In this document: positions 1-64,000 of the stretch, piece by piece
Numbering within the stretch: the stretch's first letter is position 1
Layout of the letters: every line of letters starts with the position of its first letter
Assembly (NCBI RefSeq): GCF_032118995.1
Contig: NC_092661.1
Location: 14,863,506-14,927,505, forward strand
Source: Asterias amurensis
Taxonomy: Eukaryota; Echinodermata; Asteroidea; Forcipulatida; Asteriidae
Length of the DNA: 64,000 nt
Direction of reading: 5' to 3'
Program-made: the position numbers and the translations under genes
The notes under the pieces: generated by a model
Told to the model about the DNA's origin: nothing
Seen by the model: the letters and a program-made list of their open reading frames with translations, nothing else
Database searches by the model: none

Positions 1-36
1 TCTTTGACAATTACCAATAATGTCCAGGGTCTTTAG
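1..36 (+). mobile_element. MITE-1 right end, cut by window edge
   Basis: The first bases match the right terminus of the window's commonest MITE (ending in a form of ACCAATAGTGTCCA then CTTTA). The rest of the copy lies outside the window. Confidence 0.6.
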
Positions 37-327
37 TGAGCTGAAATATCTCTTATGATTTGTGGATTTGCTTTCAAAGAGTTAAACTTTCATTTTTTGT
101 TTTTACTTTTTATATTTGGGTAACATTTCTACAAGTTCTGGCTAATTGTTTTTTTATTTCAATTACGGCTTTCCATGGTTTTCCAACCTCGGTTGGCTGT
201 ATATTTGAAGGTTGTCATCCTTTTCCCCATTCCCCATTATGTGAATGGATATTGCATGTCTAGACCGTTTTTATAAACGTTTTTCTCGGCAGACTGAACC
301 CTGTCACACGAGGCAACTTACATTCTA

Positions 328-460
328 GGGGTGGATTTCACAAAGAGTTAAGACTAGTCCTGTCTCTAGTAAGGACAAGTTACTTGTGCTAACTTAGGAC
401 TAGCTATACGTTTTTCATATCTCCTAGGACTAGTCCTAACTCTTTGTGAAAATCGACCCC
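328..460. mobile_element. foldback element, AGGACTAGTCC type
   Basis: Inverted repeat whose arms begin GGGGTGGATTTCACAAAGAG and end with the complementary CTCTTTGTGAAAATCGACCCC-like sequence. The centre carries several GGACTAG motifs. Diverged relatives lie near 8,170, 44,590, 45,400 and 51,840. Confidence 0.6.
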
Positions 461-1151
461 AGGCAACCTCAAAGAAGAAAAGCCATTAAAATTTTAATGT
501 TCACATACTTTTATAGGGGAGTGCAAGACATTATTTGAAAATGACTCATGTGCTACTTAATAAGTGGTCCTGTAGCATGCACTGCGGTTGGTTGCCTCCA
601 AGTTCCCTGTAAAAGTTGCCTTGTGGGACAAGGCCTTAAGGTTTAAAGCACATTTTCATCATTTGTCTTGCCCTCTTGGTATCTTTTTTATCTCTCTTGG
701 GTGTACTTTTTATGAACTTTTATGAGAGAAATGAAATAAACGAATGTCAAGGAAACCATCCGCATTTGTTTGGAACCAAATCAACTCAGAACAAGCTGCA
801 AAACTTCCCCCTATGAGGAAAAGTCTAAACAATTTTAATTTTTTTTTCCTAAATTGCAAAATGGCAGTCCAATATTTCTGGCTTGGACTTCAAGTTGCCA
901 AGACGTTGAGCAGGAAACATCTAACGATATTTGGTACCAAAAAACCACGTCTGTTAGCAGTAGCCGGATACGATAAAAAAAATCAGCCCTTTTTGAATCC
1001 ACGCCCTCTGCTACTGAAATGGCTCAGGCACGCTAGGCCCCACGGTTGTTTTTGACAGTAATTACGCGTACATGCTCAGGGTTTCAGACGAGAGAACGGA
1101 GCCCAAAGCCGCATCCAAAGCCGAAGCCGAGAATGTTCATTATTTATTCAC

Positions 1152-1158
1152 ATATAAA
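1152..1158 (+). promoter_or_regulatory. TATA-like box of gene A
   Basis: ATATAAA lies 115 bp before the chosen ATG, inside a block conserved in front of all five paralogues. The position is conserved while the upstream reading frames are not. Inferred core promoter; start of transcription not known. Confidence 0.5.
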
Positions 1159-1266
1159 CCAGCACAACATTCAAGAAGAGACACTTCATTTCTTAAACTC
1201 CCTAACAGTCAAACTACGGCCAGAGTTGTTCTTTTCTACTGGACTGTTCTTGACTCCACACCAAAA

Positions 1267-4200
1267 ATGGCGTTGTGTTGGTGTGCTCTTGTCATCGCCT
1301 TCGCCGTGTTTTTGCCGTTTTTGACGGCAGCTGGTTTTATCGACACACCCGGCAATGTGACTGTTCATGTCGGTGAAACTGCCATTCTGCAATGCTCGGT
1401 GGATACTAACAACTTTCAAAAGTTTATGATAATGAGATGGTACAAGTCAACGATACACGACGGTTTTTATGTTGCGGTTGGCGAGTCTGTTCGGGCGAAA
1501 GGAATCGGTGCAGGAAAATACTCTCTGGACACCAGTAACGTCGGTGGTGTCTTTTCATATAACCTAACGATCACCAAAGCAGAAGTCGCTGACTCTGGCC
1601 AGTACCAATGTGGGGCTACTGACCGAGACGGGACAAGGCGCACGGAACCCGGCAGTCTCACTGTCACGGTGCAAGAAACTAACAACAAAACTATGAATTG
1701 CAGTATCTACCCCGAGGCCCCAACTCTCGGGCAGACCGTCACCTTCTCTTGCATCGCTCCAAGAGGCATCTCCCCTGACATGCTGACGTGGTGGATGGAC
1801 GGTACGGTTCAGATCCAACCAGAGGCCAACCTGACCAATGAACACGGCATCTCGTTTGTCAAGACTCTTGCCGAAGCGGACAACTTTGCTGAGTTCACCT
1901 GCCTGGTTGGGTCATCATTTCACGGAACACGGAACGGCATGAACTGCAGAGTGACACCTCTTGCTGTGCCCATACGGGCCGTAGTCACCCCGAGCGTCCT
2001 GAACGCGGCCATTGCGGGCAATGCGACGTTCCGATGCCGTGGAACGGCCATCCCATCGGTGCAGAGGTATCGATGGCTGTACGGATCGGGAGATAGTACC
2101 ATCAAGATAGCTGAGAGCAAGGGAAGGTTTTCTGTTGTGAATAACGGAGACTCATCTACTTTTACCATCACGAGGCTAACTGCAGAGGACAACAACATGA
2201 TGGTGCGTTGCGTCGTCAGGAATGTAATAACGAAGACGTTCGACTTGGCAGAACTACACGTATCAACAACTCAAGCAGAGATCACAAGTCAACAGAAAAC
2301 AACCCCTTCAACCCAACTCCATGAAGTCTCTTCACTCAGTACTACGAACCAAGACAGAACATCGGGGACTAGTGGGACTTTTAGCTCGGCGGAACTACAC
2401 TTATCAACAACCCAAATCCCGACTCAACAGCCAACAACCCCGGTAGCAAAGACTGATGGGGTCTCTTCACTGAGTACTACGATCGCCAGAAACCAAGACA
2501 GAACATCAGGGACTAGTGGGACTTTTAGCTCGGCGAAACTACACTTATCAACAACCCAAATCCCGACTCAACAGGCAACAACCCCGGCAGCAAAGACTGA
2601 TGAGGTCTCTTCACTGAATACTACGATCGCCAGAAACCAAGAGAGAACATCGGGGACTAGTGGGACTTTTAGCTCGGCGGAACTACACTTATCAACAACC
2701 ATCCTGTCAACAACCCAAATCCCGCCTCAACAGCCAACAACCCCGGCAGCAAAGACTGATGAAGTCTCTTCACTCAGTACTACGATCGCCAGAAACCAAG
2801 AGAGAACATCAGGGACTAGTGGGACTTTTAGATCGGCGCAACTACAAAAATCAGCAAACCAAGTGGAGTTCAAGAGTCAAGAGACAACAACCCCTTCAAC
2901 CCAACTCCATGAAGTCTCTTCACTCAGTACTACGATCGCAAGAAACCAAGACAGAACATCGGGGACTAGTGGGACTTTTAGCTCGGCGGAACTACACTTA
3001 TCAACAACCATCCTGTCAACAACCCAAATCCCGACTCAACAGCCAACAACCCCGGCAGCAAAGACTGATGGGGTCTCTCCACTCAGTACTACGATCCCCA
3101 GAAACCAAGACACAACATCGGGGACTAGTGGGACTTTTAGCTCGGCGGAACCACACTTATCAACAACCCAAATCCCAACTCAACAGCCAACAACCCCGGC
3201 AGCAAAGACTGATGAAGTCTCTTCACTTAGTACTACGATCGCCAGAAACAAAGACAGAACATCAGGGACTAGTGGGACTTTTAGCTCGGCGGAACTACAC
3301 TTATCAACAACCCAAATCCCGACTCAACAGCCAACAACCCCGGCAGCAAAGACTGATGAGGTCTCTTCACTCAGTACTACGATCGCCACAAATCAAAACA
3401 GCACGTCGGGGACTACGGACACTTTTAGCTCTGCAGAACTAAACGTATCAACAACCCAAATCCCAACTCAACAGCCAACAACCCCTGCAGCAAAGACTGA
3501 TGAAGTCTCTTCACTCAGTACTATGATCGCCACAAATCAAAACAGCACGTCGGGTACAACGGGGACTTTTAGCTCGGCGGAACTACACTTATCAACAACC
3601 CAAATCCCAACTCAACAGCCAACAACCCCGGCAGCAAAGACTGATGAGGTCTCCTCACTCAGTACTACGATCGCCAGAAACCAAGACAGCACGTCGGGGA
3701 CAACGGGGACTTTTAGCTCTGCAGAACTAAACTTAACAACAAATCAACTTGAGATCACGGGTCAACAGACAACACCCCCAGCATCCCACCAGACTGTTGA
3801 AGTTTCTACAATGAGCACTACAATCGCCACGACATTTCAAGACACGACTGAGACCAAGCCCATCTCGCAGCCAGCCATGAAATCCACGCAAGATGGGGCA
3901 ATAGAAACCACACAAAACCACACGACTGCGGAAAATCATTATAATGGTGTAACAACTTATCCGACAGAGAAGAGCCCATCTGAAAACGGACGTAGAACCG
4001 CACACCGTGCTTCCTCTGCAGTGTTCAGCCTTCTGTCCCTCTGTGCCCTGCTCGTCGTCGGGGCGACAGTGTACATGTTCGTAGTCTACACGAAGAAGAG
4101 AGATACCGCAGTTTGTGGTAGGAGGCTCTGGAGCAAATCACAGAGGCTGTCGATTTTGAGCAATTCGCACCACGACAAGGCTTTGGGAGACTCGGTTCGG

Positions 4201-4521
4201 CTGAAAACAATCAAGGTGATGGTTAACACAACCACTCCAGAGTGGATGTTCCGCGTTCACGACGTGACAAACGAAGACGCAGCCCAAGACGAAAACGCCA
4301 CCACCGGTGACATCCCTTCACCAGTCGTGACGTCAGACGATGGGAGACAAGATGGCGACGAGATGGACGCGTTATACGCTAAGCCAGATCGGATGAAGAA
4401 GAACAACAAGAATCACCCTAGCAGCCCCCAAGCCGACGGCTCCGACACGCATCTGCCACTGGAGAGCCCGCCCTCTGCCGTCGCCGAACACCCCCTCTCC
4501 GTTGAGACCTACGCCGTTTAG
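1267..4521 (+). CDS. Gene A: three-Ig, mucin-stalk, single-pass membrane receptor
   Basis: Single open frame of 1084 residues with no intron. A signal peptide (MALCWCALV..., residues 1 to about 22) is followed by Ig1 (Cys43-Cys115, Trp58, DSGQYQC), Ig2 (Cys162-Cys212, Trp175, extra cysteines 145 and 227) and Ig3 (Cys257-Cys315, Trp270). Residues about 335-860 are a Thr/Ser/Pro-rich stalk of about ten or eleven units of 48 residues (core TTQIPTQQPTTPAAKTDEV). One membrane helix spans 919-941, followed by KK and a cytoplasmic tail of about 140 residues containing ALYAKP. The open frame runs upstream to 1072, but the ATG at 1267 is used because it is the conserved start of the signal peptide in every paralogue while the upstream frame is not conserved. 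The C-terminus ends ETYAV, shorter than in C, D and E. It also lacks their CMNEC juxtamembrane cassette. Likely a cell-surface recognition receptor with an O-glycosylated stalk (inference). I do not recognise a named family. Confidence 0.9.
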   Translation: MALCWCALVIAFAVFLPFLTAAGFIDTPGNVTVHVGETAILQCSVDTNNFQKFMIMRWYKSTIHDGFYVAVGESVRAKGIGAGKYSLDTSNVGGVFSYNLTITKAEVADSGQYQCGATDRDGTRRTEPGSLTVTVQETNNKTMNCSIYPEAPTLGQTVTFSCIAPRGISPDMLTWWMDGTVQIQPEANLTNEHGISFVKTLAEADNFAEFTCLVGSSFHGTRNGMNCRVTPLAVPIRAVVTPSVLNAAIAGNATFRCRGTAIPSVQRYRWLYGSGDSTIKIAESKGRFSVVNNGDSSTFTITRLTAEDNNMMVRCVVRNVITKTFDLAELHVSTTQAEITSQQKTTPSTQLHEVSSLSTTNQDRTSGTSGTFSSAELHLSTTQIPTQQPTTPVAKTDGVSSLSTTIARNQDRTSGTSGTFSSAKLHLSTTQIPTQQATTPAAKTDEVSSLNTTIARNQERTSGTSGTFSSAELHLSTTILSTTQIPPQQPTTPAAKTDEVSSLSTTIARNQERTSGTSGTFRSAQLQKSANQVEFKSQETTTPSTQLHEVSSLSTTIARNQDRTSGTSGTFSSAELHLSTTILSTTQIPTQQPTTPAAKTDGVSPLSTTIPRNQDTTSGTSGTFSSAEPHLSTTQIPTQQPTTPAAKTDEVSSLSTTIARNKDRTSGTSGTFSSAELHLSTTQIPTQQPTTPAAKTDEVSSLSTTIATNQNSTSGTTDTFSSAELNVSTTQIPTQQPTTPAAKTDEVSSLSTMIATNQNSTSGTTGTFSSAELHLSTTQIPTQQPTTPAAKTDEVSSLSTTIARNQDSTSGTTGTFSSAELNLTTNQLEITGQQTTPPASHQTVEVSTMSTTIATTFQDTTETKPISQPAMKSTQDGAIETTQNHTTAENHYNGVTTYPTEKSPSENGRRTAHRASSAVFSLLSLCALLVVGATVYMFVVYTKKRDTAVCGRRLWSKSQRLSILSNSHHDKALGDSVRLKTIKVMVNTTTPEWMFRVHDVTNEDAAQDENATTGDIPSPVVTSDDGRQDGDEMDALYAKPDRMKKNNKNHPSSPQADGSDTHLPLESPPSAVAEHPLSVETYAV
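2270..3790 (+). repeat. 144-bp coding tandem repeat, gene A stalk
   Basis: About ten units of 144 bp (48 codons), each starting near ACTTTTAGCTCGGCGGAACT. Some units carry a 5-codon duplication (ILSTT). Because 144 is a multiple of three, the other frames also stay open across the array, which explains a spurious 260-codon frame here. Confidence 0.9.
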
Positions 4522-4550
4522 CCGATGTTTCCACGTGACTGTGAGTTGCC

Positions 4551-4754
4551 CCAAGACGATAAAGCTCGATATTGGATAGTGCATGCGCTCAGTTGTAACT
4601 CGCTAAAGCGCGCCCTCCTATGATTGGTTTGTGGGGCAAGACTAGTCTCCGGCGTACTGGCGAGCTACCCCACAAACCAGTCATAGGAGGGCGCGTTTTA
4701 GCGAGTTACAACTGAGCGCAGTACACTATCCAATATCGAGCTTTATCGTCTTGG
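4551..4754. repeat. foldback (near-perfect inverted repeat) just after gene A
   Basis: Arms of about 85-90 bp begin CCAAGACGATAAAGCTCGAT and return as its complement at the far end, around a short centre near 4,645. It starts 30 bp after the stop codon of gene A, so it probably lies in the 3' UTR, where it would form a long RNA hairpin. Confidence 0.8.
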
Positions 4755-4784
4755 AGCAAGACTAGACAGTGAGCTGCATGGACT

Positions 4785-5000
4785 CTAAACTGGTCCCTTG
4801 TCTTCATCTGCATTGAAAGACAGGTATTTGTTTTACAAACCAGTGATGTCATTGGGACACAATGATTTCATTGGATAAACGTGCAGTGACGTCATATTTC
4901 CTCATCTGTGTGTTGATTGGTCCGAAGTAAACGGGGTGTAGCTGACAATCACCTCGGACCAATCAAAACACATATTTTGGAAAGCTTACTTTCTGTTGTC
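4785..5000. repeat. dispersed gene-3'-flank repeat
   Basis: Contains AAACTGGTCCC..GTCTT..GAAAGACAGGTA and a later inverted pair around GATTGGTCCGAAGTAAAC / ACCTCGGACCAATCAAAAC. The block recurs behind C, D and E and, diverged, near 16,990-17,200 and 54,360-54,530. At 4942-4950 (CTGACAATC) it shows the empty site of the 225-bp element found behind C, D and E. Confidence 0.7.
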
Positions 5001-5326
5001 CGCATGCAATGTACATGAGCCAAGTTCGAGCTGCGACCATTTTCCAACAACTACTCATTGTTCCTGCATGATTACACGTATGAAAAAAATCCGGGGTACC
5101 AGGCAAAATCGCCCAATGGTCGATAATAGATCGTTATCATGGTGTAGCCATCTTGAATTTCTCCCATTGATATCAATGTTTCCAAACCGAGGCTGGAAGA
5201 ACAAAATAGTCTGGTACCTTTTTTGCAAAATTTTAATTCGCATTCATTATTGCTATTTGATACGAGGAACATGACCAAGATGGAGGCAGCATGATAAAGG
5301 TCTATTGCTGGAACTTGCTCAATGTT

Positions 5327-5582
5327 AAATGGTGTTTGAAGCTTTGCATGGTGTGGAGAATAAGAGCATAAATATAAATATTAATAGTAAACTTGCGGGT
5401 ACAACCATGGGTGAAAACTCTTTGGAGGGAGTGGTGGCTCTGAACAGAGCCGGTTTGGTCTCGACGTTTCGAAGACGAGCAGAGTATACTGTTCGAAACG
5501 TCGAGACCAAACCGGCTCTTGTCAGAGCCACGGTTGTACCCGCAAGTTTACTGTTAATATTTATATGTATAGTTGCTTTTGT
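5327..5582. mobile_element. 256-bp foldback insertion with 8-bp direct repeats
   Basis: Flanked by TCAATGTT at 5319-5326 and 5583-5590. The same site is uninterrupted behind C (23159-23166), D and E, so this is an insertion into the gene A flank. Inside, arms of about 100 bp (GTAAACTTGCGGGTACAACC and complement) fold back. Related fragments lie at 15,960-16,065 and 38,865-39,025. The 8-bp repeat suggests a hAT-type element, but the outer ends are not clean inverted repeats. Confidence 0.65.
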
Positions 5583-5869
5583 TCAATGTTGTTGTTACTA
5601 GTTCCCGGTTTGAATGTGTTGCGGATTGGGTTTTTTAGTATATTCATTATTAGGCATTACTATTTTAAACGAGCGAATTTATTATTATTATAATTATGTG
5701 TATAGGACTATTGCTATTCAGAAGTATATTCGGAAGTTTAAAGAGCAACGAGGGGTTTTGGCTTGAGTAAGAAACTACGTTGCAACACTTTTTGAAATGA
5801 TCCTCCAATGGGGCAGATGATCATGAGCCCGGATAGACAAAATATGGATTTTGGGCTTTCTTCCCCCCT

Positions 5870-6231
5870 TTAAAGGATTTGGGTACTTTTGTAAAGGGTT
5901 CATAGATTTACATTTAACTTACAGGGTTTGAAGATAATGATAGTGGAAAGCTTCCCTTCAAATATTATTTACTTAGGTGCTGTAGTTTTTGAGAAATGAG
6001 TAGAACAATGTCATGAAAATACGTTTGTAAATGCTTATAATTTTCGTCCCATGAGACGAAAATTATTTTCATGACATAGTTTTACTCATTTCCCCAAAAC
6101 TACAGCACCTCAGCACGTAATATTTTCAGTGAAGCTTTCTACTATCGGTGTATCTTCAAACTGTGTAAGTTTTGTGTAAATCTGTGGACATTGTGCTTTT
6201 TTGTCCTACAAAAAGTACATACACCCTTTAA
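5870..6231. mobile_element. TTAA-flanked MITE, AGGATTTGGGTAC type
   Basis: TTAA at both ends (5870 and 6228). The interior is a long imperfect inverted repeat (GGTTTGAAGATAATGATAGT and its complement near 6,150). Second copy at 48,992-49,221 and a partial third at 49,962-50,338. Confidence 0.7.
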
Positions 6232-6262
6232 ATACGGAGCATTAATTGCATAACGGCATTAT

Positions 6263-6600
6263 TAAAAACACTGGACACTATTGATAATTGTCAAAGACTG
6301 TATGCATACCACAACAAACCTGTGAAAATTTGAGCTCAATTGGTCGTCGAAGTTGCGAGATGAAAAAAAAACACCTTGTCACACGAAGTTGTGTGCTTTC
6401 AGATTCTTGATTTCGAGACCCCAAATTCTAAATCTGAGGTCTCAAAATCAAACTCGCGGAAAATTACTTCTTTCTCTAAAACTACGTCACTTCAGAGGGA
6501 GCCATTTTTCACAATGTTTTATACTATCAACCTCTCCCCATTACTCCTTATCAAGTAAGGTTTATTTTGAGTAATTACCAATATTGTCCACTGCCTTTAA
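6263..6600 (-). mobile_element. MITE-1 copy
   Basis: Bounded by TTAA at both ends. Right terminus comes first (ACACTGGACACTATTG), so the copy is reversed. The central palindromic GAGACC...GGTCTC segment is present. Confidence 0.85.
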
Positions 6601-7786
6601 TAACGTAGCCTCATCTCAAGCCAGAAATCGGGAGTATTACAGTACTAAACCCCTCACTGTGGTGTAAAACAAAATAATGCTGACATGCCTTCATTATCTG
6701 GTCGCCATCTTCTTTCTCTTATGTACCAACAAAAGTTGATCTTCCCCAAAATGAGGCTGGAAAGAGACAAGTTGATACCATTAAAGATGCTATGTCAGAT
6801 ATTTGGCCCCAAACATTAAAAAATAGATTTTTTTTCAGTGAATGGTAATTCAAAGAGTATCACCCGCTCTAACGAAAACAAGTTTAACTTTTACTTTTAA
6901 TGGTTAGGAACCATGACAAAAATTAAAAACGTTTCTGATAAAACACATAAAAAATTGGTCACGCGATATGTTGTCGGGATCCCGACAAAAACTAATTTTG
7001 AGCACTTTATTTCACTGCTACTAATAATTGGCGGACTTTTTCGAGTAATAGCTCAAATGAAAGCTCGTAACTTTCTCGACCCCCATCAAAATACCTATTG
7101 AATTTTAAATCAAAACCTTTGGGTCAAATCAGCCAAAAATCTGACATAGCATCTTTAAATACAAAACTAATGTGCATAGGATTTGAGGCGTTGCATGGTG
7201 AGGTATCAATATATATTTGGTTTGCTGTAACACCATGTGTGTATCTACTTGCATAAAGTTTGTTCTTAGAGAACTGTCTTTCGTTATTCTACTCCTGCGG
7301 AGTATATTAATCGGATGTTCGGGAGACTTCTCAGATATGAAAAGAACTGTCCTGCTTTTTAACTATTACCCGGGCGGAAGGTTTAGACAATTACCTGGGA
7401 CTACTACTTTAGCTTATGGGATCGTAATTAAAGCTTAGGATCGTGATTAACTCCACTACCACGGAGTCAGTTCTTGGATTGGTCTCAACTTTCGACTAGC
7501 TTAATCGTCAGGAGATAGTGTATAAATACGTTATTAAGGAAGTATTGAGCAATTTGGCTACAATGTGATAACAGTAATTTGACCTTTCATAAATTACGCT
7601 TAATATTACATTGTATACAGAGATTGGAAAAATGCCCATCCATTTGGAAATTGTGTGGCATGTTACTTAAGATCGTGCCTTTTCCTTTTAAACTTGCCAA
7701 TCTAGTTTCGGTTGGATTCGGGTTCTTTAGTGTGTATATCTATTAGAACTGCAAAGGTCGTGGGTTCATAAAAATTGTAATGAACT
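6601..7786. other. intergenic duplicated flank, no gene seen
   Basis: No credible coding region. Parts match the flank behind E (36,420-37,200). The segment from 7437 onwards matches the sequence that directly follows the truncated 3' end of gene B (13,036 onwards). The AT-rich stretch contains only short random frames. Confidence 0.7.
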
Positions 7787-8168
7787 TTAAAGACACTGGA
7801 CACTATTGGTAATTGTCAAAGACCAGTCTTCTTACTTGGTGTATCTCAACAAATGCATAAAATAAACAAACCTGTGAAAATTTAAGCTCAATTGGTCGTC
7901 GAAGTTGCGAGATATTAATGAAAGAAAAGACACCCTTCCCTTGTCACACGAAGTTGTGTGCTTTCAGATGCTTGATTTCGAGACCTCAAAATCTAATTCT
8001 GAGGTCTCGAAAGCAATTCGTGGAAAATTACTTCTTTCTCGAAAACTACGTTACTTCAGAGGGAGCCGTTTCTCGCAATGTTTTATCAACCTCTCCCCAT
8101 AACTCGTTACCAAGGTTTTATGCTAACAGTTATTTTAAGTAATTACCAAAAGTGTCCACTGCCTTTAA
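7787..8168 (-). mobile_element. MITE-1 copy
   Basis: TTAA at both ends, reversed orientation, full length with terminal AGACACTGGACACTATTGG and TGTCCACTGCCT. Confidence 0.9.
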
Positions 8169-8216
8169 AGGCCTAGGACTAGTCCTAAGTTAGGACTACC
8201 TTTGTGAAATCCACCC

Positions 8217-8375
8217 CTGGGTTCTTTTACATGCGTTACATAACACATGGGACCAACGGCTTAACGTCCCATCCGAAGACGAAGCATTGGTTAAGTGTCT
8301 GGCTTAGGGACACAAGTGTCACGGCTATGAATGCGATACTGCAATGGGATTCATTTGAAAGCCAAGAATAAACAA
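8217..8375 (-). mobile_element. SINE body fragment
   Basis: Reverse complement of the body of the tRNA-headed SINE at 53,237 (shared CGTCCCATCCGAAG, GACGAAGCATTGG and CACTGGGTTCTTTTAC). A longer copy lies at 18,068-18,455. Confidence 0.6.
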
Positions 8376-8939
8376 TGGGCCATATAAGTCCATTTGCAAG
8401 GGTCTGAAATTTTCACAAAGGCATTATCACAAAGCATTTTTTTAAACAAAATGTAACCTACACAAAAAACACCACTTGATGACTTTATTTTGAAGGGAGA
8501 AAAAGTACAGCAGCATTTTGGCAAGAAGGCAGGCCATGCTTGCTAAATGACATTTTATACGGCTGTTTGAGTATGCAAACACTCTCCATGCGAATATACT
8601 TTCTAAACAGCCGTTGCACTGTGCACGTTCACTTTGTTGGCAAAGTTTTTTTATCGGTGTACAGTCTTTACGCAAAGTCTTTAATTACAAACAAAAACAT
8701 TTTTAATAATTAGTTTTAGTATTCTAGTCGCTTTGAGCCCTACCAAACAAGTGTGACTGGCTCAATGGGCTACAGAAGTATTGTGCCTTGAGACTAGAAT
8801 CAGAAATAAAAGAAATGAACACTAAACAAAGAGTCTGACTTTATATCTAAGTAACCCGATATGTCAGCACATGGTCTAAACATTGATTTCCCTAATTTTA
8901 TATGTATATATCTGAAAGTTAAAATTATTCCTTTCGTTC

Positions 8940-9060
8940 AAAGCGCTCATGCCTTGTGGAACTCATTGCCTCTCTGTCGTTTGGCACCTATCTCTAATAT
9001 TCAACGCAGCACTCAACAGTTTTCTTCTTGATTCAACCCATACAACTCAAAGTTTTTAAC
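8940..9060 (+). mobile_element. LINE reverse-transcriptase C-terminus remnant, upstream of B
   Basis: One frame reads ALWNSLPLCRLAPIS, resembling the LWNSLP...F..L end of CR1/L2-like LINE reverse transcriptases. The same remnant precedes C (19,035), D (23,697) and E (31,140) as part of the duplicated unit. Confidence 0.4.
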
Positions 9061-9209
9061 TGTTTATATTATAATATTTTCCTTTTTTCCCCTGTGTACT
9101 AGCCTTTTATAAATGTTTTTATCGGCCGACTGAACTTTTAGGTTATAGGAAACGTTGTCTTCCTCAATCTTGCCTTCTCCATATCTTTTATATCTCTATT
9201 GTGTTTAAT

Positions 9210-9597
9210 TTTACAGGCAGTGGACTCTATTGGTAATTACACAAAATAATTATTAGCATAAAACCTTACTTTGTAAGGAGTAATGGGGAGAGGTTGGTGG
9301 TAAAAAACATTGTGAGAAACAGCTCCCTCTGAAGTAGAGTAGTTTTCGAGAAAGAAGTAATTTTCCACGAATTTGATTTTGAGACCTCAAGTTTAGAATT
9401 TGAGGTCTCGAAATCAAGCATCTGAAAGCACACGACTTCGCGTGACAAGGGTGATTTTTTCTTTCATAGTTATCTCGCAACTCCGACGACCAATCGAGCT
9501 CAAATTTTCACAGGTTTGTTATTTTATGCATATGTTGAGATACGGCAAGTAAGAAGACTGGTCTTTGACAATTACCAATAGTGTCCACTGGCTTTAA
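9210..9597 (+). mobile_element. MITE-1 copy in promoter flank of B
   Basis: Forward copy at the equivalent position to those before C, D and E, so inherited with the duplicated unit. In B alone, about 200 bp of the sequence before the MITE (from about 9,013) is repeated after it (about 9,598-9,800). Confidence 0.85.
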
Positions 9598-10266
9598 CAG
9601 TTTTCTTCTTGATTCAGCCCGTACAACTCAAAGTTTTTAACTGTTTATATTTTAATATTTTCCCTTTTCCCCCGTGTACCAGCCTTTTATAAATGTTTTT
9701 ATCGGCCGACTGAACCTTTAGGTTATAGGAAACGTTGTCTTCCTCAATCTTGCCTTCTCCATCATCTTTTTTTATCTCTATTTTGTTTAATTTTAACGAA
9801 CTTGTGGAGAGAAGAAAAAGAAATTGAACAAGCTGGGCCGCGTCCAACAATGTCACGTGAAACCATCCGCATTTGTTTGGAACCAAATCAACTCAGAACA
9901 AGCTGCAAAACTTCCCCTATGAGGAAAAGCCTAAACAATTTTTAATGTTTTTCCCGGATTGCGAACTGGCAGTTTATTATTTCTGGCTTGGAATTCAAGT
10001 TGCCAAGACATTGAGCAGGAAACATCGAACGATATTTGGTACCCAAACCAACATCTGTTAGCAGAAGCCGGATACAAAACAAAAATCCAAAAATCCAGCC
10101 CTTTTTGAATACACGACCTTGGCTCCATATATGGGTCAGGAGCTTGGCCCCGCGGTTGTTTTTGACAATAATATTATGCATACGTGCCCATAAGGGCTTC
10201 AGACGAGAGAACGGAGCCCGAAGCCGAATCCAAAGCCGAAGCCGAGAATGTTTATTATTTATTCAC

Positions 10267-10273
10267 ATATAAA
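10267..10273 (+). promoter_or_regulatory. TATA-like box of gene B
   Basis: ATATAAA 123 bp before the ATG, in the block conserved among all five units. Confidence 0.5.
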
Positions 10274-10389
10274 CCCAGCACAACATTCAAGAAGAGACAC
10301 TCCACTTTTTAAACTCCCTAACAGACTTAATAAACTACGGCCAGAGTTGGTCTTTTCTACTGGACTGTTCTTGACTCCACACCAAAAAA

Positions 10390-13044
10390 ATGGCGTTGTG
10401 TTGGTGTGCTCTTGTCATTACATTCGCCGTGTTTTTGCCGTTTTTGACAGCAGCTGGTTTTATCGACACACCCGGTAATGTGACTGTTCATGTCGGTGAA
10501 ACTGCCATTCTGCAATGCTCGGTGGATCCTAACAACTTTCAAAAAGTAATGATAATGTATTGGTACAAGTCAACTATACACATCGGTTTGTATGTTACGA
10601 TTGGCGAGTCTGTTCGGGAGGAAGGAATCGATGCAGAAAGATACTCTCTGGACACCAGTAACGTCGGTGGTGTCTTTACATATAACCTAAGGATTACCAA
10701 TGCAGAAGTAGCTGACTCTGGCCAGTACCAGTGTAGGGCTACTGACCCAGACGGGACAAGGCGCACGGAACCCGGCATTCTCACTGTGGTGCAAGAAACT
10801 AACAACGAAACTATGAGTTGCAGTATCTACCCCGAGGCCCCAACTCTCGGACAGACCGTCACCTTCTCTTGCATCGCGCCAAGAGGCATCTCCCCTGACA
10901 TGCTGACGTGGTGGATGGACGGTACGGTTCAGATCCAACCAGAGGCCAACCTGACCAATGGACACGGCATCTCGTTTGTCAAGACTCTTACCGAAGCGGA
11001 CAACTTTGCTGAGTTCACCTGCCTAGTTGGGTCATCATTTTCAACAACACGGAACGGCATGAACTGCAGCGTGACACCTCTTGCTGTTCCCATACGGGCC
11101 GAAGTCACCCCGAGCGTCCTGAACGCCGTCATTGATGGCAATGCGACGTTCCGATGCCGTGGAACGGCCATCCCATCGGTACAGAGGTATCGATGGCTGT
11201 ATGGATTAGGAGATAGTACCATCAAGATATCTGAGAGTAATGGAAGGTTCTCTGTTGTGAATAACGAAGACTCGTCTACTTTTACCATCACGAGACTAAC
11301 TGCAGAGGACAACAGAATGATGGTGCGTTGCGTCGTTCAGAATGCGATAACAACGACTTTTGACTTAGCGGAACTACATGTATCGACGACGCGAATGGAG
11401 TTCACAAGTCAACAGAAAACATCCCCAGTAGCACAGACCCTTGAAGTCTCTTCACTAAGTACTACGATCGCCACGGAAACCAAGACAGAACATACTAGTG
11501 GGACTTTTATATCGGCGGAACTACACTTATCAACAACCCAAATCCCGACTCAACAGCCAACAACCCCGGCAGCAAAGACTGATGGGGTCTCTTTACTCAG
11601 TACTACGATCGCCAGAAACCAAGAGAGAACATCAGGGACTAGTGGGACTTTTAGATCGGCGCAACTACACGTGTCAACTACTCAAATCCCGACTCAACAG
11701 CCAACAACCCCTGCAGCAAAGACTGATGAGGTCTCCTCACTGAGTACTACGATCGCCAGAAACCAAGACAGAACATCAGGGACTAGTGGGACTTTTAGAT
11801 CGGCGGAACTACACTTATCAACAACCATCCTGTCAACAACCCAAATCCCAACTCAACAGCCAACAACCCTGGCAGCAAAGACTGATGAGGTCTCTTCACT
11901 GAGTACTACGATCGCCAGAAACCAAGACAGCACGTCGGTGACTAGTGGGACTTTTAGCTCGGCGGAACTACACTTATCAACAACCCAAATCCCGACTCAA
12001 CAGCCAACAACCCCGGCAGCAAAGACTGATGAAGTCTCTTCACTCAATACTACGATCGCCAGAAACCAAGACAGAACATCAGGGACTACGGGCACGGGTT
12101 TTATCGACACACCCGGCAATGTGACTGTTCATGTCGGTGAAACTGCCATTCTGCAATGCTCGGTGGATACTAACAACTTTCAAAAGTTTATGATAATGTT
12201 TTGGTACAAGTCAACGATACACGACGGTTTTTATGTTGCGATTGGCGAGTCTGTTCGGGCGAAAGGAATCGGTGCAGAAAAATACTCTCTGGACACCAGT
12301 AACGTCGGTGGTGTCTTTACATATAACCTAAGGATTACCAATGCAGAAGTCGCTGACTCTGGCCAGTACCAATGTAGGGCTACTGAACGAGACGGGACAA
12401 GGCGCACGGAACCCGGCAGTCTCACTGTGGTGCAAGAAACTAACAACGAAACTATGAGTTGCAGTATCTACCCCGAGACCCCAACTCTCGGGCAGACCAT
12501 CACCTTCTCTTGCATCGCTCCAAGAGACATCTCCCCTGACATGCTGACGTGGACGGACGGTACGTTTCAGATTATCCAACCAGAGGCCAACCTGACCAAT
12601 GAACACGGCATCTCGTTTGTCAAGACTCTTGCCGAAGCGGACAACTTTGCTGAGTTTACCTGCCTAGTTGGGTCATCATTTTCAACAACACGGAACGGCA
12701 TGAACTGCAGCGTGACACCTCTTGCTGTGCCCATACGGGCCGTAGTCACCCCGAGCGTCCTGAACGCCGTCATTGCGGGCAATGCGACGTTCCGATGCCG
12801 TGGAACGGCCATCCCATCGGTGCAGAGGTATCGATGGCTGTACGGATCGGGAGATAGTACCATCAAGATATCTAAGAGTAAGGGAAGGTTCTCTGTTGTG
12901 AATAACGGAGACTCATCTACTTTTACCATCACGAGGCTAACTGCAGAGGACAACAACATGATGGTGCGTTGCGTCGTTCAGAACGCGATAACAAAGACTT
13001 TTGACTTGGCAGAACTACGTATCAACTACTCCAGCGGATCGTAA
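10390..13044 (+). CDS. Gene B: chimeric double-Ig-triplet protein, probably secreted
   Basis: Open frame of 884 residues without introns. Signal peptide and Ig1-Ig3 occupy residues 1 to about 334, followed by a five-unit stalk. At residue 570 a second Ig1-Ig3 triplet begins in frame (GFIDTPGNV, without a signal peptide) and runs to about 877. It then stops after ELRINYSSGS. No membrane helix or cytoplasmic tail is encoded. The second triplet resembles that of gene A in its variable patch (MIMFWYKSTIHDGFYVAIG), while the first resembles C. The sequence from about 13,036 continues into intergenic DNA homologous to 7,437 onwards, so a deletion or recombination removed the 3' half. Either a functional soluble receptor or a decaying copy. 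The fully open frame favours recent or maintained function. Confidence 0.85.
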   Translation: MALCWCALVITFAVFLPFLTAAGFIDTPGNVTVHVGETAILQCSVDPNNFQKVMIMYWYKSTIHIGLYVTIGESVREEGIDAERYSLDTSNVGGVFTYNLRITNAEVADSGQYQCRATDPDGTRRTEPGILTVVQETNNETMSCSIYPEAPTLGQTVTFSCIAPRGISPDMLTWWMDGTVQIQPEANLTNGHGISFVKTLTEADNFAEFTCLVGSSFSTTRNGMNCSVTPLAVPIRAEVTPSVLNAVIDGNATFRCRGTAIPSVQRYRWLYGLGDSTIKISESNGRFSVVNNEDSSTFTITRLTAEDNRMMVRCVVQNAITTTFDLAELHVSTTRMEFTSQQKTSPVAQTLEVSSLSTTIATETKTEHTSGTFISAELHLSTTQIPTQQPTTPAAKTDGVSLLSTTIARNQERTSGTSGTFRSAQLHVSTTQIPTQQPTTPAAKTDEVSSLSTTIARNQDRTSGTSGTFRSAELHLSTTILSTTQIPTQQPTTLAAKTDEVSSLSTTIARNQDSTSVTSGTFSSAELHLSTTQIPTQQPTTPAAKTDEVSSLNTTIARNQDRTSGTTGTGFIDTPGNVTVHVGETAILQCSVDTNNFQKFMIMFWYKSTIHDGFYVAIGESVRAKGIGAEKYSLDTSNVGGVFTYNLRITNAEVADSGQYQCRATERDGTRRTEPGSLTVVQETNNETMSCSIYPETPTLGQTITFSCIAPRDISPDMLTWTDGTFQIIQPEANLTNEHGISFVKTLAEADNFAEFTCLVGSSFSTTRNGMNCSVTPLAVPIRAVVTPSVLNAVIAGNATFRCRGTAIPSVQRYRWLYGSGDSTIKISKSKGRFSVVNNGDSSTFTITRLTAEDNNMMVRCVVQNAITKTFDLAELRINYSSGS
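11370..12096 (+). repeat. 144-bp coding tandem repeat, gene B stalk
   Basis: Five 48-codon units, one with the ILSTT duplication. The last unit runs directly into the second Ig triplet. Confidence 0.85.
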
Positions 13045-13502
13045 TTAACTGCACTACCACGGAGTCATTTCTTGGATTGGTCTCAACGTTTCGTCTAGCT
13101 TGCTATTAGCCATCATGAGATAGTTTATTAATACGTTATAAGGAAGTCTTGAGAAATTTAGCTTACAATGTGTTAAAAGGAATATCACCTTTTCATAAAG
13201 TATGCTTAATTTTACATTGTATACAGTGATTGGAAACTGTGTGGCATGTTTCTTATCGTGCCTTCTCCTTTTAAACTTGTCAATCTAGTTTCTGTTGGAT
13301 TCGGGTTCTTTAGTGTGTATATCTATTAGAACTGCAAAGGTCGTGGGTTCATAAAAATTGTAATGGATTTTAAGAAATGGTCAGTTTGACTTTTTCCTTC
13401 TCATTTTGGCACAGTTTCCGGGCCACATTGACACAGAAATGGTTCAGGCCACCAAATGACCCTGAATTCGCAATGGTTTTATTGTTGATACTCATTGGAA
13501 CA
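13045..13502. other. intergenic flank of B, no gene seen
   Basis: Homologous to 7,437-7,786 and, in part, to 37,060-37,210 and 37,592-37,687. Holds only short random frames. Confidence 0.6.
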
Positions 13503-13806
13503 AGCAACAGTATAAAACATTGTGAGAAACGGCTCCCTCTGAAGTCACGTAGTTTTTGCGAAAGAAGTAATTTTCCTCGAATTTGATTTCGAGACCGCAA
13601 ATTTAGAATTTGAGGTCTCGAAATCAAATATCAGAAAGCACACAACTTCGTGTGACAAGGGTGATTTTTCTTTCAATATTATCTCGCAAATTCGATGACC
13701 GATTGAGCTCAAATTTTCACAGGTTTGTTATTTCATGCATATGATGAGATACACCAAGTGAGAAGACTGGTCTTTGACAATTACCAACAGTGTCCAGTGT
13801 CTTTAA
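13503..13806 (+). mobile_element. MITE-1, left end missing
   Basis: Begins inside the element (ATAAAACATTGTGAGAAACG) and ends normally at TTAA (13803). Confidence 0.8.
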
Positions 13807-13902
13807 ATAACAAACGGAAGTTTGTGAGATCAAATTCCCTTTTTCTTGACGCGTTTCTCATAACAAAGTATATGACGTGTTTAGTCTCTACTTCAAGGGA
13901 AA

Positions 13903-14058
13903 ATTGGTGGCTTAAATACGGAATGTATACAAACTGCAACTTCAATACAACTTCATTAGTCTGACAGGATCGATTTGGCAATTGGTGGCTTAATTACGGA
14001 ATGTAAACAAACTGCAACTTCAATACAACTTCATTAGTCTGACAGGATCGATTTGGCA
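13903..14058. repeat. 78-bp tandem duplication
   Basis: ATTGGTGGCTTAA... is repeated once with a 78-bp period (13903 and 13981), differing at a few bases. No coding potential. Confidence 0.85.
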
Positions 14059-15136
14059 TAAAACTTGGGATATTAATGGTTTATTTATTTATTTCATCAA
14101 TTTTGATTAAAAATTGACACTTGCAGTAAAAATACCAAACTATTCTCGTATGCACTAAATGTAGTTAATACGACAAAAGTCAGACAAATTAATATAAAAA
14201 ATGCAACCCACCCCCCCCCCCCAAATAAAGGGCAAATGGCCAAGGAGTACACACAAAGACAAGCTTATCACAGTACTAACTTTGTGCATTGTGCATTGTT
14301 TTGTTACCACAATGATTTGTGAAGGAAACACAGTTTCAATTAATACTGACAACATCAATTAATATAAAATACAAACAGACATCTTTAATATAATACAGCT
14401 TGACATGAAAACCTCCCTCGATGACGAGTTTGCAGGTTGGGTTAATACAATTATTATTTTGCAAAAAAGAAAGACATTATATCTTTTTTAATGTCTTTAT
14501 TAAAACAAAACAAAAACATTATGATCAAAATCGATCTTCCTGAGAAAAACTTTAATCAATGTTAATGCTCAAAAAAACATGTCTCAGTTAACTTTGCAAC
14601 ACTGACTAGCCTGATACTGTGAAACTTTAAACTCAATCGGCAAATTCAAGAACAGTTTAAAAACTCTTCTATACGTAAAGGAACATTTTGTTTAGTTTAA
14701 ATTTCTAATTACGTGTTGCTACTTTCTTTTCTTGGTGATTGTTTTTTGTAGAGCAGCGCCATGAGCACCGCTTACGGCGGATACCGGCGCTATATACAAG
14801 TTTCCATTGCTATTATTATTAGCCGATGCAACCATGCCTGTATTGTATTTTAAAACTGTTTTTCATTAAAACTTTTGAAACAAATATTTAGTGAATTAGT
14901 TTCTGCCAGAAATGTATAGCTGTTGCAACTAATCAACTAATGGGTTTTTACTGTTCTTAATTTACAAAAAGAAACATTTTTGACATTTAAATGAATTTCA
15001 TGCAGTCAAGATATAAAGTTCTTTACGATGGTTTTCATTTTGAGTTATCATTAAAAAAATACTGGTATGCTATTTTACAAATGTTTCAAGTTCGCAATAT
15101 TTCATTCCCGTTTGGAGGCTACTTCTATTCTTGGTA
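14059..15136. other. AT-rich intergenic stretch, partly duplicated
   Basis: No gene seen. About 14,310-14,560 matches 38,205-38,400 behind gene E, and about 14,750-14,830 (GCGCCATGAGC, GGATACCGGCGC, then ATT repeats) matches the 3' tail of the LINE remnant at 38,660-38,725. A poly-C run lies near 14,210. Confidence 0.6.
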
Positions 15137-15522
15137 TTAAAGATAGTGGACATTATTGGTAATTGTCAAAGACCAGTCTTCTCACTTGGTGTATCTCATC
15201 ATATGCATAAAATAAGAAACCTGTGAAAATTTGAGCTCAGTCGGTCGTCGAAGTTGCGAGAGAATAATGAAAGAAAAAACACCCTTGTCACCCGGAGTTG
15301 TGTGCGTTTAGATGGTTGATTTCGAGACCTCAAATTCTAAACTTGAGGTCTCGAAATCAAATTCGTGGAAAATTACTTCTTTCTCGAAAAATACTCCACT
15401 TCAGAGGGAGCCGTTTCTCACAATGTTTTATACTATCAACCTCTCTCCATTACTCGTTACCAAGTAAGGTTTTGTGCTAATAATTATTTTGAGTAATTAC
15501 CAATAGTGTCCACTGCCTTTAA
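15137..15522 (-). mobile_element. MITE-1 copy
   Basis: Full-length reversed copy between TTAA sites. Confidence 0.9.
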
Positions 15523-16100
15523 ACTGAGCTTCGCACTTTGTGCCTCATCAATCCACACCTTACTGGCTATTTTGTAAACATTCACCTTTTCGCAAATACC
15601 CATTGCGCAAGCGCTTAGCACTGAATGAGGTGCATGATGGTCTAGGTAGCGACTATAAACTTCATCGCTAGCTAGACCAGCATGCACCTTATTTGGCAGC
15701 TGCACTTTCGTTCGTCTGTAGCTTGGACAGCTTCGTAGAACCGCGGTCCCAAGTGACTCGAACGGGAGACCACACATCGAGCGAGTGGCGAAGGTCTTGA
15801 CAAAAGGCTAGGTCGTCGGCTGCATTGAAAGTAGGCGAAAGGTGATTATGGACGGGGAATGACCTATATAACGATCCCGGCTTAAATGCTTGAGACACGC
15901 ATTTGCAACGTGGCAATAAACATTCCCAGTCCAGAGAGTGACTATAGGAGACAAGCAAAATATACTGTTCAACACGTCGAGACACATGGTTGTACTCGCA
16001 AGTTTACTATTCATATGTATAATTACACTTATTTTCCACACCATGCAAAGCTTCAAACATCATTTATTCCCAGTCCTCTTCCCTTGTGACAATACAAATT
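15523..16100. repeat. block homologous to 38,440-39,060
   Basis: Shares GAACGGGAGACCACACA, AACGATCCCGGC and GCAAGTTTACTATTCATATG with the region behind gene E. This shows that the flanks of B and E descend from one duplicated block. It includes a fragment of the 5,327-type foldback element at about 15,960-16,065. No gene seen. Confidence 0.6.
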
Positions 16101-16344
16101 ATCCCACGCTCACAGTCGCGTTCGATTAGCTTCCCTGGGTCGACCCTGCGGTGCTCTCACTCGGGTGAGCCCCTGACAAGAGCTAATCGAACGATCACAC
16201 TCGCCCTCTCGTGGTGACGGCATGCACCTCAGGTCACCCTAGCCTGAACGTCTGACGTCATTCTTCGAGGCTCGTGAATAACGCCAGAGACCGGCAGTGA
16301 AAACCGGCGTGTAGTTTGACCTTTGACCTCATTAATTTCACATA

Positions 16345-16689
16345 GGGTGCGTTCGTTTAGCTTCCCTGGGTCGACCCCGATGTGGCGTATTTTATTTTTT
16401 TCCAGGACGAACGTGGGCACACAATTACCCCACGTTCGTCCTCGAACCTGGAGAAAAAACCCAGACGCATCATCACGTGAGCCTTCCCGTGACCCAATCC
16501 ACAAGCGGGGCTCTTGGGGCTGGCCCGAGGTGCAACGACGTCACCACGGGAAGGCTCACGTGATGATGTGTCTGGGGGTTTTCCAGGTTCGAGGACGAAC
16601 GTGGGGTAATTGTGTGCCCACGTTCGTCCTGGAAAAAAATAAAATACACCACATCGGGGTTGACCCAGGGAAGCTAAACGAACGCACCC
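16345..16689. mobile_element. 345-bp giant foldback element
   Basis: Near-palindrome with arms of about 150 bp. Ends are GGGTGCGTTCGTTTAGCTTC and its complement, then GGACGAACGTGGGCACACAA and complement further in. Diverged relatives lie on both sides (about 16,115-16,195 and 16,905-16,979), so this is a small nest of one family. The apparent frames here are palindrome artefacts. Confidence 0.8.
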
Positions 16690-17479
16690 ATAGAGATACG
16701 CAGTCAAATTGTATTGCCGGCTTGAGGGCAGTGTACTGTTTGGGCATACTGGGTGCACGTTTATTCAATACTATTGTATCCAATGGAGTCACTGGATATG
16801 AGAAGCTGTGACCTGTCTTTATCCTTGCGGATTAAGACAGGGGCCCAGTCTAAGGTCACCCCCAAGTGACATACTCCACAAACAGGGCACTGGGGGCTGA
16901 GCCGGGTGATCCCCGTCAAAGCTATTCGAACATACCGGGGCAGACCGGGGTCGACCGAGTGAAGTTAAACGAACGCACCCACTGATTTCTATCCTAGACT
17001 GGGCCACTGTCTTTATCCGCAAGACAGGTACTTGCTATTCAGATCCAGTGATTCCATTGGACCCAATTATGTCACAGTAGATAAATGCAGTGACTTAAAG
17101 CTTCCGAATCTGTGTTTTGATTGGTCCGAGTGTTTGTGCAGCTGACAAACATCACCTTGGACTGACCAATCAAAACACAGACATGGAAAGCTTACTTGTG
17201 TCCACGTGTGTATGTACAGTCATGCAATGTTGGTGTAGAATTCGACTGCGTGTCTCTTTGTGAAATGAGTGTAGGTGAAATGTGAAGATGGACGGGGAAT
17301 GACCGATGTTCAGGCTATGGGCTGGAGGAGGTTGATTCAATAGAGGGCGCTATCAGAACAATTGTGTATAATAGACCTTTTGTTGGTAAACAAACTGCGC
17401 TTGTTGGCATGGACCAAAGTAGAATGTTGGCAAAAAAATTGTGCTAAAACAAACAATGCCATAATTCGTTATTTGCTTT

Positions 17480-17870
17480 TGTAAAGATTAAGAAATATCT
17501 CTTTCGATTTGTTGATTTGCTTTCAACAAATTAAACTTGTAACATTTCTACAACTTCTGTCTATTTGTTTTCCGTTTCAATTACGGCTTTCTATAGTTTT
17601 CCAACATCGGTTGGCAAAAACCAACTGTATATTTGAAAGTTGTCATCCTTTTCCCCCATGAGTATTGCATGTCTACACGGTTTTTATAAACGTTTTTCTC
17701 GGCAGACAGAACCTTTAGGTTTTAGAAATATGCACATTTTCCTTCTTAGTCTTGCCCTCTTGATATCTTTTATATCTCTCTTGTGTGTACTTTTTATGAA
17801 CTTGTGGAGATATATACAATAAACAATGTCCAGGAAACCATCCGCATTAATTTGTTTGGAACCAAATCAA
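17480..17870 (+). repeat. remnant of an extra gene-unit promoter flank
   Basis: Matches the far-upstream flank of gene A (about 45-300 and 745-790), including TTTATAAACGTTTTTCTCGG and CCATCCGCATT...TTTGGAACCAAATCAA. It then breaks into unrelated AT-rich DNA with TATCGCGATA motifs and has no gene behind it. Inferred relic of a deleted sixth unit between B and C. Confidence 0.6.
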
Positions 17871-18067
17871 GTACGATAAATATCGCAATAATAACTGTGA
17901 TAAATATCGCGATCGTACTCGCTAAAGTTATCGCGATAATAACCATGAAACACAATTTTATCATTACATACTAAAGTTCAATGTTCAGTTATAATTATTT
18001 TATCGCACTCCAACAAAAAGGTACATATTATGTGAATGAAATTATAGAGATTACAATAACATAATAA

Positions 18068-18455
18068 CATAATAATAATAATTGTGGCTTCTTATATAGC
18101 GCACATGTCTGTCACTCAGTGACGCTCCTGGCGCTGTAACATACAGTATTTCCTGCAAGATGTGGGACTACGTTTGAATTATGAGACCTAATTCTGATAG
18201 CACCATGTAATGCTTTACAAGGTGCTGTGGCGCAATTTGCTGCCGATCGGACCAGGGACACCGGGCGAACCCCTTCTCTTTTCGATAAGTGCACTGGGTT
18301 CTTTTACATGCGTTACATAACACATGGGACCAACGGCTTGACGTCCCATCCGAAGACGAAGCATTGGTTAAGTGTCTGGCTTAGGGACACAAGTGTCACG
18401 GCTATGAATGCGATACTGCAATGGGATTCATTTGAAAGCCAAGATTAAACAATGG
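18068..18455 (-). mobile_element. SINE copy (body and ATT-repeat tail)
   Basis: Reversed SINE. The (AAT)n tail at 18,068 is followed by TGGCTTCTTATATAGCGC, then the body with TTCTCTTTTCGATAAGTGCA and CGTCCCATCCGAAG. Same family as 53,237. Confidence 0.65.
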
Positions 18456-19034
18456 GCCCTATAAGTCCATTAGCAAGGGTCTGAAATTTTCACAAAGGCA
18501 TTATCACAAAGCATTTTTTTTTAAACAAAATGTAACCTACACAAACAGACACCACTTAATGACTTTATTTTGAAGGGAGGAAAAGTACAGCAGCATTTTG
18601 GCATGAAGGCAGGCCATGCTTGCCAAATGACATTTTATACGGCTGTTTGAGTATGCATACACTCTCCATGCAAATATACTTTCTAAACAGCCGTTGCAAT
18701 GTGCACGTTCACTTTTTGGAAAAGCTTTTTTATCGGTGTACAGTCTTTACGCAAAGTCTTTAATTACAAACAAAAACATTTTTAATAATTAGTTTTAGTT
18801 TACTAGTCGCAGTGAGCCCTACCAAACAAGTGTGACTGACTCAATGGGCTAAAAAAGTATTGTGCCTTGAGACTAGAATCAAAAATAAAAGAAATGAACA
18901 CTAAACAATGAGTCTGACTTTATATCTAAGTAACCCGATATGTCAGCACATTGTCTAAACATTGATGATCCTAATTTTAAAATTTCCTTTTCTATATATC
19001 TAGAAGTTTAAATTATTCCTTTTTGTTTCATAGC

Positions 19035-19140
19035 GCTCATGCCTCGTGGAACTCATTGCCTCTCTGTCGTTTGACACCCATCTCTTTAATCAAAGCAGCA
19101 CTCAACAGTTTTCTTCTTGATTCAACCCATACAACTCAAA
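19035..19140 (+). mobile_element. LINE C-terminus remnant, upstream of C
   Basis: Copy of the WNSLP-type remnant seen at 8,940, carried with the duplicated unit. Confidence 0.4.
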
Positions 19141-19303
19141 GTTTTTAACTGTTTATATTTTAAATTTTGTTTCCCTTTGCCCCCTGTGTACCAGCCTTTT
19201 ATAAATGTTTTTATCGGCCGACTGAACCTTTAGGTAAAATAAAACGTTGTCCTCCTCAATCTTGCCTTCTCCATATCTTTGTTTATCTCTATTGTGTTTA
19301 ATT

Positions 19304-19694
19304 TTAAAGGCAGATGGACTCTATTGGTAATTACTCAAAATAATTGGAAGCATAAAACCTTACTTGGTAATGAGTAATGGGGAGAGGTTTATAGTATAAA
19401 ACATTGTGAGAAACGGCTCCCTCTGAAGTGACGTAGTTTTCGAGAAAGAAGTAATTTTCCACGTATTTGATTTCGAGACCTCAAGTTTAGATTTGAGGTC
19501 TCGAAATCAAGCATCGGAAAGCACACAACTTTGTGTGACCAGGGTGTTCTTTCTTTCATTATTATCTCACAACTTCGATGACCAATTAAGCTAACATTTT
19601 CACAGGTTTGTCATTTTATGCATATGTTGAGATACACCAAGTGAGAAGACTTTTTTTTTTAAATTACCAATAGTATAGTGTCCAGTGTCTTTAA
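19304..19694 (+). mobile_element. MITE-1 copy in promoter flank of C
   Basis: Full-length forward copy between TTAA sites, positionally equivalent to those before B, D and E. Confidence 0.9.
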
Positions 19695-20158
19695 CGAACT
19701 TGTGGAGAGAAATAGAAATAGAATTAAGCTGGGCCGTGTCCAACAATGTCCATAAAACCATCTGCATTTGTCTGGAACCAAATCAACTCAGAACAAGCTG
19801 CAAAACTTCCCCTATGAGGAAAAGCCTAAACAATTTTTAATGTTTTTCCCCGGATTGCGAACTGGCAGTTTATTATTTCTGGCTTGGAATTCAAGTTGCT
19901 AAGACATTGAGCAGGAAACATCGAACGATATAATTGGTACCCAAACCAACATCTGTTAGCAGAAGCCGGATACAAAACAAAAATCCAGCCCTTTTTGAAT
20001 ACACGACCTTGGCTCCAGATATGGCTCAGGCTAGCTTGGCCCCGCGGTTGTTTTTGACAATAATATTATGCATACGTGCCCATAAGGGCTTCAGATGAGA
20101 GAACGGAGCCCGAAGCCGAATCCAAAGTCGAAGCCGAGAATGTTCATTATTTATTCAC

Positions 20159-20165
20159 ATATAAC
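20159..20165 (+). promoter_or_regulatory. TATA-like box of gene C
   Basis: ATATAAC 122 bp before the ATG (last base differs from A, B and D). Confidence 0.45.
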
Positions 20166-20280
20166 CCAGCACAACATTCAAGAAGAGACACTCCACTTTT
20201 TAAACTCCCTAACAGACTTAATAAACTACGGCCAGAGTTGTTCTTTTCTACTGGACTGTTCTTGACTCCACACCAAAATA

Positions 20281-22374
20281 ATGGCGTTGTGTTGGTGTGC
20301 TCTTGTCATCGCCTTCGCCGTGTTTTTGCCGTTTTTGACGGCAGCTGGTTTTATCGACACACCCGGCAATGTGACTGTTCATGTCGGTGAAACTGCCATT
20401 CTGCAATGCTCGGTGGATCTTATCAACTTTCAAAAGTCTATGATTATGAATTGGTACAAGTTAACTACACACAGCGGTTTGTATGTTACAGTTGGCGAGT
20501 CTGTTCGGACGAAAGGAATCGATGCAGAAAGATACTCCCTGGACACCAGTAACGTCGGTGGTGTCTTTACATATAACCTAAGAATTACCAATGCAGAAGT
20601 AGGTGACTCTGGCCAGTACCAGTGTAGGGCTTCTGACCCAGACGGGACAAGGCGCACGGAACCCGGCAGTCTCACTGTGGTGCAAGAAACTAACAACGAA
20701 ACTATGAGTTGCAGTATCTACCCCGAGGCCCCAACTCTCGGGCAGAACGTCACCTTCTCTTGCATCGCTCCAAGAGGCATCTCCCCTGACATGCTGACGT
20801 GGATGGACGGTACGTTTCAGATCATCCAACCAGAGGCCAACCTGACCAATGAGCATGGTATCTCGTTCGTCAAGACCCTTGCCGAAGCGGACAACTTTGC
20901 TGAGTTCACCTGCCTTGATGGGTCATCATTTTCAACAACACGGAACGGCATGAACTGCAGCGTGACACCTCTTGCTGTTCCCATACAGGCCGAAGTCACC
21001 CCGAGCGTTCTGAACGCGGTCGTTGCGGGCAATGCGACGTTCCGATGCCGTGGAACGGCCATCCCATCGGTGCAGAAGTATCGATGGCTGTACGGATTAG
21101 GAGATAGTACCATCGAGAGTAATGGAAGGTTTTCTGTTGTGAATAACGGAGACTCGTCTACTTTGACCATCACGAGGCTAACTGCAGAGGACAACAGCAC
21201 GATGGTGCGTTGCGTCGTTCAGAATGCGATGACAAAGACTTTTGACTTGGCGGAACTACACGTTTCGACGACGCGAATGGAGTTCACAAGTCAACAGAAA
21301 ACATCCCCAGCAGCACAGACCCTTGAAGTCTCTTCACTAAGTACTACGATCGCCACTGAAACCAAGACAGAACATACTAGTGGGACTTTAAGATCGGCGG
21401 AACTACACTTATCAACAACCCAAATCCCGACTCAACAGCCAACAACCCCGGCAGCAAAGACTGATGTGGTCTCTTCACTCAGTACTACGACCGCCAGAAA
21501 TCAAGACAGCACGTCGGGGACTACGGACACTTTTAGCTTTGCAGAACTAAACGTATCCACCACTCAAGTTGAGATCACGAGTCAACAGACAACATCCCCA
21601 GAATCCCACACTGTTGAAGTTTCTACAAAGAGTACTACAATCGCCATGACATTTCAAGACACGACTGAGACCAAGCCCATCTCGCACCCAGTCATGAAGT
21701 CCACGCAAGATGGGGCAATAGAAACCACACAAAACCACACGACCGCGGAGAATCATAATGGTGATATCAACTTTGATACCGACGCCCCGCAAGATTGCAT
21801 GAACGAATGCGCGGGGAAAATCTATCCGAAAAAGAAGAGCCCATCTGACGGCAGTCGAACCGCACACCGTGCTAGCGCTGTAGTGTTCAGCCTTCTGTCC
21901 CTCTGTGCCCTGCTCGTCGTCGGGGCGACGGTGTACATGTTCGTAGTCTACACTAAGAAAAAAGATCCCGCAGCTGGAGGTGGGAGGCTCTGGAGAAAAT
22001 CACCGAGGCTGTCGATTTTGAGCAATTCGCATCAGGATCTGGCTTTGGGAGACTCGGTTCGGCTGAAAACCATCGAGGTGATGGTTAACACACCCACTCC
22101 AGAGTGGATGTTCCGAGTTCACGACGTGACAAACGAAGACGCAGCCCAAGACGAAAACGCCACCACCGGTGACATCCCTTCACCAGTCGTGACATCAGAC
22201 GATGGAAGACAAGATGGCGACGAGATGGACGCGTTATACGCTAAGCCAGATCGGATGACGAAGAACAACAAGAATCACCCTAGCCCGCCCTCTGCCGTCG
22301 CCGAGCACTCCCTCTCCGTTGAGACCTACGATCCGGACTTTGTCGTTTGTCCGATGTTTCCAAGTGCGGTGTGA
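20281..22374 (+). CDS. Gene C: three-Ig membrane receptor with short stalk
   Basis: Intronless frame of 697 residues. Signal peptide, Ig1-Ig3 to about residue 330, only about three stalk units, then a juxtamembrane segment with CMNEC, a membrane helix at 535-557 and a 137-residue tail ending ETYDPDFVVC...SAV. The variable patch of Ig1 reads MIMNWYKLTTHSGLYVTVG. Ig3 lacks the four codons that encode KIAE/KISE in A and B. The short stalk puts the Ig head closer to the membrane than in A or E. Same inferred role as gene A. Confidence 0.9.
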   Translation: MALCWCALVIAFAVFLPFLTAAGFIDTPGNVTVHVGETAILQCSVDLINFQKSMIMNWYKLTTHSGLYVTVGESVRTKGIDAERYSLDTSNVGGVFTYNLRITNAEVGDSGQYQCRASDPDGTRRTEPGSLTVVQETNNETMSCSIYPEAPTLGQNVTFSCIAPRGISPDMLTWMDGTFQIIQPEANLTNEHGISFVKTLAEADNFAEFTCLDGSSFSTTRNGMNCSVTPLAVPIQAEVTPSVLNAVVAGNATFRCRGTAIPSVQKYRWLYGLGDSTIESNGRFSVVNNGDSSTLTITRLTAEDNSTMVRCVVQNAMTKTFDLAELHVSTTRMEFTSQQKTSPAAQTLEVSSLSTTIATETKTEHTSGTLRSAELHLSTTQIPTQQPTTPAAKTDVVSSLSTTTARNQDSTSGTTDTFSFAELNVSTTQVEITSQQTTSPESHTVEVSTKSTTIAMTFQDTTETKPISHPVMKSTQDGAIETTQNHTTAENHNGDINFDTDAPQDCMNECAGKIYPKKKSPSDGSRTAHRASAVVFSLLSLCALLVVGATVYMFVVYTKKKDPAAGGGRLWRKSPRLSILSNSHQDLALGDSVRLKTIEVMVNTPTPEWMFRVHDVTNEDAAQDENATTGDIPSPVVTSDDGRQDGDEMDALYAKPDRMTKNNKNHPSPPSAVAEHSLSVETYDPDFVVCPMFPSAV
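21250..21650 (+). repeat. coding stalk repeat, gene C
   Basis: About three 48-codon units, the smallest number in the cluster. Confidence 0.8.
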
Positions 22375-22548
22375 ACTGAATGGACTCTAAACTGGTCCCC
22401 TGTCTTACTGCATTGAAAGACAGGTATTGGTTTTACAAACCAATGATGTCATTGGACACAATGGTGTCATTGGATACACGTGCAGTGATGTTATATTTTT
22501 CCTTATCTGTGTTTTGATTGGGCCGAAGTAAACATGCAGCTGACAATC

Positions 22549-22773
22549 TTCGCTCGGCCCCAGCGGCCAGTCTATCCAGGACCGCTGGGATGGGCTAATC
22601 ACTTGCACAGATTCTTGTTCAGGAAGTACGTCACGTATGCAGTGCATAGCAATATGGCGCAGTGTTGAGTGTGATGCATGATGGGACTGCGCATTATTAA
22701 ACCAATGTGCGTGCATGATACGTTTGCCCATCCCAGCGCCTTTAGTTAAAGCAAGGCGCTGGGGACGAGCGAA
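22549..22773. mobile_element. 225-bp element with 9-bp target duplication (behind C)
   Basis: Flanked by perfect CTGACAATC repeats (22540-22548, 22774-22782). Ends TTCGCTCGGCCCCAGCG and complement of TTCGCTCGTCCCCAGCG form inverted repeats. The 9-bp duplication suggests a Mutator-like non-autonomous element. The empty site is seen behind A at 4942-4950. Confidence 0.85.
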
Positions 22774-23207
22774 CTGACAATCACCTCGGACCAATCAAAC
22801 ACATTGGAAAGTTTACTTTCTGTTGACTGCATGCAGTGTACATAAGCCTAGTTCGAGCTGCGATCATTTTTCAACCACTACTCATTAGTTCCTGCATGAT
22901 TACATTTATGAGATACATCCTGGGTACCAGGCAAAATCGTCCAATGGTCAACAATAGATCTTTATCATGGTGCACCCTTCTTGAATTTCTCCCATTGATA
23001 TCAATGTTTCCGAGGCTGGAAGAACAAATAGTCTGGTACCTTTTTTTGCAAAATGATAATTAGCATTCATTATTGCTATTCGATACCAGGAACAAGACCA
23101 AGATGGAGGCAGCATGATAAAGGTCTACAGTTTACTATAGTCCCTTGCTAGAACTTGCTCAATGTTGTTATTAGTTTCCAGTTTGAATGTGTTGCCTTAT
23201 ACTTTGG

Positions 23208-23220
23208 ATTGGCTTTTGAT
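23208..23220. other. tandem-duplication junction between units C and D
   Basis: Gene-3'-flank sequence (ending GGATTGGC) joins the far-upstream block (TTGATGACTTTATTTTG) normally found before B and C. The same join occurs near 30,661. Confidence 0.7.
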
Positions 23221-23696
23221 GACTTTATTTTGAAGGGAGAAAAAGTACAGCAGCATTTTGGCATGAAGGCAGGCCATGCTTGCCAAATGACATTTTATAC
23301 GGCTGTTTGAGTATGCATAAACTCTCCATGCAAATATACTTTCTAAACAGCCGTTGCAATGTGCACGTTCACTTTTTTGGAAAAGCTTTTTTATCGGTGT
23401 ACAGTCTTTACGCAAAGTCTTTAATTACAAACAAAAACATTTTTAATAATTAGTTTTAGTTTACTAGTCGCAGTGAGCCCTACCAAACAAGTGTGACTGG
23501 CTCAATGGGCTACAGAAGTATTGTGCCTTGAGACTAGAATCAAAAATAAAAGAAATGAACACTAAACAATGAGTCTGACTTTATATCTAAGTCACCCGAT
23601 ATGTCAGCACATGGTCTAAACATTGATTTCCCTGATTTTAAAATTTCCTTTTCTATATATATCTAGAAGTTTAAATTATTCCTTTTTGTTTCATAG

Positions 23697-23810
23697 CGCT
23701 CATGCCTTGTGGAACTCTTGCCTCTCTGTCGTTTGGCACCTATCTCTTTAATCAAAGCAGCACTCAACAGTTTTCTTCTTGATTCAACCCATACAACTCA
23801 AAGTTGTTAA
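23697..23810 (+). mobile_element. LINE C-terminus remnant, upstream of D
   Basis: Duplicate-unit copy of the remnant at 8,940. Confidence 0.4.
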
Positions 23811-23851
23811 CTGTTTATATTTTAAATTTTGTTTCCTTTTCCCCCTGTGTA

Positions 23852-26028
23852 CAGTCGTTTGACCAGTTCTGGATCACTTTTTGAATTCACATTGTTTTTT
23901 GTTGCAATCTCTTTGATATCTTAAACAAAAAAGTTTATCAGTTTTCCTAAACATGACATAAAACTCACCAAGTATTCACTGACAAAAAAAGGTTAGTTCT
24001 TTTGAAGAGGCTTTAAGAAAAATATTGTCACCTGTTTGACCAGTTCAGGATCAGTTGAATCTATTCTGAATCAGTAGAGTGCCCTTTATTGCAAACCCAT
24101 ACTCCCATTCATAAAACTGTCCCTCAAGGACACAAAACTTCAGAGGTGTGTTGAAATGGACTTGGACTTCATTTGTTTAGTGAATGTCATGCAAGTGTCT
24201 TCAATAGCAGCGCAAAAACCAAGTGACAAAACCACAAAACAACAGCAAAGGCAAATGAAAAAGTGAAGCGAACCTAAAAAGCATTATCGACCCCTCCAAG
24301 TTTAAATTTCTCAAAAAAAAAAAAATCTAAAAGAATTTGTTGAAGTAATGTTTCTCAAAATCATCTGAATAAACTTTCTACTGCAGTAGTATGATTTTAC
24401 CATACTTAGTAAGTTAGTGCGGCACCATTTGACGCAATGAGATGTTGAGTGATCCCGAACTGGTCAAGGGTAAGTTGCCCCCCTAAAGAAGATTTTGGTA
24501 ACTTCGTCTCCTCAAAAAAACAAGGTGTCTGCACAGTATTTACAGGAATGTTTTTTTACACATTTTTATCATTTTACATAAATATTTTTTGCCCCGGCAC
24601 TCCAATTCTAAAGGTAAGAAGTTTTAACAGTGTTTTTCAACCAACATTTTTACACAAAAAAATGATAAATTTCGCAGACAACCTTCAGAAAAACAGCCAT
24701 AATTTATTTGCTGATGATGTTTGGTACCTTATTTTGGGTTTGTTGGTTTAATGAGTGTTAATCTTTACATTTATCAACAGAAATTGGTAATAATGAGAAG
24801 TGATATAACCAAACTGCGCCAATAAAGTATCTAAACACTTACAAATGGTCAGATATATCGGAACCTGAAATAGTATGCCAAAAAATAATTATTCATTTCT
24901 ATTCACCGTTAATTTCTGCACATTTTGACACATCTTATGTTGCGCTACGATGTTGTTTAGTGGATTTATGGACACTTGAGTGGCTTAAGGTCGAATTTCA
25001 AAAGTTGCAAAAGCCCCTATTCAAGCTAAATCGTTGTATTGTGACGAGTAAGATCAGCGTTTCTTTTGCCCGCCCTTTATAAATGATTTGTTTGTCGCGT
25101 TTTGGATAAATCGGTTGCGATGAACATCAGCAATAATTGTCAGTAACCAAGCAAAGGGGTCAAAGATGGGAGGCATACAACAAAATGGGTTAAGAGCCAG
25201 AATCCCTGATTATGGTAAGACAGGGAAAGGTGTTTCAAGATAACAGGAAAGATGGCTCAACTGACCAAACAGGAAAGAGGACGGATCGTTGGTTTGATAG
25301 AAGCCGGTATGTCGATTCGAGCTGCAGCTCATCAAGTTGGAACGTCACCAGCGACGGTCAGTAAAATGGTGGAATGGCTACCAAGCTCAGGGAAATGTGG
25401 ACAACCTGCCAAGGAGTGGCCGCCCGAGTGTGACTTCTGCAGCAGAGGAAAGTGAACAAGTCCATCAAGCCTGACACCACTCTCGAGGGATTGCGACGCA
25501 TCCTGATCAGGAAATGGCAGGGGATTGACCAGGGACAGATCAGATGTCTCGTTTGGAGTATGAGAAGACGACTCCTTGCCGTTAACAGTGATGGAGGACA
25601 CACCAAGTATTGAGGACAGGATATCAGCAGTTTTAGAGTTAAAGATACGGCCATAAATTTCATGGTCAAGTAAACGAAACGAGTTTGTGTCTTTTGTCTT
25701 GATTTTGTCTGTGTGTGAGGCTTGTGTGAGTTCCCTTCTGGAATTGGGGTGAATAGGGGCTTTTGCAACTTTTGAAATTCGACCTTAAGCCACTCAAGTG
25801 CCCATAAATCCACCCAACAACATCGTAGCGCAACATAACATGTGTCAAAATGTGCACAAATTAACGGTGAATAGAAATGAATAATTATTCTTTGGCATAC
25901 TAATTCAGGTTCCGATAAATCTGACTATTTGTAAGTGTTTAGATACTTTATTGGCGCAGTTTATTTGGTTATTGCAAAGTTGAAGTGATCCCGAACTGGT
26001 CAATGATCCCGAACTGGTCAAATGACTG
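23852..26028 (+). mobile_element. Tc1/mariner-like DNA transposon, non-autonomous
   Basis: About 2,177 bp between TA duplications (23850-23851 and 26029-26030). Without it the flanks rejoin as GTGTACCAGCC, exactly as in front of C and E. Ends begin CAGTCGTTTGACCAGTTC and its complement. The motif GATCCCGAACTGGTCA (or complement) occurs about five times, in sub-terminal positions (23,861, 24,031, 24,451, 25,987 and 26,005 or so). A second inverted repeat of about 210 bp lies inside (about 24,813-25,025 and 25,752-25,965). It carries only a remnant of transposase coding. Confidence 0.85.
25252..25455 (+). pseudogene. Tc1-like transposase N-terminal HTH remnant
   Basis: MAQLTKQERGRIVGLIEAG followed by SIRAAAHQVGTSPATVSKM is the first helix-turn-helix of a Tc1/mariner-type transposase. 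After about residue 45 the frame is shifted: the neighbouring frame reads PRSGRPSVTSAAEE, the usual linker to the second HTH. No DDE catalytic domain follows, so the element cannot mobilise itself. Confidence 0.8.
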
Positions 26029-26142
26029 TACCAGCCTTTTATAAATGTTTTTATCGGCCGACTGAACCTTTAGGTTAAAGGAAACGTTGTCCTCCTCAAT
26101 CTTGCCTTCTCCATATCTTTTTTATCTCTATTGTGTTTAATT

Positions 26143-26527
26143 TTAAAGGCAGTGGACTCTGTTGGTAATTACTCAAAATAATTGGAAGCATAAAACCTTA
26201 CTTGGTAATGAGTAATGGGGAGAGGTTTATAGTATAAAACATTTTGAGAAACGGCTCCCTCTGAAGTGACGTAGTTTTCGAGAAAGAAGTAATTTTCCAC
26301 GTATTTGATTTCGAGACCTCAAGTTTAGATTTGAGGTCTCGAAATCAAGCATCTGAAAGCACACAACTTTGTGTGACCAGGGTGTTCTTTCTTTCATTGT
26401 TATCTCACAACTTCGATGACCAATTAAGCTAACATTTTCACAGGTTTGTAATTTTATGCATATGTTGAGATACACCAAGTGAGAAGACTTGTCTTTGACA
26501 ATTACCAATAGTGTCCAGGGTCTTTAA
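26143..26527 (+). mobile_element. MITE-1 copy in promoter flank of D
   Basis: Full-length forward copy between TTAA sites, equivalent to 19,304 and 31,408. Confidence 0.9.
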
Positions 26528-26995
26528 CGAACTTGTGGAGAGAAATAGAAATATAACAAGCTGGGCCGTGTCCAACATTGTCCATAAAACCATCCGCATT
26601 TGTTTTGAACCAAATCAACTCAGAACAAGCTGCAAAACTTCCCCTATGAGGAAACGCCTAAACAATTTTTAATGTTTTTCCCGGATTGCGAACTGGCAGT
26701 TTATTATTTCTGGCTTGGAATTCAAGTTGCTAAGACAATGAGCAGGAAACATCGAACGATATTTGGTACCCAAACCAACATCTGTTAGCAGAAGCCGGAT
26801 ACAAAACAAAAATCCCAAAATCCAGCCCTTTTTGAATACACGACCTTGGGTCCAGATATGGCTCAGGCTAGCTTGGCCCCGCGGTTGTTTTTGACAATAA
26901 TATTATGCATACGTGCCCATAAGGGCTTCAGATGAGAGAACGGAGCCCGAAGCCGAATCCAAAGCCGAAGCCGAGGATGTTCATTATTTATTCAC

Positions 26996-27002
26996 ATATA
27001 AA
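26996..27002 (+). promoter_or_regulatory. TATA-like box of gene D
   Basis: ATATAAA 121 bp before the ATG. Confidence 0.5.
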
Positions 27003-27116
27003 CCAGCACAACATTCAAGAAGAGACTTCCTCTTTGTAAACTCCCTAACAGACTTAATAAACTACGGCCAGAGTTGTTCTTTTCTACTGGACTGTTCTTG
27101 ACTCCACACCAAAATA

Positions 27117-29807
27117 ATGGCGTTGTGTTGGTGTGCTCTTGTGATTACATTCGCCGTGTTTTTGCCGTTTTTGACGGCAGCTGGTTTTATCGACACACCC
27201 GGCAATGTGACTGTTCATGTCGGTGAATCTGTCATTCTGCAATGCTCGATTGATCCTAAAAACTTCAAAGAGGCTATGATAATGTATTGGTACAAGACGA
27301 CGATAAGTGATGGGTTCTTTGTAACGTATGGGCAGTCCGTATGGGCAGTCCAGAACCTGCTCGGTGCAGAAAGATACTCTCTGGACACCAGTAACGTCGG
27401 TGGTGTCTTTATATATAACCTAAGGATTACCAATGCAGAAGTAGCTGACTCTGGCCAGTACCAGTGTAGGGCTACTGACGTAGACGGGACAAGGCGCACG
27501 GAACCCGGCAGTCTCACCGTCACGGTGCAAGAAACTAACAACGAAACTATGAGTTGCAGTATCTACCCCGAGGCCCCAACTCTTGGGCAGACCGTCACCT
27601 TCTCTTGCATCGCTCCAAGAGGCATCTCCCCTGACATGCTGACGTGGTGGGTGGACGGTACGGTTCAGATCCAACCAGAGGCCAACCTGACCAATGGACA
27701 CGGCATCTCGTTTGTCAAGACTCTTGCCGAAACGGACAACTTTGCTGAGTTCACCTGCCTGGTTGGGTCATCATTTTCAACAACACGGAAAGGCATGAAC
27801 TGCAGCGTGACACCTCTGGCTGTGCCCATACGGGCCGAAGTCACCCCGAGCGTCCTGAACGCGGCCATTGCGGACAATGCGACGTTCCGATGCCGTGGCA
27901 CGGCCATCCCATCGGTGCAGAGGTATCGATGGCTGTACGGATCAGGAGATAGTACCATCAAGGTATATGAGAGTAAGGGAAGGTTTTCTGTTGTGAATAA
28001 TGGAGACTCGTCTACTTTTACTATCACGAGGCTAACTGCAGAGGACAACAGCATGATGGTGCGTTGCATCGTTCAGAATGCGATAACAAAGACTTTTGAC
28101 TTGGCGGAACTACACGTATCGACGACGCGAATGGAGTTCACAAGTCAACGGAAAACATCCCCAGCAGCACAGACCCTTGAAGTCTCTTCACTAAGTACTA
28201 CGATCGCCACTGAAACCAAGACAGAACATACTAGTGGGACTTTTAGCTCGGCTGAACTACACTTATCAACAACCCAAATCCCGACTCAACAGCCAACAAC
28301 CCCGGCAGCAAAGACTGATGAGGTCTCTTCACTGAGTACTACGATCGCCAGAAACCAAGACACAACATCGGGGACTAGTGGGACTTTTAGATCGGCGGAA
28401 CTACACTTATCAACAACCCAAATCCCGACTCAACAGCCAACAACCCCGGCAGCAAAGACTGATGAGGTCTCTTCACTGAGTACTACGATCGCCAGAAACC
28501 AAGACAGAACATCAGGGACTAGTGGGACTTTTAGCTCGGCGGAACTACTCTTATCATCAACCCAAATCCCGACTCAACAGCCAACAACCCCGGCAGCAAA
28601 GACTGATGAGGTCTCTTCACTCAGTACTACGATCGCCAGAAACCAAGACAGCACGTCGGGGACTACAGACACTTTTAGCTCGGCGGAACTACACTTATCA
28701 ACAACCCAAATCCCGACTCAACAGACAACAACCCCGGCAGCAAAGACTGATGAGGTCTCTTCACTGAGTACTACGATCGCCAGAAACCAAGACAGAACAT
28801 CAGGGACTAGTGGGACTTTTAGCTCGGCGGAACTACTCTTATCAACAACCCAAATCCCGACTCAACAGCCAACAACCCCGGCAGCAAAGACTGATGAGGT
28901 CTCCTCACTCAGTACTACGATCGCCAGAAACCAAGACAGCACGTCGGGGACTACGGACACTTTTAGCTTTGCAGAACTAAACGTATCCACCACTCAAGTT
29001 GAGATCACGAGTCAACAGACAACATCCCCAGAATCCCAGACTGTTGAAGTTTCTACAATGAGTACTACAATCGCCATGACATTTCAAGACACGACTGAGA
29101 CCAAGCTCATCTTGCACCCAGTCATGAAATCCACGCAAGATGGGGCAATAGAAACCACACAAAACCACACGACCGCGGAGAATCATAATGGTGATATCAA
29201 CTTTTTTACCGACGCCCCGCAAGATTGCATGAACGAATGCGCGGGGAAAATCTATCCGAAAAAGAAGAGCCCATCTGAAAACGGCAGTCGAACCGCACAC
29301 CGTGCTAGCGCTGTAGTGTTCAGCCTTCTGTCCCTCTGTGCCCTGCTCGTCGTCGGGGCGACGGTGTACATGTTCGTAGTCTACACTAAGAAAAAAGATC
29401 CCGCAGCTGGAGGTGGGAGGCTCTGGAGAAAATCACCGAGGCTGTCGATTTTGAGCAATTCGCATCAGGATCTGGCTTTGGGAGACTCGGTTCGGCTGAA
29501 AACCATCGAGGTGATGGTTAACATACCCACTCCAGAGTGGATGTTCCGAGTTCACGACGTGACAAACGAAGACGCAGCCCAAGACGAAAACGCCACCACC
29601 GGTGACATCCCTTCACCAGTCGTGACGACAGACGATGGGAGACAAGATGGCGACGAGATGGACGCGTTATACGCTAAGCCAGATCGGATGACGAAGAACA
29701 ACAAGAATCACCCTAGCCCGCCCTCTGCCGTCGCCAAACACTCCCTCTCCGTTGAGACCTACGATCCGGACGTTGTCGTTTGTTCGATGTTTCCAAGTGC
29801 GGTGTGA
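27117..29807 (+). CDS. Gene D: three-Ig, mucin-stalk membrane receptor
   Basis: Intronless, 896 residues. Same order as A: signal peptide, three Ig domains, stalk of about seven 48-residue units, CMNEC-containing juxtamembrane segment, membrane helix 734-756 and 137-residue tail with ALYAKP and a C-terminus ending FPSAV. Ig1 carries a distinct variable patch shared only with E (NFKEAMIMYWYKTTISDGF, then a version two residues longer, AVQNLLGAER). Its 3' flank contains the 225-bp element and joins unit E at about 30,661. A Tc1-like element lies about 1.1 kb upstream. Confidence 0.9.
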   Translation: MALCWCALVITFAVFLPFLTAAGFIDTPGNVTVHVGESVILQCSIDPKNFKEAMIMYWYKTTISDGFFVTYGQSVWAVQNLLGAERYSLDTSNVGGVFIYNLRITNAEVADSGQYQCRATDVDGTRRTEPGSLTVTVQETNNETMSCSIYPEAPTLGQTVTFSCIAPRGISPDMLTWWVDGTVQIQPEANLTNGHGISFVKTLAETDNFAEFTCLVGSSFSTTRKGMNCSVTPLAVPIRAEVTPSVLNAAIADNATFRCRGTAIPSVQRYRWLYGSGDSTIKVYESKGRFSVVNNGDSSTFTITRLTAEDNSMMVRCIVQNAITKTFDLAELHVSTTRMEFTSQRKTSPAAQTLEVSSLSTTIATETKTEHTSGTFSSAELHLSTTQIPTQQPTTPAAKTDEVSSLSTTIARNQDTTSGTSGTFRSAELHLSTTQIPTQQPTTPAAKTDEVSSLSTTIARNQDRTSGTSGTFSSAELLLSSTQIPTQQPTTPAAKTDEVSSLSTTIARNQDSTSGTTDTFSSAELHLSTTQIPTQQTTTPAAKTDEVSSLSTTIARNQDRTSGTSGTFSSAELLLSTTQIPTQQPTTPAAKTDEVSSLSTTIARNQDSTSGTTDTFSFAELNVSTTQVEITSQQTTSPESQTVEVSTMSTTIAMTFQDTTETKLILHPVMKSTQDGAIETTQNHTTAENHNGDINFFTDAPQDCMNECAGKIYPKKKSPSENGSRTAHRASAVVFSLLSLCALLVVGATVYMFVVYTKKKDPAAGGGRLWRKSPRLSILSNSHQDLALGDSVRLKTIEVMVNIPTPEWMFRVHDVTNEDAAQDENATTGDIPSPVVTTDDGRQDGDEMDALYAKPDRMTKNNKNHPSPPSAVAKHSLSVETYDPDVVVCSMFPSAV
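28110..29060 (+). repeat. 144-bp coding tandem repeat, gene D stalk
   Basis: About seven 48-codon units, with LLLS and LHLS variants alternating. Confidence 0.85.
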
Positions 29808-29983
29808 ACAGAATGTACTCTAAACTGGTCCCCTGTCTTCATCTGCATTGAAAGACAGGTATTGATTTTACAAACCAGTGATGTCATTAGACATAATGAT
29901 TTCATTGGATACACGTGCAGTGACGTTATATATTTCCTTATCTGTGTTTTGATTGGTCCGAAGTAAACGTGCAGCTGACAATC

Positions 29984-30208
29984 TTCGCTCGGCCCCAGCG
30001 GCCAGTCTATCCAGGACCGCTGGGATGGGCTAATCGCTTGCACAGATTCTTGTTCAGGAAGTACGTCACGTATGCAGTGCATGGAAATATGGCGCAGTGT
30101 TGAGTGTGATGCATGATGGGACTGCGCATTATTAAACCAATATGCGTGCATGATACGTTTGCCCATCCCAGCGCCTTCGGTTAAAGCAAGTCGCTTGGGA
30201 CGAGCGAA
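29984..30208. mobile_element. 225-bp element behind D
   Basis: Same insertion as 22549-22773, with CTGACAATC at both sides (29975-29983, 30209-30217). Inherited by duplication. Confidence 0.85.
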
Positions 30209-30654
30209 CTGACAATCACCTCGGACCAATCAAAACACATACTTTGGAAAGCTTTAATACTTTTTGTTGACTGCATGCAGTGTACATAAGCCAAATTCGA
30301 GCTGCGAACATTTTTCAACCACTACTCATTAGTTCCTGCATGATTACATTTATGAGATACATCCTGGGTACCAGGCAAAATCGTCCAATGGTCGACAATA
30401 GATCTTTATCATGGTGCACCCTTCTTGATTTTCTCCCATCGATATCAATGTTTCCAAACCGAGGCTGGAATAACTAAATAGTCTGGTACCTATTTGTAAA
30501 ATGATTTTTAGCATTCATTATTGCTATTTGATACCAGGAACAAGACCAAGATGGAGGCAGCATGATAAAGGTCTACAGTTTACTATAGTCCCTTGCTAGA
30601 ACTTGCTCAATGTTGTTATTAGTTTCCAGTTTGAATGTGTTGCCTTATACTTCA

Positions 30655-30668
30655 GATTGGCTTTTGAT
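30655..30668. other. tandem-duplication junction between units D and E
   Basis: Identical in structure to the C/D junction (GATTGGCTTTTGATGACTTT). Confidence 0.7.
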
Positions 30669-31139
30669 GACTTTATTTTGAAGGGAGAAAAAGTACAGCA
30701 GCATTTTGGCATGAAGGCAGGCCATGCTTGCCAAATTACATTTTATACGGCTGTTTGAGTATGCATACACTCTCCATGCAAATATACTTTCTAAACAGCC
30801 GTCGCAATGTGCACGTTCACGTTTTTGGAAAAGCTTTTTTATCGGTGTACAGTCTTTACGCAAAGTCTTTAATTACAAACAAAAACATTTTTAATAATTA
30901 GTTTTAGTTTACTAGTCGCAGTGAGCCCTACCAAACAAGTGTGACTGGCTCAATGGGCTACAGACGTATTGTGCCTTGAGACTAGAATCAAAAATAAAAG
31001 AAATGAACACTAAACAATGAGTCTGACTTTATATCTAAGTCACCCGATATGTCAGCACATGGTCTAAACATTGATTTCCCTGATTTTTAAATTTCCTTTT
31101 CTATTTATATCTAGACGTTTAAATTATTCCTTTTGTTCA

Positions 31140-31255
31140 AAGCGCTCATGCCTCGTGGAACTCATTGCCTCTCTGTCGTTTGGCACCTATCTCTTTAATC
31201 AAAGCAGCACTCAACAGTTTTCTTTTTTTATTCAACCCATACAACTCAAAGTTGT
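31140..31255 (+). mobile_element. LINE C-terminus remnant, upstream of E
   Basis: Duplicate-unit copy of the remnant at 8,940. Confidence 0.4.
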
Positions 31256-31407
31256 TAACTGTTTATATTTTAATATTTTCCCTTTCACCTGTGTACCAGC
31301 CTTTTATAAATGTTTTTATCGGCCGACTGAACCTTTAGGTTAAAGGAAACGTTGTCCTCCTCAATCTTGCCTTCTCCATATCTTTTATATCTCTATTGTG
31401 TTTAATT

Positions 31408-31795
31408 TTAAAGGCAGTGGACACTATTGGTAATTACTCAAAATAATTGTTAGCATAAAACCTTACCTGGTAATGAGTAATGGGGAGAGGTTGATGGTAT
31501 AACACATTGTGAGAAACGGCTCCCTCTGAAGTGACGTAGTTTTCGAGAAAGAAGTAATTTTCCACGTATTTGATTTCGAGACCTCAAGTTTAGAATTTGA
31601 GGTCTCCAAACCAAGCGTCTGAAAGCACACAACTTTGTGTGACCAGGGTGTTCTTTCTTTCATTGTTATCTCACAACTTCGATGACCAATTAACCTATCA
31701 TTTTCACAGGTTTGTTATTTTATGCATATGTTGAGATATACCAAGTGAGAAGACTCTTTTTTTTTTTAATTACCAATAGTGTCCAGTGTCTTTAA
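31408..31795 (+). mobile_element. MITE-1 copy in promoter flank of E
   Basis: Full-length forward copy between TTAA sites, equivalent to 19,304 and 26,143. Confidence 0.9.
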
Positions 31796-32252
31796 TGAAC
31801 TTGTGGAGAGAAATAGAAATAGAATTAAGCTGGGCCGTGTCCAACAATGTCCATAAAACCATCCGCATTTGTCTGGAACCAAATCAACTCAGAACAAGCT
31901 GCAAACGGAAAAGCCTAAACATATTTTAATGTTTTTCCCGGATTGCGAACTGGCAGTTTATTATTTCTGGCTTGGAATTCAAGTTGCCAAGACATTGAGC
32001 AGGAAACATCGAACGATATTTGGTACCCAAACCAACATCTGTTAGCAGAAGCCGGATACAAAACAAAAATCCAAAAATCCAGCCCTTTTTGAATACACGA
32101 CCTTGGCTCCAGATATGGCTCAGGCTAGCTTGGCCCCGCGGTTGTTTTTGACAATAATATTATGCACACGTGCCCATAAGGGCTTCAGATGAGAGAACGG
32201 AGCCCGAAGCCGAATCCAAAGCCGAAGCCGAGAATGTTCATTATTTATTCAC

Positions 32253-32259
32253 ATATAAC
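32253..32259 (+). promoter_or_regulatory. TATA-like box of gene E
   Basis: ATATAAC 122 bp before the ATG. Confidence 0.45.
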
Positions 32260-32374
32260 CCAGCACAACATTCAAGAAGAGACACTCAACGTTTTAAACT
32301 CCCTAACAGACTTAATAAACTACGGCCAGAGTTGTTCTTTTCTACTGGACTGTTCTTGACTCCACACCAAAATA

Positions 32375-35350
32375 ATGGCGTTGTGTTGTTGTGCTCTTGT
32401 GATTACATTCGCCGTGTTTTTTCCGTGTTTGACGGCAGCTGGTTTTATCGACACACCCGGCAATGTGACTGTTCATGTCGGTGAATCTGTCATTCTGCAA
32501 TGCTCGATTGATCCTAAAAACTTCAAAGAGGCTATGATAATGTATTGGTACAAGACGACGATAAGTGATGGGTTCTTTGTAACGTATGGGCAGTCCGTAT
32601 GGGCAGTCCAGAACCTGTTCGGTGCAGAAAGATACTCTCTGGACACCAGTAACGTCGGTGGTGTCTTTATATATAACCTAAGGATTACCAATGCAGAAGT
32701 AGCTGACTCTGGCCAGTACCAGTGTAGGGCTACTGACGTAGACGGGACAAGGCGAGCGGAACCCGTCAGGCTCACCGTCACGGTGCAAGAAACTAACAAC
32801 GAAACTATGAGTTGCAGCATCTACCCCGAGGCCCCAACTCTTGGGCAGACCGTCACCTTCTCTTGCATCGCTCCAAGAGCCATCTCCCCTGACATGCTGA
32901 CGTGGATGGACGGTACGTTTCAGATAATCCAACCAAAGGCCAACCTGGCCAATGAACACGGCATCTCGTTTGTCAAGACTCTTGCCGAAACGGACAACTT
33001 TGCTGAGTTCACCTGCCTGGTTGGGTCATCATTTTCAACAACACGGAAAGGCATGAACTGCAGCGTGACACCTCTTGCTGTGCCCATACAGGCCGAAGTC
33101 ACCCCGAGCGTCCTGAACGCGGCCATTGCGGACAATGCGACGTTCCGATGCCGTGGAACGGCCATCCCATCGGTGCAGAGGTATCGATGGCTGTACGGAT
33201 CAGGAGATAGTACCATCAAGGTATATGAGAGTAAGGGAAGGTTTTCTGTTGTGAATAATGGAGACTCGTCTACTTTTACTATCACGAGGCTAACTGCAGA
33301 GGACAACAGCATGATGGTGCGTTGCATCGTTCAGAATGCGATAACAAAGACTTTTGACTTGGCGGAACTACACGTATCGACGACGCGAATGGAGTTCACA
33401 AGTCAACGGAAAACATCCCCAGCAGCACAGACCCTTGAAGTCTCTTCACTAAGTACTACGATCGCCACTGAAACCAAGACAGAACATACTAGTGGGACTT
33501 TTAGCTCGGCTGAACTACACTTATCAACAACCCAAATCCCGACTCAACAGCCAACAACCCCGGCAGCAAAGACTGATGAGGTCTCTTCACTGAGTACTAC
33601 GATCGCCAGAAACCAAAAGAGAACATCAGGGACTAGTGGGACTTTTAGCTCGGCGGAACTACACTTATCAACAACCCAAATCCCGACTCAACAGCCAACA
33701 ACCCCGGCAGCAAAGACTGATGAGGTCTCTTCACTGAGTACAACGATCGCCAGAAACCAAGACACAACATCGGGGACTAGTGGGACTATTAGCTCGGCGG
33801 AACTACACGTATCAACTACTCAAATCCCGACTCAACAGCCAACAACCCCTGCAGCAAAGACTGATGAGGTCTCTTCACTGAGTACTACGATCGCCAGAAA
33901 CCAAGACAGAACATCAGGGACTAGTGGGACTTTTAGCTCGGCGGAACTACTCTTATCAACAACCCAAATCCCGACTCAACAGCCAACAACCCCGGCAGCA
34001 AAGACTGATGAGGTCTCTTCACTGAGTACTACGATCGCCAGAGACCAAGAGAGAACATCAGGGACTAGTGGGACTTTTAGATCGGCGGAACTACACTTAT
34101 CAACAACCCAAATCCCGACTCAACAGCCAACAACCCCGGCAGCGAAGACTGATGAGGTCTCTTCACTGAGTACATCGATCGCCAGAAACCAAGACACAAC
34201 ATCGGGGACTAGTGGGACTTTTAGCTCGGCGGAACTACACGTATCAACTACTCAAATCCCGACTCAACAGCCAACAACCCCTGCAGCAAAGACTGATGAG
34301 GTCTCTTCACTGAGTACTACGATCGCCAGAAACCAAGACAGAACATCAGGGACTAGTGGGACTTTTAGCTCGGCGGAACTACTCTTATCAACAACCCAAA
34401 TCCCGACTCAACAGCCAACAACCCCTGCAGCAAAGACTGATGAGGTCTCTTCACTCAGTACTACGACCGCCAGAAATCAAGACAGCACGTCGGGGACTAC
34501 GGACACTTTTAGCTTTGCAGAACTAAACGTATCCACCACTCAAGTTGAGATCACGAGTCAACAGACAACATCCCCAGAATCCCACACTGTTGAAGTTTCT
34601 ACAATGAGTACTACAATCGCCATGACATTTCAAGACACGACTGAGACCAAGCCCATCTCGCACCCAGTCATGAAATCCACGCAAGATGGGGCAATAGAAA
34701 CCACACAAAACCACACGACCGCGGAGAATCATAATGGTGATATCAACTTTTTTACCGACGCCCCGCAAGATTGCATGAACGAATGCGCGGGGAAAATCTA
34801 TCCGAAAAAGAAGAGCCCATCTGACGGCAGTCGAACCGCACACCGTGCTAGCGCTGTAGTGTTCAGCCTTCTGTCCCTCTGTGCCCTGCTCGTCGTCGGG
34901 GCGACGGTGTACATGTTCGTAGTCTACACTAAGAAAAAAGATCCCGCAGCTGGAGGTGGGAGGCTCTGGATAAAATCACCGAGGCTGTCGATTTTGAGCA
35001 ATTCGCATCAGGATCTGGCTTTGGGAGACTCGGTTCGGCTGAAAACAATCGAGGTGATGGTTAACATACCCACTCCAGAGTGGATGTTCCGAGTTCACGA
35101 CGTGACAAACGAAGACGCAGCCCAAGACGAAAACGCCACCACCGGTGTCATCCCTTCACCAGTCGTGACGACAGACGATGGGAGACAAGATGGCGACGAG
35201 ATGGACGCGTTATACGCTAAGCCAGATCGGATGACGAAGAACAACAAGAATCACCCTAGCCCGCCCTCTGCCGTCGCCGAGCACTCCCTCTCCGTTGAGA
35301 CCTACGATCCGGACTTTGTCGTTTGTCCGATGTTTCCAAGTGCGGTGTGA
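32375..35350 (+). CDS. Gene E: three-Ig, mucin-stalk membrane receptor
   Basis: Intronless, 991 residues. Signal peptide (MALCCCALV), Ig1-Ig3 almost identical to D in Ig1 and Ig3, stalk of about nine units, CMNEC cassette, membrane helix 829-851 and 137-residue tail. Ig2 follows the C/B2 version (TWMDGTFQIIQP) rather than the D version (TWWVDGTVQIQP), so the gene is a mosaic, best explained by gene conversion among paralogues. Within the stalk, a block of three units (432 bp) appears duplicated as units 3-5 and 6-8. Last gene of the cluster. Confidence 0.9.
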   Translation: MALCCCALVITFAVFFPCLTAAGFIDTPGNVTVHVGESVILQCSIDPKNFKEAMIMYWYKTTISDGFFVTYGQSVWAVQNLFGAERYSLDTSNVGGVFIYNLRITNAEVADSGQYQCRATDVDGTRRAEPVRLTVTVQETNNETMSCSIYPEAPTLGQTVTFSCIAPRAISPDMLTWMDGTFQIIQPKANLANEHGISFVKTLAETDNFAEFTCLVGSSFSTTRKGMNCSVTPLAVPIQAEVTPSVLNAAIADNATFRCRGTAIPSVQRYRWLYGSGDSTIKVYESKGRFSVVNNGDSSTFTITRLTAEDNSMMVRCIVQNAITKTFDLAELHVSTTRMEFTSQRKTSPAAQTLEVSSLSTTIATETKTEHTSGTFSSAELHLSTTQIPTQQPTTPAAKTDEVSSLSTTIARNQKRTSGTSGTFSSAELHLSTTQIPTQQPTTPAAKTDEVSSLSTTIARNQDTTSGTSGTISSAELHVSTTQIPTQQPTTPAAKTDEVSSLSTTIARNQDRTSGTSGTFSSAELLLSTTQIPTQQPTTPAAKTDEVSSLSTTIARDQERTSGTSGTFRSAELHLSTTQIPTQQPTTPAAKTDEVSSLSTSIARNQDTTSGTSGTFSSAELHVSTTQIPTQQPTTPAAKTDEVSSLSTTIARNQDRTSGTSGTFSSAELLLSTTQIPTQQPTTPAAKTDEVSSLSTTTARNQDSTSGTTDTFSFAELNVSTTQVEITSQQTTSPESHTVEVSTMSTTIAMTFQDTTETKPISHPVMKSTQDGAIETTQNHTTAENHNGDINFFTDAPQDCMNECAGKIYPKKKSPSDGSRTAHRASAVVFSLLSLCALLVVGATVYMFVVYTKKKDPAAGGGRLWIKSPRLSILSNSHQDLALGDSVRLKTIEVMVNIPTPEWMFRVHDVTNEDAAQDENATTGVIPSPVVTTDDGRQDGDEMDALYAKPDRMTKNNKNHPSPPSAVAEHSLSVETYDPDFVVCPMFPSAV
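33370..34600 (+). repeat. 144-bp coding tandem repeat, gene E stalk
   Basis: About nine 48-codon units. The exact 144-bp period is seen from 33,497 to 33,641. A higher-order three-unit duplication is visible. Confidence 0.85.
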
Positions 35351-35496
35351 GCTGAATGGACTCTAAACTGGTCCTCTGTCTTACTGCATTGAAAGACAGG
35401 TATTGGTTTTACAAACCAATGATACACGTGCAGTGACGTTATATATTTCCTTATCTGTGTTTTGATTGGTCCGAAGTAAACGTGCAGCTGACAATC

Positions 35497-35721
35497 TTCG
35501 CTCGGCCCCAGCGGCCAGTCTATCCAGGACCGCTGGGATGGGCTAATCGCTTGCACAGATTCTTGTTCAGGAAGTACGTCACGTATGCAGTGCATGGAAA
35601 TACGGTGCAGTGTTGAGTGTGATGCATGATGGGACTGCGCATTATTAAAATAATATGCGTGCATGATACGTTTGCCCATCCCAGCGCCTTCGGTTAAAGC
35701 AAGGCGCTGGGGACGAGCGAA
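35497..35721. mobile_element. 225-bp element behind E
   Basis: Third copy of the same ancestral insertion, with CTGACAATC at 35488-35496 and 35722-35730. Confidence 0.85.
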
Positions 35722-35739
35722 CTGACAATCACCTCGGAC

Positions 35740-36663
35740 CAATAAAAAAACACCAAAAAAAATTTGGAAAGCTTACTCTCTGTTGACTGTATGCAGTGTA
35801 CATAAGCCAAGTTAAAGCTGCGATCATTTTTCAACCACTACTCGTTAGTTCCTGCATGATTACATTTATGAGATACATCCTGGGTACCAGGCAAAATCGT
35901 CCAATGGTCGACAATAGATCTTTATCATGGTGCACCCTTCTTGATTTTCTCCCATTGATATCAATGTTTCCAAACCGAGGCTGGAATAACTAAATAGTCT
36001 GGTACCTATTTGTAAAATGATTATTAGCATTCATTATTGCTATTTGATACGAGGAACATGACCAAGATGGAGGCAGCATGATAAAGGTCTACAGTTTACT
36101 ATAGTCACTTGCTAGAACTTGCTCAATGTTGTTATTAGTTCCCAGTTTGAATGTGTTACCTTATCTTTTGGATTGTTTTTTGTTAGTATATTCATTATTA
36201 GGCATTGGTATTTTAAACGAGCGAATTTAATATTATTAGGTTTATTGGCCTATTACTATTCAGAAGAATCTTCGGAAGTTTGAAGAGCAACGAGGGGTTT
36301 TGGCTTGAGTAAGAGACTACGTTGCAACGCTTTTTTTTAAATAGTCCTCCAATGGGGCAGATGAGCCCGTGTAGATATAATATGGAATTCGCCCCCCCCC
36401 CCCATTGACTAGGGAGCATTTGCAAAACGCCGTTATTAATAACGTAGTCTCCTCTCAAGCCTGGAATCGGGATTATTATAGTTCTAAACCCCTCACTGTG
36501 GTGTAAAACAAAACAAAATGCTGACATGCCTTCTTTCTGGCCGCCATCTTCTTTCTCTTATGTACCAACAAAAGTTGATCTTCCCCAAAATGAGGCTGGA
36601 AGGACACAAGTTGATACCAGTGTAAATGTTTTATACAAAATGAATGTAGTGATAAATACGTTA
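35740..36663. other. 3' flank of E, no gene seen
   Basis: Homologous to the flanks of A (to about 6,780), C and D. From 36,180 it continues like the gene A flank (AGTATATTCATTATTAGGCA) rather than jumping into a new unit, so the tandem array ends here. A poly-C run lies near 36,392. Confidence 0.65.
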
Positions 36664-37055
36664 TTAAAGGAACACATTGCCTTGGATCGGACGAGTTGGT
36701 TAAAAAAAAGCGTTTGTAACCGTTTTTTTAATAAAATGCATATGGTTGGAAAGATGTTTTAAAAGTAGAATACAATGATCCACACAAACTTGCCACGAAA
36801 TTGCGAGGTTTTCCTTTGACTGTGCGAACTAACACGGTCGGCCATTTATTGGAGTCAAAAATTTGACTCCCATAAATGGCTGACCGTGTAAGTCGACAAG
36901 GTAAAAAGAAAACCGTGCAATTTCGAGGCATGTTTGTGTGGATCATTGTATTCTACTTTTACAACATCTTTCTACCCATATGCATTGAATAACAAACGGT
37001 TACAAACGCTTTTCAAAGACCAACTCGACCGATCCAAGGCAACGTGTTCCTTTAA
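36664..37055. mobile_element. TTAA-flanked hairpin MITE, GGAACACATTGCCTTGG type
   Basis: TTAA at both ends. The termini GGAACACATTGCCTTGGATC and complement are followed by a nearly complete fold-back of the interior around 36,855. Single copy in the window. Confidence 0.8.
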
Positions 37056-37206
37056 TGAAGTATTGAACAGTTTGGCTTAATACTAACAATGTGTTAACAG
37101 GAATTTAACCTTTTCATAAAGTAGGCTTGTTACATTGTAAAAAGATTGGACAAGTGCCCATCCATTTGGAAATTGTGTGACATGTTCCTTGTCGTGCCTT
37201 TTCCTT

Positions 37207-37592
37207 TTAAAGACACTGGACACTATTAGTAATTGTCAAAGACCAGTCTTCTCACTTGGTTTATCTCAACATAAATATGCATAAACTAACAAACCTGTGA
37301 TAAATTTGAGCTCAACATTGGTTGTCGAACTTGCGAGATGAAAGAAAATAATACCCTTGTCACACGATGTTGTGTGCTTTCAGATGCATGATTTTGAGAC
37401 CTCAAATTCTAAATCGGAGGTGTCGAAACCAAATTCGTGGAAATTTACTTCTTTCTCGAAAATTATGTTACTTCAGGGGGAGCCGTTTCTCACAATGTTT
37501 TATTATCAACAGCTCCGCATTAATCATTACAAAGTAAGGTTTTATGCTAATAGTTATTTTGAGTAGTTACCGATAGTGTCCACTGCCTTTAA
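37207..37592 (-). mobile_element. MITE-1 copy
   Basis: Full-length reversed copy between TTAA sites. Confidence 0.9.
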
Positions 37593-37687
37593 ACTTGGCA
37601 ATCTAGTTTGTGGTGGATTTCGGTTCTTCAGTGTGTATATCTCTTAGAACTGAAAAGGTCGTGGGTTCATAAAAATTGTAATGGATT

Positions 37688-38058
37688 TTAAAGACAGTGG
37701 ACACTATTGGTAGTTGTCAAAGACCAGTCTTCTCACTTGGTGTATCTCAACATATATGCATAAAATAAACAAACCTGTGAAAATTTGAGCTCAATTGGTC
37801 GTCGAAGTTGCGAGATAATAATGAAAGAAAAAAAAAACACCCTTGACACACGACGTTGTGTGCTTTCAGATGCTTGATTTCGACACCTCAAAATCTAATT
37901 CTGAGGTCTCGGAATCAATTTGTGGAAAATTACTTCTTTCTCGCAAAACTACGTCACAATTCAGTGGGCGCCGTATTCACACAATGCTGTATACTATCAA
38001 CCTCTCCCCATTACTCACATTCAAGAAAGGTTTTATGATAATAATTATTTTAAGGGAT
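37688..38058 (-). mobile_element. MITE-1 copy, distal end lost
   Basis: Starts at TTAA with AGACAGTGGACACTATTGG. The last terminal bases are replaced by other sequence. Confidence 0.8.
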
Positions 38059-38521
38059 TACACAAAAAGACAAACTGATCGGAGTTTTCTGCCTTGTATA
38101 GCCATATACCTATAGAGTGGCTTTTAGCATTAATTTGGGCGAACTGCAGAAAAAAAGAGAAAAAAATACTGTCCTTAATAACCAGATTAGGAAACCTTCC
38201 TACTGATTTGTGAAGGAAAAATACGAACAGACATCTTTAATATAACACAGCTTGACCTGAAAACCTTACTCGATGACGAGTTTGAAGATTGGATAAAGAC
38301 AATTATTTTGGCAAAAAAAACAAGACTTTATTTCTTTTAAAATGTCTTTATTAAAGAAAAGAAAAAGGTTATCTTAAAATCGGACTTTCTGAATTTTGTT
38401 TTCATTAAAGCATTACGGGAAAACTAAAAATGCGTTTTGACAAAAAGGTCTTCGTGGCGACTGGAACGGGAGACCACACACGCGAGTGGCGAATGCCTTT
38501 ACAAAAGTCTAGATCGTCTAC

Positions 38522-38725
38522 TGGAACATTCTACCCCTTGAAATTCGTCAGTCTTCTTCATTGACTGTATTTAAATCCTGCTTAAAAACCCACCTGTTTT
38601 CCTCACGTTTTTGTGATTAATTGGTTGTTCTTTTCTTTTCTTTCTTTTCTTTTTGTCAGTGCGCCATGAGCGTCAGTCATGGCGGATACCGGCGCCTTAT
38701 AAATTTTCATTAATATTATTACTGC
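38522..38725 (+). mobile_element. 3' end of a CR1/L2-like LINE
   Basis: A 33-codon frame to TAA at 38620 reads WNILPLEIRQSSSLTVFKSC then LKTHLF, the diagnostic C-terminus of this class of LINE reverse transcriptase. It is followed by a short 3' UTR (GCGCCATGAGCGTC, GGATACCGGCGCC) and an ATT-rich tail. 5'-truncated, as usual for LINEs. Too short for ordinary gene finders. Confidence 0.75.
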
Positions 38726-38864
38726 ATCATGAGTGTAGGTGAAAGGTGATTATTGAAAGGGATTGACCTAAAACGATCCCGGCCTAAATGCAATGAGAAT
38801 CACATTTGCAATGTGGCATTAAACATTCCCAGTCCTAAAAGTAAACTAGGAGACGAGCAAAATT

Positions 38865-39025
38865 AACTGTTCGAAACCAAACCGGCTCTTTTCAGAGTCA
38901 TAACACTCCCTCAAAAGAGTTTTTTTTTTAAACATGATTGTACCTGCAAGTTTACTATTCATATGTATAGTTACTATATTTCTCCACACCATGCAAAGCT
39001 TTAAACACCATTTGTTCCCAATCCT
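38865..39025. repeat. fragment of the 5,327-type foldback
   Basis: Shares CCAAACCGGCTCTTTTCAGA, GCAAGTTTACTATTCATATG and CCACACCATGCAAAGC with the copies near 5,327 and 15,960. Confidence 0.6.
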
Positions 39026-39375
39026 CTTCCCATGCATGTGGCAATACATACTATCCCCCACTCACAGTCGATGGGAGCGCAGACCGTGCACTGAGAATCA
39101 ACAATGAGGACCACCATTGAAAGGGGTGCGGGGGCTGTGGGGCGAGAAGATAAAAAAGATTACAGTACATAAAATTGACAGTAAAGGGAACATTAACACG
39201 TAATTAAAGAACTCGCGGACAACTATATTGACAAAGTGTGAAACAAAAGGATTGTCAGAACGATCTGAGTAGCCAACCGAGAGTAGCAAGGTCATCACAT
39301 TCAAGAAACCAGTTTACGAAACAAAACTGTTTTGACACTTTTTAACAAATACCATGGTTGACGCAGTTTACGTAC

Positions 39376-39955
39376 TTAAAGTCACCTGGAAATAGAATTT
39401 TTTTTTCTTTAAAACATAAGAGTATATGCTTACGAACAATAAAAAAAAATTTGTAGTAATTGTTTGTCACGATTTATATTTTTAAAAAAATATATAAAGT
39501 TGTTTAGGGGCTGACTCCGCCTACCCCTTTTGTGACGTCAATCGAGGCAGACTTTGCCTGCAATGCGTATAGTAAACACACGTGCAAAGTACATGTACGT
39601 CCAAGTCGTGAGTTGGTACATTTCAAAAAGTGTTTTTTCTGCATTCAGCAGCAATACACCTGGTCGGCGTTGCCGGGAAAAAAAAACAAAAAAAAAAAAA
39701 CGTACAAACTCACGATTGGTCCGTACATGTACTTTGCAGTTGTGTTTACTCTACGCGTTACAGGCAAAGTCTGCCTTGATTGACGTCACGAACAGCGCCC
39801 TCTCTGGTCGGGGTCTACTCTTAAATTTGTAAATAACATAAGAACTGATTTTTTTAAACCTTAATTAACTGTTTATTCACATTCCACTCATCAAAACACA
39901 TATATTAGTGACAAAAGCTTTATTTTGAAAAAATACCACTTCCAGGTGACTTTAA
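39376..39955 (+). mobile_element. Kolobok-like non-autonomous element, copy 1
   Basis: TTAA at both ends, termini AGTCACCTGGAA and complement of AGTCACCTGGAAG. Almost the same length and sequence as the copy at 60,578, so young. A truncated trace of the start of a THAP coding region (compare 62,260-62,894) lies reversed near its centre. Confidence 0.8.
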
Positions 39956-40115
39956 AGTCAGAGTTAAATTTCCGTCTGAAAGAAGGACCAATAATGCAAA
40001 AATAAGCAGTGACAAATCCTTGTGCAAGCTTTATGGCTAGAGGCTACTCTCTGCTGGCGTACATCACGAGCCTTTGTCGACGTCACATGTCCAGGCTACT
40101 ACCTCGATCTCTGCT

Positions 40116-40362
40116 GGGCCCAACTTCATAGAGCTGCTTAAGCACAAAATATTGCTTAAGCAAAAAATTCATTGCTTAGTAAAATCAGATTACCGGCCAA
40201 GACTCCACTCAATTGTTATGCTAAGTAAACAACAGCTAAATACTAGTCATAAGTAATGTATATGGCATGAAATTTTGGCCAGTAACATGTGTAAAATAAG
40301 CGAGCTATTTTCGTGCTTAAGCAAATTTGTTGCTTAAGCAGCTCTATGAAATTGGCCCCAGG
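40116..40362. mobile_element. foldback MITE, CATAGAGCTGCTTAAGC type
   Basis: Ends TTCATAGAGCTGCTTAAGCA and complement within GGGCC...GGCCC. It lies about 440 bp upstream of the SLC22 start. A second remnant hosts the MITE-1 copy at 57,344. Confidence 0.75.
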
Positions 40363-40801
40363 CTTGTCATTATTTGCGGCTGAATCAAGGCCAGTCTATA
40401 TTTCCACAATGGCCCAAAACTACAAAAGATAGTTCTTCATCAAGTTATTCTATTAGAGTTGCAGATGCTTTGTGCCTCAGCAGCAGTAGGGTGAATACAC
40501 GAATACCTTTTGAATTAATTGAACCGTATAACGTCTATTTCTTAGAAGTCGTTGGAGCGTTGGAGCGTGTTAGCCAAATTATTACACTATACGTTCAACG
40601 GGGGAAGGTGTGTCCCGCCTCTGTGCTGGTACACAAACTACCATATGGGGGCTTCAGTGCACTTTACCAGGTTTTATGGACATCTGTGGATAGGTTATAA
40701 CTACGCATGCATTCACCACTACCGCAATTACCTCTAAAAAACGAAGGGGAAACAGGTTGTTTTAAACCAGTAAGGTATCCATACACCCTCTCTACAACAC
40801 A
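40363..40801. other. 5' flank of the SLC22 gene
   Basis: No repeat family recognised. Short frames only. Presumably promoter and 5' UTR of the gene starting at 40802. No clear TATA box. Confidence 0.4.
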
Positions 40802-43800
40802 ATGAAGTACGAGAACATTTTAAAACACATCGGTGTTCTGGGCAAATTTCAAAAAATTCTGATCGCCGGATTCCTGTTATTTCAACTGCCAGCTTGCTGC
40901 CAGTTCATCGGGCAGGTATTTCTAGGAGCCACCACGGACCATTGGTGTAAAACTCCTGGAATAGCTGATGTCGAAGCTAACTGTAGCAGTAGTCTTGGTT
41001 TCGAGAATGCATTGGAGTGCCAGGAAGCTCAGAAGAACAGGTTCTGTATTACTTTAGGCTTTTCGTGTTTGTGCTTCAATCGGGCCTCGATCTTTCCTTT
41101 TTCAATTGTACAAATATTGTATCTATTTAAAGGCAGTGGACACTATTGGTAATTCTCAAAGACCAGTCTTCGCACTTGGTGTATCTCAACATATACATAA
41201 AATAACAAACCTGTGAAAATTTGAGCTCAGTCGGTCATCGAACTTGCGAGATAATAATGAAAGAAAAAACACCCTTGTTCCACGAAGTTGTGTGCGTTTA
41301 GATGGTTGATTTCGAGACCTCAAAGTTCTAAACTTGAGGTCTTGAAATCAAATTCGTGGAAAATTACTTCTTTCTCGAAAACTATGGCACTTCAGAGGGA
41401 GCCGTTTCTGACAATGTTTTATACCATCAACCTCTCCCCATTACTCGTCACCAAGAAAGGTTTTATGCCAATAATTATTTTGAGTAATTACCAATAGTGT
41501 CCACTGTCTTTATTGTATCTATATTTTATACTACCCCCCCCCACCCCCCCCCCCCCATTTCATCTCGTCTGCGTTGTGGTGTTTGCTTACTTTAATTGAC
41601 AACTATGGGCCTTGTTGTATATTTGGGTTTGCTTTTACTTGCTATCTTTTGTTTTAATTGTCAATACAAATTTAGATTTCTATGAATTTTTTCTATTTTA
41701 AAATGAGCAAGGTCTGGGAGGACACATCTTTTTTGCTGAGTTTTATTTGTTATTGATAGCCCCTGTCCAACTTGTGATCGTTATGTAATGTCTAAAGATT
41801 TAAAGGCACTGGACACTATTGGTAATTACTCAAACCAATTTTGAGCATAAAAACTTACTTGGTAACGAGCATTGGAGAGCTGTGTTGATAGTATAAAACA
41901 TTGTGAGAAACGGCTCCCTCTGAAGTGACATAGTTTTTGAGAAAGAAGTAATTTTCCACGAAATTTGATTTCGAGACCTCAGAATTAGATTTCGAGGTCT
42001 CGAAAACAAGCATCTGAAAGCACGCAACTTCGTGTGACAAGGGTGTTTCTTCTTTCATTATTATCTCGCAACTTTGACGACCAACAATTGAGCTCAAATT
42101 TTCACACGTTTGTTATTTTGTGCATTATGTTGAGATAAACACCAAGTGAGAAGACTGGTCTTTGACCATTGCCAATAGTGTCCAGTGTCTTTGAAATAAA
42201 TAAATAAATAGATAAACAAAAAATAAAATAAAAGTGAACAAATTAATAACAGGAGCATCCCGTACGAGTTGGACTCTGACGGTAATCTAGTGTTCTCTTC
42301 GTGCAAGCGATACGCCGAGGGAGAAGGGGGCTCAGACGTGAATTCTTCTGCCTCATCAGATGTCATCATCAGCTGTGATTCGGGATGGAACTTCGATCGA
42401 TCCCAGTACAAATCAACCATCAATCAAGATGTAAGGTTACATTTACTCTATTGTAATAATATTATTTCTGGTTTATTAAAACAATGTATTTGTAACACAG
42501 GGGTTAAACTGCTGCAATTAGTTAAATGCAGCGGACACTATCGGTAAAATATTTATTAGCATAAAACCTTATATGTAGAAAAATACCGTTTGACCTCAAA
42601 CAAATTGCAACAGTTTTTTTTTACCACAGTGCATTTGATTGAGGTCTGTTTAATGACATACTAAAAATCCGCATAAATCCAATTAGTGGAAATATGCTTA
42701 ATTTGCATATTTCAAAATGGCCGCCATTTTAACAAGTTTTTCATTGATTTCAATGTAACTCTTATTTAAGGTAACGTATTTCCAAACTAAAATAACTAAA
42801 ATGCATATTTCAGGATAGATAACAAATCCGTGGTTCACAAGATGCCGAAACTGTTTGAAAATTTGTCATAATTTGCATAATTAAAATGGCCGCCGTTTTA
42901 TTTTTTTGAACTTTCTGAATATTATTGGTTTGAGTTTTTTTCTGGATTGACAACCTTCTTGAAATTTCACATTTCTGTATATAAACATTGTCAATCTCTG
43001 TAAATTATCAAATTATTTCCTTACATTATTTAATTGTTGACTTATGAGTCACCCTCATCTTCAGAACCATCTAAATCTAGGTCTGGTGGCGGTGAGTTGG
43101 CACAACTAGAACCACGGCATTCAGTGCAGGCAATTGAACAAGGCATGCAGGCCGTACTTTCGGCATGTGCATTTTCTGTTCATACATTCTTTTGTACACC
43201 TACACCTGATGACCTCAAGTAGTGTTGTTGGCGCCGGTGGTTGGTCTGTTTGGGTAGATACTTGCCATCTACGATCTGCCAACCCCAATCATCTGTCAAC
43301 CCCGTCAACTCTAATATTTGATAATAGACACGGAGACTATGATACTTTGCTGCTGCTGAGGTTGGTGGCAAAGTAGATGCTTCGACATGGGAAGTGCTTG
43401 TTGACACCTTCACACAAAACTTGTTGTACCTCAAAAGATCTAGACCATCTGTTGAATTACCATTGTAAAGCCAAACCAGAGCCATCTCCCCAGCTTTGAT
43501 AATGTCCTCTTTCAAAATTGATCCTGTTTGATTGAATACCTTTGCGTGCTCGCAGAAGTCTGCATTCTCCATAAATTTCTTTAAGGCCAAACCCTTCCCA
43601 AGTCCAAACATACGTGATGTAGTGTCACAACCAAGGATAGCATGTATGAAGAGAATGTTGTCACACACGGTGCTTCCCAAAGTTACCTTCAACAGCTTGA
43701 TGTTCCAAATTCTACTCTTCTTTGAGTTTGTCTTTGGCTCAGGTGTAAAGTAAATGTTGTTTGCATTTAGTTCAACATGGAAGATAAGGAGGACAAGAAG

Positions 43801-46800
43801 GTCGGTGTCATCTCCAACTAGAATGGTACTGATTGATCTCGCAGACTCCACTGCTTTTCTGACAATCAGGACATCTGCATCATGTCTTGCATGAACTGTG
43901 ACACATCCAGCCATTTGCAGTCTGTCGCTGAGGAGATGGATAAAACGTTGTTTGTTGACGTTGTTCGCAAGGAATTACTGTTTCCTTGATTTAATAACCA
44001 TGTCACCAGCAAAGTTTACCGTCAGGCCTGAGCAAGCTCCTGTTCTTCTAAAATGAGTAGAGTCCTTCGTAGTAGGACCATCATGGTATCCATCAAAAAC
44101 TATGGTTGGTCTTCCATATCGTTGAGTAACATAATCAGTATACAGGAGAGGGGGGTAGTACAAAATATAGATACATTAAAGGCAGTGGACACGTTTGGTA
44201 ATTACTCAAAATAATTATTAGCATAAAACCTTTCTTGGTGACGAGTAATGGGGAGAGGTTGATGGTATAAAACACTGAGAAACGGCTCCTTCGGAAGTAA
44301 CGGAGAAAGAAGTATTCCATGAAGTTGATTTCGAGACCTCAGATTTAGAATAATTTTGAGGTCTCGAAAACAAGCATCTGAAAGCACACAACTTCATGTG
44401 ACAAGGGTGTTTTTTTTTCCTTTCATTATTATCTCGCAACTTCGACGACCGATTGAGCTCAAATTTTTACAGGTTTGTTATTTTATGCATATGTTGAGAT
44501 TCACAAAGTGAGAAGACTGGTCTTTGACAATTACTAATAGTGTCCAGTGCCTTTAATTTAAAAAAGAAAATAGTACGAGTTACGTCATTAGTTGGGACTA
44601 GCTCTTTTTTTATCTCCTTGGACTAGACCTAAGTTCTTTGTGCGATCGACCCTTGTGCCTATAGACCTTTATCATGCTGCCTTCATCTTGGTCATGTTCC
44701 TCGATATCGATTATATAATGAATGCTAATAATCATTTTGAAAATGGAACCAGACTATTTCGTTCTTCCAGCCTCGGTTTGGTAACACTAATATCAATGGG
44801 AGAAATTCAAGATGGCTGCACCATTAAAGGCAGTGGACACTATTGGTAATTACTCAAAATAATTATTAGCATAAACCTTTCTCGGTGACGAGTAATGGGG
44901 AGAGGTTGATGGTATAAAACATTGTGAGAAACGGCTCCCTCTGAAGTGCCATAGTTTTCGAGAAAGAAGTAATTTCCCACGAATTTGATTTCGAGACCTC
45001 AGATTTAGAACTTGAGGTCTCGAAATCAACCATCTAAACGAACACAACTTCGTGTGACAAGGGTGTTTTTTTCTTTCACTATTATCTCGCAAGTTCCGTG
45101 ACCGATTGCGCTAAAATTTTCACAGGTTTGTTATTGTATGCATATGTTGAGATACACCAACTGTGAAGGCTAGTCTTTGACAATAATTATGTCAATAATC
45201 TTATGTCAATAATTATTTTGAGTAATTACCAATAGTGCCCACTGCCTTTAAAGGCGTTTCTTTTCTTCCATAATGCATCACTGTCAGATTTTACAGTCAG
45301 TCCCTGCTCCTGTCAACATTTACATAATAATATGCAGCCTCCGGGTTCAAACTTTATTATTCTCATTGCAAACCCAGTCTGTTTTTATGTTACCAGCCGT
45401 CGATTTCACCAAACTCTTCCTAACTTAGGACTGATCTTAGGACTGAAGATTAGTCCCCCTTGCACTGTAACATGAAGAATAGTCCTGTTAGAGTTAGGAC
45501 GAGTTACTCGTCCTAACTCGGGATGGGATTAATCCTAGCGTTTCGTGAAATCGGCTGCTTGTCTGTCTCAATGTTTGTAGTTTGTCTGTCTAGGCTGTCT
45601 TCTAAAGCCATTTAATCTGACAGCCTTATACTCTCTTTATTTTGGTCCACATAGATTAGCGCTTTTCCCTCCATCATGCAATATTTTGAGAAAATGGCAC
45701 TCTCTGCTTCGCCTCGGGTGCCATTTTCCCCCTCGGGTCTATGAACTGTACTAAAAGCTACTTTTACCACCTTTTCCGTACACTCCATAGGCCTAATCGT
45801 TTTAGTTTTAGTTTTTCCTTATTTATAAAGGGGGCCAATTATTATATTTAGTATCAATGGCCAAGGGTCGAATTTTTGTCCGACCGACCCCCGTAAAAAT
45901 GTTCACTGAAGGGAAACTCAACGAGTTTTTGAATTTTTTTATTGAAGGGAAGTTTGCGAACTGGGAAACTAAGATAGGTGTAGACAAACCATGAGAATAC
46001 ATTGGGCTGTGCGAGCATTGGGTACTTTGTTTAACGACAATGCAAAGTTATTTTAAGGAGAAAAATGATTTATCTAGGCTTACCTTGTCATTTTCCCCCC
46101 TTTTTGTTTGTTACTTCACGCTTTGGAGCATTCCTTTGTATGTGATAAAGCGTTAAAGGCACTGCACACTATTGGTATTTCCTCAAAATAATTGTTATTT
46201 CTTCAAAATAATTGATAGTACAAAAACTCACTTGGTAACGAGTAATGGGGAGTTGATGATAGCATAAAACATCGTGAGAAACGGCTCCCTCTGAAGTAAC
46301 GTAGTTCTCGAGAAAGAAATCAAGCATCTGAGAGCACACAACTTTGTTTTGAAGTAACGATAGTTTACGAGAAAGAATTAATTTCTCACTAAAATATTTG
46401 AATTGAATTGAATACACAATTCAAGCATCAGTCTGAAAGCTCACAACTTGAACGACTATGGTATTTTGCTTCCATTGTTCTCTCGCAACTTCGACGACCA
46501 ATTTAATAGACCTTATGCACATGACGTCATTTCAGTACGGCGCCCCCGCATTGAGGTAAAAAGGAGATTGTTCATTGGTCATTCTATGTGCGTTTTGATT
46601 GTTTCGTCACCGTTTGACCTCAAAGATGGCGGCTGGATGACGTCAATGCATAAGGTCTATTCAAATTTTCACAGGTTTTTAATTGTATGAGAAGACTGGT
46701 CTTTGACACTTTCAGGTGTTCAGTGCATTTTAATTCTAATCATTACTATTATTCTGTACATTGATATAACATGTATTAGCCTATTATTAAGGCCCGGTCA

Positions 46801-49800
46801 CACAGGCACCGATAACGAGAACGAAAACGAGAACGATAAAAATGCACTCCCTCGATTGGTTTACTAAGCGTGGGCGTATTCTGCGTGGAGCAATTCAACC
46901 AATCGAGGGCGTGCATCTTTATCGTTCTCGTTCTCGTTTTCGTTCTCGTTCTCGTTCTCGTTCTCGTTTTCGTTCTCGTTTTCGTTCTCGTTTTCGTTCT
47001 CGTTTTCGTTCTCGTTTTCGTTCTCGTTCTCGTTCTCGTTTTCGTTCTCGTTATCGGGGCCTGTGTGACCGGGCCTTTACTCGTTTTTAAATTGTGCATT
47101 TCATATTCTGTTTGCACAGTTCAGCCTAGTTTGCGAACGGGAGGATCTACCCGGTGTTGCACAGTCTGTATGGTTCGCTGGTCTGCTCACCGGGTCAATC
47201 ATATGGGGATCCGTTGGAGACTGGTAAGTCCACAAGGGTGGAGAACCACTCTATTTTTTTTTTTATAGGGGATATTTATGTGATAAGTATCTGTATCTGT
47301 CAAATACTGCAACAAACTCCTCACAGGATATAGAAGTTGCAGGTGTGGTGTGGCGAGTGGACAAAAACTAGTGGTGAGCTCCCCTTTATGAAAGTGGTAA
47401 TTTGGATTTTATCTAGCCTATAGTATTGAATGAGCCTATTGAAGGCGCTTCTCTTATATATACTGGCAGGCGGTTCCATTCAACGGGAGTTCTTTGAACA
47501 AAGGAAAACTTGTAACAGTCCTTATTGGCTGAAGGGTGGGTGAACGAATTTTATGATGATTTCCTAGTGAGAGTTTGGTTTCCCTGTGGTTTGAGTTTGA
47601 CTTAATTGGCAGGCGGTTCCATTCATCGAGTATTCTTTGAACAAAGGAAAACTTGTAACAGTCCTTATTGGTTGAAGGGTGTGTGAACGAATTTTATGAT
47701 GATTTCCTAGTGACAGTTTGGTTTCCCTGTGGTTTGAATTTGACCTAATCTATTAAGAAAGTTAAGGCCAACTTTGGTTTGGATATGCACTGCTGGTTAT
47801 CGCTATCACTAGCAGTGCCTAACTTCATACAGACGCTTAGGCACCAAAAAAGTAGCTAAGCACAAACAAATTGTGCTTACCAGTTGTGCTTATACCTGGT
47901 TTGCAAAATACCAGTGTACAATTTGTGACTTGTATCCTGCTCATTTCTGCTAAGCAGAACATTTTTGTTTAGCGATATTTTCTTAAGCAACTCTGAAATT
48001 GAGTCATGGCTATAGCTGAAGTGTCCTTTGGGTTGCTCCTGCAAGACTCGATGTGTTTCTTGCATAGATATATTTCGCATTTGTTAAACAACCAAATTAA
48101 AGCAAAATATGATAATTTCTTTTCAGGATTGGCAGACGAAAGACGTTTTTCTTGAGTCTTGTTGGGGTCTCCATCTCTTCCATAGCGACGTCATTTTCAC
48201 CAAGCTTTGAGGTGTTCACTTTACTGCGTTTCGTCACTGCAAACTGCTGCTATGGAGCTTTTCTAATGACCTATGTTTTAGGTAAGCAAGCCCCCCCCCC
48301 CCCCCGGCAGTGAAGTTCGTTTGATATTGGACATTATACATTTACATAGTTTTGTACAGCGAATGTCTCATGTCCAATATATAAATGGCAACTGTACAGA
48401 CATACATGAATTCTCAATGTTCACTTGAATAAGTTTCATCACAGCAAAATGCAGCGCAGCTATGGATCTTTCCTGATAATCTATGTATGAGGTATAGGCA
48501 TTGTTGTTTTCCCGTGACACTGAAGTTGGACATGACACATTCGCATAGTTTTGTACAGCGAATGTTTTAACTATTTCTATATTGGACATATGCATACCAT
48601 GTATGTTTTGAACAGCGAATGTCTACTTTGTTATTTCTCTATTGGACATTAGACAATCACATGGTTTTATATACACCGAATGTCCAATATGTAAATAGCA
48701 AAGTGGACATTCGCTGTACAAACATACATAATGTCCAATGTCCAATATAGAAATATTCAAACACGCAGTACAAACCCATGTGAATGTTCTATGTACAATA
48801 TAGAAACAGCAAAGTAGACATTCGCTGTAAAAACATACTCGTTTGTATACAATTATGTCCATTGTAGAAATAGTCCAACATTTGCTACGTGAATACACAA
48901 TGTACATCATCAAACTTATTATCTTTTCTGCAATTTTTTCGAAGGACATTGTGTTCCCTTCAATAGTTGCATACTGCAAGCATGGGTGACTTTAAAGGAT
49001 TTGGGTACCTTTTCAAAATGTCCATAGATTTACATTAAACTAACAGGGTTTGAAGATATTGATAGTGGAAGGCTTCCCTTCAAATTTTACTTACTGAGGT
49101 GCTGTAGTTTTTGAGAAATGAGTAAAACAAAAGCACGTAATATTTTCAGGGAAGCTTTCTACTACCATTATCTTCAAACTGTGTTAGTTTTGTCCTACAA
49201 AAGTTACATAGACCCTTTAATACTGGAAACAACAAACTACAACCACATGGTGGCCCCTATTGGCATATGGTTTTCTTTTATTGTATAGTTTTTTTGTATG
49301 GCTTATTTTGTACTAGGCCCTCATGCAATAAATATAGTCAATGAGCTAACCAGACTTGCTTGTACCAATTCGAGAGACTTATTACAATAATAAATTATCT
49401 TGTTGTAAATAATCCACAACTTACCATAAATAATGAAAGCCTTTCCGAAACAAACTGCTTACCATTCGAAAGATTTGCATCGTATCTCAAACCTCTTGCC
49501 TCTTCCATTGTTGTTAAGTCAACGGCCGTTTAGATAATAACGGTTTTTTTTACCCATGTAATGTGCACAAAGAGTGAATTGTTTGAGTTTACATACTCAA
49601 ACAGCCGTTGTATTTGTCAATTATGGCAAGCATCCGACCGATGCTGCTCTATTTGTTAAACTTGGTTCACGCCCCTTCATGGTTCACACAAGAGCAAGGG
49701 GACTGTTCAGGGGAGGTGAATAATAGAAAGGAATAACAGAACAACATTATCAAGTCTCCACAACTCTTTGTGCAGAAGTGCGAATATACTTTTTCCAAAA

Positions 49801-52800
49801 CAAATCTGGCTCTTGGCCAACTCTCTCTCAAAAGTGACGACACATGGTTTTACCCGCAAGTTTACTTTTATTTGTATAGTTGCGTCCTTTTTCAATTATT
49901 TTTTTAATGTAATTATCATAATCGTTTTTTTTTTATGGCATCAATATTGTACAATACATTGACATTGTTTTACTCATTTTATCTCTCAAAAACTACAGCA
50001 CCTCAGCAACTAATATTATAATGTACGTTTTTTACTACTCTCTTAATAGAAAAGAGTGAAAAGGCACTCTTTGAAGAGCCATATGAGGGACAACTCTTTT
50101 TCGAGTGGTCTTCCACTCTTTTAGATTTAAGTTTGCATCTTTTTGAGTGATTAATCACTCTGTCCTGGAGTGAAACCCCTCTAAAAGAGTGAAATAACCA
50201 CCACTCTTTTTGAAGAGCCATATGCGGGACAGCTCTAAATGTAAAGAGTGGTGTTTTTCACTCTTTTACATTATCTTCAAACGGTGTACATCTCTGGACA
50301 TTGTAATTTGTGTTACAAAAAGTACCCAATTCCTTTAATTCTGTGTTCATCCAGTGTATAAAGATGTAGCCCTCCTTCATTTATATTTCTTGCAGTTCCT
50401 CTGGTCTATGTTGTTCCTGAATAAACCCTGTTGACACCACTCCATCTTCTTCTCTGTCTACCTCTTTTCCTTTTCCCTGTCCTTGGTTGCCAGTCAATTA
50501 GTTTTTTTTTGTCCGTCTGTTGTCATGTCTTCGGGCATTGTTTCGTCCAGCCCGTCTTCATTCAGCTTGCTTTAATGTTCTGTGTCTCTTACTCCACTTT
50601 TCTGGTAGCATGCTTGCCAAACGACAAATACAACGTGAAACGACTAGTTATGTATGTTTTCCCATTCACTCTCTGTACAAATGCATGAGTGAAATGGAAG
50701 AGGCTGACAGGTTTCAAAAATTGACGGTGAAACAAACACTACTTTATGGTAATTGTCAAAGACCAGTGTTTTCACTTGGTGTATCTCAACATAATATGCA
50801 TAAAATAACAAACCTGTGAAAGTTTTAGCTCAATTGGTCGTCAAAGTTGCGAGGTAATAACGACAGAAAAAAACACCCTTGTCACATGAAGTTGTGTTGA
50901 TTTGGAGACCTCCAAATCTAATTCTGAGGTCTAGAAATCAAATTCGTGGAAAATTACTTCTTTGTCGAAAACTACGTTACTTCAGAGGGAGCCGTTTCTC
51001 ACAATGTTTTATACTATCAACAGCTCTCCATTACTCGTTACCAAGTAAGGTTTTATGCTAATCCCCAACAGGAAAACACAATATGAGGAGCGTTAAACGG
51101 GACTCTTCTCAGTTTCAAATTTCGGTTTCAAAGTTAAATCTGATATCAGTTTAAGTAACCACAATATTTCCAAGTAAAATGTTTTTCAAAATACTTTGTA
51201 TTATCAAAAGCTTCTGCAAGCTTCTAACCACTAGTTTTTATTGTCATTTTTGTAAGAATGACTACATCTGAAAAAAGAATACCCCTGTAATACCGTATTT
51301 TTACGCGACTCACCTATGAAAACATCGCTCTGCAATTTTTACGTTTTTCTCAAAAACTTGACGAATACTGAAACTTCTACAAGTATTCACAGTGAGTAGT
51401 GATTCATGTCATGGCCACAAACACAAGGTATCAAAACCCTTTGAGGCATACGAATTATGCATTTGAATCTTCATTTAAACCCTCACCAAAGACCTTGTGC
51501 GAACAAACCAACAACATGGCACAGTGGAGATTAATGGAAATGCATTTTTGTTACTGGTAAATTAACTGTTTTGGGGGGACAAAAGTCTTTTTGTAAACAT
51601 TCTGAACAGATCATCAAAGTCCCTATGCATGGGAACTCTAGTCATCGGCTCTAATCATCAGTCCATGGACACAGATACCGCAGAATTGAAGCATTCAAGC
51701 ATTTTTTTTGCACACAATGGTTCACAATGATTTGCAAAAAGAAAACGTACTTTCAAAATGGGTCGTTTTTGTCATGCTTCAGAGTAGCTTGACTGAGCCA
51801 GATTTTTCCCACGGTTCCTGGAGTAGATTCCACCGGTCCCAGAGTTAAGACTAGTCTTATTTCGAGTCAGGGCGAGTAAGCTTAGGACTGGCCTTAAGTT
51901 TTTAGTACGACTGTAGTCCTAACTTAGGACTCAAAGTTCTTTGTTTTGACTGCGGCCCAACTGTAGGAGTGAGTGAACTATATAGAGTTAACGCGTGTGG
52001 AATGCCATTGTTGAAGAATACCGTTTATCCATGGTTTCTGGCCTTGGCTTATTCAATCAGCCACCACACTGTTCCTTTTCTTTGTAATATCGAAGTCTTA
52101 AATGGGGCACGTACTCAAGGCGCTAAGTATATACATTTACAGAAAGAGAGGTTATTGAAAGTTGTAAATTCTGAGACCCATTTATGTAGCACCTTGTAAG
52201 GGTCTACAATGTGCTACGGCGCATTATTAGCAGCCACAGCCTGGCGAACCCCTTCTCTGTTCGATAAGTGCACTGGGTTCTTGTATATGGGTCACACACG
52301 GGACCGACTGTTTTACGTCCCATCCGAAGGACGAAGCATGGTTATATTGTATTTGACTGTATAAGCTTTAAAGAAACAGGCATAGTTTAATCCGTTGTGC
52401 ACAAGTACCATAAATACAGTCGTATGTACTCTGTTTGCTATTACATTGAGTATGCATCCTGCAGTGCTGTGGTTTTGTCATTATGGATATAAATGTGAAT
52501 TGAATTGAATTGAATTGAACTCTTCCAAGTTTTCTTGGAAACATATTTGGTAACCTATTTTTTAATCTATTTTGTAACCTATTACCTATTTTGTAAACCT
52601 ATTTTGTAACTTCTTTTGTTGTGTAACCCTACAGGTAGCGAACTAGTGGGCCCCAAACAGCGTGTCATGTACGGCAGCGTGTCAGCCATGGCCTTCTCAG
52701 TCGGTTACATGGTGTTGGTTTGTCTTGCATACCTCATACGTGATTGGCGAGACCTGCAGTTGACGATGTCTCTGCCATTCCTACCGTTTTTCATTCTGTT

Positions 52801-55800
52801 CTTGTGAGTAGAAAATAATGTTCGTTTTTTTTAATTCCCCGCCTTCTTTCATCGAAACCATACTAACTGATAACTGCCGTGCAGCCAGGGACCATACAAT
52901 GTTTTCCCCGGTACAACCTGGTAAGCGGAAGCCAGGGGTCACCTTAAGTATATGCTCTTTATCTATTCCAAATATCAAGCTATAAACCACAAACTGACTG
53001 GGTAAGAATTCAAAATGTAGTCCCACCACGAAGCTAGTAGATTAACGTCTGTTTGTTAATTGCTTTTGGATCGATGTTGAATGTGTTTGGACAATATTAT
53101 TTTTTGTATTGTTTTGTTTTATTTTGGGTAGTAAAAAGTTGATGTAAATTTAAAACCATTACTTTTTATTGGCTCTGGTTATTGGTAAACAGTTCTGTTT
53201 GCATGTATATATTTTTTGTAAAAAAAGGAAATATATAGCGTGTCATGGCCGAGTGATTAAGTGCACCGGACTCAAGCTCCGTTGTTTATGATCAGCAGAG
53301 TCGTCCCAGTCCCTGTGTCCGTATTAAGCAAGACCAATATTGCTTCGTCCTTCGGATGGGACGTAAAGCCGTAGGTCCTGTGTGTTGTCTAACGCACGTA
53401 CAATAACCCACTGCACTTTTATCGTAAAGAGAAGGGGGTATGCCATTACATGGTGGTATGAAACAAGGAGTTGTCTCATAACTCAAACGTAGTCCCGCAT
53501 GTATCTTGAAGGAAAATAATGAATGCTAAAGCGCCATGACTGTCACATTGAAGTGAGTATAAGTGACGGATATGAGCGTTGTTTAAGAAGCCACTAATGT
53601 TAATTAGTATAAGTATAAAACTATTGTTATTGTTGAGTGTTTTTTTTTTTTAGGTGTTCGGCTTACTATTGTTTTTGTTAAGGTTTTTTTCCCTCGTCTT
53701 CTTCTTTCTCCCTCAACCTTTGCCAGCAATTTTAAACAAAAGTAAAGCTTTTCCAAACTTAAAAACTTATCCTATGTACATAGGCAATAGTGAGTAGATG
53801 AAACTGCCATTATTTTTGGAAAGATGACGTCATTGATGATGTCATTACGTTAGATATACCTTAAATAATTGGAACATGAATATCTTGAAAACCAAAAATG
53901 CTACAAACAAGAACTTTGCAACATATGAAAGCGATTGAGATGTTGAACAGATGTCTTGCACAACGTGGCCGCATTTGACCTTTACTTCCAGTCGAAACCG
54001 GAAGTTAAACAATTCAAAAAATCATATCTCAAGAAGCAATAAGATGTCAACAAAATTTAAATATCAGTTTGAAGGCCGTGAGCCTGCTCAAACTGTTGCT
54101 TTCATTCAATTGTTTTCCGGTCTCATTTCATCTTAAGTTGGTTCCCAGAGTCTCCACGCTGGCTCATCTCGAAGGGCAGGTTCGGCGAAGCCAAAAAAAT
54201 CCTAGAAAGGATCGCCAGAGTGAATAAGACCCAAGTTCCGGAAAATTTGTTTGACGAGGGCGAGGAGAACACTAAGGTGAGCTTAAAGGGGAAGGTGTAG
54301 CGGCGTAATTGTGTTATAGCGCCCTCAATTGCCGAATTCGTCAGGGACCGATTGCCTCTAAACCAGACTGGTCCCCTAAGACGGGTACTTTCAGAACCGA
54401 TGGTATTATTGGATACAATGATGGCATTGGATAAACGTGCAGTGACGTAGCTTTCCATATCTGTGTTTTGATTGGTCCCATGTTGGGGATGTGGGTGCAG
54501 CTGACAAACATCACCTCGCAATTTAAAGCCCGTTTCTTTTATTAATTTTATTTCATTGTATTTGTGTATTTATTGTATCCATTTAACATCATATGGAAAG
54601 GTTTGTGGTTACACCATGTAATGACTATCTCTATTGAGTTGGGGTGGTTCTGAAAAGAACTGTTGGTTTCAAATCGACGGTTTGATCACCAACGGTTCTT
54701 TTCAGGACCACCTTAACTCATTAGAGATATCAGTACACGGTGTTACCACAAACCTTTCCATATCGTATTTACACCATGCAAAGTTTCAAATCCTACTTAT
54801 TAAACATCACTTGTACTACTACTACTACTATGGTTTAATAGTTATATAACACAACTGACCAATCTGTTTAGGTACCCCACGGTCAGACAGAGGAAAAGGT
54901 TACTACTCGTCCTATAACCCAACTTGATCTATTGCGGACTCCGAATCTGCGAAAGAAAAGTTTGATCATTTGCTATGATTGGTAAGTGAGGAGTTTTATA
55001 CATAAAATACATAAAAACAAACTCTCAATTTAAGTTTCGTTTCATAGTAAATCGTTGATACCTTGTTTGGTACACTTGTTTAGAGATTTCAAAATTGTCA
55101 ATGGTTATTCTATGATCATATGCAATCTTGCAAAAGGGTTTTGAAGGTGGGGGGAACAAGCTAATTTGTAGCCCGCTTGACGTGGCCTTCAGGCTTTGGG
55201 TGTCTAGCGACTTGCATTTATAAACAAAATATATATATTATATATAATTAAAAAAAACATTAAACAAAATCTGTGTTCATTTTTAACAATTCAAAAATAT
55301 TATGAAAATTATCTATTTCCCTGCAGGTTTGTTGTGAATATGGTATATTATGGATTGTCTCTGAGTACGTCTGCCCTCGGTATAAACGACTATGTTGCTG
55401 GCTTTGTTTCTGGTGGTGTCGAGATACCAGGCATTCTATTGAGTTGGTGGATGGTTGACCGCTATGGAAGACGTTTCACCACGTCATCCGCTTATACAAC
55501 AAGTGGTGTTGCCTGTCTCATTACTATGTGTATACGTGAGTACATTTTTTGTTGTAATGCAAGTCACCAGATACACAAGGCCTGAAGGCCACTCTAGTAT
55601 TTTGCTGGTAACCTTATTCTGGTAAGCATAATTCTGTTGTGCTTAGCTATTTGTTTGTGCTTCAAGCATGCAGCTCTACAAAAAAATTGGGCCCCGGTGT
55701 GCAGCAAAATGGCGTGTCATGGCCCAGCGGTTAAAAAGCACCGGATCCAAGCTCTGGTGTTTGATCAGCAGAGTGTGGGTTCGAGTCCCGGTTACGCTAA

Positions 55801-58800
55801 TAGTGTCCGTAAGCAAGAAACCTAACCATAATTGCTTCGTAAAGTTGGGGAGGTAGTGCTTTCTGCTCTACCATCCAGGCTCCAAGTGGATGATGCCGAT
55901 GCCTACATCCTTACAGGCTACGAAGGGGGGTAACCCTGTTTCAGCCCCAGGAGTAGGTAGCTCCTAGTGGATGATACCCATGACTACATCCTTACATGAA
56001 GGGGGTAACCCTGTTTCAGCCCCAGGAGTAGGTAGCTCCTAGTGGATGATACCCATGCCTACATCCTTACAGGCTATGAAGGGAGGTAACCCTGTTTCAG
56101 CCCCAGGAGTAGGTAGCTCCTAGTGGATGATACCCATGCCTACATCCTTACAGACTGTGAAGGGGGTAACCCTGTTTTAGCCCCAGGAGTAGGTGGCTCC
56201 TATAGTGGATGATACCCATGCCTACATCCTTACAGACTGTGAAGGGGGTAGGCTAGGGGTAACCCTGTTCAGCCCCAGGAGTGGCTCCTAGTGGATGATA
56301 CCAATGCCTACATCCTTACAGACTGTGAAGGGGTAACCCTGTTCAGCCCCAGGAGTAAGTGGCCCCTAGTGGATGATACCCTTGCCTACATCCTTACAGA
56401 CTGTGAAGGGGGTAACCCTGTTTCAGCCCCAGGAGTAGATGGCTCCTAGTGGATGATACCCATGACTACATCCTTACAGGCTATGAAGGGGGTAATCCTG
56501 TTTCAGCCCCAGGAGTAGATGGCTTCTAGTGGATGATACCCTTGCCTACATCCTTACAGACTGTGAAGGGGGTAATCCTGTTTCAGCCCCAGGAGTAGAT
56601 GGCTCCTAGTGGATGATACCCTTGCCTACATCCTTACAGACTGTGAAGGGGGTAACCCTGTTTCAGCCCCAGGAGTAGGTAGCTCCTAGTGGATGATACC
56701 CATGACAACATCCTTACAGGCTGTAAAGGGCGTAACCCTGTTTCAGCCATAGGAGTAGGGGGATAAATAGTTACTGGTAACACACACCCTTTTTACCGTA
56801 ATGGAGTTACCTATTATTAAATGAATATTGTTTAAACATTGATTGTTTGTATGTCTGTTGTTCATTTTATTTGCAGCACCCGGTGTGGCTAGAGCTGTTG
56901 TGGCTATGGTTGGAAAGTTTGCTGCTGCTGCTGCCTTTAATTTAGTTTACTTATATTCCGTTGAGATTTACCCTACCGTCACAAGGTTTGTATATTTTTT
57001 TTCTTTTTTATTATTTATGAGTGAGCACTTTAAGTTATCAACAATATACATAAACTGACAAAGTGACATGTAGAAGTTTGAGATCGATCGGCCATCTGGG
57101 TCACGGGAAATTAGTTTCTCGTCAAAGTATGACATTTCATATTATCATCATTAGACCGTGTACGTGTAAATCTATGATTCTGGACGAGATTTCATTTACA
57201 AATTTTATAACTTCTCTGTCTTTTCAGTAATATCTGTGATAATATTTGCCCCTATTGTTTCTGATGTTCTTGTCTGACATTTTTGTTCCGTTTTTCTCAG
57301 CGACAAGAGCAATGTAAAAAGGTGTTAAATTTCATAGAGCTGCTTAAAGGCAGTGGACACTATTGGTAATTACTCAAAACAATTTTTAGCATAAAACCTT
57401 TCTTGGTGACGAGTAATGGGGAGAGGTTGATGGTATAAAACATTGTGAGAAATGGCTCCCTCTGAAGTGCCATAGTTTTCGAGAAAGAAGTAATTTTCCA
57501 CGAATTTGATTTCGAGACCTCAGATTTAGAACTTGAGGTATCGAAATCAACCATCTAAACGCACACAACTACGGGTGACATGGGTGTTTTTTTCTTTCAT
57601 TATTATCTCGCAAGTTCGAAGACCGATTGAGCCCAAATTTTCACAGGTTTGTTATTTTATGCATATGTTGAGATACACCAACTGTGAAGGCTAGTCTTTG
57701 ACAATTACCAATAGTGTCCACTGCCTTTAAGCACAATAAGTAATGGAAAGAATATTTTGGTCTGATGTTTTGACCCTAACAGAGTCGAGAAAGACTCTGC
57801 TAGGGTCGAAACATCAGCCCGTGAACTTTTATTGGTTTGCAACAGCTAATTCTATTAATTCCAAATGTAAACTTTTACCAATAATTAATAGGGATAATGT
57901 GAACATTGAAATTGTATTTCCAACAAACTGCTATAATTATTTTTATTTTCAAGAATTTTGTAGAGGCCTACAATAATATAGGTTTTCTCGGTCAAATTCG
58001 GCAAATGAGCAGTCAATTTCATTTTCATGCGTTCGAATCAAAGTAGTTTGCCTCTCCAGTTGTTACTGCGTTTCAAATTCAGAATTCGACCAATCAATTT
58101 CGTTTTGAATCGAGTCAAATTCCATTAGAATTCTGTTCAATTTAGCGTATCGTCATTCTTTTTCGTGACACACACGCCTCAAGAAGCGTCTGCGAATTTG
58201 AATGCTGCTTTGATGATTTCTTAAATTGAATGATTTTTTTTGTTAAAATCGGATGATGCAACAATACATTTGACTAACCATAAAACGAAATCGAATGACC
58301 CTTTTCAGTAGCATCCGATTTCGCGCGAAACAGAATAGCTTGATACATTAACTGCTCATTTGCCGAAATTGACAGAGAAAACCTATATATTGCAAAACGA
58401 TTTGATTTCATAACGGATAGTTTTGGTTCAACATCTTTCCACGAGTTTGATATACGCGAGAGACTACCGTTGCTATAAGCTGTCTATAAACTGTTCTTAC
58501 TTAATATTTTGTATCTGTTACGTTCACTATTTACTTGTTTTACTAAAAGGCACCGAACACGTTTGGTAATTATCAAAATACCAGTGTTCTCACTTGATGT
58601 ACCCCAATAGAAGCATAAAATAACAAGCCTGTGGAAATTTGAGCTCAATTGGTCTTCGAAGTTGCGAGTAAATGATGAATGAAAAAGCACCCTGTAGGAC
58701 GTTTTTTCGCAATGTTTTATATACTATCAACAGCTCTTCAATGATCGTTTCCAAGTCAGTTTATAAGATAATTTTTTGTTTTTGAGTAAATACCAAACGT

Positions 58801-60502
58801 GTACATTCCCTTTAATGATTGTTTAACACTTTCTAACTTACTTGTTTGTTTTATAAAGCTTACTTGTTTTGTTTTAAATTAGTAATTCTTTCTCTTTATC
58901 TTCTAGTATTTGCTCCTTTGTAATTGTGTGGTTGTTTTGTGGGTCAAATAAATAATAATAATAACTAGAAAATGTCTACTCGAAAAGTGCGAATTTTTAC
59001 TCGATTTTTTTTCCTTCCGATTCCAACAGGACAATGGGCATGGGCATGTCTTCCATGGTTGCCCGTGTAAGTGGCATCCTCGCCCCCATCATACTCATCT
59101 TGGGCAAGTACTGGCATCCTCTTCCACTGTTTGTCTTCGGTGGTAGCTCCGTACTGGCCGGACTTTTCACCCTGCTGCTCCCGGAAACACTGGGCTTCAA
59201 CCTGCCCGACACCCTCGAGGAAGGGGAACAGTTCGGAAGTAAGCCCTTCAATCATTTGAAGAAGGAAAAAACACTCTTAAAATAGTTAAAGGCAGTGGAC
59301 ACTATCGGTAATTATCAAAGACTAGCCCTCACAGTTGGTGTATCTCAATATATGCATAAAATAACAAACCTGTGAAAATTTGAGCTCAATCGGTCATCGA
59401 ACTTGCGAGATAACAATGAAAGAGAAAAAAAACACCCTAGTCACACGAAGTTGTGTGCGTTTTTAGATGGTTGATTTCGAGACCTCAAGTTCTAAATCTG
59501 AGGTCTCGAAATCAAATTCGTGGAAAATTACTTCTTTCTCGATACTATGGCACTTCAGAGGGAGTCGTTTCTCACAATGTTTTATACCATCAACCTCTCC
59601 CCATTGTTCGTCCCCAAGAAAGGTTTTATGCTATTAATTATTTTGAGTAATTACCAATAGTGTCCACTGCCTTTAAGCATTATGTTTTGTACCCACTTTT
59701 GTTCACATGTATAACCTAAAATATGTTTAGATTCCTTTGTGTGTGAGAATCCTACAAACAATATAAAGGCACTGGACACTATTGGTAGCTATTCAAAATG
59801 ATTGTTAGCATAAGGCTACTCGGTAACAAGCAATGGAGAGCTGTTGGTAGTACAAAACATTGTGAGAAACGGCTCCCTCTGAAGTAACGTCGTTTTCGAG
59901 AAATAAGTAATTTTCCACTAACATAATATAATATTTGAATTTGATTTCGAGACCTCAAAGTCAAGCATAAAGCACACAACTTCTTGTGACGAGGGTGTTT
60001 TTTCTTCCATTATTAGTCTCGCAACTTCGACGACCAATTGAGTTCAAATTTCCACAGGTTTGTTATTTTGTGCATGTTATGTTGAGATACACAACTGCAT
60101 GGTCTTTGACAATTACCAAAGGTGTCCAGTGCCTTTAAGCAGGTGTCAAAATGATAAACATGTTTAAACATGTTTAAAAAGTGGGTACAACATATAGTTT
60201 TACAGTGATTGTTATAGTTAGTGAATTATTAACTTCACAGATATATAACTGCGTTTCGATTCATCATTATGGAGAACCTTCTAACCGTTAATTTATATAG
60301 TTAGAAAATTATATTGAACTTTTTTGTTATTGGTTTACGTTTATTTGTGTGTTTTTCATTTATATTCGCAGAGGGAGCAGGCTTGAAGCTTTGCTGTGCC
60401 GGCAACACTGATAAAGATGACGACAAAACTGTCAAGTCCCCCGCAGAATATGCGGCTCTTCCAACTGAAGGAAACTCCCCTAATGATGACGTCATGGTTT
60501 AG
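40802..60502 (+). CDS. SLC22-family organic ion transporter, 11 exons
   Basis: Joined exons give 583 residues: 40802-41040, 42253-42430, 47120-47223, 48127-48281, 52635-52803, 54138-54276, 54872-54981, 55327-55535, 56877-56985, 59030-59238, 60372-60502. All introns are GT-AG, phases agree at every join and the total is a multiple of three. The family is recognised by the N-terminal FQKILIAGFLLFQLPACCQF with the following F-L-G-x-T-x-D-H-W-C, the cysteine-rich first loop with SIPYELDSDGN, the MFS motif GDWIGRR (172-178), WFPESPRWL (283-291), LLRTPNLRKKSL before helix 7, DRYGRR (409-414) and LLPETLG (520-526). These are hallmarks of organic cation/carnitine transporters with 12 membrane helices in the plasma membrane. 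Substrate cannot be told. The tail is acidic and ends DDVMV. Donor 1 (AG|GTTCTG) is weak but is the one that fits the phase. Confidence 0.9.
41127..41513 (-). mobile_element. MITE-1 copy in SLC22 intron 1
   Basis: Reversed, nearly full length. The second TTAA is degraded to TTTATT. It begins 86 bp after the exon 1 donor. Confidence 0.85.
41800..42194 (+). mobile_element. MITE-1 copy in SLC22 intron 1
   Basis: Full-length forward copy ending 58 bp before exon 2. Between it and the previous copy there is only AT-rich DNA with a poly-C run near 41,540. Confidence 0.85.
42522..42574 (+). mobile_element. MITE-1 left-end fragment
   Basis: TTAA followed by a diverged left terminus (ATGCAGCGGACACTATCGG) and TTAGCATAAAACCTTA, then unrelated sequence. 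Confidence 0.65.
43034..44163 (-). pseudogene. fossil XPG/FEN-like nuclease gene of a repeated element, in SLC22 intron 2
   Basis: On the minus strand about 330 codons resemble a FEN/XPG-type nuclease fold. They include DADVLIV, VGDDTDLLVLL and GCDTTSRMFGLGKG, and a cysteine-rich stretch near the 3' end (about 43,120-43,210) typical of CXC-like tails. Such genes are known to me as multicopy, element-like genes in invertebrate genomes. The element class is not identified, so it is treated as a fossil. It looks broken, with a small number of breaks, and lies opposite to the host gene. The flank 42,575-43,030 holds nothing recognisable. Confidence 0.6.
44176..44556 (+). mobile_element. MITE-1 copy in SLC22 intron 2
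   Basis: Forward copy with TTAA at both ends and slightly diverged left terminus (GGCAGTGGACACGTTTGG). It directly abuts the nuclease-like fossil. Confidence 0.85.
44824..45251 (+). mobile_element. MITE-1 copy with two left ends
   Basis: Begins as a normal forward copy. The right terminus is followed by a second, inverted left terminus (AATTATTTTGAGTAATTACC then GCCCACTGCCT), giving a chimeric element between TTAA sites. Confidence 0.8.
45396..45556. mobile_element. foldback element, AGGACTAGTCC type, diverged
   Basis: Arms AGCCGTCGATTTCACCAAAC and complement of AGCCGATTTCACGAAACG. Several TAGGACT motifs inside. Related to 328-460. Confidence 0.6.
46153..46733 (+). mobile_element. MITE-1 copy interrupted by another element
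   Basis: Diverged forward copy between TTAA sites. Its 3' part is split by the foldback at 46,505-46,661. Confidence 0.75.
46505..46661. mobile_element. 157-bp foldback nested in MITE-1
   Basis: Ends AATAGACCTTATGCACATGA and complement of AATAGACCTTATGCATTGAC, each arm running into TGACGTCA-like sequence. Confidence 0.7.
46787..47079. mobile_element. foldback MITE with CGTTCT hexamer array
   Basis: Ends GGCCCGGTCACACAGGC and its complement. Arms contain CGATAACGAGAACG, and one arm is expanded into about twenty CGTTCT/CGTTTT hexamers (46,921-47,050). It ends 41 bp before the acceptor of SLC22 exon 3. Arg/Thr/Lys-repeat frames over it are artefacts. Confidence 0.85.
47465..47750. repeat. 143-bp tandem duplication in SLC22 intron 3
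   Basis: GGCAGGCGGTTCCATTCA starts at 47465 and again at 47608, with about 90 percent identity by eye. Confidence 0.8.
48340..48860. repeat. irregular direct and inverted repeats around GGACATTCGCTGTAC
   Basis: Several copies of ATTGGACAT / ATGTCCAAT and GCGAATGTC / GACATTCGC at irregular spacing, in SLC22 intron 4, after a poly-C run at 48,289. Confidence 0.6.
48992..49221. mobile_element. TTAA-flanked MITE, AGGATTTGGGTAC type, copy 2
   Basis: Shorter copy of 5,870-6,231 with an internal deletion. TTAA at both ends. Confidence 0.7.
49962..50338. mobile_element. AGGATTTGGGTAC-type MITE, partial, with hairpin insert
   Basis: Begins within the family at AAAACTACAGCACCTCAGCA and ends at TTAA. 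The middle (about 50,030-50,262) is a separate repeat rich in AGAGTG/CACTCT that folds on itself. Confidence 0.6.
50745..51064 (-). mobile_element. MITE-1, both termini missing
   Basis: Reversed copy from GGTAATTGTCAAAGACCAG to AAGGTTTTATGCTAAT. Neither TTAA end is kept. Confidence 0.75.
51065..52184. other. SLC22 intron 4 remainder
   Basis: No gene seen. A diverged AGGACTAGTCC-type element lies at about 51,836-51,960. The rest is unremarkable AT-rich DNA. Confidence 0.5.
52185..52345 (-). mobile_element. SINE body fragment
   Basis: Reversed: CTTCTCTGTTCGATAAGTGC and CGTCCCATCCGAAGGACGAA match the SINE at 53,237. Confidence 0.6.
53237..53640 (+). mobile_element. tRNA-derived SINE
   Basis: The head GTCATGGCCGAGTGATTAAG followed by CACCGGACTCAAGC is a Leu/Ser-tRNA-like A-box region. 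The B box is degraded. The body contains CTTCGGATGGGACGTAAAG and CACTGCACTTTTATCG, and the tail is AT-rich. Sits in SLC22 intron 5. Confidence 0.75.
54591..54763. mobile_element. 173-bp foldback with histone-3'-end-like hairpins
   Basis: Arms ATATGGAAAGGTTTGTGGTT and complement, about 75 bp each. Plus-strand 54688-54712 contains GGTTCTTTTCAGGACC flanked by CAAC and ACC. The minus strand of 54643-54667 contains a matching hairpin. This is the shape of the metazoan histone mRNA 3' stem-loop. In SLC22 intron 6. Confidence 0.7.
55711..55850 (+). mobile_element. tRNA-derived SINE head, second type
   Basis: GTGTCATGGCCCAGCGGTTA (A box) and GGTTCGAGTCCC (B box) with intact tRNA-like spacing, followed by a body that grades into the adjacent minisatellite. 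Confidence 0.7.
55850..56765. repeat. 80-bp minisatellite, about 11 units
   Basis: Units contain GTAACCCTGTTTCAGCCCCA, AGGTAGCTCCTAGTGG and CCTACATCCTTACAG. Unit starts at 55930, 56005, 56086, 56166, 56259, 56333, 56412, 56492, 56572, 56652 and 56732, so the period is mostly 79-81. Lies in SLC22 intron 8, directly after the SINE head. Confidence 0.9.
57344..57730 (+). mobile_element. MITE-1 copy nested in another MITE
   Basis: Full-length copy at TTAA inside TTCATAGAGCTGC-TTAA-GCACAATAAG, i.e. within a remnant of the 40,116-type element. Confidence 0.9.
57762..57823. repeat. short hairpin
   Basis: TGATGTTTTGACCCTAACAG and its near complement CTGCTAGGGTCGAAACATCA surround a short loop. Confidence 0.75.
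57978..58388. mobile_element. TA-flanked MITE, AGGTTTTCTCGG type
   Basis: Ends TATAGGTTTTCTCGGTCAA and complement of TATAGGTTTTCTCTGTCAA, with AAATGAGCAGT next inside. SLC22 intron 9. Confidence 0.75.
58544..58815 (-). mobile_element. MITE-1 subfamily copy, internally deleted
   Basis: Diverged terminus (GGCACCGAACACGTTTGG) shared in part with 44,176. Ends at TTAA. The centre is missing. Confidence 0.7.
59286..59676 (-). mobile_element. MITE-1 copy in SLC22 intron 10
   Basis: Full length, reversed, starting 48 bp after the exon 10 donor. Confidence 0.9.
59763..60138 (+). mobile_element. MITE-1 copy in SLC22 intron 10
   Basis: Diverged forward copy. Left target altered to TATAAAGG, right TTAA kept. 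Confidence 0.8.
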
Positions 60503-60577
60503 TGTCGATGGTTTAATTCGTTTGTTTCTTTGTTGGGATTAAACAAAGACCAAGATGAATTCACGAAACGAAAACTT

Positions 60578-61157
60578 TTAAAGTCACCTGGAAATAGAAT
60601 TTTTTTTCTTTCAAACATAAGAGTATATGCTTACGAACAATAAAACAATTTTTTTAGTAATTGTTTGTCACGATTTACATGTTTAAAAAATATATGAAGT
60701 TGTTTGGGGGGCTGACTCAGCCTACCCCTTTTGTGACGTCAATCGAGGCAGACTTTGCCTGCAATGCGTATAGTAAACACACGTGCAAAGTACATGTACG
60801 CATAAGTCGTGAGTTGGTACATTTCAAAAAGTGTTTTTCTGCATTCAGCAGCAATACACCTGGTAGGCATTGCCGGAAAAAAAAATTTTTTTTTTTTTAA
60901 ACGTACAAACTCACGACTTGGTCCGTACATGTACTTTGCAATTGTGTTTACTCTACGCATTTCAGGCAAAGTCTGCCTCGATTGACGTCACGAACAGCGC
61001 CCTCTCGGCTCGGGGTCTACTCTTAAATTTGTAAATAACATAACAACTGATTTTTTAAAACCTTAGTTAACTGTTTATTCACATTCCACTCATCAAAACA
61101 CATATATTAGTGACAAAAGCTTTATTTTGAAAAAATACCACTTCCAGGTGACTTTAA
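60578..61157 (+). mobile_element. Kolobok-like non-autonomous element, copy 2
   Basis: TTAA at both ends, same structure as 39,376. It starts 76 bp after the SLC22 stop and contains AATAAA at about 60,639, so it may supply the poly(A) signal. Reversed frame near the centre keeps MPTRCIAAECRK, the first residues of a THAP domain. Confidence 0.8.
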
Positions 61158-61711
61158 AGGCCTATTTCTATTACAAATTAACTTACAATGCATACAAAGA
61201 GAACTTTTTCAAAACAGTAAAGTGTGTCACCAATATTGTTTTGGTTGAACCTTTTTTTTTATTTATTCTGTGCTCTAAAAATTGTAAACCCAGTTGTAAA
61301 TATTAGAATAATAATCTAATCATAATTTCTTTTATCGGTGGGGCTTTTAAGGGTATAGGTGTATTGTCTTTTGTTTTTGGGTTTGTTTAATGATATGCCG
61401 GTGGAAGGTGTAGATATATAATTATTTTGTTCGACTTACTCAGTTTTATGACCCAAATGGACCAAGACACACGTTGAACATATTCTGGACGTCGCCATGT
61501 TGGGGCATGTATTATCGTTAACTCAACAGGTCAAGGGTCACTATTCATAGGACACATCATGCATAATTCAACAGAATGATTGTATTTGTAGCATTTTAGA
61601 GGTGAATTTGTAATAATGTAATAAGTAATAATGTACATCTAAATACTATTTTTACAAATACATTTTCAATGCACTTGATATTGTAAACTATTAATTGAAC
61701 GTGTTATCTTT
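61158..61711. other. intergenic, nothing recognised
   Basis: AT-rich, no repeats matched elsewhere in the window and no plausible coding frame. Confidence 0.5.
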
Positions 61712-62259
61712 TTAAAGTCACCTGGAAGTGGTATTTGTTTTAAATAAAGCTTTTGTCACTAAAATATGTTTTTATGAGAGAAATGTGAATAAAAATTTAA
61801 CTAAGGTTTAAAAATCTTAGTTTTGATTGTATTTACAAATTTACGAGTAGGCCCCGACCCGAGAGGGCGCTGTTTGTGACGTATTTCAAGGCGCGATATT
61901 TGGAGAGAAAATTTGTAGTCGGGCCCCCGTGCATTACGTCTGGGAACATGGCACATCAAAACAAATTTAGACACGATTTTACACACATACGTACATTGAA
62001 ACTTGAACATGTTGAACGCCTAGTGGTTTTTACAAAAGCTATTGCTGCTATTTTTATTTAACTATGCGACTTTTTAGTGACCAAATGGGTTGTAAGATGT
62101 GGGTCTGCCTACGTATTATTATAGAAATACGGCCACGGAGCAAACTGCACGCACGCACTATGGCTGCTGTATAATGGGCGGACGGTCACATAGGACCTGC
62201 ACGCACGGTGAATCGCATGCGGTACCAACAAAAAATTCGTGTCACTTGGCAAAAGCTAA

Positions 62260-62634
62260 AAACATACCCTCAAAGTTCAAACTTATCCGAATTTTTTCAC
62301 GTTTAGCAAATGCTCCTCTGAGTTCGTCACGTCTTTCAGATACCTTCTTCGACTTCCCACTAGCTAGAAAAATTGTTGGGACGGCGTCGTGTTTAAGAAT
62401 AGCTCTTCTCGTCACGTCAAATGAGTTGTGTATCCAGGATTCGAAGCACGACGGCTCTAAGTGTTCGCTGCAGCGCTGAAAAAGACGTCGGACCGGACCA
62501 CTTTGCTCTAGTTAATCTGACTTTCGCAGCCCACAACCGCCTATACTTGGGATCTGCAGGAAACAGATGAAGACTGACCCCATCTTTAGTTGTTTTGCTG
62601 CATGCAGCAGCAATACACCTGGTCGGCATAGCCG
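62260..62634 (-). pseudogene. THAP-domain transposase remnant
   Basis: MPTRCIAAACSKTTKDGVSL, then HLFPADPKYRRLWAAKVRL and TRAKW, is the N-terminal half of a THAP zinc finger (C-x4-C, FP, W). The second half (LCSEH-like, then EPSCFE) continues in another frame, so one or two indels separate it. It is followed by LKHDAVPTIF, the usual sequence after a THAP domain. Confidence 0.75.
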
Positions 62635-62924
62635 GAAAATGCCAGAAAAAAACCTTTTTCGCAGCGTACAAACTCACGTCTTAGAATTACATGTACTTTT
62701 GCACGTGGACCGGACCACTTTGCTCTAGTTAATCTGACTTTCGCAGCCCACAACCGCCTATACTTGGGATCTGCAGGAAACAGATGAAGACTGACCCCAT
62801 CTTTAGTTGTTTTGCTGCATGCAGCAGCAATACACCTGGTCGGCATAGCCGGAAAATGCCAGAAAAAAACCTTTTTCGCAGCGTACAAACTCACGTCTTA
62901 GAATTACATGTACTTTTGCACGTG
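62491..62924. repeat. 217-bp tandem duplication of the THAP segment
   Basis: GACCGGACCACTTTGCTCTA at 62491 recurs at 62708, and the two units look identical by eye, giving two copies of the THAP start. Recent event. Confidence 0.85.
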
Positions 62925-63229
62925 TGTTTATCTACGCATCGAGGGGGGTCTATGTTTGATCGAGGCAATGTCTTCCTTTTCATACGTCACAAAAGGGGTA
63001 GGCGGAGTCAACCCCCCAGTCACTTAATTAATTTTTTTTAACATATAAATCGTGACAAAAAATTACTCAAAAAATGGTTTTATTGTTAATAAACATATAC
63101 TCTTATGTTTAAAAGAAAAAAAATCCTATTTCCAGGTGCCTTTAATCTTTTTAAATTATGGTCTTAAAGGCAATTATTTCATTCCCTATTTTATTGTTCT
63201 TTTCCAACTGGCTGAGTTTATGTGCACCT

Positions 63230-63606
63230 TTAAAGGCAGTGGACACTATTGGTTATTGTCAAAGACTAACCTTCACAGTTGGTGATCTCAACATATGCAT
63301 AAAATAACAAACCTGTGAAAGTTTGAACTCGATCGGTCATCGAACTTGCAAAATAGTAACGATAGAAAAAAAACCTTGTCACACGAAGTTGTGTGCGTTT
63401 AGATGGTTGATTTCGAGACCTCAAGTTCTAAATCTGAGGTCTCGAAATCAACTTCGTGGAAAATTACTTCTTTCTCGAAAACTATGGCACTTCTGAGGGA
63501 GCCGTTTCTCACGATGTTTTTTACCATCAACCTCATACCGTCACCAAGTAAGGTCTTATGCTAACAATTATTTTGAGTAACTACCAATAGTGTCCACTGC
63601 CTTTAA
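63230..63606 (-). mobile_element. MITE-1 copy
   Basis: Reversed, full length, TTAA at both ends. Confidence 0.9.
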
Positions 63607-63824
63607 ATATCAATAGCAGCCTATCATAGTTTCCATGGTATTTAAACATACAAGAGTACAATCAAAATGACATATGCAAGTTTGAACAGGGGTCAACAAA
63701 AGGAAGACTTATTTATCGATTTCAACACTGATATAAGTGTTGATTTTTCGTCTTATGCAAAATGCATTTTTTCTGAAGCAATCTTGTGAGGATGTTTTAA
63801 TTCCCATCATTCAAGGGCATAGAA

Positions 63825-63895
63825 ACTACTTAGGCAGTCAGGTTGGTGTCTTGCCTTGCTTTTCACCCCGGTTCGAATCCCACCGGTACTTTAAG
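63825..63895 (+). mobile_element. tRNA-like SINE head
   Basis: GGTTCGAATCCCACC is a perfect B box. GCAGTCAGGTTGG about 30 bp upstream resembles an A box. No acceptor-stem pairing seen, so not called a tRNA gene. Confidence 0.4.
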
Positions 63896-64000
63896 CAGAG
63901 TATTTAAGCAGATTGTTTAACAACCATCTCCATCATCGTCATCTTCTTTTCTCGTTTGAATTTAATAATAGCGTTGAGAATTGAGAATATGTACCAAGAT

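Follow-up and report, generated by a model that had tools for sequence, protein, structure and literature searches.

The window analysed here, i.e., the whole 64,000-nucleotide stretch of Asterias amurensis DNA (C14:14863506-14927505, from a genome of 491,506,623 bases in 23 contigs), contains five genes on its forward strand, termed A to E, each of which is a single intronless open frame. Gene A (1267-4521) encodes a signal peptide, a V-set domain (Ig1), two further immunoglobulin domains (Ig2 and Ig3), a Ser/Thr-rich repeat stalk, one transmembrane segment and a tail of 140 residues, and the same order is found in genes C (20281-22374), D (27117-29807) and E (32375-35350). In gene A, Ig2 and Ig3 occupy positions 1666-2265 and the stalk extends approximately from 2272 to 3966; this region and its equivalents consist of about 40% Ser/Thr and vary in length among A, C, D and E. 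Gene B (10390-13044) begins with Ig1-3 and a stalk, which are followed by a second, in-frame Ig1-3 cassette (12094-13044) that ends with AELRINYSSGS and a stop codon, with no transmembrane segment after it. A 15-base stretch located right after this stop (13053) is found again at 7455, some 2.9 kb beyond gene A, and further similarity can be seen by eye. Since gene B has no transmembrane segment, and its post-stop DNA resembles the DNA downstream of A, it may represent a soluble product of unequal exchange. Outside the genes, the window carries a MITE-like inverted repeat (16345-16689; 111-nt arms, 97% complementary and 123 nt apart), smaller repeats of this kind at 4584-4720, 5368-5570 and 5939-6146, and an open frame of 244 residues on the minus strand (43180-43914) with no Pfam match at E≤0.01.

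The original prediction counted six Ig1 copies, but seven were found: A, C, D, E, the two copies of gene B (B1 and B2), and a seventh in inverted orientation, termed Z, which lies directly outside the window on the minus strand (C14:14855509-14857548, i.e., L039:2004-4043). Whole-genome DNA searches with the D/E and A versions of the variable part of Ig1 returned nothing beyond these seven copies, and a donor gene located elsewhere for either version was rejected on this ground. The next best match in the genome search was 34% identical. Loci L001-L038 entered the analysis as search rows only, and 17 of 20 further genomic stretches were used (L059, L060 and L061 were excluded).

By sequence, the assignment of Ig1 to the V-set was upheld in all five genes: Pfam scores lie between 43.9 and 50.4 bits for A, C, D and E and reach 90 bits for B, where there are two copies, against a cut-off of 26. 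A one-domain structure model of Ig1 was weak (mean pLDDT 55.8); the structural matches listed for it were mostly V domains at TM of about 0.5-0.6 (PD-1, CD8-alpha, CD96 and antibody light chains, for instance) but also included some I-set domains, and its strands fall at residues 54-60, 63-71 and 85-88 (model numbers plus 21). A three-domain model (pLDDT 30) was unusable and was set aside. The best PDB match by sequence was the vertebrate polymeric Ig receptor, with E=7e-9 for the whole chain, a value summed over weak domain matches of which the best single domain reached E 0.049. The core anchors, namely C43 in strand B, W58 in strand C and C115 in strand F, are the same in each of the seven copies. 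In the V-set register the BC loop spans residues 47-55, strand C about 54-61 and strand C' 66-72, with C'' from 73 onwards.

Variation among the copies is concentrated in one patch of Ig1. As the ATG of gene A stands at 1267, this patch (1402-1530) corresponds to codons 46-88. It had been placed on the C to C'' strands, which holds by the V-set register, although it also takes in the BC loop and the start of strand D. Equivalent patches are found at 10525-10653 (B1), 12166-12294 (B2, A-like), 20416-20544 (C), 27252-27386 (D) and 32510-32644 (E, nearly identical to D), all on the forward strand. Codon alignment exactly reproduced the 12 replacement and two silent codons counted earlier between A and B1, with replacements at residues 47, 53, 57, 65, 67, 70, 71, 77, 78, 81, 83 and 84 and silent changes at codons 52 and 62; it also showed, as had been noted, that C varies at the same positions and that the patch of D and E is two residues longer. 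Z is longer by one residue, inserted at a different place from that in D and E. The cluster holds four patch types plus that of Z. Within the patch W58, Y59, K60, G66, S74, A82 and Y85 are unchanged in all seven copies.

For the pair A-B1 the flanks of the patch had been described as almost identical. This is correct for residues 23-45, which contain one silent change, but not for residues 89-133, with six replacements and four silent changes, and over the 500 bp ahead of the ATG the two genes diverge by 10.5% (52/495). The replacement maximum of this pair lies at residues 43-85 (15.5 per 97.5 sites in windows placed every seven codons, compared with 15.5 per 97.2 sites in the patch itself). 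This pair alone gives a borderline result (p=0.0496 in the scan by permutation; p=0.029 in a Fisher test of replacement vs silent codons that compares the patch with the rest), because 24 replacement and 24 silent codons differ elsewhere in residues 23-333. The description of near-identical flanks suits B1, C, D and E better, as their upstream 500 bp differ by only 1.6-3.6%, while in the patch five of the six pairs differ by 13-31%, and D and E by 0.7%. In the six copies of the window amino acid change is clearly concentrated (permutation p=0.0002): the patch shows 0.319 amino acid differences per codon, and the most divergent 43-codon window of Ig1-Ig3, which starts at residue 42 (0.332), nearly coincides with it, the best non-overlapping window reaching 0.136. 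Codons that differ only silently show hardly any such concentration, with 0.130 per codon in the patch vs 0.122 in another window (six copies) and 0.114 vs 0.147 (seven copies).

It was forecast that dN/dS would be well above 1 in the patch only, which did not turn out to be the case. In codon likelihood analyses (own implementation of GY94-type models) the patch omega over seven copies was 0.82-0.84, not different from 1, compared with 0.41-0.42 for Ig2 and Ig3 together (about 0.4 for this region of A). Higher values were obtained for A, B1, B2 and C only (1.50, p=0.40) and for A-B1 only (2.14, p=0.28); neither is significant, and simple patch-wide positive selection was rejected. A separate omega for the patch was favoured over the rest of Ig1-3 with Z included (0.84 vs 0.43, p=0.028), not over the rest of Ig1 only (p=0.16), nor in the six copies without Z (0.77 vs 0.54, p=0.31). 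In the 21 pairs of the seven copies pN/pS was 0.73 both in the patch and before it (residues 23-45) and 0.51 behind it; Ig2 had 0.53 and Ig3 0.37. Both dN and dS are raised in the patch. The neutral tree length of the six copies is 2.14 there vs 0.70 elsewhere, and between B1 and C the patch has dS 0.167 and dN 0.138, while the 500 bp of upstream DNA differ by 0.018. Since the synonymous depth of the patch is about threefold, much of the signal comes from a block that is old and divergent, whereas elsewhere these genes appear to exchange sequence.

The raised dS bears on the site models as well. The first comparison of M2a with M1a, on the whole of Ig1 (p=0.0025 and 0.0017 on two trees) was not accepted as such, as it assumed a single depth across the domain; because raised patch dS can inflate the test, M2a was rerun. 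When codons 38-97 were given their own branch lengths p was 0.015, and with separate FastTree topologies too it was 0.013 (seven copies) and 0.0125 (six); none of the 17 simulated nulls, out of 56 planned, reached the observed value. The class with omega>1 comprises about 5% of sites, with omega about 7.6 (seven copies) and 8.5 (six). Restricted to the patch, M2a was not significant (p=0.14), and power is low because there are only four patch types plus Z. These results indicate, though not firmly, a site class with omega>1, i.e., positive selection at a few sites and not for the patch as a whole. By naive empirical Bayes posteriors >0.7 the indicated residues are 53, 57, 61 and 120 (seven copies) or 53, 57, 71 and 120 (six). 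In the order A, B1, B2, C, D, E, Z, codon 53 (1423-1425 in A, forward strand, as are the following) reads F/V/F/S/A/A/S, codon 57, just before the C-strand Trp (1435-1437), R/Y/F/N/Y/Y/Y, codon 61 of strand C (1447-1449), indicated in the seven-copy fits and not in the six-copy fit, S/S/S/L/T/T/G, and codon 120 of the FG loop, outside the patch (1624-1626), R/P/R/P/V/V/Q. By strand alternation, not coordinates, residues 57 (next to the buried Trp) and 61 would face the CFG side, and the placement of sites 53, 57, 61 and 120 by the V-set register agrees with the GFCC'C'' ligand face; the patch would form the part of Ig1 that meets a ligand.

How far the rest of the genes evolve in concert can be judged from the non-coding DNA upstream of B (9890-10389), C (19781-20280), D (26617-27116) and E (31875-32374), all on the forward strand, which served as a yardstick and differs by 1.8-3.3% between B and C, D and E. 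The upstream 500 bp of A are 10-12% different from those of B-E; therefore not every stretch was homogenised. The upstream 500 bp of Z are unalignable with those of A, B1, C, D and E, the five copies compared (49-64% different). From these copies Z is 23-26% different in the patch; at cassette positions 296-399 the figure is 19-26% and at 400-479 it is 15-17%. Over positions 480-959, i.e., most of Ig2-Ig3, Z differs by only 0-10%, and is without difference from A at 480-559 and from B1 at 640-719 (0.0% in both cases). Between A and B1, C, D and E, 10-12.5% of the latter positions (640-719) differ. In a run test covering the two longest runs of each of 21 pairs, with uncorrected pairwise p values, four pairs had runs with p<0.01: B1-Z (residues 204-244, p=0.0005), which is the sole pair to survive correction for 21 pairs, B2-C (residues 121-146, p=0.0025), where B2 equals C at 27 polymorphic sites (A numbering), and B1-D and B1-E (residues 97-119, p=0.0045 and 0.0035). 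Mosaic tracts are thus indicated, though not firmly. With paralogues that are in places more alike than their flanks, and with such tracts, the cluster has the features of a concerted multigene family.

A similar distribution of variation recurs in other clusters of the genome and is not universal. A separate tandem family of intronless Ig receptors, 27-30% identical to A, is located on C18 at 16.25-16.27 Mb (L040 and L041; C18:16248001-16268000). Its Ig1 analyses comprised seven of the eight ORFs over 180 aa, L040_7185 being without Ig1. In several close pairs the differences pile up at alignment columns 41-80 (BC loop to C''), and a divergence scan of four close copies gave p=0.0056; in the pair L041_1786/L041_3884 the concentration in the patch is absent (p=0.996). 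In the C18 cluster pN/pS is 1.14 in the patch, 0.67 before and 0.49 after it, the patch omega is 1.06 vs 0.56 (p=0.079), and M2a (p=0.020) points to sites 51, 67 and 76 (posterior 0.87-0.98), and further to 113 (0.77, right after the F-strand Cys) and 53 (0.71, right before the C-strand Trp). Over all seven C18 copies Ig2 is as divergent as the patch (34.9% vs 32.0%), because two kinds of Ig2-Ig3 are present there. In a further cluster, at 4 Mb on C14, the patch is the top region (58.4% vs 32.9-50.5% elsewhere; scan p=0.0056), so that in two other clusters the highest variation lies at the same location. Two groups on C1 do not show the pattern (scan test on group 1), and a universal Ig1 patch was rejected on this basis. 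The most divergent stretch of group 1 (L042-L051, C1:25.59-25.67 Mb) begins at about residue 225 of the aligned part, outside Ig1.

The tails of these proteins differ as well. That of Z has 218 residues with two motifs, VTYAEL and VDYADI, which fit the ITIM consensus; two or more ITIM-like motifs arose in 2.15% of shuffled Z tails (P=0.0215). The tails of A, C, D and E are shorter, and neither an ITIM-like nor an activating motif was recognised in them. In the C18 family an ITAM-like motif, YMELGDRETTAHEYMGL or a one-letter variant of it, is present in five of seven ORFs over 350 aa (shuffle P 0.007-0.038 in the three tails tested). Its spacer is 9, and that of ITAMs is usually shorter, 6-8. 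The tails of one C18 pair are 91% identical, and its compared Ig parts about 40%. The ITIM-like tail is thus found in the C14 cluster only in Z, and the ITAM-like one only in the separate C18 family. The tails of Z and of the C18 proteins suggest immune-type signalling receptors, and they fit an immune role without proving it.

Taken together, the data are best explained by a model in which conversion homogenises the copies and diversifying selection keeps the ligand face of Ig1 different, to which we assign a probability of about 0.55. According to this model, tandem intronless V-set receptors would evolve partly in concert, gene conversion or unequal exchange preserving the likeness of stretches such as Ig2-Ig3, and of the promoters of genes B-E. 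The Ig1 patch from BC through C and C' to C'', together with one site in the FG loop, would contact a variable ligand, probably microbial or allogeneic, in receptors of presumably immune function. Copies that lose their difference in the patch would be disfavoured, which would give the patch a greater age and divergence than the sequence around it; a few exposed sites would change faster than neutral. Each copy would then represent one germline-fixed specificity on a common scaffold.

The strongest alternative, although we consider it doubtful, is a conversion mosaic without selection, where tracts homogenised much of the genes, one old block by chance was left unconverted, and ordinary constraint did the rest. 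It would account for the rise of dS along with dN in the patch, for the merely marginal difference in omega between the patch and the rest, and for the fact that other blocks differ too, as A does from B1, C, D and E at cassette positions 640-719. Against it, the distant C18 cluster and a third one are most variable at the same structural place, the omega>1 class persists with separate branch lengths and trees, and the indicated sites are located in loops and on strand C. Relaxed constraint, with the BC/C'/C'' edge of Ig1 tolerating change and omega drifting to 1, seems rather improbable: a patch omega near neutrality (0.77-0.84 in the C14 copies and 1.06 in the C18 cluster) is what it would produce, but alone it would not raise dS, which in the B1-C patch is 0.167 vs 0.018 upstream, nor would it leave W58, Y59, K60, G66, S74, A82 and Y85 unchanged in each of the seven copies. 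A local mutation hotspot or a targeted mutator would lift dN and dS together over a short stretch, as observed, but invariant codons are interspersed in the patch, kappa is ordinary (2.0) and the differences come in blocks that copies share (A with B2, D with E), and this makes such a process barely credible.

The patch could also be an allorecognition determinant, with polymorphic self markers (the receptors or their partners) kept diverse by rare-allele advantage. Polymorphic Ig-type allorecognition genes are present in Hydractinia, and balancing selection leaves old divergent patches and raised dS. Moreover, allorecognition has been described for coelomocytes of adult Patiria pectinifera, a starfish, i.e., these cells recognise foreign tissue of their own species; the available part of that report names no starfish gene for it (PMC9763293). 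On the other hand, nothing links the cluster to grafting, and the evolutionary mechanism is the same as in our main reading, only the ligand being different; as an explanation in its own right we judge it unlikely. Finally, collapsed or mis-joined copies could give false mosaics, and the double cassette of gene B without a transmembrane segment is indeed odd. Against such an artefact, which we hold to be very improbable, are the five long open frames, all intact, the differences among copies in upstream DNA, and the making of the published A. amurensis assembly (a close, not exact match), described in the available text as HiFi and Hi-C with haplotypic duplicates removed (PMC10625585).

A wider idea may be put forward tentatively: that starfish possess germline repertoires of intronless V-set receptors, divided into separate families with ITIM-like or ITAM-like tails, whose scaffold is kept by exchange and whose V-face patch is kept different by selection. 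If true, the paired receptors of vertebrates would have an independent counterpart in an invertebrate, serving microbial or allogeneic recognition. A cluster whose members differ chiefly at the presumed binding face would yield a short list of residues and a natural panel of variants on one scaffold, with a distantly related second cluster as a replicate. Among the titles and abstract openings listed in searches of open-licence PubMed Central papers, none describes this receptor family. The polymeric Ig receptor shares V-type domain sequence similarity, with no orthology claimed, and its architecture is unlike that of the starfish genes. Sea urchin Sp185/333 proteins are not immunoglobulin receptors and have no patch on an Ig face. 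They are similar in being clustered echinoderm immune genes, and in the available text exchange between the copies is proposed as a source of their diversity (PMC5103432). The echinoderm kirrelL gene, involved in skeletogenic cell fusion, is likewise intronless with Ig domains, but is described in the accessible text as a single gene and not as a diversified tandem family (PMC8903837). In the available part of one genome paper on A. amurensis, expansions of gene families tied to the immune response are mentioned in a general way (PMC11090083).

More generally, a conversion-kept family with a divergent patch on its binding face appears to resemble some pathogen-facing receptors of vertebrates. 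CEACAM N domains are without the B-F cysteines, and C43 and C115 are invariant in seven of seven starfish copies; by this criterion the starfish family is not CEACAM, yet it resembles CEACAM in mode of evolution. Clustered V-type ceacam paired receptors of Xenopus, with conversion between copies and varied signalling tails, are alike in these three respects as far as the available text describes them (PMC5112662), but in the starfish cluster Z alone carries an ITIM-like tail, and no activating motif was recognised in the tails of A, C, D and E. In the N domains of primate CEACAM1/3/5/6, the accessible text likewise describes rapid change of an outer V-type domain in a family with conversion between paralogues (PMC8860441); there conversion shuffles the V domain, whereas in the starfish family it is the V-domain patch that remains distinct between copies. 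Nearest to the starfish pattern among these descriptions seems to be ruminant CEACAM32, for which the available text reports conversion in the leader exon and introns with the Ig-domain exons spared, a mean dN/dS of 0.65, a cluster of replacements at codons 36-52, and candidate sites that lie within the CFG face or close to it (PMC7042247). The starfish family would share conversion over parts of the gene and replacements clustered in or close to this face. The difference is that in this vertebrate gene whole Ig exons of one paralogue escape conversion, while in the starfish family a patch of about 45 codons inside one open frame varies among the copies. If confirmed, concerted evolution with a protected ligand face, as in ruminant CEACAM32, would extend to an invertebrate, and the protection would act there at the scale of part of one domain.
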